From: Gammaproteobacteria bacterium
GTDB taxonomy: Bacteria; Pseudomonadota; Gammaproteobacteria; SZUA-229
Assembly (NCBI GenBank): GCA_030595325.1
Contig: JAUVDN010000010.1
Location: forward strand, 1-37,701
Direction: 5' to 3'
DNA length: 37,701 nt
Of this stretch, positions 1-37,701 are shown in pieces; the stretch's first letter is position 1; the number at the start of each line of letters is the position of its first letter. Under the pieces are notes generated by a model. That model had not been told where the DNA came from. It searched no databases and saw nothing but the letters and a program-made list of their open reading frames with translations. Position numbers and translations under genes: made by a program.

Positions 1-665
1 GCAGGCATCGCATCTTCATCAACAAACCAGACATCAGGTTCTACCATCCCAACCGGTAAGGCCATTCCCCCTTTCACCTTTGCAAGTGCTTCACGCTTAT
101 TTTCACCGGTGGCGATAACGATACATTCACTGACATTTCTCAGCATTCTTAAACCTATCGAAACACGTTCACCGGGTGCTTTAGGTGCGTTATAAACAGG
201 CACAGCACTACTTTGAATTTTAAGTGCAGCATTACCCGGAAACAGGCTTGCGGTATGTCCGTCTTCACCCATACCCAGAACCACGATATCCATACGGCCG
301 GTTGCATCGAGTAAAACAGCGTAGTCTTTTGCGCCCTCTTCTGGACCTAGCTCTGCGTGGATAGGATGAAAGTTTTTTATTGCATCTTTATGTTTTGAAA
401 GCAGCTTCTCTAAAATCATGGTGTCGTTGCGATCGACATGCCCAACCGGATAACAACGTTCATCTCCCGGGTACCAATGAATTTTTTGCCATGGCAGCGG
501 TTTTTCGGCGAGCAGTTCCAGACAGCGAGCCGGTGTTGACCCACCGGGCAATACCACATGGCACTTACCTTTTCTTTCGACACAGGTTGTTATGTCTTTA
601 AAGAGACGATCGGCAGCTGCTTGTGCGACCTGTTCTGCATTTTTGTAAATTTTGATATTATCCAT
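1..665 (-). CDS. pgl: 6-phosphogluconolactonase, C-terminus cut by window edge
   Basis: This frame is open from an ATG at 665 to the left edge, about 221 codons, so it is missing from the ORF track only because no stop lies inside the window. I translated it by hand. It begins MDNIKIYKNAEQVAQAAADR and contains LPGGSTP near the start and GMGEDGHTASLFP in the middle, both hallmarks of the SugarP isomerase-like 6-phosphogluconolactonase (DevB/Pgl) family. The usual length is about 230-240 residues, so only the last few are missing. The enzyme hydrolyses 6-phosphogluconolactone, the product of Zwf, in the cytoplasm. The gene starts 15 nt after the zwf stop, so the two are almost certainly co-transcribed. 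Confidence 0.93.
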   Translation of the reverse strand, partial: MDNIKIYKNAEQVAQAAADRLFKDITTCVERKGKCHVVLPGGSTPARCLELLAEKPLPWQKIHWYPGDERCYPVGHVDRNDTMILEKLLSKHKDAIKNFHPIHAELGPEEGAKDYAVLLDATGRMDIVVLGMGEDGHTASLFPGNAALKIQSSAVPVYNAPKAPGERVSIGLRMLRNVSECIVIATGENKREALAKVKGGMALPVGMVEPDVWFVDEDAMP

Positions 666-680
666 AATATTTTTTTGAAA

Positions 681-2177
681 CTACTTACGCACTGTCGGTA
701 TATGCCAGCCGCCAACACAGTCTTTAGTTAGTTCCTCCATGGCAGGTATATCCCATGTGCCTGCACGGTAACGTTCGACTGAGACACGATTTTTCCATGC
801 ATCTAATATCGGCTCGACAATCTCCCATGAAGTTTCAACTTCATCGGCTCGTGAGAACAGTGTACCATCGCCGGTGAGTACGTCATGCATTAATATTTCG
901 TAAGCATCGGCGACCTCGCCAGTATCATCTGCGTACGGTGCACGCATTACCATCTCCTCGTTATCGGTAGTCAGCCCCGGTTTTTTAGCATTTAATCGTA
1001 AGACCACACCACCTTCTGGCTGCAGACGAAATACCAGCGCGTTAGCGGCAGGAGCTGAAGCATGGCTATCGAATAAATTGAATGGCGGTTTGCGGAAGCG
1101 AATCATAACTTCTGATGCTTTCGACTTCATGCGCTTGCCTGACCACAGGATAAACGGCACACCTTGCCATCGCCAATTATCGATGTAGAAACGTACTGCA
1201 GAAAATGTCTCTGTGGCAGAATCCGGTGACACAAATTCTTCGGAGACATAGGCTTTTACTTCTTCGCCTTCTACTGTGCCAGAAGCGTATTGCGCTGAGA
1301 CAGTATGTATTTTTATCTCTTCCGGTTTAATGCTGCGTATAGCGCGCAGAACTTTCATCTTTTCATCACGTACCGCATCTGCAGTAAATTCTACAGGTGG
1401 CTCCATCGCCACCAGTGTCATCATCTGCATGAGATGACTCTGAATCATATCGCGTAGCGCACCGGATTTTTCGTAGTATTTGGCGCGGTATTCTACACCG
1501 AGTGTTTCAGCGGTTGATATCTGCACGTGATCGACGTAATTTCGATTCCATAATGGTTCCATGATGCTGTTGGCAAATCGATAGACTAAAAGATTCTGTA
1601 CGCTCTCTTTGCCCAGATAATGATCGATACGATAAATCTGATCCTCTTTAAACACTGATTGCAGTTCTTTATTCAGTCGTTTTGCGCTTTCCAGGTTATG
1701 TCCAAATGGCTTTTCAATTACCAGTCGTCGGTAACCTTCACTCTCATCAGCCAGTCCAGCCTTATCCAGACCACCTGTTACCTTGCCATACCAGGCAGGC
1801 GGAATGGCACAATAGAACATCGCATTTTTTTTACCATTGATTTCTGCCAGTGATTCAGCCAGGCGCTGGTAGGTCGCATCATCACCGAGGTCACCCGGTA
1901 CCATGATCAGGCGCGCCAGAAATTTTTTCCAGCGTGACTCATCAGCAATGATCTCTGGTGAAAATTCCTGCATGCCTTCACGTACAAGATTAATCCAGAC
2001 CTCTTCGGTACGGTTGTTTACTACACCAATTATCTTGCTATCGGTATGCACCAGCCCACAGCACAACATGCGTACCAGCGCCGGCATCAGTTTACGTTTG
2101 CTCAGGTCACCGGTGACACCGAAGATGACAATGTTTGTCGGTTCAGCGGTTTCGATATTTTGATTAGTGGTTACCAT
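681..2177 (-). CDS. zwf: Glucose-6-phosphate 1-dehydrogenase
   Basis: A 498-residue protein of normal family length. It oxidises glucose-6-phosphate to 6-phosphogluconolactone with NADP, the first step of the oxidative pentose phosphate or Entner-Doudoroff route. The N-terminal nucleotide-binding motif FGVTGDLSKRKL lies at about residues 19-30. EKPFGHNLESAKRL and the signature RIDHYLGKESVQ, containing the catalytic His, lie mid-protein. The ATG at 2177 has AAGGA eight nt upstream. It follows glgP after a 165-bp gap holding a REP-like element, so it is either the tail of the glycogen operon or has its own promoter in that AT-rich gap. pgl follows 15 nt downstream. Confidence 0.97.
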   Translation of the reverse strand: MVTTNQNIETAEPTNIVIFGVTGDLSKRKLMPALVRMLCCGLVHTDSKIIGVVNNRTEEVWINLVREGMQEFSPEIIADESRWKKFLARLIMVPGDLGDDATYQRLAESLAEINGKKNAMFYCAIPPAWYGKVTGGLDKAGLADESEGYRRLVIEKPFGHNLESAKRLNKELQSVFKEDQIYRIDHYLGKESVQNLLVYRFANSIMEPLWNRNYVDHVQISTAETLGVEYRAKYYEKSGALRDMIQSHLMQMMTLVAMEPPVEFTADAVRDEKMKVLRAIRSIKPEEIKIHTVSAQYASGTVEGEEVKAYVSEEFVSPDSATETFSAVRFYIDNWRWQGVPFILWSGKRMKSKASEVMIRFRKPPFNLFDSHASAPAANALVFRLQPEGGVVLRLNAKKPGLTTDNEEMVMRAPYADDTGEVADAYEILMHDVLTGDGTLFSRADEVETSWEIVEPILDAWKNRVSVERYRAGTWDIPAMEELTKDCVGGWHIPTVRK

Positions 2178-2285
2178 GGATCGATTCCTTTTTCTTATAA
2201 AATATTTTTATGGTTTTCATTTTATTTTTTATTTCATTGGTACTAATTTTTTAGCATCGGATAATAAATTAAATGTTACGGCATC

Positions 2286-2313
2286 GCGGAATGAAAAAAA
2301 TCCGCTCCTACAG
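2286..2313 (-). repeat. REP-like palindromic element
   Basis: On the minus strand the sequence reads CTGTAGGAGCGGA, then a T-run, then TCCGC, so GCGGA/TCCGC arms flank a ten-base loop. The CTGTAGGAGCGGA core is a familiar gammaproteobacterial extragenic palindrome. It lies just downstream of the glgP stop, in the glgP-zwf gap, where it could trim or attenuate the upstream operon message. The T-rich loop makes it a weak terminator at best. Confidence 0.6.
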
Positions 2314-2342
2314 AGTTGTGTGAAATTTGTAGATGTGGTTAT

Positions 2343-4817
2343 TTAAAGTTTCCAGATTTCTTTATTATATTCTTGCATGGTTCTATCGGTTGAAAAATAT
2401 CCGCTGCTGGCGGTATTGAGTATGCTCTTGTGTATCCAGCCTTCCCTGTCGCGATAACATGCGGCGGCATTTTCCTGCGCATCAACATAACTTCGAAAAT
2501 CGGCAAGTGTTAACCAGTGATCATGCGGACTGCGTATTGATGCAATTAGATCATGAAAGATTTCAGGTTCGAACAGATTAAAGTGACCACTCTCTAGCAA
2601 GTTCATTACGGCTTGCAAGTCGGGGTCATTGTCGATAAAACTTTGCGGGTCGTAATGCTGTTGCATCTCAGCGACCTCATCTTCTTTTAAGCCAAACAGG
2701 AAGAAATTATCGTCACCGACATGTTCGAGTATTTCGATATTAGCACCATCAAAAGTACCGATGGTTAATGCACCATTCATCATGAACTTCATGTTACCGG
2801 TTCCTGATGCTTCTTTACCTGCAGTTGATATCTGCTCAGAAAGATCTGTACCCGGAGCGATAACTTCCATCGCTGAGACATTGAAGTTTGGCAAGAACGC
2901 CAGTTTTAATTTTGAATTAACATCTGGATCACTGTTGATGATATCAGCCACATTGTTGACCAGTTTAATCAGCAGCTTTGCCATATGATAACCCGGCGCG
3001 GCCTTGCCGCCTATGAGTACGTTACGTGCTGTCCAGTTACTGGTATCGCCATTTTTTATACGGATGTACAAATGGATAACGTGCAATACATTGAGCAACT
3101 GACGTTTGTATTCGTGAATCCGTTTCACCTGCACATCAAACATTGCTTCTGGATTAAACTCGACACCACTGCTCTCTAAAACCAAATCAGCCAGCCTTTG
3201 TTTGTTAGCCTGTTTGATGTCGAACCATTTTTGGTGAAATTCCTGGTTTTCAGGGTTAGCACTTTCTTTAAGGTAATGAATATGGCTCAGGTCCGCCACC
3301 CATTCATATCCTATCTGTTCCGTAATCAGTTGAGTCATTTTTGGATTTGCACGTGCTATCCAACGCCTTGGGGTTACCCCATTGGTCTTGTTGTTAAATT
3401 TATGTGGCCAAAATTCATAGAAATCTTTGAATAGACCATTACATAATAATTCTGAATGTAGTCTTGCCACACCGTTAACAGAAAAACTGCCAACAATAGC
3501 AAGGTAAGCCATGCGTACCTGCTTTTGTTCGCTCTCTTCGATGATTGACATTCTCGCTTGCCTGTCGGTATCCCCCGGCCACTTAAGCGCAACTTCAAGT
3601 AAAAATAACTTGTTAATTTGATAGATTATCTCCATCAGCCGTGGCAATAAGCTTTCCATTAAGGATACCGGCCAGCGTTCGAGTGCTTCCGGTAATAATG
3701 TGTGATTGGTGTAGGCCATGGTTTTGGTGGTGATTTCCCATGCAGGCCCCCATTCCAGTTGTTTTTCATCTAACAGGATGCGCATCAGTTCGGCAACCGC
3801 AATAGTCGGATGAGTATCGTTCATCTGGAATACATTAAATTCTGCAAAATTAGAGTAGTCTGTGCCATCGGTTTCTTCCCACAACCTGATCACATCTTTG
3901 ATGCTTGCGGATGCAAGAAAGTACTGTTGTCGCAGTCTTAATTCTTTACCGCTTTCACTGGCATCGTTTGGATACAGCACCATCGAAATGTGCTCTGCAT
4001 CATTTTTGGCTTCAACGGCTTCAGAGTAACTGCCAGCATTAAACTCATCGAGATTAAATGCTTTTGTCGCTGTCGCTTTCCATAATCTGAGGGTATTGAT
4101 GGTTTCGTTACAATAGCCTGATATCGGCATGTCGTAAGGAATCGCAATGACATCATTGGTTTCTATCCAGCGCACACGATGTATGCCATCCTTGTTTTTG
4201 TAATGTTCTGTTCGACCACCAAAATGAATGGTCTGCTCATACTCGGGACGTGACACTTCCCAGGGGTTGCCATCACGTAACCAGTGATCCGGTTCTTCCA
4301 CCTGGTATCCTTCATTTATCTCCTGGCGAAACATACCGTATTCGTACCGGATACCGTAACCGATTACCGGCAGTTCGAGTGTGGCACAGCTATCCATGAA
4401 ACATGCTGCCAGTCTGCCAAGACCACCATTACCCAGTCCTGCATCTGGCTCTTCTTCCATCAGGTCTTCTAACTCGACGGAGAATTTACATAAAGCTTCA
4501 CGTGTTTCCTTTTCGATATCCAGATTGAGTAGATGATTACCCAATGCACGTCCAATCAAAAATTCCAGCGACATGTAATAAGCTTTACGAGTTTTAGGTT
4601 GTTTGTGGCGCTGCCAGGTATTACTCCAGCGTGCCATGATGCGATCACGAATGGTCAGCGCCATGGCTTCATAGATATAGAAAGGCACACAACTTAAAAA
4701 GTGACCAAGATGATTTCTCAGGTAACGATGAAACCCTTCAGACAGCGAACGGCTGTCTGCCTGCAGTGGTTCCATGTCAGGAATTTTACTTGTGTCTACC
4801 CAATTTTTTTTTGGCAT
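2343..4817 (-). CDS. glgP: Glycogen/maltodextrin phosphorylase
   Basis: About 824 residues from the ATG at 4817, which has AGAG eight nt upstream. The ORF track starts 12 codons earlier at 4853, also possible but without a clear ribosome-binding site. It releases glucose-1-phosphate from alpha-1,4-glucan ends. Family motifs include LGNGGLGRLAACFMDS, FDVQVKRIHEYKRQ, GGKAAPGY and the PLP-binding segment EASGTGNMKFMMNGA with its Lys. All are intact, and the length matches bacterial glycogen phosphorylase. It follows glgA by 70 bp. Whether it prefers glycogen or maltodextrin cannot be decided from sequence; the glgA/glgB/glgC context favours glycogen. Confidence 0.96.
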   Translation of the reverse strand: MPKKNWVDTSKIPDMEPLQADSRSLSEGFHRYLRNHLGHFLSCVPFYIYEAMALTIRDRIMARWSNTWQRHKQPKTRKAYYMSLEFLIGRALGNHLLNLDIEKETREALCKFSVELEDLMEEEPDAGLGNGGLGRLAACFMDSCATLELPVIGYGIRYEYGMFRQEINEGYQVEEPDHWLRDGNPWEVSRPEYEQTIHFGGRTEHYKNKDGIHRVRWIETNDVIAIPYDMPISGYCNETINTLRLWKATATKAFNLDEFNAGSYSEAVEAKNDAEHISMVLYPNDASESGKELRLRQQYFLASASIKDVIRLWEETDGTDYSNFAEFNVFQMNDTHPTIAVAELMRILLDEKQLEWGPAWEITTKTMAYTNHTLLPEALERWPVSLMESLLPRLMEIIYQINKLFLLEVALKWPGDTDRQARMSIIEESEQKQVRMAYLAIVGSFSVNGVARLHSELLCNGLFKDFYEFWPHKFNNKTNGVTPRRWIARANPKMTQLITEQIGYEWVADLSHIHYLKESANPENQEFHQKWFDIKQANKQRLADLVLESSGVEFNPEAMFDVQVKRIHEYKRQLLNVLHVIHLYIRIKNGDTSNWTARNVLIGGKAAPGYHMAKLLIKLVNNVADIINSDPDVNSKLKLAFLPNFNVSAMEVIAPGTDLSEQISTAGKEASGTGNMKFMMNGALTIGTFDGANIEILEHVGDDNFFLFGLKEDEVAEMQQHYDPQSFIDNDPDLQAVMNLLESGHFNLFEPEIFHDLIASIRSPHDHWLTLADFRSYVDAQENAAACYRDREGWIHKSILNTASSGYFSTDRTMQEYNKEIWKL

Positions 4818-4887
4818 TATTATTCTCTTTTTTTCGGCTCTGCAGGTGCGCATTTATTTGCACTTACAATTCTCGCTGTTGCGAGTT

Positions 4888-6408
4888 TTATTTTTTGTAT
4901 AGTTCCTGGTATTTTTTTGCGCTGGACGTCCAGCCCAATTCCTGTTGCATAGCCGTTTCACAGATCTGTTGCCACTGTTCAGGCTGCTGATAACTTTTTA
5001 TTGCCCGTTTGACACACGTCAGCAGTGCATCTGCATGCACATCATGGAATACAAATCCGTTGGCTGTTTTATCTGCCATCGCCATAGCCGTCGCATCTAT
5101 CACCGTGTCAGCCAGACCGCCGGTGAAATTTACCACAGGCGGTGTACCATAACGCAGACTGTACATCTGGTTCAGACCACAGGGTTCAAAACGAGAAGGC
5201 ATAAGAAACATGTCACTACCGGCCTCGACCTGATGCGCCAGATCTTCAGAATAACCAATATGCACGTGCAGTCGCGACGGGTACTTTGTCGCTACTTTTA
5301 ATAGTTCAGTTTCATAGAGCCTGTCGCCCGAACCAAGGATAATCATGACTGCATCAGTCGCAGCGAACAGCTCAGCTAACATATCAGTGATTAGGTCGAC
5401 GCCTTTCTGCTCGACCAGTCTACCGACAAAACCAAGTAGAGGTGCTTTGCTTTTTGGCAGTTGTGCCTTCTTTAATAATGCATTTTTATTGGCTAATTTA
5501 GCACTGACCCATGCCTTACTTTTACCAGCCTTACTTTTACCAGCCTTGCCTTTATCGGCCTTGCTGTTATTGCCAGCTTCGACTATTTTATCGACGCCAT
5601 AATTTTTAGTGATGTGAGTGTCTGTTTGCGGGTTCCAGATATCGAGGTCGATGCCATTGAGAATACCGCTGAGCTTGTCACCCAGATGCTGTAGCACACC
5701 TTCGAAACGGTAACCGTATTCCGGTGTGCAGATCTCTCTGGCATAGGTCGGACTGACAGTAGTTACCTGATCGGCAAACACAATACCAGCCTTGAGCATA
5801 GATAAACCACCATAAAATTCGGCATGATCCGGCGTCCACCATTCCGGTGGCAAACCCAGCCGGGTGAAATCTTCATACGAAAAATGACCATCGTAAGCCA
5901 GGTTGTGTATGGTGAAAACTATTTTCGGTCGTGGATGCGCCATGCTAAGAAAAGCGGGAACCAGTCCGGTTTGCCAGTCATGGCAGTGCACCACGTCCGG
6001 GAGCCAGTCGGTGCCCGGAATGCCTTTTGCCATTTGCGCGACCGCACGGCTGAATACGGTAAAACGTTCCGCATTATCCGGCCAGTTAAAACCATCAGAA
6101 TGCACATAGGGATTACCGGCTCGATCAAACAGCGAGGGCGCATCGATTAGGTATAGGTAATCTGCAAGGCCGTCATGGTGCGCCTGTAAGAGTCGAACTC
6201 TGTGTGTTACGCCAGCACCGGGAAGATCCCAGAAACCCAGTTCTTTTAAAGAATCCACTGACGCCAGCACATCTCTGTATGCCGGTAATACTAATCTGAC
6301 ATCATCGCCCAGCTCGCTCAATGCGATAGGCAGACTGTGTACCACATCACCAAGACCACCTGTTTTAATGAAGGGAAACGCTTCACTGGCGGCGAATAAA
6401 ATATTCAT
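4888..6408 (-). CDS. glgA: Glycogen synthase (ADP-glucose, GT5) with low-complexity insert
   Basis: A 506-residue GT5/GT-B enzyme that transfers glucose from ADP-glucose to a growing alpha-1,4 chain. The N-terminal KTGGLGDV (residues 16-23) binds ADP-glucose. HCHDWQTG, TIHNLAYDG, LNGIDLDIWNP, GFVGRLVEQKGVDL and SRFEPCGLNQMYSLRYG follow in normal order. The start ATG overlaps the glgB stop by four bases (ATGA), implying translational coupling. The oddity is a Lys/Ala/Ser/Gly insert at about residues 277-302 between the two Rossmann halves, with two tandem KAGKS/KAGKSKA units not expected in the family. It is encoded by a 15-bp tandem repeat described separately. Function should be retained because the insert sits in the interdomain linker. 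Confidence 0.96.
   Translation of the reverse strand: MNILFAASEAFPFIKTGGLGDVVHSLPIALSELGDDVRLVLPAYRDVLASVDSLKELGFWDLPGAGVTHRVRLLQAHHDGLADYLYLIDAPSLFDRAGNPYVHSDGFNWPDNAERFTVFSRAVAQMAKGIPGTDWLPDVVHCHDWQTGLVPAFLSMAHPRPKIVFTIHNLAYDGHFSYEDFTRLGLPPEWWTPDHAEFYGGLSMLKAGIVFADQVTTVSPTYAREICTPEYGYRFEGVLQHLGDKLSGILNGIDLDIWNPQTDTHITKNYGVDKIVEAGNNSKADKGKAGKSKAGKSKAWVSAKLANKNALLKKAQLPKSKAPLLGFVGRLVEQKGVDLITDMLAELFAATDAVMIILGSGDRLYETELLKVATKYPSRLHVHIGYSEDLAHQVEAGSDMFLMPSRFEPCGLNQMYSLRYGTPPVVNFTGGLADTVIDATAMAMADKTANGFVFHDVHADALLTCVKRAIKSYQQPEQWQQICETAMQQELGWTSSAKKYQELYKK
5516..5575 (-). repeat. 15-bp in-frame tandem repeat inside glgA
   Basis: Four consecutive 15-bp units on the plus strand: TTACTTTTACCAGCC twice exactly, then TTGCCTTTATCGGCC and TTGCTGTTATTGCCA with substitutions. 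They encode the Lys/Ala/Ser-rich insert of GlgA in frame. Two perfect copies next to two decayed ones suggest recent slippage or duplication. Confidence 0.85.
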
Positions 6409-8582
6409 TCGCCCACCTTCTGTATAAATAATGCTGCCAATGGTGGCAGCGTGACCGTTAGAGAGTGGTCGAAGCCATGCTCTTTTTGCTGATTACTCTG
6501 AAGTTCGTTGTTGGATATATTAGTACCACCGTACCAGTCCGTATCTGAATTAAATATTTCTTGATAGCGGCCTGCTTCGGGAACGCCGATGACATAATCT
6601 GGCAACGATTTTGGCGTAAAGTTGAATAGACAGAGCACACTTTCATGTCCGGCGCGGCGGATGAATGCCAATACGGAATTATCGACATCATCACAACTTA
6701 TCCATTGAAAACCCTGATGCTCGAAATCATAAACGTATAATGCTGGCTGCTCGGTATAGAGTTTGTTTAGATCACAGAGCAGATTAGTCAGACCCGCATG
6801 TTTATCAATACCGGCGATTGCCCAGTCCAGCTGTTTACTCTCATTCCATTCTTCCCACTGGCCAAATTCTCCACCCATAAACAGCAGCTTCTTGCCAGGG
6901 TGTGCGTAATGATAGGCGTACAGTAATCTAAGATTGGCAAACTTCTGCCAGACATCGCCGGGCATCTTATCCAGCATGCTGCGCTTCATATGCACCACTT
7001 CGTCATGCGACAGAGGCAGCACGAAGTTTTCACTGTAGGCATAGAGCTGGCTGAAGGTCAGCTGGTTCTGATGAAAACGCCGATATAACGGGTCGGTCTG
7101 TGCGTAGTCCAGTGTATCGTGCATCCAGCCCATGTTCCATTTCATGGAGAAACCCAGACCACCGCCATCGGTCGGACGTGACACCATGGGCCAGTCGGTA
7201 CTCTCTTCTGCCAGCGTGACCACACCCGGAAATTCGGCATGCACCACATTGTTCAGGTTCTTTAAGAAATCGATGGCTTCAAGATGTTCGCGTCCACCAT
7301 GTATGTTCGGTGACCATTGCCCGTGTTCACGTGAGTAATCCAGATACAACATCGAGGCAACGGCATCGACACGCAGACCATCGATATGAAATTCTTCTAT
7401 CCAGTACACCGCATTGGCGACCAGAAAATTACGTACTTCATTACGCCCGTAATTAAAGATCAATGTGCCCCAGTCGAGGTGCTCGCCTTTGTGCGGGTCA
7501 CTGTATTCATAACAACTTTCACCGGTAAAACGTGCCAGCGCAAATTCATCGCGTGGAAAGTGTGCCGGTACCCAGTCAAGGATGATACCGATGCCGTTCT
7601 TATGTGCGCTATCGATAAGGTAACGCAGTTCATCTGCACTGCCGTGGCGTGCCGTCGGTGCATAATAACCGCTGACCTGGTAACCCCAGGACTCGTCTAG
7701 TGGGTGTTCAGTAAACGGCAAAAATTCGATGTGTGTGTAGCCCATCTTTTTAACATAGGGGATAAGTTGTTCGGCCAGTTCGCTATAACTAAGGAAAGAA
7801 CCGTCTTCGTGACGACGCCATGAACCGGCATGCACTTCGTAGATAGACATTGGTTCATGCAGCCATTGTCGCTGCCGGCGCTTGCTCAACCAGTCACTGT
7901 CTGTCCACTCGTAAACATCAGCCCCTGTATCAGAAGCGGCTATCTTACTGGTGGTGTCCGGTCGTACTCCCATGGCACGTGCATAGGGATCTGTTTTATG
8001 CAGGATCTCATCACTGTGGCTGCGGATTTCAAACTTGTAGTTATCCGCTGCTTGTAGTCCGGGCACGAAGAGCTCCCATACACCCGAACTGCCGCGGTTA
8101 CGCATCGGATGACGCAAGCCATGCCAGCCGTTGAAGTCACCGATTACGCTGACGCGTTTAACGTTTGGTGCCCAGACAGCAAACACACAGCCGTCGATGC
8201 CGTCTATCTGCTGTAATCTTGCACCGAGAAAACGATAGATATGCAGATGGGTACCTGCTGCAAACAGGTTCAGATCAAAGTCACTTAGTATCGGTTGAAA
8301 ACTGTAGGGTGATATAACGCTATGAGATTGCTGTGAACTTTTTTCTACCCAGCTCAGGCGGTAATGTTGCGCTAAGTTTTGTTTTTGATCTTTACTGATG
8401 TTTATTTCAAAGGTATCACTGCCCTCATGGCGCAACATCGAACCGACACCTTCCAGTTCGACACTCTCTGCCGATGGCATGAATGCGCGTACCGTGTATC
8501 CCGGACGTCCAGGGTGCACGCCAAGCCATTCAAAAGGATCATGGTGCCATCCGTGCTGTATTTTTGTTAATGCTTCTACCAT
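6405..8582 (-). CDS. glgB: 1,4-alpha-glucan branching enzyme (GH13)
   Basis: A 725-residue protein of full family length, with an N-terminal CBM48/branching-enzyme module from about residues 10-215 and then the GH13 barrel. Visible catalytic elements are EFLPFTEHPLDESWGYQ, the nucleophile region DGLRVDAVASML, the acid region VVTLAEESTDWP and the third acid in LSHDEVVHMKRSML. It introduces alpha-1,6 branches into glycogen. Its stop overlaps the glgA start by four bases. The region upstream of the ATG at 8582 is a tandem-repeat tract with a poor ribosome-binding site (AGAG abuts the ATG), so expression may depend on coupling with malQ 63 bp upstream. Confidence 0.97.
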   Translation of the reverse strand: MVEALTKIQHGWHHDPFEWLGVHPGRPGYTVRAFMPSAESVELEGVGSMLRHEGSDTFEINISKDQKQNLAQHYRLSWVEKSSQQSHSVISPYSFQPILSDFDLNLFAAGTHLHIYRFLGARLQQIDGIDGCVFAVWAPNVKRVSVIGDFNGWHGLRHPMRNRGSSGVWELFVPGLQAADNYKFEIRSHSDEILHKTDPYARAMGVRPDTTSKIAASDTGADVYEWTDSDWLSKRRQRQWLHEPMSIYEVHAGSWRRHEDGSFLSYSELAEQLIPYVKKMGYTHIEFLPFTEHPLDESWGYQVSGYYAPTARHGSADELRYLIDSAHKNGIGIILDWVPAHFPRDEFALARFTGESCYEYSDPHKGEHLDWGTLIFNYGRNEVRNFLVANAVYWIEEFHIDGLRVDAVASMLYLDYSREHGQWSPNIHGGREHLEAIDFLKNLNNVVHAEFPGVVTLAEESTDWPMVSRPTDGGGLGFSMKWNMGWMHDTLDYAQTDPLYRRFHQNQLTFSQLYAYSENFVLPLSHDEVVHMKRSMLDKMPGDVWQKFANLRLLYAYHYAHPGKKLLFMGGEFGQWEEWNESKQLDWAIAGIDKHAGLTNLLCDLNKLYTEQPALYVYDFEHQGFQWISCDDVDNSVLAFIRRAGHESVLCLFNFTPKSLPDYVIGVPEAGRYQEIFNSDTDWYGGTNISNNELQSNQQKEHGFDHSLTVTLPPLAALFIQKVGE

Positions 8583-8586
8583 CTCT

Positions 8587-8657
8587 GTTCAACTATATAT
8601 ATTCAACTGTATCCAACTATGTTCAACTATTTACGACTCGACTATTTACAGCTCGAC
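8587..8657 (-). repeat. Tandem-repeat tract spanning malQ stop and glgB leader
   Basis: On the plus strand, ten-base units GTTCAACTAT, ATTCAACTGT, ATCCAACTAT and GTTCAACTAT (8587-8630, with a four-base break after the first) run into two 15-base units TATTTACGACTCGAC and TATTTACAGCTCGAC (8628-8657). The tract contains the malQ stop codon and forms nearly all of the glgB leader. Confidence 0.8.
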
Positions 8658-10115
8658 TAACCTTTGTGAATTTTCGTTTCGCATGCGCATTTTTTTCATC
8701 CGGCTGCTGTCATGCTGATGTTCTATCTGCTCCCATTGAAACTGCCATTGCCAGTTTCCTATGATCGTGCCCGGCGTATTCATCCTTGCATCCGAACCCA
8801 GATGCAGACAATCTTGTATCGGGATAATGCAAATATTTGCACGCGAGTGCATGGCGTTATCGACCAGCCTCTCTACCACCAGGTCTGCCATATCAACATT
8901 ATCGAACCAGCAATCACTGCGGTCCGGTGCCATATCTATTGCCTCGAGGCTTTCATCTTCATTATCAGCAAGCGGCAGATTCAGTACCGATAACACATGA
9001 TTTTTAACATGTTCTTCGAGACTATTAAACCAGCCTTTTGTCGTATCGTTATCATGTGTGCCGGTATACACCACTGTATCTTCTTTTATATTTTGTGGCT
9101 TATGCGGATTATCTTCAAATTCATCGAAACCGAACTGCAATATCGACATGCCCGGTAGCTGGTATTTTTTTCTCAGCGCAGTCACTTCTGCAGTGATGAT
9201 ACCGAGATCTTCAGCGACAAAAGGAAGTTGATTGTAGCATTTCTCTATGCTCGATTTTATCGCCGACAATAACTCATCACCGGGTATTTTCTGCCACTGG
9301 CCATCGACGGCGGTGTCACATGATGCATCGATCATCCATGCTGCTTCCAACCCTCTAAAGTGATCGATGCGCACCAGATCGAACTGCTGCAGATGATGAT
9401 GAATTCTAGATTTCCACCACGCAAAGTCATCTTTTCGCATGTTTTCCCAGTTATAATGCGGATTACCCCAACGTTGCCCGGTTTCAGAGAAATAATCAGG
9501 CGGAACACCACTGACCAATTCCATGCTTCCGTTCGAATCCAGCAGAAACAATTCAGGATGTGCCCACACGTCGGCACTATCATGACCGATAAAAATAGGC
9601 ATGTCACCAAACAGCAGTATGCCCAGATCGGCGGCTTTATTTCTGATTTCATGCCAGCGTTTATGTAACTGGTATTGTTGCCATTTCAGCTCAGCTATCG
9701 CTTGTTCATTCTCTGCAGTGGATTGCTGCAGCACCTGTGCTTCACGAAATTTCCACTGCGCTGGCCAGTCAATCCAGGCGGCGTCATCAAAACGTTTTTT
9801 TAACACTTTGAATAATGCATAATCATCCAGCCAGAACTGCTGTTTGTTACAAAAATCGATGTAATCATTGTCACATTCATCAACCGCTGAATTTTTTGGA
9901 AGCAGCGCCGGATTAAATGCAAACGCTGAACTGCATTGATAGGGAGACAGTCCGGCCTGCGGTTCACCAAGCGGCAATACCTGCCACACGCTAAAACCGG
10001 TCTCTGACATCATCTGCAGCCAGCGGTCGACATCATCACCCAGCACGCCTGATGGCAGTGATGTCGGATGCAGCAGGATACCTGCACGTCTTTTCTGAAG
10101 ATTAAGTGAAGACAT
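8646..10115 (-). CDS. malQ: 4-alpha-glucanotransferase (amylomaltase, GH77)
   Basis: A 489-residue GH77 enzyme that transfers segments between alpha-1,4-glucans and releases glucose. Motifs seen are GILLHPTSLPSG at the N-terminus, LLFGDMPIFIGHDSADVW, the nucleophile region LVRIDHFRGLEAAW, the acid region PFVAEDLGIITAEV, and YTGTHDNDTTKGWF. The ORF starts five bases after the GH57 stop and has no clear Shine-Dalgarno, so it is probably translationally coupled. The last about 20 residues are Met/Arg/Asn-rich and reach into the 15-bp repeat that holds the stop codon. That suggests the C-terminal tail was extended or altered by the duplication. Catalytic parts are intact. Confidence 0.96.
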   Translation of the reverse strand: MSSLNLQKRRAGILLHPTSLPSGVLGDDVDRWLQMMSETGFSVWQVLPLGEPQAGLSPYQCSSAFAFNPALLPKNSAVDECDNDYIDFCNKQQFWLDDYALFKVLKKRFDDAAWIDWPAQWKFREAQVLQQSTAENEQAIAELKWQQYQLHKRWHEIRNKAADLGILLFGDMPIFIGHDSADVWAHPELFLLDSNGSMELVSGVPPDYFSETGQRWGNPHYNWENMRKDDFAWWKSRIHHHLQQFDLVRIDHFRGLEAAWMIDASCDTAVDGQWQKIPGDELLSAIKSSIEKCYNQLPFVAEDLGIITAEVTALRKKYQLPGMSILQFGFDEFEDNPHKPQNIKEDTVVYTGTHDNDTTKGWFNSLEEHVKNHVLSVLNLPLADNEDESLEAIDMAPDRSDCWFDNVDMADLVVERLVDNAMHSRANICIIPIQDCLHLGSDARMNTPGTIIGNWQWQFQWEQIEHQHDSSRMKKMRMRNENSQRLVEL

Positions 10116-10120
10116 ATTTA

Positions 10121-11872
10121 TCAGACGTTCCTAACCATGGTGCCCGCATTCTCTACACTGCCACCACCAACTGATAATGGTTCATCCAGACTATCCGGTA
10201 TCTGAAGCTTCAACAGAACATACAGATTTTTTAGCTGGGCTCGAAACAGCTGGTCAAAATCATTCACACTTTCCGATGAATTCTTTTCACCGAACCACCA
10301 GAACCAGTCGGAACCTTCACAGATAGCCAACTGGCGAGTTGCGGTCTCGGTTTCATCATCATCTAATTTACCGTCGCGCAACACTTCGTCATAAGCATGC
10401 TTCGCCTTGATCAAAAGATCCCATGCCCGGTTTTTATCCGGTTCACCAACCCATGTCGAAAATGAACCGTACACCCAGCTACCGGCACACAATCTTTCCA
10501 GCTCATGCGTTTTTGTATCGTCCGTCAGTGCAGAAAATGTGGTCGCCCGTATCAGCTTATGGTTGGCTAATGTTTTATAGAGGTGGTCGAGAAAATAATA
10601 ACCGTTATGCGGGTAATACTCCCAGGCATTTTCACCGTCCAGGATGATAGAAACTACGTGCCGGTTAGCGCTATCACCGAGGAAATCGGCAATGTTCACC
10701 AGGTTATGCACCAGGTCATTGGCCGCATCGACCGAGTTCATCTTGCTGTATTCGAAACCTATTAAGTCAGACAGACCGTCGTCGCGAAAAAACAGTTTGG
10801 GTTTGTAACCTTTTAATACATGCGGATGAAACAGTGCGCGTTTGCTGTGAACTTTTTCTTGGTCATGATCGCTTAGCTGCATGCTGTTTCGCCACACGCC
10901 TTCACCGGATGCCGTCCACTTAAAACCAAATTCTTCAACCAATGCCACGGCATCATCTGAAATTGCACCTTCAGATAACCAGATACCTTGTGGGCGATGT
11001 CCAAAAAAATGTTCGAAACAGTTGATACCCTGCTGGATGTGCCAGCGGGAACGTTCCTCGCCACCGGGATAGACGATTTGATCTGGTGCCGGTGCTTCTG
11101 GCTGGGCACAGATCATGTTGCCCATGTCATTCAACAGCGGAATAATCGGATGCCCGTAAGGTGTCATGGAAAGTTCTATCTGCCCACTTTCGGCAAGTTT
11201 CCTGTAACGCGGTATCAGTTTGGATATACAGTCGTAGATTAACTGCAACAGAGCACGACGATCAGTCTGGTCAAACATCTTGGCTTTCTTAATCAGATCA
11301 ATCGAAGTCTGTGTCTGCTTTAATGCATGTCCGAGCCATACCAGGTGATACCAGACCAGCACGTCGATATAATATTGCGAGTTTAAGTACTGCAGACAGC
11401 CGGTATCGTTCTGATCACAGCTGCCGCCGGGAAACATCAGCTTAAAAGGTTCCAATAGACGCTTGAAATCAGGATAGGGATCTATCATTTTCTCTGCGTT
11501 AGCTTTCTGACAATTACACAGTAGCTGGTAACGTTCGAGTGGTGATTCAGGGATCGGTTTTGCACCCGCCAGCAAGTTGAGCATTGGGTCTTTCATCACT
11601 TGCCCGTCATCGAGCCAGCGCTTTAACTGCTTGGCGTAATCGTCCAGTTGCTCCAATAAAACAGGGGCAAAATTAACCACGACATGCATATCCGGGTGCG
11701 CTTCCAGATGCGCCACCATGTCTTCATAATCTTTTATCGCATGCAGGTAGACCCAGGGCAGTTTGTAATCACCATCGATACCCTGCTGGTACCAGGGCTG
11801 GTGCATATGCCAGCACAACACAAAATTGACGGCATGGTCTCTGTCCATCATCGACTCTTCGTTATCACTCAT
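10121..11872 (-). CDS. Glycoside hydrolase family 57 (alpha-glucan-active)
   Basis: A 583-residue GH57 protein. Conserved region 1, VLCWHMHQPWYQQ, is near residue 20. The region with the presumed nucleophile Glu is GIWLSEGAISDDAV, and the region with the acid/base Asp is IILDGENAWEYYPHNGYYF. GH57 includes alpha-amylases, amylopullulanases, branching enzymes and 4-alpha-glucanotransferases, and the sequence alone does not settle which. Since GH13 branching and GH77 transferase genes are already beside it, a hydrolytic or debranching role in glycogen turnover is the simplest reading. No signal peptide is seen, so it should be cytoplasmic. It lies 32 bp after glgC and 5 bp before malQ. Confidence 0.92.
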   Translation of the reverse strand: MSDNEESMMDRDHAVNFVLCWHMHQPWYQQGIDGDYKLPWVYLHAIKDYEDMVAHLEAHPDMHVVVNFAPVLLEQLDDYAKQLKRWLDDGQVMKDPMLNLLAGAKPIPESPLERYQLLCNCQKANAEKMIDPYPDFKRLLEPFKLMFPGGSCDQNDTGCLQYLNSQYYIDVLVWYHLVWLGHALKQTQTSIDLIKKAKMFDQTDRRALLQLIYDCISKLIPRYRKLAESGQIELSMTPYGHPIIPLLNDMGNMICAQPEAPAPDQIVYPGGEERSRWHIQQGINCFEHFFGHRPQGIWLSEGAISDDAVALVEEFGFKWTASGEGVWRNSMQLSDHDQEKVHSKRALFHPHVLKGYKPKLFFRDDGLSDLIGFEYSKMNSVDAANDLVHNLVNIADFLGDSANRHVVSIILDGENAWEYYPHNGYYFLDHLYKTLANHKLIRATTFSALTDDTKTHELERLCAGSWVYGSFSTWVGEPDKNRAWDLLIKAKHAYDEVLRDGKLDDDETETATRQLAICEGSDWFWWFGEKNSSESVNDFDQLFRAQLKNLYVLLKLQIPDSLDEPLSVGGGSVENAGTMVRNV

Positions 11873-11904
11873 AGTTATTTTCAGCGGTGTTTATTATGTT
11901 GATT

Positions 11905-13254
11905 TCAGGCTACGCTCAGCTTCTCCTTGCCCTGATTATCTTTGGTCAGCTCTTCTTTATCAACAACATATAAATGCTGTCCCAGCATTTCAGGGGTCAC
12001 CAGAACTATACCGCTTTCTGTTACATGAAACCGCTCGCGATCTTGCTCCTGATCTTCACCGATAATAGTATCGTCGTCTATAGTGCACGCCTTATCTATG
12101 ATGGCGCGTGTGATACGGCAGTTTTTTCCAATCAATACCTTGGGCAGAATGACGCTGTCCTTGATTACGGAACCACGTTCTATCTCTGTTGCGAAGAAAA
12201 TGACAGAACGTTTAACACTGGCACCGGAAATTATACAACCGCCAGAAACCAGTGAATCGATGGCCATGCCACGCAGACCATCATCATCGAATATAAATTT
12301 GGCAGGCGGATGCTGAGTCTGATAGGTCCAGATTGGCCAGTCGCGTGAATATAGATTAAGTTCGGGTTCGACCTCACACAGTTCCATGTTGGCTTTCCAG
12401 TAAGAATCGAGTGTGCCGACATCACGCCAGTAGGCTGAGTTGCCTTCTTTATTAAGGAACGGGTAAGCACGCGCATTACAGGTCGTGATGCTCTTCGGCA
12501 CGATGTCTTTGCCAAAATCATGTGCTGAATCAGGCTCCTCAGAATCTGCAATCAAACTGGCATAGAGGTAGGCCGTAGAAAAAATATAGATACCCATTGA
12601 TGCCAGAGCCTTGTCTGGTTTACCCGGCATCGCTTCGGGATCTTCTGGTTTTTCAGTAAATTTTGTTATTCGATAATTTTCATCGACAGACATGACACCG
12701 AAATCTGACGCTTCATCGAGTGGTGCTTCGATACAACCGACCGTTAGATCAGCGCCCGATGACACATGGTCGTAAAGCATCTTGGAGTAATCCATGGTGT
12801 AGATATGATCACCACCCAGTACGATGACATTATCTGGTGCATGACGACGGATGATATCGATGTTCTGGTACAGCGCATCGGCCGTACCGCGATACCATTC
12901 ATTATCAACACGCTGCTGTGCGGGAATGAGTTCAACAAATTCGCCTATCTCAGCACGCATGAAGCCCCATGCACGTTGCAGGTGCCTTATCAGTGAATGT
13001 GATTTGTATTGCGTGAGCACACCTATACGGCGCAGACCCGAGTTGACACAATTTGATAATGCAAAGTCGATGATGCGATATTTACCACCGAAAGGCACTG
13101 CCGGTTTTGCTCGCCATTTGGTCAGCCCCTTTAATCTTGAACCTGAACCACCTGCCAGAACCAACACCAGTGTTTTACGTGTCAGTTCGGTACCGGTGTT
13201 TGCATCTGTGTAGTAGCGGTAGTTTTTAGACTGTGTTTTTGCACTGTTAGTCAT
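11905..13254 (-). CDS. glgC: Glucose-1-phosphate adenylyltransferase
   Basis: A 449-residue protein that makes ADP-glucose from ATP and glucose-1-phosphate, the committed step of glycogen synthesis. The N-terminal LVLAGGSGSRLKGLT, KPAVPFGGKYRIIDFAL, WYRGTADALYQN, GDHIYTMDYSKML and FTEKPEDPEAM are all in place, and the C-terminal half has left-handed beta-helix hexapeptides. The first loop reads GGSGSRL rather than the E. coli GGRGTRL, a variant known outside enterics. The start ATG overlaps the glk stop by one base (TAATG), so the genes are coupled. Enzymes of this family are usually allosterically activated by glycolytic intermediates. Confidence 0.97.
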   Translation of the reverse strand: MTNSAKTQSKNYRYYTDANTGTELTRKTLVLVLAGGSGSRLKGLTKWRAKPAVPFGGKYRIIDFALSNCVNSGLRRIGVLTQYKSHSLIRHLQRAWGFMRAEIGEFVELIPAQQRVDNEWYRGTADALYQNIDIIRRHAPDNVIVLGGDHIYTMDYSKMLYDHVSSGADLTVGCIEAPLDEASDFGVMSVDENYRITKFTEKPEDPEAMPGKPDKALASMGIYIFSTAYLYASLIADSEEPDSAHDFGKDIVPKSITTCNARAYPFLNKEGNSAYWRDVGTLDSYWKANMELCEVEPELNLYSRDWPIWTYQTQHPPAKFIFDDDGLRGMAIDSLVSGGCIISGASVKRSVIFFATEIERGSVIKDSVILPKVLIGKNCRITRAIIDKACTIDDDTIIGEDQEQDRERFHVTESGIVLVTPEMLGQHLYVVDKEELTKDNQGKEKLSVA

Positions 13255-14276
13255 TATGATACCTGCTGTTTTGAATTCTGCTGGTTTGAGTTCTGTCGCA
13301 TTTGATTGTGTTGTATCTTTACGGCTTCTGACATAGCGCCTAGCACACCGACCCTATCATTGATAACAAGATAAACAGCAATCTGTTCGACCAGAGTTTG
13401 CATTCTGCCCTTATTTAGATAAGCATTCATAAACTCTTTGGATAACATTTTTTTTAACATTTTTGCAGCGATGCCACCGGTGATAAATATACCACCATTA
13501 GGCTTATATAGAAGCGCAATATTGCCGATATATGCGCCATATATCTGCACAAAAAGTGACAGCGCCCTGTCTGCAGCTTCATCATCCGATTGATTGTTGA
13601 TCCATTCAGCACTGACCTCTTCACTGCATTTACCGTTACAAAAATGATACAGCGAGACCAAACCATCACCAGATAAGATTCGTTCATACGATACGTGAGC
13701 AAAGCGTTGCTGCAAAAACTTAAGTAACTCAATCTGGGTATCATTGGTCGGTGCAAAATCGATATGACCGCCCTCCGTCGCATGGGTATGAGCGGCTGCT
13801 TTGTCTCCATGACAACCATCATCAACCCAGGCTACGCCAAGCCCTGTGCCTGCACCAACAGCAACACGTGTCCTACTTTTGTGTAACCCATCAGAATCTA
13901 AAGCACCAGGATTTATTATGAGTCTGTCTTTATCCCGTAACTGGCCGGTACCAAAGGCAGAGGCCTGAAAATCATTCATGAAGTAAATGTTATCGATACC
14001 AAAACTGTCTTTCAATTTTTGTTTTTCGATCGTCCAGGGAAGATTGGTTAAATGTGCTGAGGTTTCGCTGACCAGACCGGGCAATGCCAGTGATAAAGTA
14101 TTCACCCCGTCACATGGTGCACCACAGTCCTGCATGAAAGTTCGCAACATCGGTTCGAAGCTATCAAAATCACCACTAAGATAACGTGCCTCATGAAGCA
14201 CCTTACGCGGCTCCGCAGAATCAGCAAAGACTAATCTTGTTTTAGTGCCACCAACATCTGCTGCAATGATATGCAT
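13254..14276 (-). CDS. glk: Glucokinase
   Basis: A 340-residue Glk of the non-ROK glucokinase family. ATP-binding ADVGGTKTRLVFAD is at residues 5-18, GAGTGLGVAWVDD and HATEGGHIDFAP are mid-protein, and ILSGDGLVSLYHF and GGIFITGGIAAKML follow. It phosphorylates glucose released by MalQ and GH57, so carbon re-enters as glucose-6-phosphate for Zwf. It is first in the carbohydrate operon, 85 bp after fnr on the same strand. The last about 17 residues are Gln/Asn/Ser-rich and encoded by three degenerate 15-bp units (13263-13307), which looks like a late extension of the C-terminus. Confidence 0.95.
   Translation of the reverse strand: MHIIAADVGGTKTRLVFADSAEPRKVLHEARYLSGDFDSFEPMLRTFMQDCGAPCDGVNTLSLALPGLVSETSAHLTNLPWTIEKQKLKDSFGIDNIYFMNDFQASAFGTGQLRDKDRLIINPGALDSDGLHKSRTRVAVGAGTGLGVAWVDDGCHGDKAAAHTHATEGGHIDFAPTNDTQIELLKFLQQRFAHVSYERILSGDGLVSLYHFCNGKCSEEVSAEWINNQSDDEAADRALSLFVQIYGAYIGNIALLYKPNGGIFITGGIAAKMLKKMLSKEFMNAYLNKGRMQTLVEQIAVYLVINDRVGVLGAMSEAVKIQHNQMRQNSNQQNSKQQVS
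13263..13307 (-). repeat. 15-bp tandem repeat at glk 3' end
   Basis: Plus-strand units CTGCTGTTTTGAATT, CTGCTGGTTTGAGTT and CTGTCGCATTTGATT follow one another with a 15-bp period. They encode the Gln/Asn-rich tail of Glk. Confidence 0.7.
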
Positions 14277-14303
14277 CGAAAACGTCCTAATTGTTTAGTG
14301 ACT

Positions 14304-14323
14304 TTGATAATAAATCTTATCAA
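14304..14323. promoter_or_regulatory. Inverted repeat between fnr and glk
   Basis: TTGATAA-N6-TTATCAA is a perfect seven-base inverted repeat 28 bp upstream of the glk ATG. It resembles FNR half-sites, but the TTGAT and ATCAA blocks are ten apart rather than four, so it is not a standard FNR box. It could be an operator or a small hairpin in the fnr 3' UTR/glk leader. Confidence 0.4.
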
Positions 14324-14361
14324 TGTTATTTGCATGACACATATCAATTAACACTGCAGAT

Positions 14362-15147
14362 TTAACAAGTGACCTGTGCACCAGCGATGCTGACCAGGGA
14401 ATTATAATCATAAACCTTAAACTTACGTCGGCTGACTTCTAACATTCCACTGTCTTGAAACCGCCTTAATACACGACTGACTGTTTCTATCGCCAGTCCT
14501 AAATAATTGGCTATATCTTGTCGTGTCATGGTCAATTTAATTACATCGAATAAATAACCTTCGTCCAGATAACCATACTTTTCAGAGCGTTTCGACATAT
14601 CGACCAGGAAACTGGCCAGTCGACCTTCAGCATCTTTTCTTGCCAGCATCAGCATCTGATTATGATCACGTAATAGGTTATCTGCAATTATATTGAGGAA
14701 CCCCTGACCTAAGACGCGATCGTGTAGTCCAGCCAGTGGAATCTTACAGATCGCTGTATCTTCGAGAGCAACAGTCGAAGAGATGTGGTTATTGCTGCCC
14801 ATTGCATCCAGCCCGAATACATCACCTGGCATATAAAAATTCAGTACCTGTTCTTCGCCATTCTCCATCAGCATATAAGATTTGACCGAACCGCTACTAA
14901 CGACATAGATAGCTTTTGTGTTATCGCCACCACGAAATATATGGTTTCCCTTAGAAAGTAACTTTCGATTTTTTACAACCTGATAAGAATGGTCATGAGC
15001 TATGGTCAGTTGTTCTGCCAGACAGCCACCTCGTATGTTGCAGTTGCAACAGGATAGAACCTCTAACGATGGTTGTGCATAACCAATCCCATTAGCAACC
15101 GGGATGGTAATGTTATCCACCGACGTATCTTGTAACTGCATAGCCAT
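14362..15147 (-). CDS. fnr: FNR-type oxygen-responsive transcription regulator
   Basis: A Crp/Fnr-family regulator. I place the start at the ATG at 15147 because GGAGG lies eight nt upstream. The ORF-track start at 15291 is a TTG that would add 48 residues to a family of about 250, whereas this start gives 261. Cysteines in SCCNCNIRGGC reproduce the C-x2-C-x5-C spacing of E. coli FNR C20/C23/C29, and the Cys in EDTAICKIPL aligns with C122, so all four [4Fe-4S] ligands are present. The cyclic-nucleotide-like barrel is followed by a helix-turn-helix, TRQDIANYLGLAIETVSRVLRRF, with the FNR-type E-x2-SR recognition helix. It should bind TTGAT-N4-ATCAA sites, of which two perfect and one near-perfect copy occur in this window. 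Confidence 0.95.
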   Translation of the reverse strand: MAMQLQDTSVDNITIPVANGIGYAQPSLEVLSCCNCNIRGGCLAEQLTIAHDHSYQVVKNRKLLSKGNHIFRGGDNTKAIYVVSSGSVKSYMLMENGEEQVLNFYMPGDVFGLDAMGSNNHISSTVALEDTAICKIPLAGLHDRVLGQGFLNIIADNLLRDHNQMLMLARKDAEGRLASFLVDMSKRSEKYGYLDEGYLFDVIKLTMTRQDIANYLGLAIETVSRVLRRFQDSGMLEVSRRKFKVYDYNSLVSIAGAQVTC

Positions 15148-15341
15148 ACTACTGTCCTCCAGATTAAGACCGTCGACATCATGACCTGTCATTAACAAAC
15201 GGGCTATCAGGGATTCCCTGATACTCATATAGGGATATGCTCGTGTTAACACCAAAGGAATATTTGTGTAGAGTGTCTTCTCCTCAAACAATTTAGCACT
15301 TTCTCTTCACACTTGAAGAATTGTACTAGTAATATAAGCCT

Positions 15342-16595
15342 GTGAAAAAAATACATACATATTTTCTACATACATTTATCATAATCACCGCAACATTAAT
15401 GATAGCGGCTATCGCCATCGCCAGCTGTTATTTTGGACTGATTGAACTGATTGACTCTGGCGTGATCAAGGGTATTGATCTCAATAATATCCAGTTACCG
15501 TTTGTACGAGCCATCGGAATAACGCTGGTAACTACATTGCTTATTGCCTTCCTTGCCAGTGTGATATATTTTCGTATAACTCGGCCATGGGCACAACAAG
15601 CTGAAACTTTTCATATACTTGCAAAAACGGCACATGAGGCCATTTTTCTAATCGATGCCCATGGCATTGTCCAGTTTGTAAACCCGGCCGCTGAAATCCT
15701 GTTCGGTTATGAGAGAAAAGAACTGCTGGGCGTGAACATCAAACATCTGATGCCCTCACCACACAGAAAATTACACGATAGCTATATCAAAGACTACCTG
15801 CAGACCGATATCAAAAAAATTATCGGTAAAGGACAACAGCTATTAGGTCAACGCAAAGACGGTAGCCAGTTTCCAATGTATCTTTCTGTCGGAGAAATCC
15901 AGTTAGAGCATACCCATCTGTTCGCCGGCCTGATCCTTGACCTCAGTGAACAACAGAAGCTTCAGCGCGAAGTTCTTGCCATTCCTGCGCGTGAGCAACA
16001 GCGTATCGGCGAAGAATTGCACGATGGTCTTGGTCAACAGCTCACCGGGTTAAGCATGCTGGCACAGAGCCTACTGAACAAAGCAAACAAATCCGAACAT
16101 GATCTGGCCGAGCAACTGGCCAGCGGACTGCATGAAGCACTGACCCAGGTACGTGAACTGGCCCGCGGTTTAATGCCTATACAGATCGATGCCGATGGCT
16201 TTACGCTATCGCTACAGGAGATTACAAAAAACATCGAACAGCAGAGTAATATTCCAATAAAACTTCAGATCGACAATATTGTACAATTGTTTGACGATGC
16301 GACTGCGGCCCATCTCTACCGGATCGTTCAGGAATCACTGAACAATGCGATCAAGCATGCCAAAGCCAGCCGTATTAATGTTTCTCTCAAAATTGAACAG
16401 GAACATGGCGTTTTAGAAATAATTGATAATGGTATTGGCATACCATTCGACCTTGAAGAATCTGCTGGTCTGGGATTAAATATCATGAGACACCGCTGTG
16501 GTCTGTTCGATGGAGAGATCACCATCAATCCCGCAGGCGAACGCGGTACTAAGGTATGCTGCCGATTCCCAATCAACCCGGAGGAAGCCTATTAA
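15342..16595 (+). CDS. Membrane sensor kinase, FixL-like PAS plus NarX/DegS-type kinase
   Basis: A 417-residue histidine kinase starting at GTG. Two membrane helices (about 8-34 and 56-77) flank a short periplasmic loop. A PAS domain (about 90-203) is strikingly FixL-like: PSPHRKLHDSYI aligns with the segment carrying the haem-ligand His200 of Bradyrhizobium FixL (here H145), and IIGKGQQ and KDGSQFPMYLSVGE also match. The residue 20 after that His, Arg220 in FixL, is Gln165. The kinase core is HisKA_3/HATPase: REQQRIGEELHDGLGQQLTG with phospho-accepting H227, then ESLNNAIKHA and GLGLNIMRHR. FixL itself has a different dimerisation domain. The stop overlaps the regulator start (TAATG). Haem-based gas sensing is inferred, not shown. 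Confidence 0.9.
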   Translation: MKKIHTYFLHTFIIITATLMIAAIAIASCYFGLIELIDSGVIKGIDLNNIQLPFVRAIGITLVTTLLIAFLASVIYFRITRPWAQQAETFHILAKTAHEAIFLIDAHGIVQFVNPAAEILFGYERKELLGVNIKHLMPSPHRKLHDSYIKDYLQTDIKKIIGKGQQLLGQRKDGSQFPMYLSVGEIQLEHTHLFAGLILDLSEQQKLQREVLAIPAREQQRIGEELHDGLGQQLTGLSMLAQSLLNKANKSEHDLAEQLASGLHEALTQVRELARGLMPIQIDADGFTLSLQEITKNIEQQSNIPIKLQIDNIVQLFDDATAAHLYRIVQESLNNAIKHAKASRINVSLKIEQEHGVLEIIDNGIGIPFDLEESAGLGLNIMRHRCGLFDGEITINPAGERGTKVCCRFPINPEEAY

Positions 16596-17230
16596 TGGCC
16601 AAAATTCTAATCGTAGACGATCACCCTCTGGTACGTGCCGGTTTTTCCCAGCTCATCGGTGACACAACTGACCTCACCGTCTGTGGTGAAGCGGGTGATA
16701 TGGCTACCGCATTAAAACTGTTAGATTCGGTTAAACCTGATTTAGCTATCATAGACCTTTCACTGGCCGGTGGCAGCGGCATGGACCTGATTGAACATAT
16801 CAAAGCACGGGATAGCAAAGTTCTGATGCTGGTGGCTTCAATGCACGATGAAGCTCTCTATGCGGAACGCGTACTTACCGCCGGTGCGCGAGGTTACATC
16901 AATAAGCAGGAAACACAGGGAAAAATTATTCCAGCTATTCGTCAGGTGCTTGATGGCAAGGTCTATATGAGTGAGTACATGACCGAAAAAATATTAAACG
17001 ACATGGTGAGTGGTTCAGATGAGAAACGTGGTATCAAGTCATTATCAAACCGTGAACTGCAAGTGTTCGAAATGATTGGTCAGGGCATCGCCCCGGGAAA
17101 AATGGCCATGCAACTAAACTTAAGTATTAAAACGATTGAGACGTATCAGGCACACATCAAAAAGAAACTAGGGCTGACCTCTGCGCATAAACTCACACAT
17201 CGCGCCATACGCTGGGTACTGGAACAATAA
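16595..17230 (+). CDS. NarL/FixJ-family response regulator
   Basis: A 211-residue response regulator. The start is set at the ATG at 16595, with CGGAGG upstream and a one-base overlap with the kinase stop; the ORF-track start at 16556 lies inside the kinase gene. The receiver has ILIVDDHPLVRAG, the phospho-acceptor Asp in LAIIDLSLAGGSG, and Lys in ARGYINKQE. The C-terminal LuxR helix-turn-helix runs from LSNRELQVFEMIGQG to HIKKKLGLTSAHKL. It is the evident partner of the adjacent kinase. Its targets are unknown; the neighbouring fnr and storage genes are possible. Confidence 0.94.
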   Translation: MAKILIVDDHPLVRAGFSQLIGDTTDLTVCGEAGDMATALKLLDSVKPDLAIIDLSLAGGSGMDLIEHIKARDSKVLMLVASMHDEALYAERVLTAGARGYINKQETQGKIIPAIRQVLDGKVYMSEYMTEKILNDMVSGSDEKRGIKSLSNRELQVFEMIGQGIAPGKMAMQLNLSIKTIETYQAHIKKKLGLTSAHKLTHRAIRWVLEQ

Positions 17231-17261
17231 ATCGGTATTTTAAATGAGTCGTTAGACGTAA

Positions 17262-17555
17262 TTACTTCTTTTCATTTTCCATTGCCTTGTCACAGAGTTC
17301 TTTGTACAGATGCCCCATATGCAGACAAAATTCTTCTAGCTCCGGGTAATTGACCGTCAGGTGTTTCATGGTACAGGCATCTTTGATCTCCTTACACAAA
17401 AACTCGAAATCCACATCATTGATGGTTTCACCACGATCAACTTTATCTTTCAGTCTTAACAACCTTGGCAGGCGATGCTGTTCAAATTCTTGCATCAATG
17501 AATGAAAAACACCTAGATGCATTTCTTTGATATCAACTACAATAGTTTTCTGCAT
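17262..17555 (-). CDS. Hypothetical protein, small Cys-containing
   Basis: I do not recognise this 97-residue protein. The ATG at 17555 is preferred over the GTG at 17564 because GGGTG sits six nt upstream. It is predicted mostly helical and charged, without a signal peptide or membrane segment. Four Cys (in FLCKEIKDACTMKH, EFCLHMGH and KELCDK) and several His suggest possible metal or redox chemistry, but no known motif fits. It converges with the response regulator, and a strong terminator separates it from the secreted protein gene upstream, so it is probably transcribed alone. Confidence 0.6.
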   Translation of the reverse strand: MQKTIVVDIKEMHLGVFHSLMQEFEQHRLPRLLRLKDKVDRGETINDVDFEFLCKEIKDACTMKHLTVNYPELEEFCLHMGHLYKELCDKAMENEKK

Positions 17556-17583
17556 GCCAATCACCCATTTCTGTTTATAGTAG

Positions 17584-17616
17584 AAAAAAAGCAGGTCATA
17601 ATTAACCTGCTTTTTT
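17584..17616 (-). terminator. Rho-independent terminator of the sulfur-globule-like gene
   Basis: AAAAAAGCAGGT and ACCTGCTTTTTT arms flank an eight-base loop, 23 bp past the stop of the minus-strand gene at 17639. The minus-strand transcript ends in a U-run. The stem is symmetrical, so it may also stop plus-strand transcripts. Confidence 0.9.
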
Positions 17617-17638
17617 ATAGATAGAGCGTTATTGCCGC

Positions 17639-18079
17639 TTACTTAGCTGCAGGAGCAGCTGGTGCAGGAGCAGCTGGTGCAGGACCAGGACCGTATTGTG
17701 GACCAGGGCCATAACCAGAACGAGGACCGTAGTACGGACGGTTATAATAACCATTATTACCGTTATTACCGTTATAACCATTACTGTTGCTCCAGTTATT
17801 ACGATTGTCCCAATTATTGCTACCATAATAATCGTTACGAGCGTTGCCACGGCCACTACCTTTGCCTTTACCACTCATGCCAAAGTTAAAGCTGCCATCC
17901 ATATCGCCAGATCCGTCGCCAGATCCATCACCTGAACCATTATTACGCCAGTCGTTATTCCAGTTATTGTTATTGTTGTTGTTCCAGTTGCTGTTGTTGT
18001 CCATAGGACCCCAATCGGCACTAGCTGATGCAGATACTAATAATATTGTAGCTGCTGTTGCAGTAAGTAATAATTTCAT
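17639..18079 (-). CDS. Secreted Asn/Gly/Tyr-rich protein, probable sulfur globule protein
   Basis: A 146-residue protein from the ATG at 18079, with GGAGG five nt upstream; the ORF-track start at 18154 is poorer. A clear signal peptide (MKLLLTATAATILLVSASASA) is followed by WGPMDN, Asn/Trp-rich runs, GDGSGD repeats, a FNFGMSGKGKGSGRGNAR block, Tyr/Gly/Asn stretches and a Pro/Ala tail ending AAPAAK. From memory this layout (signal peptide, WGP, GDG...FNFSMSG-like block, Gly/Tyr repeats, PAAPA tail) matches envelope proteins of periplasmic sulfur globules in purple and colourless sulfur bacteria. Low-complexity proteins can mimic each other, so the call is probable. It has its own terminator and an FNR-type promoter. 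Confidence 0.72.
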   Translation of the reverse strand: MKLLLTATAATILLVSASASADWGPMDNNSNWNNNNNNNWNNDWRNNGSGDGSGDGSGDMDGSFNFGMSGKGKGSGRGNARNDYYGSNNWDNRNNWSNSNGYNGNNGNNGYYNRPYYGPRSGYGPGPQYGPGPAPAAPAPAAPAAK

Positions 18080-18179
18080 ATTTCCCTCCACAGGAGTTTT
18101 ATTTAATAATCTATCGCAAGAACCCTCTCTAATAAAAACACTCCTGCGAATCACTAAGAAAAATTAATTTCTGCGTTCG

Positions 18180-18220
18180 ATAATACAAACATTCTTACGC
18201 AATACTTTGATATATATCAA
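18180..18220 (-). promoter_or_regulatory. Class II FNR promoter for the sulfur-globule-like gene
   Basis: TTGATATATATCAA (18207-18220) is a perfect FNR palindrome. On the minus strand a -10 of TATTAT (complement of 18180-18185) follows after 21 bases. That puts the box centre about 41 bases upstream of the predicted start near 18172, the classic activating position. The leader would be about 93 nt. In the plus direction TATATG (18243-18248), 22 bases from the box, could likewise serve the CBS gene at 18400. Confidence 0.75.
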
Positions 18221-18399
18221 AAAGAAAAGCTGTGAATCTGGCTATATGGACTAAATTTCTTTGCTATGTCTTATTTATTACAGATATTTTTAGTTTTAAA
18301 CACACTATTCTCGAAACAACGGAAGCAATAACTGTAAAAATTACATCAAGCACATATATGAAATAATAATAAATTTTTGAACACATAACAGGTACAGCT

Positions 18400-18870
18400 A
18401 TGAACGCCTCAGAAGCAATGGATCCAAATCCAACGACACTAAATCCCACTGACACTATCGAGTGCGCTTCCGAATACATCATGAAAAATCGCTATCGCAA
18501 CCTGCCCGTGGTGGACGAAAATTTTTGTTATGTAGGTATGTTCGGCGTCAACTGTTTACTGAAACAAGTTATTCCCAAAGCAGTATTTCTCAAACAGGGG
18601 CTGGAAAATGTCAGCTTTATTCATGAGTCTTTTGAAGACCTGTTTCACCGGTTTTCAGCAGTAAAAGATCACCCCATATCCATCTGTATGAGCAAAGAAA
18701 TCGAACCGGTCACACCTGATACACCACTGACAGAAACCATGATGCGGCTTTATAAAACCCGCGCCAGTATCCCGGTCGTCGATAAAGACACTTGTAAGTT
18801 ACTGGGGATGATTTCGTACTGGGAGATAGGCGAGAAAATACTCGCTGCAGGAGAATCAAAAGATGCATAG
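18400..18870 (+). CDS. CBS-domain protein
   Basis: A 156-residue soluble protein with two CBS motifs: one at about residues 10-60 (NPTDTIECASEYIMKNRYRN, LPVVDENFCYVGMF) and one at about 100-150 (VTPDTPLTETMMRLY, ASIPVVDKDTCKLLGMI). CBS pairs usually bind adenine nucleotides and gate the activity of a partner. Its last eight bases overlap the permease gene, so the likely partner is that transporter, either as a regulatory subunit or as a sensor. AGG sits seven nt before the ATG. The FNR box about 180 bp upstream may also serve this operon. Confidence 0.85.
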   Translation: MNASEAMDPNPTTLNPTDTIECASEYIMKNRYRNLPVVDENFCYVGMFGVNCLLKQVIPKAVFLKQGLENVSFIHESFEDLFHRFSAVKDHPISICMSKEIEPVTPDTPLTETMMRLYKTRASIPVVDKDTCKLLGMISYWEIGEKILAAGESKDA

Positions 18871-20200
18871 CACTCACCAGGTGGATGTAATCTTTGGCCT
18901 GTCCCCCGTCTTGTTTGCGGGCAGTTTATTTGTACTAACCTATCTACTGATCATTACAGAACGATTGAACCGCGCCATTATCGCCATGATGGCTGCAGCG
19001 TTGATGATCATCGGTGGTGTACTCACACAGGAAGCAGCCGTTCAGGGTGTCGATTTTAATACCATCGGACTACTAACAGGTATGATGATCATCGTTGGTA
19101 TCACCCGAGATTCCGGCGTATTCCAATACCTGGCAATCCGTTCAGCCAAAGTGGTTAAAGCTGACCCCTGGGGCATCCTGGTCATGCTGATGATAGTCAC
19201 CGCAGTGTTATCCGCCCTGCTGGATAATGTCACCACCGTATTATTGATAGCCCCCATCACTTTACTGATTACCGACACACTGAAAATCAACGCTTACCCT
19301 TACCTGTTTGCTGAAATATTTGCTGCTAATATCGGTGGCACAGCGACCTTAATTGGCGATCCGCCTAACATCATGATTGGTTCTGCAACAGGCCTTGGTT
19401 ACAATGACTTCCTGTTTAACCTGGCACCTATCGCTATTATAATATTGGCAATTACTATCATTCCAATATACTTTATCTGGGGTCGGCATCTAAAAGCCGA
19501 ACCCGAATTAATCGAAAAAGTAATGCAATACCGTGAAATTGATGCCATCAAAGACTGGGTACTTCTCAAAAAATCACTGTTTGTATTGACGCTAGTCATG
19601 TTCGGTTTTATCGTTGGCCATGATTATGGCTACCAGCCGGCAACGGTAGCCATGTTTGGCGCAGCTTTATTACTCACCTTAAACTGCTTGCCACATAGCC
19701 AGGAAAAACAGACAGAGCTTGTTGCCAAATCTCTGTGTGATGTCGAATGGATTACCATCTTCTTTTTTATCGGCTTGTTTATCCTGGTCTACGGTGTTGA
19801 AACCACTGGCATACTGGAGTCACTGGCGCATCAGGTAATAACACTGACAGATGGTGACAAAACGGTAACCGCGATTTCAATTTTGTTTGTGTCCGCAGTT
19901 GCATCAGCTATCGTTGATAACATCCCCTTCGTCGCAACCATGATTCCGTTAATTAAAAATATGGCGGCAAGTTTTGGCGGTGCAGAAGAATTATTACCAC
20001 TATGGTGGTCGCTAGCTTTAGGTGCATGTCTCGGTGGAAATGGCAGCCTTGTTGGTGCCAGTGCTAATCTGATCGTTGCAGGATTTGCCGAAAGATCTGG
20101 CCAGCCAATCCGGTTTTTACCTTTCATGCTGATGGCCTTTCCGATGATGCTGGTATCTGTCTGTATCAGTGCAGTATATGTTTACTTTCGTTATTTTTAG
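18863..20200 (+). CDS. ArsB/NhaD-type (IT superfamily) permease
   Basis: A 445-residue polytopic membrane protein with about eleven or twelve hydrophobic segments. The internal repeat signatures ALLDNVTTVLLIAPI and ASAIVDNIPFVATMIPL, and the pair ANIGGTATLIGDPPNIMIG and CLGGNGSLVGASANLI, are typical of ArsB/NhaD/SLC13-like anion or Na+/H+ transporters. The substrate (arsenite, Na+/H+ exchange, an anion such as sulfate) cannot be read from sequence, and no ars regulator or arsC is nearby. GGAG lies upstream of the ATG inside the end of the CBS gene. Confidence 0.88.
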   Translation: MHSTHQVDVIFGLSPVLFAGSLFVLTYLLIITERLNRAIIAMMAAALMIIGGVLTQEAAVQGVDFNTIGLLTGMMIIVGITRDSGVFQYLAIRSAKVVKADPWGILVMLMIVTAVLSALLDNVTTVLLIAPITLLITDTLKINAYPYLFAEIFAANIGGTATLIGDPPNIMIGSATGLGYNDFLFNLAPIAIIILAITIIPIYFIWGRHLKAEPELIEKVMQYREIDAIKDWVLLKKSLFVLTLVMFGFIVGHDYGYQPATVAMFGAALLLTLNCLPHSQEKQTELVAKSLCDVEWITIFFFIGLFILVYGVETTGILESLAHQVITLTDGDKTVTAISILFVSAVASAIVDNIPFVATMIPLIKNMAASFGGAEELLPLWWSLALGACLGGNGSLVGASANLIVAGFAERSGQPIRFLPFMLMAFPMMLVSVCISAVYVYFRYF

Positions 20201-20215
20201 TTACGCAATATCCAC

Positions 20216-20263
20216 TGTCACCAGTCATTATTATTTTTATCTCAGAAATGATGACTGGTGACA
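20216..20263 (+). repeat. Long inverted repeat after the permease gene
   Basis: TGTCACCAGTCAT (20216-20228) pairs perfectly with ATGACTGGTGACA (20251-20263) across a 22-base AT-rich loop. It lies between the permease stop and the small membrane protein gene. No U-run follows on the plus strand, so it is more likely an mRNA-stabilising or attenuating hairpin, or an operator, than a simple terminator. Confidence 0.75.
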
Positions 20264-20290
20264 AGACAAAGGAGTTAAAGTCTAAACATC

Positions 20291-20536
20291 ATGGCCATTG
20301 ATCACTATAAACTGAAAGATAAATCAGATGCTGAACTGCATGACTGGTTATATGAGCAGATACCAGGCACAGCAGAATACAATTCAGGTGTTCTAGAATC
20401 AATGCAACGAGCTGCAACAATGGAAGAGATATTTGAAAAAAAGAATGCACCGAGACGAAGGCGTGAGTTAATCGCAGGATGTTTAGCTATTTTATCCATT
20501 ATGCTGATTATCATTGCCATCGTATCTTCATCATAG
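20291..20536 (+). CDS. Small C-terminally anchored membrane protein
   Basis: An 81-residue protein that I do not recognise. The first 55 residues are polar and charged (KLKDKSDAELHDWLYEQ). A basic cluster NAPRRRRE then precedes one hydrophobic helix (about 61-79, LIAGCLAILSIMLIIIAIV), which predicts a single-pass inner-membrane protein with a cytoplasmic N-terminus. GGAG lies 16 bases before the ATG, too far to be ideal, so the start is not certain. It follows the permease by 90 bp with a hairpin between, so it may be the distal gene of that operon. Confidence 0.6.
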   Translation: MAIDHYKLKDKSDAELHDWLYEQIPGTAEYNSGVLESMQRAATMEEIFEKKNAPRRRRELIAGCLAILSIMLIIIAIVSSS

Positions 20537-20771
20537 CCGGCAATACCAAAGGTTCTGTACTGTAAATGTTGTCTCAGAGTGTTTATACACTGACGTCAGT
20601 TTACCTTCCGGAAATAATCATAAGCCACTATAAGTATGATAATTTGACACTATATTTTAGCTTAAACACGATGTCACACTAGATTTAAAAATCGCAGCCT
20701 GTTTCCAAAATTTGATTACTCAGCGTGAAAAACTTGCATCTAATTAGGGAGCATAATAGTGCTTTCCGGAC

Positions 20772-22169
20772 TCAGCGAATGTCCATATGTTTAAGCTTTC
20801 GATAAATAGTTCGCTCACTGATTCCCAGTGCGGCAGCCACCAGTTTACGATTACCGTTAAATCGATTAAGCAGATCTCTAATGTGATCTTCCTCTATACT
20901 CTTTAAGGTAGTCGATCCATTAGTACCACCGGACAAACCTGACGTTAATGATGCTTGCGATGATGCAATGTTCATCGGGTCGATTTTGTCTGCTTCAATT
21001 GCGTTACAATGCGGCAAATTATTTAATACATTTTTAATTAAGGCGGCGTCGATTTCCCGATTACGGCTATGTGTTGCAGCAATAAAAAGAATATTACGTA
21101 ACTCACGGACATTGCCAGGATATGAATAACTCTTCAGACAATCGTAAACATCTGCCATCAGACGATAACTGCAGCGCATTGAACGGTTAATACCTTCGAG
21201 CAAACTGCGTGCCAGTATAGGTATATCATTGATGCGTTCTCGCAAACTTGGTAGACGGACATTCAGACAGGCAATCCTGTAATACAAATCTTCACGGAAG
21301 CCACCGGCGATTACCGACTCCCATAAGTGCCGGTTAGTAGCACAGATGATACGAACATTGGCCTTGCGCATACGCTTGCCGCCGACACGTCTATACTGAC
21401 CGGTCTCCAGCACACGTAGTAGTTTGGCCTGTTGTGAAAGTGGCATATCGCCGATTTCATCGAGAAAGATAGTGCCGCCGTCTGCTAGCTCGAACAGCCC
21501 CTGCTTGTCACCCGTGCTACCGGTATATGCTCCACTGACGTGACCGAACATCTCTGATTCAAACAGGCTCTCCGTTAATACTGTACTGTCAACGATTTGA
21601 AAGGGGTTCATGTTACGCTGAGAATGCGAATGAATATATTCAGCGGCTAGCTCTTTTCCGGTACCTGTCTCGCCCTGTAGCAGTACCGGTGCATCGGAAC
21701 TGGCTGCGATATTCAACTGATCGATACAGGCGGTAAATTCAGCTGAATCACCAACCATTCGGTTATTACCGGGTTTGCAATTTATATCAGGTGTAATTTC
21801 TTCGATACATTCGCCTAAAAATAATTCATTATTATCACTTCTTAATGGAAAAGCAGATACTTTTACCTGATGCATGCGGTGTTCTGCATCACAATGCAAA
21901 TGTGTACAGATTTTTGCCTCACCGGTGTTAAAAACATGCTCATGCGGACACTCCTCACCGTCGACACTGCATGGATAATCTTTACCATGGCTAACCTGAT
22001 GACATGTCATACCGATGGCACTTTCATTTGAAGTACCATATTGTTTCTCATAGGCCTTATTCACTGCCATGATGCGATAGTTCTTATCGATGACAACAAA
22101 AGGTTGCTCGTGACTGTTGACCATTGAGTCCAGATTGACTGACACTGCAGTTTCAACTTTCTTATCCAT
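20772..22169 (-). CDS. Sigma-54-dependent activator with Cys/His-rich PAS domain
   Basis: A 465-residue bacterial enhancer-binding protein without a receiver domain. An N-terminal PAS domain (about 12-130) carries many potential metal or haem ligands: C56, H57, H61, C67, C74, H76, H78, C88, H90, H92, C93, H97, H100. The AAA+ domain has Walker A GETGTGKE (166-173) and Walker [11 protein letters not shown]. Its sigma-54-contacting loop reads GAYTGS instead of the consensus GAFTGA. A Fis-type helix-turn-helix is at the C-terminus ([19 protein letters not shown]). Divergently transcribed from the secreted peptide gene, which has a sigma-54-type promoter, it is the natural activator for the three such promoters here. 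The signal is probably a metal or redox cue, by inference. Confidence 0.93.
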
Positions 22170-22209
22170 AGTATTCCTCGGTTATTCCTGAATATATAGC
22201 ATTGTTTGC

Positions 22210-22267
22210 ATGACAGTTATGTCATACCAGAACAAGTCCAGTCAGCGTAGCATGTCACCACAGTCAT
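22210..22267 (+). promoter_or_regulatory. Paired upstream activating sites
   Basis: ATGACAGTTATGTCAT (22210-22225) is an inverted repeat, and ATGTCACCACAGTCAT (22252-22267) is a related imperfect one. Their centres are 42 bp (four helical turns) apart, about 150 and 108 bp upstream of the predicted sigma-54 start near 22367. This is the usual geometry for an enhancer-binding protein, presumably the adjacent one. Confidence 0.6.
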
Positions 22268-22271
22268 GAGC

Positions 22272-22285
22272 TTGACATACATCAA
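22272..22285. promoter_or_regulatory. Near-perfect FNR box
   Basis: TTGACATACATCAA matches TTGAT-N4-ATCAA with one mismatch. It lies between the activator gene (minus) and the peptide gene (plus). A weak minus-strand -10 (TACGCT) about 22 bases away could let it control the activator gene. Direction and effect are uncertain. Confidence 0.5.
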
Positions 22286-22339
22286 GAAAAATAACAGCAA
22301 TATTATTAATTAAATCAGTCGGTTACCATATAGTAAGAC

Positions 22340-22357
22340 TTGGTATGTTTGTTGCTT
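22340..22357 (+). promoter_or_regulatory. Sigma-54-type promoter for the secreted peptide gene
   Basis: TTGGTATGTTTGTTGCTT has the invariant GG-N10-GC of -24/-12 promoters and a good TTGC. Transcription would start near 22367, giving a leader of about 70 nt before the ATG at 22438. The core is identical at 14 of 15 bases to the one upstream of the multicopper oxidase. Confidence 0.72.
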
Positions 22358-22437
22358 AGTAATATTGTAATAATAAAATTTTTATCACCTGTCACTATGT
22401 CGAATGAACATCAAACATGACTCAAATGAGGAAAGAA

Positions 22438-22716
22438 ATGATTATCACTAAGCATGATAAAGTAATTGATAAAGTAATATTTGCGGTGTTATCAGCCTTG
22501 TTAATCTCTGCATTAAGCGCTTTATTTTTCAGTAAGGCTGAAGCAGCTAATATTACTACCGAGCATAGTGAGCCAGCTGGCGGCTTGCACAGTAATGCTG
22601 GTAGTTTTGACTCACGAAACAAACACACCAATATCAGTAATAACCAGGGTGATGCAGTACCCCCCATTGCATTTATACAGGAAGGAATACCTACACCTTC
22701 AGAGCAAGTTATTTAG
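22438..22716 (+). CDS. Small secreted/periplasmic peptide, unknown function
   Basis: A 92-residue protein starting at the ATG at 22438, where AGGA lies five nt upstream; the track start at 22417 is seven codons earlier without such a site. A basic N-terminus and a hydrophobic stretch (about 13-30) end in SKAEAA, a plausible signal-peptidase site. The mature part of about 60 residues is hydrophilic, rich in His/Asn/Ser, Cys-free, and ends TPSEQVI. I do not recognise it. It is not obviously CusF, because no Met/Trp/His copper site is visible. Its sigma-54-type promoter and the divergent activator suggest it is a primary target of that regulator. Confidence 0.65.
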   Translation: MIITKHDKVIDKVIFAVLSALLISALSALFFSKAEAANITTEHSEPAGGLHSNAGSFDSRNKHTNISNNQGDAVPPIAFIQEGIPTPSEQVI

Positions 22717-22764
22717 GGGCTAATTGTTCGCCTCATTTTTTTGCTTTATATAAAAGTGTCACAG

Positions 22765-22814
22765 CAGTTCTTCAAGATAAGTAAGCGACTACACGCTTAG
22801 CGACTGAAGAACTG
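22765..22814. repeat. Inverted repeat between convergent genes
   Basis: CAGTTCTTCA (22765-22774) pairs with TGAAGAACTG (22805-22814), with an inner AAGCG/CGCTT stem. It sits between the ends of the peptide gene and cusA. No T-run follows on either side, so it may be a processing or pausing hairpin serving both genes rather than an intrinsic terminator. Confidence 0.65.
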
Positions 22815-22820
22815 AATTAC

Positions 22821-25800
22821 TCAACCCGGTTTTCTCTTATAGAAATAAAAAAGAACCGGTAATAAAAACATTGAAACTAATGGTGCGGTAAACATTCCTC
22901 CTACCATTGGAATAGCAATCGGCCGCATCACTTCAAGACCGGTGCCTTCACCAAGCAATATCGGCAATAAACCACCAATAATAATAGCCACCGTCATTGT
23001 TTTAGGTCTTACTCTTCTTAATGCACCTTGCAATACTGCCTGCTTGAGTTCTTCATTTGTTTGCGGCGCATTCTTTTTTATAGCCGCATTCAAATAAATC
23101 AACATCACAATGCTAAATTCTATTGCCACACCTGCTAAAGCAATAAAACCAATTGCTACGGCGACTGAAAGATTTAAACCATAAAAATAAAGCAGCCAGA
23201 TGCCTCCTGACAATGCGAAAGGCACAGATAACATAATCAGCAATGGCTCCATGATATTTTTAAAACTCAAATATAGAAGAACAAAAATAATGGTTAAGGT
23301 TAAGGGGATAATGTAGATCAGCTTTTCTTTAACCCGCTCAAAATATTCGAATTCACCCGCCCAGGATAAGCTATAACCCGTTGGCATTAAGACCTCACTA
23401 TTAATAACTGCCTTTAGTTCATTAACATACGCACCAAGATCACGGTCTGCGATATCGATATACACATAGACACTCAAACGACCATTTTCACTCTTGATCA
23501 TCGCAGGTCCATCCGAATATTTAATTTCTGCAAATTCACTCAAAGGTAATAGATCGCCATGTTTTGTCACGATAGGAAGGTCACGCAATTTAGCGAGTGA
23601 ATTTCTTATATCATAGGGGTAACGTATATTGATCGGGTATCGTTCACGGCCTTCGACCGTCTCTGTAATATTCATTCCACCAACAGCGGTCGAAATAATT
23701 TGCTGCAGATCACCGACATTAAAAAGTTGCTGGCCCGCATTGTAACGGTCAATGGTAATATCGATATATCGTCCATTAGAAATACGTTCTGCTATGACCG
23801 ATGCAGTACCATCAATCGATTTAGCCAGACTCTCAATCTGTTGAGAGATCCTTTCTACATCTTTCAACTCCGGACCAGAGACTCTGATACCGACAGGCGT
23901 TTTCACGCCTGTGGCTAACATATCAATACGGGCTTCGATAGGCATTAACCACGCATTGACCAGACCCGGTACATTCACTCTGGCATCAAGTTCAGCTTTT
24001 ATTTTTTTGATGGTCATGCCTTCACGCCACTCTTCTTCAGGCTTAAGCTGAATCGTTGTTTCCAGCATATTAAGTGGTGCAGGATCAGTAGCCGTTTCGG
24101 CTCGCCCTATCTTTCCGAAAACCTGCTTTACTTCAGGAACCGTTAATATTAACCGGTCCGTCTGCTGTAATAACTCCCGGCCTTTTCCTATAGAAATACC
24201 TGGCAAGGTGGTTGGCATATAGAGCAGATCACCTTCATTTAATTCCGGCATAAATTCTGAACCAATCTCCGACCATGGCCACGCTGACGTTATAAATAGA
24301 ATAAAAGCAATTGCTATAACCTTAAATGGTGAATTTAATGCTCGCGTTATATAGGGTTTATAGAGGCCGGAAAACCATCGATTGACCGGGTTATCATATT
24401 CACTCTTTATATTCCCGCGGATGAAATAAACAGATAGTACCGGCACCAGAGTAATCGAAAGTCCTGCAGCTGCAGCCATTACATAGGTTTTGGTGAAAGC
24501 CAGCGGGCTAAACATTCGCCCTTCCTGAGCTTCTAATGCGAACACCGGTAAAAAGCTTAAGGTAATAATAACTAGTGAGTAAAATAATGGTGGACCAACT
24601 TCTACACAGGCATCGGTGATAATTTTTATCCTGTTTTCTACATTATGATTTTTATTATTAAGCTCAAGATGTTTATGAATGTTCTCGATCATAACAATAC
24701 TGGCATCTAGCATTGCGCCTATGGCTATGGCTATGCCACCAAGTGACATGATATTGGCATTGATACCCTGATACTTCATCACGATAAAGGCTGATAAAAT
24801 ACCGACGGGGAGACTTATCGCTATAACCAGAGAAGAGCGAAGGTGCATTAAAAATATAACACAGACCAGGATAACAATAATAATCTCTTCGATTAATTTA
24901 TTGCTTAACGATTCGATAGAGCGCTGGATGAGGTCAGCTCTATTATAGGTTTCAACCAACTCTACCCCCTCAGGCAGAGCCAGCTTTAACTCTTCAATTC
25001 GTTGTTCGACATGCCGGATGGTATCAAGTGCATTCTCCTGCCATCGCATGATGACTATGCCACCAACAACCTCCCCCTTGCCATCAAGTTCTGCTACCCC
25101 CCTTCTCGGAGCCGGTCCTTCTCTAATCTCAGCAATATCACGTAAGAAAACAGCGTCACCAACAGAGTTAACACCGAGCGGCCCAACACTTCCTATATCT
25201 TCTATACTGGATAAATAACCATGCACACGTATCATGTACTCCGCTTCTGAGAGCTCAATGACCGACGCACCTGATTCCTGATTGCCATTCTTAAGCGCAC
25301 TAATTACCGATGAAAGTGTAACCAGCTCACGAAGCAGTACATTTGGATCAATAACTATTTGATACTGTTTAACCATACCGCCGAGTGATGCGATTTCTGC
25401 AACACCAGGAACAGACTCCAGTTCATATTTTAAAAACCAGTCTTGTATCGAGCGTAATTCACCTGGACCATGCTTTCCGGTTTTATCAATCAAGGCATAT
25501 TCATAAATCCAGCCGACACCACTTGCATCTGGACCTAACGATGATTTGGCACCATCTGGCAAAGTCTTTTCTACTTCGATCAGATACTCAGAAACACGCG
25601 ATCTCGCCCAGTATGGATCCACTCCTTCATCAAATAATACGTATACATAAGAATCACCAAAAAAAGAGTAACCCCGCACTGTGGTTGCGCCTGGCACGGT
25701 TAACATGGTTGAGGTTATGGGGTAGGTTATCTGGTCTTCAATAATCTGTGGTGCCTGCCCGGGGTAACTGGTTTTGATAATAACCTGGGTATCGGATAAA

Positions 25801-25922
25801 TCTGGTATGGCATCAAGCGGGATACTGCTGAGGGAACGCATGCCCCAGACAGCAAGGATCAAGCTCAATAACAGGATTAGCAGTCTGTTTTCTATCGACC
25901 ACCGAATTATCAGCTTGATCAA
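22821..25922 (-). CDS. cusA: Copper/silver efflux RND transporter, CusA-type
   Basis: A 1033-residue heavy-metal-efflux RND pump of full length. The N-terminal IPLDAIPDLSDTQVIIKTSYPGQAP and the TM4 motif GGIAIAIGAMLDASIVMIEN place it in the Cu+/Ag+ subgroup (HME4). The three methionines matching the CusA copper relay are visible in GDLLYMPTTLPG, PLNMLETTIQLKP and RIDMLATGVKTPVGI. The start is a TTG preceded by AGGAG and overlapping the cusB stop by four bases, so translation is coupled. It exports copper or silver from the periplasm or inner membrane through an outer-membrane channel not encoded here. Confidence 0.95.
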   Translation of the reverse strand: MIKLIIRWSIENRLLILLLSLILAVWGMRSLSSIPLDAIPDLSDTQVIIKTSYPGQAPQIIEDQITYPITSTMLTVPGATTVRGYSFFGDSYVYVLFDEGVDPYWARSRVSEYLIEVEKTLPDGAKSSLGPDASGVGWIYEYALIDKTGKHGPGELRSIQDWFLKYELESVPGVAEIASLGGMVKQYQIVIDPNVLLRELVTLSSVISALKNGNQESGASVIELSEAEYMIRVHGYLSSIEDIGSVGPLGVNSVGDAVFLRDIAEIREGPAPRRGVAELDGKGEVVGGIVIMRWQENALDTIRHVEQRIEELKLALPEGVELVETYNRADLIQRSIESLSNKLIEEIIIVILVCVIFLMHLRSSLVIAISLPVGILSAFIVMKYQGINANIMSLGGIAIAIGAMLDASIVMIENIHKHLELNNKNHNVENRIKIITDACVEVGPPLFYSLVIITLSFLPVFALEAQEGRMFSPLAFTKTYVMAAAAGLSITLVPVLSVYFIRGNIKSEYDNPVNRWFSGLYKPYITRALNSPFKVIAIAFILFITSAWPWSEIGSEFMPELNEGDLLYMPTTLPGISIGKGRELLQQTDRLILTVPEVKQVFGKIGRAETATDPAPLNMLETTIQLKPEEEWREGMTIKKIKAELDARVNVPGLVNAWLMPIEARIDMLATGVKTPVGIRVSGPELKDVERISQQIESLAKSIDGTASVIAERISNGRYIDITIDRYNAGQQLFNVGDLQQIISTAVGGMNITETVEGRERYPINIRYPYDIRNSLAKLRDLPIVTKHGDLLPLSEFAEIKYSDGPAMIKSENGRLSVYVYIDIADRDLGAYVNELKAVINSEVLMPTGYSLSWAGEFEYFERVKEKLIYIIPLTLTIIFVLLYLSFKNIMEPLLIMLSVPFALSGGIWLLYFYGLNLSVAVAIGFIALAGVAIEFSIVMLIYLNAAIKKNAPQTNEELKQAVLQGALRRVRPKTMTVAIIIGGLLPILLGEGTGLEVMRPIAIPMVGGMFTAPLVSMFLLPVLFYFYKRKPG

Positions 25923-27253
25923 TTCTCAACTCCTGGTGCCGTATCACCAACAGCGGGTGAGTTGATAACGGGCTGACTAAACCGTGAAACTTCAGCTCTG
26001 AGCTCACTTTCTGAATCTAATAAAAACTGCCCTGATACCACGACCTTCATGCCTTCTTCTAAACCTTCAATAATCTCAACAAACTCATCATTATTCAGCC
26101 CGGTGACAACATCGACCGGCTGGAAGCGACCACCACTTTTTGCTACCACTACGACACTTTTGGAGCCCGTTCGAATAACAGCTGAAGACGGTGCCAGTAA
26201 AACATTATCTTTTGATTCTGTATAAACGATCATCTCGGTCTGCATTCCCAACCGTAGATCCAGCTTATCGTTAGCTTTAAAATCCGCAATTAATTTAACG
26301 GCTGTGGTACTGCTATATCCCAGGTCATCTACTCTCCTTACTTCACCTTGCCAGCTCAGACCGGGGAATCGGCGTATAGACATAGAAATTTTCTGGCCGG
26401 GTTTAAGCCATATCCATTGTGTCTCAAAAACTTTGGCATAAGCTGAAATAGAATATAACGGTTTAAAGCCACCGATTATTTCACCTGGTTTTACTTTTTG
26501 ATTGAGCTTAATATTTAATGTAGTTAATAAGCCGGTATCAGAATAACGCAGATGGTAGATATTTGATGGTTTACCGATTTTGATTAAAGTATTTAGTTCA
26601 ACAAATGTATAACCTAAGGACATTAGCTTCTTCTTTAAAACACGCATACTCCTTACATCATTTTCATCGACCGCTTTTATATATTGCTGCTGAAGCTGCA
26701 ATATTTCATCTGACGCAAGTGAAACAATGACTTCATTTTTGTAAAATTTATTTTCTTCAGGTGAATGATTAATAAATTGAACAATGCCTGAGACAGGTGA
26801 TGTTAAAGAAATATCTTTACGTTTTTTAACTTTATTAACATAACCATAAATCCTTATATTTCTATAAATATTATCTCTTTTAATTGTTGTCGTTTTTATA
26901 CCGAAGTTATTTATAATTGATGAATCAACACGTATTTCTGGGCGTGATTTTCTATCATCATTTTTAGTCAGTAAATTATCTAGCTGTTTACTAACTAAAG
27001 ACATACCACAAATCGGGCAATCGCCCTCATGTTCCTGATGAATATGCGGATGCATAGGACAGGTATAGTATTCGGACTTAACCAGTTGTATGGTCTGGTC
27101 GTTAATACTATTTCCTACTTCATCAGTAGAAGACGGGGATGAAGAATGCTGATTTGGAAAAAGTTGATTTGGAAAAAGCATGGGACCAGCAACCATACCG
27201 AAAATGAACGCAATAATTGCTGTAACTAAAATAAAAATTAAAGACTTATTCAT
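25919..27253 (-). CDS. cusB: RND periplasmic adaptor, CusB-type, with metal-binding N-domain
   Basis: A 444-residue membrane-fusion protein. An N-terminal membrane anchor (about 5-27) is followed at about residues 60-88 by the heavy-metal-binding domain YYTCPMHPHIHQEHEGDCPICGMSL, then lipoyl/hairpin and beta-barrel regions (SPVSGIVQFINH, GLNNDEFVEIIEGLEEGMKVVVSG). It bridges CusA to an outer-membrane factor. The CPMHP...CPICGM motif is common in copper-linked adaptors. No CusC or CusF homologue is seen nearby. A terminator lies between the upstream oxidase gene and cusB, so cusBA is likely expressed partly by read-through or from a promoter in the 55-bp gap. Confidence 0.93.
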   Translation of the reverse strand: MNKSLIFILVTAIIAFIFGMVAGPMLFPNQLFPNQHSSSPSSTDEVGNSINDQTIQLVKSEYYTCPMHPHIHQEHEGDCPICGMSLVSKQLDNLLTKNDDRKSRPEIRVDSSIINNFGIKTTTIKRDNIYRNIRIYGYVNKVKKRKDISLTSPVSGIVQFINHSPEENKFYKNEVIVSLASDEILQLQQQYIKAVDENDVRSMRVLKKKLMSLGYTFVELNTLIKIGKPSNIYHLRYSDTGLLTTLNIKLNQKVKPGEIIGGFKPLYSISAYAKVFETQWIWLKPGQKISMSIRRFPGLSWQGEVRRVDDLGYSSTTAVKLIADFKANDKLDLRLGMQTEMIVYTESKDNVLLAPSSAVIRTGSKSVVVVAKSGGRFQPVDVVTGLNNDEFVEIIEGLEEGMKVVVSGQFLLDSESELRAEVSRFSQPVINSPAVGDTAPGVEN

Positions 27254-27308
27254 GAGGGTAACTATAAAATAATTGAGGTTATATCTCTAGCCAATACAGT
27301 ACTAAAGC

Positions 27309-27338
27309 AAAAAAAAGCCGGCAAAAAAGCCGGCTTTT
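27309..27338 (-). terminator. Rho-independent terminator after the multicopper oxidase
   Basis: AAAAGCCGGC and GCCGGCTTTT form a ten-base stem with an A6 loop, and the minus-strand transcript continues into more U residues. It ends the oxidase message 22 bp past its stop and sits 56 bp before the cusB start. Confidence 0.9.
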
Positions 27339-27359
27339 AGTTTTAGCTGTGACTAAAGA

Positions 27360-29483
27360 TTATAAACTGCCACAGACAGACCCTGAGAAAGGAGACAGGA
27401 CACCATTTGTATCAACAATATCTGTAACACAGTAGGTCAGGTTTCTAACTTTAGCAGAGTTAGTAGTACTGACAGATGTTTGACCACTCGCATCAGTCGC
27501 TGTACTGACTATTCCAGACTCATTAATTGATCCAGTAAAATCACCAGTAACGATAGCATCTGCAACAGGATTACCTAGATCATCAACAACGACGATATCG
27601 GCGACACCAAACTTCGTACCTTTACGGGCATTAACAGTGCTTACGGTAATTGAACCCACATCGACACTGGTCGGATCACCACTACCACCGCCAGCTTGAG
27701 TCGTTGCACTGGCAATATTGGTATAAGCAGAATCACCGGCTGCATTAGAAGCATTAACCTGAAAGAAGTATTCAGTTGATGCAGAAAGGCCCGTAACAGA
27801 GTAGTTGGTGCTGTCCGCCCCAAGTACTGCGATAATGGAGAAATTTACACCGTCTAATGATTCTTCAACCTGGTATGTTTCCTCATCTGTCGCATTATCT
27901 GTCCAGCTTAAGCTAATCTGGCTGCTTGAAGCCGCACTTGCAGACAGACCAGTAGGGTCAGCAGGTACGGTTGGATTGACGCCATCAAGTTCATATTTTT
28001 CTAAGAACCCTTCACCCACTGGGAAAGTTGGTGCGCCAATAGTGCCAGTAGCAGGCTGAACAACCATGTAACCCATTGCTCCCTGATCTTCATGGTCAAG
28101 AAGGTGACAATGGAAGATGGTCTTACCGTCAAAAACAGTCGAAGTCTGTGGGTTCAGGTCAAACCTGACATCACAAGAGGCAGCGATGGTATCGTAATAC
28201 TCCCCCGCTTCATATTCACCACAGTCAGTTTGAGCCTGGAAATGAAAAACATGTAAATGGAAAGGGTGATTAGTCGCACCAGATACTGACCATTCCTGCA
28301 CACCATCTGCCTGTGTGATAAATGTGGGTTCAAGAATATCAAACTTACTGCCATTGATCGTGCGAGCACCCATACTCACAGTTTCAAAGTTAGTAACAGG
28401 TTCATTTCTTAGATCTCTAAGATAACTCGGTCTAAATGAAGCCCACTGAGATACACCATCTGTTGCATATGGATGCCCTGCGCCAACCGGAAGCGTATCA
28501 TCAGCATAGATATTTGCAACCACTGTAGTGCCAACAGTTAGTGTCGAGTCACCAGTACAACGTACAGCAATATCTGCTCGTGAACCACCGGTTAGAGACA
28601 TAGTATTGTTATCAGCAGCTAGATCTTTAGGTACCATGGTTCTCCAGACACCGTCTCGCGCCAGTAATGCCACTTCACAATTATCACCAACTGTGACATC
28701 TTTGGCTTTAACATCTGCAGCTGCAACTAACAGACGCCAGTGCTGCCAGGTATTAGCCGGCATACAAACATTGCCGTCAACTGTACCATTCACGTTCCAG
28801 CCAGGACTCAGCGTTCCTGAAACAAGCATATCGCCACCCGTTCCAGAGACACTTGGATCAAGGTATCCCAGTGTTAATAGTCTTTCGTCCATTGCAGCAA
28901 CATTTGCCGGGATGCCATCAAACTTATCGTCGATAAGCAACATACCAAAAGCACCACTCGATATCTGCAGGTAAGTAGAACCATGGTGATGCGCGTGAAT
29001 CCAGAAAGTACCGCCCATATGGTCCACAGTCATATCAAAAACATAATCACCGCCAGTACGACCTTCGAAGATACGCGTGGCATCATCTCCTGGTGTATCA
29101 CCCGTAGTATGTAAACCATGGGTATGTAAATTGGTCACATTAGGGTCTTTAAATCTATTATGCAAGTCACTGAGTGGCTCATAAGGCAGCCGATTTTCAA
29201 ATTTCAGTACATATTTTTTACCCGGTTCCATAACGATAGTCGGACCTGGTACGCTAGGTGTAGAGCCTGCCTGAGCATAAGCTCGTGTGGTAAGGGTTTC
29301 ACCATTATTTAGCGTTAAAGTAACTTCATCCATAATTAATGTGCCACTTAAATAACTGCCGTTATCTGTCCATTGGAACAGTGGCGCGTCAGTAACGACA
29401 TCGGTCGTCGGACAACTGCTTGCATTAGCGAGCAAGGGAACTGCTAAGATTATAAAGAGAGCTAGCGAACAATATTTTTTCAT
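27360..29483 (-). CDS. Secreted multicopper oxidase with fibronectin III and Ig-like C-terminal domains
   Basis: A 707-residue protein with a signal peptide (cleavage near ANA-SSCP). All copper-site motifs are present: HTHGLHTTGDT, WIHAHHHGST, HPFHLHVFHF and HCHLLDHEDQGAMGYM, the last with the type-1 His-Cys-His and axial Met. The cupredoxin core ends near residue 485. A fibronectin type III domain follows (about 500-595, LSASAASSSQISLSWTDNA), then an Ig-like domain (about 600-707) with two Cys, possibly disulfide-bonded. Those tails are typical of surface or exported proteins. Substrate is unknown: cuprous, ferrous or manganous ion or an organic compound are options. The sigma-54-type promoter upstream and the cusBA genes downstream point to copper biology. 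Confidence 0.92.
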   Translation of the reverse strand: MKKYCSLALFIILAVPLLANASSCPTTDVVTDAPLFQWTDNGSYLSGTLIMDEVTLTLNNGETLTTRAYAQAGSTPSVPGPTIVMEPGKKYVLKFENRLPYEPLSDLHNRFKDPNVTNLHTHGLHTTGDTPGDDATRIFEGRTGGDYVFDMTVDHMGGTFWIHAHHHGSTYLQISSGAFGMLLIDDKFDGIPANVAAMDERLLTLGYLDPSVSGTGGDMLVSGTLSPGWNVNGTVDGNVCMPANTWQHWRLLVAAADVKAKDVTVGDNCEVALLARDGVWRTMVPKDLAADNNTMSLTGGSRADIAVRCTGDSTLTVGTTVVANIYADDTLPVGAGHPYATDGVSQWASFRPSYLRDLRNEPVTNFETVSMGARTINGSKFDILEPTFITQADGVQEWSVSGATNHPFHLHVFHFQAQTDCGEYEAGEYYDTIAASCDVRFDLNPQTSTVFDGKTIFHCHLLDHEDQGAMGYMVVQPATGTIGAPTFPVGEGFLEKYELDGVNPTVPADPTGLSASAASSSQISLSWTDNATDEETYQVEESLDGVNFSIIAVLGADSTNYSVTGLSASTEYFFQVNASNAAGDSAYTNIASATTQAGGGSGDPTSVDVGSITVSTVNARKGTKFGVADIVVVDDLGNPVADAIVTGDFTGSINESGIVSTATDASGQTSVSTTNSAKVRNLTYCVTDIVDTNGVLSPFSGSVCGSL

Positions 29484-29541
29484 AAAATTTTCTCCAAAAG
29501 TTATTTTTTCACATTTATTTATAATTATTGAGTAATAGTAA

Positions 29542-29560
29542 CCGCAAAAAACATACCATA
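29542..29560 (-). promoter_or_regulatory. Sigma-54-type promoter for the multicopper oxidase
   Basis: On the minus strand, TATGGTATGTTTTTTGCGG contains GG-N10-GC with TTGC at -12. The start would be near 29532, giving a leader of about 49 nt. The core TGGTATGTTTTTTGC differs at one base from that of the secreted peptide gene. Confidence 0.7.
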
Positions 29561-30264
29561 TTCATAAGTTACTGTTTTATATAAACTTGACTTAGGTGTG
29601 ATTATTTACTTTTTGCAAAGTGTAAAAAAATTGAACCATATCAAGATTTAATAAGAGAATATGTAGAAATTCTTTACAGTTATTTATATATCAGCTTCGG
29701 TTCGATAAAAAGATGGGGGCAGTGATGGGGATGGCTAAATAAAGAATTTTCTTTAGTATTTTTTTCATTTCATTTCCTAATAATATTAATAATTAGTGGC
29801 GTTGCTTAATGACACTACACCGATATAGTTGTTAAACTTATATCTAACAAGTAGCAATTTATGTGCCAATATAATCGACTTATAACTCATTGTTTTCATT
29901 ACACACTATTTTAATACAATAGTTAGGGTATGACATAAACGACGCTAACATCATGGACAAGTTGTCAGCACTGTCATTCCTGGCATACATGAAATACTCT
30001 AAACAAAACAACTAATACAAAATTTAGTAAGCTTTATTCCCTCATTGCTTCTAAAGAATTGTTATTTTATATAATGCACGGCAACCTAATTTGCAGCTAT
30101 ACAGTGCTAACAGGATTGGTGACTCGATATCGAATCCATCGACTCACTAATAAATTAGAATTTTTAATGTTGATATAATATTACATCACTTGACACGCTC
30201 TGATTACGGTTCAAGATATGTGGCATACAAACACCAGTAACAAACTCGGCCTACTAAAATAATT
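29561..30264. other. AT-rich divergent intergenic region between oxidase and tlpA
   Basis: About 700 bp without a credible ORF. It holds TGACA/TGTCA half-sites at 29931-29977, including TTGTCAGCACTGTCAT (29962-29977), similar to the sites near the activator gene and about 437 bp from the oxidase start. On the plus strand before tlpA, TTGACA at 30190 has only a weak -10 (AAGATA) 17 bases on. A GG-N11-GC near 30080 has the wrong spacing for sigma-54. Nothing else is recognisable. Confidence 0.6.
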
Positions 30265-30783
30265 TTGAACATCAAAGTACCAACTAGTGGTTTTTTTTTA
30301 TTGCTTTCCTGTTTGCTGTTACCAGCTACCACACTCAGTGCTGGCCTGGATCCTTACCGCAATGCAGACAATTACAACTTCTCCCTGCCTGACCAGAAAG
30401 GACAGCTACATACACTGGTCGATTACCGTAACAAAGTTGTCCTGGTAAATTTTTGGGCAAGCTGGTGTACACCCTGCCTTCTGGAAATGCCAGGCATGCA
30501 ACGCTTATCCAACATCATGAACGATGAGAACTTTGAGATACTGACAATAAATACTTCCGATACACCGAGGCGTATTCAGGAAACATTAAAACGACTGCAA
30601 GTGAATTTGATAGTTTTACAGGATCAAGATAGCACTACATTCAAAGCCTGGAACGGTAATGTATTGCCAACAAGCTACCTTTTGGATTATAACGGTTTGG
30701 TGCGCTACCGGGTTGTCGGGCCTATGGAGTGGGATAACGCAGATGTAATAGTAAAGATTAAAAAGTTAATTAAAAGTCAATAA
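30265..30783 (+). CDS. TlpA-like periplasmic thioredoxin
   Basis: A 172-residue protein with a signal peptide (through LSA, about residue 26) and a thioredoxin fold. The active site is FWASWCTPCLLEMPGM, with C-x2-C at about residues 68-71, and the cis-Pro segment is NVLPTSYLLD. TlpA/ResA-type proteins reduce apocytochrome Cys pairs or metal-site Cys, which would fit maturation of the nine-haem cytochrome or oxidase nearby. The start is TTG: an in-frame stop lies just upstream and no earlier start exists, and there is no clear Shine-Dalgarno. It is divergent from the oxidase and convergent with the cytochrome. Confidence 0.9.
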   Translation: MNIKVPTSGFFLLLSCLLLPATTLSAGLDPYRNADNYNFSLPDQKGQLHTLVDYRNKVVLVNFWASWCTPCLLEMPGMQRLSNIMNDENFEILTINTSDTPRRIQETLKRLQVNLIVLQDQDSTTFKAWNGNVLPTSYLLDYNGLVRYRVVGPMEWDNADVIVKIKKLIKSQ

Positions 30784-31418
30784 ACAAACAGAAGCTAACC
30801 GATAGCCTGATAATCTGATGAAGAATTTTCAGCTGCAAGCAGTCTATCATCATAAAAAACAATTAACGCGTGTCACTCCGATTACCGAGTTAATATCCGT
30901 CTTAGCCAACACATCAGTGACACTGTCTTCGTCACTTACATATCCATGGTTATGAAAAAATACAGTAACGTAGCTACAACAAAAAAATAACCCCATAGTG
31001 CGTAAACAAACAGAGACCGCGCACGTCACCGCAGGTTTTATTTAACAGACAGTTCGTACAGATGCTTTTTTATTGTTCAAACTTTGATGATTTTTTTCAT
31101 AATCACGTTGTTAAAATTATTCTGATACTGTAAATCAATTGTTACATACCGTTATTGATTAAAATCAAAGGTATTTTTTTGAACATAGATAACGAGCTAT
31201 ATCTGCATATATTGACGAACTAAAAACTGCTCTTATGCATTCAACAATAAACCCGAAAAGATATTTTTATTAATATTCAATCTAGCTAGTTTCGATTTAG
31301 CTGTTTTCGATTTAACTAGTCATGTTTTTTACTTTGTCATGTCAATTTATTAAAGCTCAGCTTTAAGCCCTAAGGTATTAGCTGATATGAAGAATTGGTT
31401 TCAATTTTCTCAGAAGTT
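30784..31418. other. Non-coding region between tlpA and the cytochrome 3' end
   Basis: About 635 bp with no ORF I can support, lying between convergent genes. It contains a perfect FNR box (31155-31168, listed separately) and a palindrome TTAAAGCTCAGCTTTAA near 31350. An unannotated small RNA or short peptide gene is possible but not demonstrated. Confidence 0.5.
31155..31168. promoter_or_regulatory. Orphan perfect FNR box
   Basis: TTGATTAAAATCAA matches the FNR consensus exactly. On the minus strand a fair -10 (TACAGT, complement of 31127-31132) follows after 22 bases, class II spacing, giving a start near 31120. No known gene lies downstream in that direction before tlpA, which is antisense to it. 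The plus direction has only a poor -10. Confidence 0.6.
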
Positions 31419-31445
31419 AAAAAAAGGGGTGGCATAAGCCACCCC
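31419..31445 (-). terminator. Rho-independent terminator of the cytochrome gene
   Basis: GGGGTGGC and GCCACCCC (31426-31445) form an eight-base GC-rich stem with a four-base loop. On the minus strand it is followed by seven U residues, 36 bp past the cytochrome stop. Confidence 0.93.
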
Positions 31446-31480
31446 GAAAATACTAACTACTACTAAAGTTACGCCATGTT

Positions 31481-34366
31481 TTACCGCTTCTGTCGGTGAC
31501 ACATACCGCAACCTACTGCTGTTCCTTTCGGAATAATCGCAGTTTGTTCACCGGCAGCACACTCTGGCAGACTACCCTTGTTGTCCTTACACCAGACAGT
31601 TCTATCATCTGCAGTACGCGACAGCACTGTACCTGTCAGGTCATTACCATGGCAGGCATCACAACCCGGACCATCATTGCGGTAGTTCTTGTGCGCAAAG
31701 TTCCAACGATCATCCGCTTTGGCCGGTGCAACTGGATCCAGATCCGTTACCGGATGCATACCGTGCGGACCGTTGTTACCCAAAGGTAATGACTCATCAT
31801 TCGGCTCATGACAGACAGTACACTCAGCGATGTAACCACTGTGTCCCTGTAGCTGTGAAGACGGAATATTATCATTAGCATTTGGATTAGCTGTTGGCCA
31901 TTCGGCATGCGTACTACCATGACAGGATTCACAGAACAATCCACCATGGCCATTACTTACCCGATACAGCTTTGGATTACCTATCGCTGCGGGATCACCT
32001 GGCATATCATCTGCGGTGATTACATTTTCAGCAAATGCTTTGTTGGTAGGAACAATCGGTGTTGCTTTGATATCACCTGTGCGATAAGCCGCAAGCAGAC
32101 GAATACCATCGTGATTACCCAGTGTATCGGTAGGACTCACCAATACGTCAGGATCGCCTGCAAGGTTATCAGTAGCATAACCGGTATGACATGAACCACA
32201 ACCAGGCTCGTTAGCCCATGGAACACGAGGCGTATCCGGATTGGTATAGAAATCCGGTCCTAAATCAAAAGCACCTGGGTTGATAAGTGAAACATTACTA
32301 CTGAAGTCATTACCTACTTGCTCCATCTGTCCGTGACAGTCCTGACAGACCAGACCACCGTTGGCCATCGCACCACGCATACACTCTGTTCTTTTACCGG
32401 GGTGACATAAATAACATGTCTCTTCCAGAATGTTCTGAGTGAGGACCGGATCACGTCGGTTGCCCTGTGCATCGATCGCTGGTGGCATATCCGGGAATAG
32501 ACCAGTAGTCGAATGATGACTGTGCATTACATTAGACATTGACTTATGTTTGATTTGGTCACGACCGTTGGCCAGTGACTCTATAAGGAATGGTCCACCA
32601 TCAGTATTAACTTCAAAGTTTTTTGCATCGTTCTCAGGTCCTAGCGGACCAAACTGAGCTAGATCCAACGCCGGTGTATAGTGACACGTCTGACAGACCA
32701 CCGGATTAACCGCTTTACCGGTATTTACATCAAAACCCTGATCCAGAGACGTACCATGTTTCTGGTCATGCAAACGTAACAGGTTGATATCACTTGCCCA
32801 TTCAACACTGACCTCAAGAGGCACGGTGTCATTGTGTAGTGGATCATCCATCGCTGAGGCAGGACTGTTTAGATTAGTAATTGCAGAACCTGTACCAATA
32901 TCAATTGAGTGACAGCTCTGACATTCCGCCTCACCAGAGATAGGCATGACGATATCAATCGATGCAACCATAGTGTTATTTACTTCAGCCTGCACTCTAA
33001 CTAGTGGGTACGGGTTCTCCTGACCGAAATCATCAAATGCTGCAATTGGAACACCGGCAGCTTCAAATAGATTTACGTCCGCGGTATAACCAAACGGAAA
33101 GTTGATAAAGAATGGCAACGTACCCACATGCTCATGGAATACCTGCAGATTATTAGCGGTGTACGGATCAGTTATACCCGACATGTTCTGCTGACTCGCA
33201 GCCAGAAATCCATCTTCCAGATAGAAACGTTCGACATCAGGCATCGGCAAGCCGACATCTTCATTACTGGAGAATAATGGCAGGATACCCGATGGGTAGA
33301 AGGGGTCGTAAGCTGTAGAAGAAACATCCCAGAAGTTGGTCTTGTAAACGGTGCCCGCGTTGGTAACCGAGGACAGTGCCTGACCACTGGCAACCTTCGC
33401 TGGTGCAGGATCATCAGGATTAGACGCAGCAGAGTAATACACCTTTACTTCGCCCTCACCCATTATCCGTGGTAGACCACCATTGCCACGCTGGATAACC
33501 TGCGAGTGCAGGACATTAAATGGAGGCAGGATACTGGAGATACGAGTATCAAGATCACCACAGTGCATACCCAGATCATTGATTGCAACAATGGCATAAT
33601 CAGGGTCTAACCAGAATGGTTGTTCAGTGACTGCAGCGGTAGGCACACGGGCTCCATTGACACTGGTTGAATTTATAGAGACCGCATTAATAGCAGTTAC
33701 ACCGATGGTAACCACGGCAGAGTTAGATGACAAAGCACCATCCTCTACGTGATAAGTAAAAGTATAAGAACCTGATAAACCGGCAGGTGGTTCAAAAGTA
33801 AAAGAACCATCAGCAGACAGGTTGAGTATGCCGTTGTTCACATCGACATCCAGCACGGCAGTCATTGGATCACCGTCAGGGTCATTGTCGTTACTGAGTA
33901 CACCGGGAGTTAGGATACTTAATAAAGTGTCCTGTTGTGTATTGTAATCATCATTTTGAGCTACTGGCGCTATATTTCCAGCCGCAGGGCTCACAGTAAC
34001 AGTGGTGTTGCAACTGGCGGTCGTATTATCTCTGTCAGTGACATCAAGTAATACATCATAAGTACCACCCGTGCCGTAGCTCACATCAACAGGGTTAGAT
34101 GATGAAGCGGCAGGGGTACCCGATCCATCTGAAAAATTCCACAGATATGTTTTGCCGCCTTTGGCGCCGCCATCTGCTGAACCGTTAAATGTTATAGCAG
34201 TACCAGCCGCTGTTGTGCCAGCATCCGGTGAAATTGTACACGATAGTGGTTGCGGTATCGGTTTGGCCGCCTGTACATCAACAAGAGCTATTACCAGTAA
34301 AATACTGACATTCGCCGTTATCACCGCTGTTTTTTTCAAGAGACACTTAGGTAATCCTGCAATCAT
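31481..34366 (-). CDS. Secreted nine-haem c-type cytochrome with PKD and cadherin-like domains
   Basis: A 961-residue protein starting at an ATG with AGGAGG eight nt upstream. The signal peptide ends near VQA (about residue 33). A PKD-like domain (about 38-130, ending in TVSP) and a cadherin/VCBS-like repeat (about 135-225, NDNDPDGDP) precede a mid-region of unknown fold with DLGMHCGDLD and ILPPFNVLHSQ. Nine CxxCH haem motifs run from about residue 480 to the end: CQSCH, CQTCH, CYLCH, CQDCH, CGSCH, CESCH, CTVCH, CDACH and CGMCH. Adhesion-type domains suggest the cell surface or exterior. A role in moving electrons to or from extracellular acceptors or metals is inferred. It has its own sigma-54-type promoter and terminator, so it is monocistronic. 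Confidence 0.93.
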   Translation of the reverse strand: MIAGLPKCLLKKTAVITANVSILLVIALVDVQAAKPIPQPLSCTISPDAGTTAAGTAITFNGSADGGAKGGKTYLWNFSDGSGTPAASSSNPVDVSYGTGGTYDVLLDVTDRDNTTASCNTTVTVSPAAGNIAPVAQNDDYNTQQDTLLSILTPGVLSNDNDPDGDPMTAVLDVDVNNGILNLSADGSFTFEPPAGLSGSYTFTYHVEDGALSSNSAVVTIGVTAINAVSINSTSVNGARVPTAAVTEQPFWLDPDYAIVAINDLGMHCGDLDTRISSILPPFNVLHSQVIQRGNGGLPRIMGEGEVKVYYSAASNPDDPAPAKVASGQALSSVTNAGTVYKTNFWDVSSTAYDPFYPSGILPLFSSNEDVGLPMPDVERFYLEDGFLAASQQNMSGITDPYTANNLQVFHEHVGTLPFFINFPFGYTADVNLFEAAGVPIAAFDDFGQENPYPLVRVQAEVNNTMVASIDIVMPISGEAECQSCHSIDIGTGSAITNLNSPASAMDDPLHNDTVPLEVSVEWASDINLLRLHDQKHGTSLDQGFDVNTGKAVNPVVCQTCHYTPALDLAQFGPLGPENDAKNFEVNTDGGPFLIESLANGRDQIKHKSMSNVMHSHHSTTGLFPDMPPAIDAQGNRRDPVLTQNILEETCYLCHPGKRTECMRGAMANGGLVCQDCHGQMEQVGNDFSSNVSLINPGAFDLGPDFYTNPDTPRVPWANEPGCGSCHTGYATDNLAGDPDVLVSPTDTLGNHDGIRLLAAYRTGDIKATPIVPTNKAFAENVITADDMPGDPAAIGNPKLYRVSNGHGGLFCESCHGSTHAEWPTANPNANDNIPSSQLQGHSGYIAECTVCHEPNDESLPLGNNGPHGMHPVTDLDPVAPAKADDRWNFAHKNYRNDGPGCDACHGNDLTGTVLSRTADDRTVWCKDNKGSLPECAAGEQTAIIPKGTAVGCGMCHRQKR

Positions 34367-34488
34367 GTCTTCACCCTCCTCAGATTTTTATTCATTTATA
34401 GCCTGGAGCACCCCCTGAATTTATATTCTGGTGATCATTGACCTTGATTATTATTTAGGCAGTGCGATGCACATACTTGAATTAATAA

Positions 34489-34507
34489 TTGCATGTTTCA
34501 TGCCAAG
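34489..34507 (-). promoter_or_regulatory. Sigma-54-type promoter for the nine-haem cytochrome
   Basis: On the minus strand, CTTGGCATGAAACATGCAA has a near-consensus -24 (TTGGCATG) and GG-N10-GC spacing; the -12 is ATGC rather than TTGC. The start would be near 34479, giving a leader of about 113 nt. Confidence 0.72.
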
Positions 34508-34580
34508 AGGAAAAATTACGCTAACACTTTGTTTACAGTAAACTTTAAGAATATTAGCAGATTATTACTTATTTATAGAT

Positions 34581-34639
34581 ATGACCGTTTGTGTCATTTG
34601 ACCATGACACAGTGACATTACGACTGCCACACATGTCAT
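34581..34639 (-). promoter_or_regulatory. Cluster of activator half-sites upstream of the cytochrome
   Basis: ATGACCGTTTGTGTCAT, TGTGTCAT-N6-ATGACACA (34590-34611), ATGACACAGTGACAT and a further ATGTCAT crowd into 60 bp. They lie about 100-155 bp upstream of the predicted sigma-54 start. The half-site TGTCAT/ATGACA is the same as beside the activator gene. Confidence 0.55.
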
Positions 34640-34817
34640 GCTAATGAGATGATTTGAATTCTAATATCCTGTCGAATAATTATTCTGCGTGCACTTTACT
34701 CTGCCACCAACAAACAAATTGTATTGCAACTGAATACTAGCAAGCTTAAAGGAGCTATTAATAGATAAACTCTTTTTGATCACTGCTCATTTCATGTCAT
34801 TCCACGCTTTTATCAAT

Positions 34818-35732
34818 TTATGGCCATACGCGTACACAGCCACGGCCATCTGATTTGGCTACAATCAATGCATGATCAGCGAGCTTGATGTTTTCATTAT
34901 AGGAAGTCTGACCATCCATCTCTGATATACCGATAGATACGCTAACATTAATTTTTTTAGAGTCGCTGATCATGATCGGCATGTTTTTTAATTCCTTACG
35001 CAGTCGGTCGAGCAGTTGCTTTGCATGTTCGATATTTGTTTCCGGTAACAACATAAGAAATTCATCACCACCATAACGAAAGATGATGTCGTATTTCCTC
35101 AGACGTCTGGTGAAGAATTCAATCGCCGTTTTCAACACCTGGTCACCGGCAACATGACCGTATTTATCATTGATCTGTTTGAAGTCATCAAAATCCATCA
35201 TCGCCAGTACACAGCATTTCTCGCTACGGCGAGCGCGTTCATTCTCTTTATCGATCATGAATGACATCGCGTGCCTGTTCCATACCCCAGTGAGGTGATC
35301 AACCGCACACACCTTACTGATTAGTGAAAATTGTAAATCATGTACCGCAACCCGAAATTTATTTGCAGTCTCATTAAAATCATCATAAGCCTCACTACTT
35401 ATTAACTTACCAGACGATTTGTCTTTTAGTAGCTGGCGTGCTTTATTATGTACTTCTGCATGTAGTTCACCTGTTTCGATAAAACATGAATTTTCAGTCA
35501 TCTCAGAATCTGTCAAATTGTAATACCATTGGCCGAATTTACACAGACGATGTGCATTGTTCACCAGGTCACATCTATCAGGTTCATCGTTACAGATAAG
35601 TGAGCGATGTAATACTTTTATCCACTGACTGTGGTTGATAAGTCCTGTTGCCAGCCCCCTGAGCAATGGCAGTATCTCATTGAGTGACGTATCTTCTTCT
35701 ATCTCTAGGCTAAATCGCTGATTGATGTCCAT
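34818..35732 (-). CDS. Diguanylate cyclase with CZB zinc-sensing domain (DgcZ-like)
   Basis: A 304-residue cytoplasmic protein. The N-terminal CZB domain (about 15-140) has the expected zinc ligands H34 (NHSQWIKVL), C64 (LCKFGQW), H91 and H95 (HAEVHNKARQ), matching E. coli DgcZ (YdeH). The C-terminal GGDEF domain (about 145-304) has DHLTGVWNR, DFDDFKQINDKYGH and the active-site YGGDEF at about 210-215. RKYD, five residues before it, is an inhibitory I-site. It should make cyclic di-GMP, restrained by zinc. It follows gnd by 53 bp on the same strand and may be co-transcribed. Confidence 0.93.
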   Translation of the reverse strand: MDINQRFSLEIEEDTSLNEILPLLRGLATGLINHSQWIKVLHRSLICNDEPDRCDLVNNAHRLCKFGQWYYNLTDSEMTENSCFIETGELHAEVHNKARQLLKDKSSGKLISSEAYDDFNETANKFRVAVHDLQFSLISKVCAVDHLTGVWNRHAMSFMIDKENERARRSEKCCVLAMMDFDDFKQINDKYGHVAGDQVLKTAIEFFTRRLRKYDIIFRYGGDEFLMLLPETNIEHAKQLLDRLRKELKNMPIMISDSKKINVSVSIGISEMDGQTSYNENIKLADHALIVAKSDGRGCVRVWP

Positions 35733-35762
35733 GGGTTACCTGAAAGTTTTTGTAAGCTGTTG

Positions 35763-35788
35763 TACTTTTAGATCATACTTTTAGATCA
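35763..35788 (-). repeat. 13-bp tandem duplication at the gnd stop
   Basis: TACTTTTAGATCA occurs twice in exact tandem. The second copy contains the gnd stop codon, so a TGATCTAAAAGTA segment is duplicated just past the coding end. Confidence 0.85.
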
Positions 35789-37261
35789 TACTTCGTATGT
35801 CGTCGATGCAACCTTGCCGCCGTGACCGGTCCAGTCGGTATGGAAGAACTCGCCGCGTTTGCTGTCGAGTCGTTCGTAGGTATGAGCACCAAAGTAATCA
35901 CGCTGTGCCTGCAACAAATTTGCCGGTAGACGTTCACTGCGATAACCATCGAAGTAAGACAAAGCTGATGAAAATGCCGGTGCTGGAATCCCATTTTCGA
36001 CGGCGAGTATTACCGCTTTACGCCAACCTGCTTCAGCGGCTTTAAGCGCTCCGGTAAAGAACGAATCTAGTGCCAGGTTTTCTAGCTCGGGATTATTATC
36101 ATAGGCCTCTTTTATGTTACCCAGGAAGGTGCTGCGGATGATACAACCACCACGCCACATCAGTGCAATCTCACCGTAATTAAGGTTCCAGTCGTATTCC
36201 TTTGCAGCTTCTTTCATCAACATAAATCCCTGTGCATAGGATATTATTTTGGATGCATATAATGCATCTCGCAGTGCGTTTAACATCTCCGCTTTATTGT
36301 TCGAGTTATTGTTCGAGTCATCGGCCATCTGCGAGATCTTCGGAGACGGTCCAAGTATTGCTGATGCACGTACGCGCTCATCTTTTAACGATGACAGAAC
36401 GCGTGCAAAAACTGACTCACCGATTAATGTTAACGGCACACCCAGGTCGAGTGCACTGATGCCTGTCCATTTACCAGTACCCTTCTGACCTGCAGTATCG
36501 AGTATCTTATCCACCAACGGTTCGCCATCTTCATCCTTCATCGCCAGGATATCTTTGGTGATATCGATTAGGTAAGAGTCCAGTACGCCGTTATTCCATT
36601 CATTGAATACTTCATGCATCTGCTCGCATGACATACCCAAAACATTTTCCATCAACGAGTAAGCTTCGCAGATCAGCTGCATATCTCCGTATTCAATGCC
36701 GTTATGCACCATCTTTACAAAGTGGCCGGCACCATCCTGTCCTACCCATTGGCAACAGGGTTCGTCGTCTACTTTTGCAGACACCGCCTGAAAGATATCC
36801 TTGACCAGCGGCCACGCTTCCGGATCACCACCGGGCATGATAGACGGACCAAAACGTGCACCTTCTTCACCACCCGAAACACCGGTACCGATAAAACGCA
36901 GACCTTTCTCTTTAAGGTAAGCAGTACGACGCGTGGTATCCGGAAAATGTGAGTTACCGCCATCGATGATGACATCACCTTGCTCAAGTAGTGGCACTAA
37001 CAACTCAATAAAGCGGTCAACGACTTCACCCGCTTTTACCATCAACATAACTTTGCGCGGTTTTGCCAACGATTCGACCAGCTCTTCCATGCTGTGCGTA
37101 CCTATGATGTTTGTGCCTTTTGCCGGACCGTCGATGAAATCATCGACCTTGCTGGTTGTGCGATTGAACACGGCAACACGGTAACCGTGATCCGCCATAT
37201 TCAACACCAGGTTCTGACCCATTACTGCAAGTCCGATTAGACCTATGTCTGCTTTATCCAT
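35786..37261 (-). CDS. gnd: 6-phosphogluconate dehydrogenase, decarboxylating
   Basis: A 491-residue protein from the ATG at 37261; the track start at 37324 is a TTG adding 21 unlikely residues. It converts 6-phosphogluconate to ribulose-5-phosphate with CO2 release, completing the route started by zwf and pgl at the other end of the window. [20 protein letters not shown] binds [24 protein letters not shown], the catalytic [16 protein letters not shown] and GQKGTGKWT follow. A short Asn-rich insert (DDSNNNSNN) near residues 315-323 is encoded by a 12-bp tandem repeat (36294-36317). Otherwise it is of normal family length. Confidence 0.96.
36294..36317 (-). repeat. 12-bp in-frame tandem repeat inside gnd
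   Basis: TTATTGTTCGAG occurs twice in exact tandem on the plus strand and encodes the Asn/Ser-rich insert of Gnd. Confidence 0.85.
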
Positions 37262-37362
37262 CGTTATCAATCTCGGTTGTTGTTTTGTATTATTTTCAGC
37301 ATTACTCAAAATCTGCCTTGTCAAAATGACTGCTTACAGCCATGAACGGACACCCGGAAAAA

Positions 37363-37514
37363 ACAAAGTCAAAAGAATTTTTACCACAGAGGACACGGAG
37401 GTCACAGAGGTTTTTATTGTTAACTGCGCCGCAGGCGCATTAACAATAATAAGACTTTCCTCTGTACTCTCCGTGTCCTCTGTGGTGAGCAGCTTTTAAA
37501 TATTTTGACTTTGT
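37363..37514. repeat. 152-bp nested inverted repeat, CACAGAGG family (MITE/REP-like)
   Basis: Outer arms ACAAAGTCAAAA/TTTTGACTTTGT enclose ACCACAGAGGACACGGAGG/CCTCCGTGTCC-type arms (with mismatches). These enclose TATTGTTAA/TTAACAATA and a GCGCC/GGCGC tip. The CACAGAGGACACGGAGG core is a widespread extragenic repeat, often mis-called as a short protein containing TTEDTEVTEV, as the ORF track does here. It lies upstream of gnd. The rest of 37262-37701 shows no gene. Confidence 0.85.
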
Positions 37515-37701
37515 CAGCTAAAACTCAACTACAGTCATCCTCGTTCTGGCATTTACTGTGACCAATTTTGAACTTATACACATAATGACATCTACGCAAA
37601 AAATATTTTTGACTCAAGTCAATATGCAGTAGTTGGCAAAATTGTAGCATCGGCAAACTATTCACAGAATCAGACATGGAAATCATACGTTAAACGATGC
37701 A

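Follow-up and report, generated by a model that had tools for sequence, protein, structure and literature searches.

Many bacteria use multihaem cytochromes to exchange electrons with other cells, with minerals and with electrodes. The octahaem sulfite reductases MccA/SirA are marked by a Cu(I) ion that two cysteines hold beside an open haem. Shewanella exports its surface cytochromes of the MtrC/OmcA type by type II secretion (PMC6929479). OcwA of Thermincola potens leaves two of its haems open and carries a three-helix bundle at its C-terminus (PMC6703420). ANME archaea and their partner bacteria possess multihaem cytochromes fused to adhesin or S-layer modules, including fibronectin domains (PMC9012536, PMC10553843). 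Here we compare these systems with a nine-haem cytochrome encoded in the window, the whole 37,701-nucleotide stretch of gammaproteobacterial DNA that we analysed.

The cytochrome gene lies on the minus strand, which the first-pass annotation had left unstated when it correctly placed the open reading frame; a plus-strand reading was rejected for its stops throughout. The gene is real, since homologues keep its reading frame and its core (the middle domain plus nine haems, residues about 228-960) at 42-85% identity. There are 41 such homologues, mostly from Gammaproteobacteria. The signal-peptide N-terminus is conserved in three relatives (L003, L108 and L109). Pfam confirmed the PKD and cadherin-like modules that had been read at the N-terminus, and a further profile, Cadherin_5 (PF17892), matched residues 131-223 (8e-14). 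The nine CxxCH motifs noted in the C-terminal half start at residues 482, 558, 651, 674, 723, 812, 849, 902 and 953, while shuffling the protein's own residues yields a mean of 0.017. Pfam also gave a Cytochrome_C7 match (1.2e-8). The protein is probably secreted and electron-carrying. An Rfam search of the whole window gave no match.

Features of the cytochrome locus, in positions of the window
Feature	Positions	Strand	Basis or remark
Nine-haem cytochrome gene, 961 aa	31481..34366	-	ORF call and homologues
Sec-type signal peptide, residues about 1-34 (...VDVQAA)	34265..34366	-	Sequence
PKD domain, residues about 45-125	33992..34234	-	Pfam PF18911 (PKD_4) 1.1e-8, match 51-123
Cadherin-like / Big_9 domain, residues 131-223	33698..33976	-	Pfam PF17963 3.4e-18
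GMHC domain, residues about 228-478	32933..33685	-	No library match; conservation; predicted beta-sandwich
Nonahaem region, residues 482-957, nine CxxCH	31496..32923	-	Sequence
Invariant non-haem Cys269, GMHC motif (NDLGMHC)	33560..33562	-	38/38 full-length rows
Invariant non-haem Cys662, C..CHPG..T.C.RGAM, between haem motifs 3 and 4	32381..32383	-	38/38 rows
Predicted sigma-54-type -24/-12 site TGGCATGAAACATGC, at -139	34491..34505	-	9/11 consensus positions
Candidate activator-binding region, repeated TGTCA/TGACA	34592..34638	-	Alignable in related promoters
Ribosome-binding site AGGAGG	34375..34380	-	Sequence
Intrinsic terminator GGGGTGGC-TTAT-GCCACCCC-TTTTTTT, 36 bases past stop codon	31426..31445	-	Sequence
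PAS + sigma-54 activator (AAA+, Fis HTH), candidate regulator	20772..22169	-	Pfam
TlpA/ResA-like thioredoxin, convergent with cytochrome gene	30265..30783	+	Recurs beside family members
Secreted multicopper oxidase, FN3 domain, C-terminal Ig-like tail	27360..29483	-	Possible co-regulated partner

Between the modules and the haems lies a domain with the signature DLGMHCGDLD...ILPPFNVLH. The first-pass annotation had called it unassigned and proposed profile searches and structure prediction. Single-sequence and profile searches of Pfam, NCBIfam and PDB sequences matched it to no known family. Structure prediction returned a beta-sandwich for the domain alone (pLDDT 75) and no significant fold match in the PDB; the AlphaFold model of the whole core (pLDDT 64) is poor in the haem part and also had none. 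We dismissed p53-like and OmcA fold matches as noise (best PDB matches E>=0.05). A periplasmic location or assignment to a known enzyme family had been named as evidence against an extracellular redox protein; neither was obtained, and no match to any such family or PDB entry was found.

Within the core, the cysteines C269 and C662 are kept even in more distant family members such as L110, and besides the CxxCH histidines ten others are conserved at >=97%. These are enough to give each of the nine haems a second His ligand, the arrangement of electron carriers; the agreement is in number and implies no pairing of particular histidines with haems. The window protein combines the features by which we propose to define a GMHC nonahaem family: an NDLGMHC...SILPPFN domain, nine CxxCH motifs and C..CHPG..T.C.RGAM. 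We regard the GMHC core as an undescribed nonahaem family, which none of the searched libraries of domains, families and structures contains.

A single scan of the collection of species genomes returned 51 GMHC-family loci, nearly all in metagenome-assembled genomes of Gammaproteobacteria, with related genomes counted more than once. Carriers include Sedimenticola, Chromatiaceae, Thiohalocapsa, Thiolapillus and other lineages, along with a few genomes labelled Betaproteobacteria or Alphaproteobacteria. The family is found mainly in marine sulfur-cycle Gammaproteobacteria. It occurs in 15 of the 54 genomes of the window's order, and in an even phylum sample the domain profile was positive in two of 399 genomes, one of them the window's own. 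Across relatives the N-terminus carries PKD, two PKD, cadherin, unassigned Ig-like or almost no modules. Several N-termini are lipobox-like, and one member has C-terminal FG-GAP repeats. Since the core is conserved while the N-terminal parts vary, the core is the entity and the fusion an accessory. The fusion that had been called unusual therefore exists, but it is not unique and some relatives lack its modules. Plasmid records matched the cadherin/Ig module only and never the core.

The window's genome encodes a second GMHC nonahaem cytochrome (C9:9701-11803), 61% identical over the core. The N-terminus of this copy (L092, 7690-10254) is lipobox-like, and its front module differs from that of the window protein. 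Its neighbours encode a probable lipoprotein (10335-11852) and a small secreted protein. At L096, a lipoprotein-like protein of 1114 aa with 36 CxxCH and PKD-like domains (2514-5855) is encoded about 2.5 kb upstream of a family member, and a nine-haem protein of 244 aa is encoded near it.

The family has a second branch, which we call type 2. L108 and L109, from the same genus as the window, encode proteins that can be aligned to the window protein over its signal peptide and its PKD and cadherin modules (44% and 35% identity, respectively), after which both continue as another protein, ELGMHCTGFEFAYCCVLPAYNS... The L108 protein has 1019 aa and nine CxxCH, while that of L109 is incomplete at a contig edge. 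Type 2 shares the GMHC motif and nine haems with type 1. The two profiles align over 648 columns (E 3e-24), and the GMHC domains alone are matched with a probability of 95% (E 6e-8). Both extra cysteines are kept, as C18 and C541 of the type-2 core, the latter between motifs three and four. L133 combines a type-2 core with a different front module and the same promoter. In L108 and L109 the promoter and leader of the window gene stand before a type-2 core, so these two elements stay constant while the haem core behind them changes. Most simply, this can be read as a single regulated, putatively secreted locus whose core has been exchanged. Other type-2 loci hold further cytochromes: L134 (1956-9037) has two GMHC cytochromes, with nine and seven haems, in tandem around a PPIase-like gene. 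About 8 kb from the L133 cytochrome, eight-haem, cytochrome b-type, one-haem and MtrA-like decahaem proteins are encoded (14653-19808).

The cytochrome gene is, by its predicted signals, a single transcription unit. Roughly 300 bases of upstream DNA align among the window, L003 (type 1) and L108, L109 and L133 (type 2), with a mean column identity of 68%. TGGCATG and TGC of the -24/-12 site are invariant in these five promoters, which also share an almost invariant AT-rich block and the TGTCA/TGACA repeats. As a strict palindrome, TGTCA-N7-TGACA is not above chance in the window, so that the aligned promoters alone carry the argument. Orthologues of the PAS-type activator, 68-70% identical, lie near type-2 cytochromes and TlpA genes in L108 and L133. 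With the promoter conserved in five genomes and an orthologous activator in three, the GG-N10-GC element and the activator together predict that the gene is sigma-54-dependent.

Seven sigma-54-like sites occur in the window against 3.7 expected, a mild excess. One of them, TGGTATGTTTGTTGC at 22341-22355 (plus strand, 9/11), is at -76 of a gene for a 99-aa secreted small protein beside the activator. The nearly identical TGGTATGTTTTTTGC at 29544-29558 (minus strand, 9/11) is at -75 of the multicopper oxidase. Both genes possibly belong to the cytochrome's regulon. The oxidase belongs to one run of genes (22821-29483, minus strand) that also encodes a CusA/CzcA-type efflux pump and a CusB-like adaptor. 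Further away, 17639-18154 (minus strand) encodes a secreted Asn/Gly/Asp-rich low-complexity protein of 171 aa.

Several neighbours recur beyond the window. TlpA-like genes adjoin or lie near GMHC members in the window, L003, L004, L102, L108, L133, L134 and L136. A PPIC-type PPIase accompanies type-2 loci, Pfam-confirmed in L133 and L136 and with similar genes in L108 and L134; L136 additionally has a NapC/NirT-type quinol dehydrogenase beside its type-2 member. A response regulator and a histidine kinase flank the type-1 gene in L010, L030, L034, L045, L048, L049 and L110.

Other neighbourhoods may point to a route of export. In L029 and L040, which are of one lineage, the GMHC gene directly precedes gspC-D-E-F-G-H-I-J-K, and in L016 it is convergent with gspK...gspE. 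By chance, the 61 loci would have about 0.08 gsp operons as direct boundary neighbours; with the two lineages treated as two events, P is about 0.003, an estimate made after the data were seen. For a gsp operon anywhere in the flanks, P is about 0.06, likewise after the fact. In the window's genome the gsp set looks complete, as expected where all 22 near-complete genomes of its order have type II secretion; this universality makes mere co-occurrence with the cytochrome uninformative. The neighbourhoods are suggestive of a type II link, not decisive.

We read the window protein as an electron-transfer protein that is exported by type II secretion and bound to the surface or matrix, a reading to which we give about an even chance and in which location and redox partner are predicted. 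The PAS-type sigma-54 activator would switch on the single-gene transcript, as the conserved DNA suggests. Sec would carry the protein across the inner membrane, nine c-type haems would be added, and the associated TlpA thioredoxin may keep the extra cysteines usable. Judging from relatives' gene neighbourhoods, the folded cytochrome would then leave through the type II system, and its PKD/cadherin modules would anchor it to the cell surface or the matrix. There the haem chain could pass electrons from an external donor to the cell or from the cell to an external acceptor, and the GMHC beta-domain would pack against this chain for docking or to provide the active site. The first-pass annotation had likewise suggested a redox protein outside the cell or bound to its surface. 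The signal peptides or lipoboxes, the Ig, PKD, cadherin and FG-GAP modules and the two independent type II neighbourhoods agree with that suggestion without proving it.

Instead of a surface electron carrier, the protein could be a multihaem enzyme, periplasmic or secreted, that acts on a small soluble sulfur, nitrogen or oxyanion compound and in which C269 and C662 form a metal (e.g. copper) or substrate site by haem 3/4, loosely as in MccA/SirA, matured by TlpA and, in type 2, also by the PPIase. This alternative is possible, if rather unlikely. The invariance of both cysteines in both branches fits it, as do the recurrent TlpA gene, the PPIase and NapC-type protein beside type-2 members, the patchy accessory distribution (15/54) and the flanking two-component systems in other lineages, reminiscent of inducible respiratory enzymes. 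Indeed, the type-2 neighbours suit a periplasmic reductase equally well, which counts against a secreted protein. However, the conserved histidines are enough to close all nine haems, no known enzyme family or PDB entry was matched, and secretion-type modules and type II neighbourhoods indicate an extracellular location. A broader proposal, which we regard as unlikely, is that the core represents a new multihaem oxidoreductase class. An invariant His-Cys of the beta-domain and the second invariant cysteine, between haems 3 and 4, would form a metal or substrate site. The haem core would act as a replaceable cartridge: with promoter and secretion leader fixed, regulation and export would stay the same while substrate specificity changes.

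The FN3-tailed multicopper oxidase and the CusA/CusB genes sit between activator and cytochrome, and the 9/11 sites at -75 and -76 would fit a cytochrome that partners the oxidase under the same activator, the pair oxidising or detoxifying metals extracellularly beside CusBA-type efflux. Such a partnership is quite unlikely: the oxidase is beside the cytochrome in no other locus examined, CusA-like genes recur only in L042 and L049, and the excess of sigma-54-like sites in the window is only mild. We favour electron transfer over both the small-substrate enzyme and the oxidase partner. It is very unlikely that the protein is a divergent terminal reductase of the OmcA/MtrC type that works through a porin-cytochrome conduit. 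PF22113 (MtrC/MtrF domains II/IV) is touched by 25 of 42 cores at E<=0.001 and its cut-off is passed by the distant member L110 (52 bits), but the window protein scores 17.3 bits against a gathering score of 30. We did not accept this profile as a sign of membership, since its matches shift position from one member to the next and track the CxxCH motifs. TIGR03507 is matched by none of the 42 cores, the window core has no NCBIfam match, and when profiles were compared with OmcA/MtrC from the window's order, CxxCH patches alone aligned. As the first-pass annotation had stated, no MtrA/MtrB porin complex lies next door, and this holds across the 83%-complete assembly. There, MtrA/DmsE, MtrB, MtrC/OmcA and NapC were not detectable and neither PF11854 (MtrB-type) nor TIGR03508 (MtrA-type) matched. 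Although 17% of the genome is missing, the lack of a detectable conduit also counts against surface electron transfer as we favour it; a released or matrix-bound cytochrome might instead relay between extracellular partners.

All evidence on GMHC cytochromes here is sequence-based. Observed directly are the domain architecture, a conserved core that keeps two invariant cysteines beyond the haem motifs, a conserved promoter and the leader/core exchange. New are the predicted single transcription unit with its sigma-54-type site, TGTCA/TGACA repeats and terminator, and the promoter and leader shared with type-2 cores. A conserved family absent from libraries in sulfur-cycle Gammaproteobacteria, maybe without the standard conduit, raises the question of how a secreted cytochrome is used. 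Haem cores that change while promoter and leader stay the same are a rare natural experiment in the modular evolution of surface redox proteins.

Compared with described systems, the GMHC family is, on sequence criteria, neither OmcA/MtrC nor, by motif, MccA/SirA, and has no detectable similarity to OcwA. With MccA/SirA (PMC6976685) it shares a multihaem core, extra cysteines between haem sites and maturation-type genes nearby, by analogy only: there is no sequence match, no sir/mcc-type membrane subunits accompany the window protein, and where SirA has CX12NKGCH all nine of its haem motifs are canonical CxxCH. OcwA, a proposed surface reductase (PMC6703420), likewise has nine haems and a beta-sheet domain; no PDB sequence matched the window protein, and the lack of a fold match is a weak negative given the poorly modelled haem part. 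The ANME-type fusions differ in domains, sizes and lineages, and no PKD was found in the texts of PMC9012536 and PMC10553843. Against the decahaem OmcA/MtrC, the window protein has nine haems, one unrelated beta-domain, PKD/cadherin modules and no MtrA/MtrB partner. OmcA/MtrC proteins are also marked by two beta-barrel domains and haems laid out as a staggered cross; the core and domain-only models gave no significant match to this fold, again a weak negative for the haem part. What the window protein has in common with them is the general plan: secreted c-type proteins with many haems, whose beta-domains precede the haem clusters.
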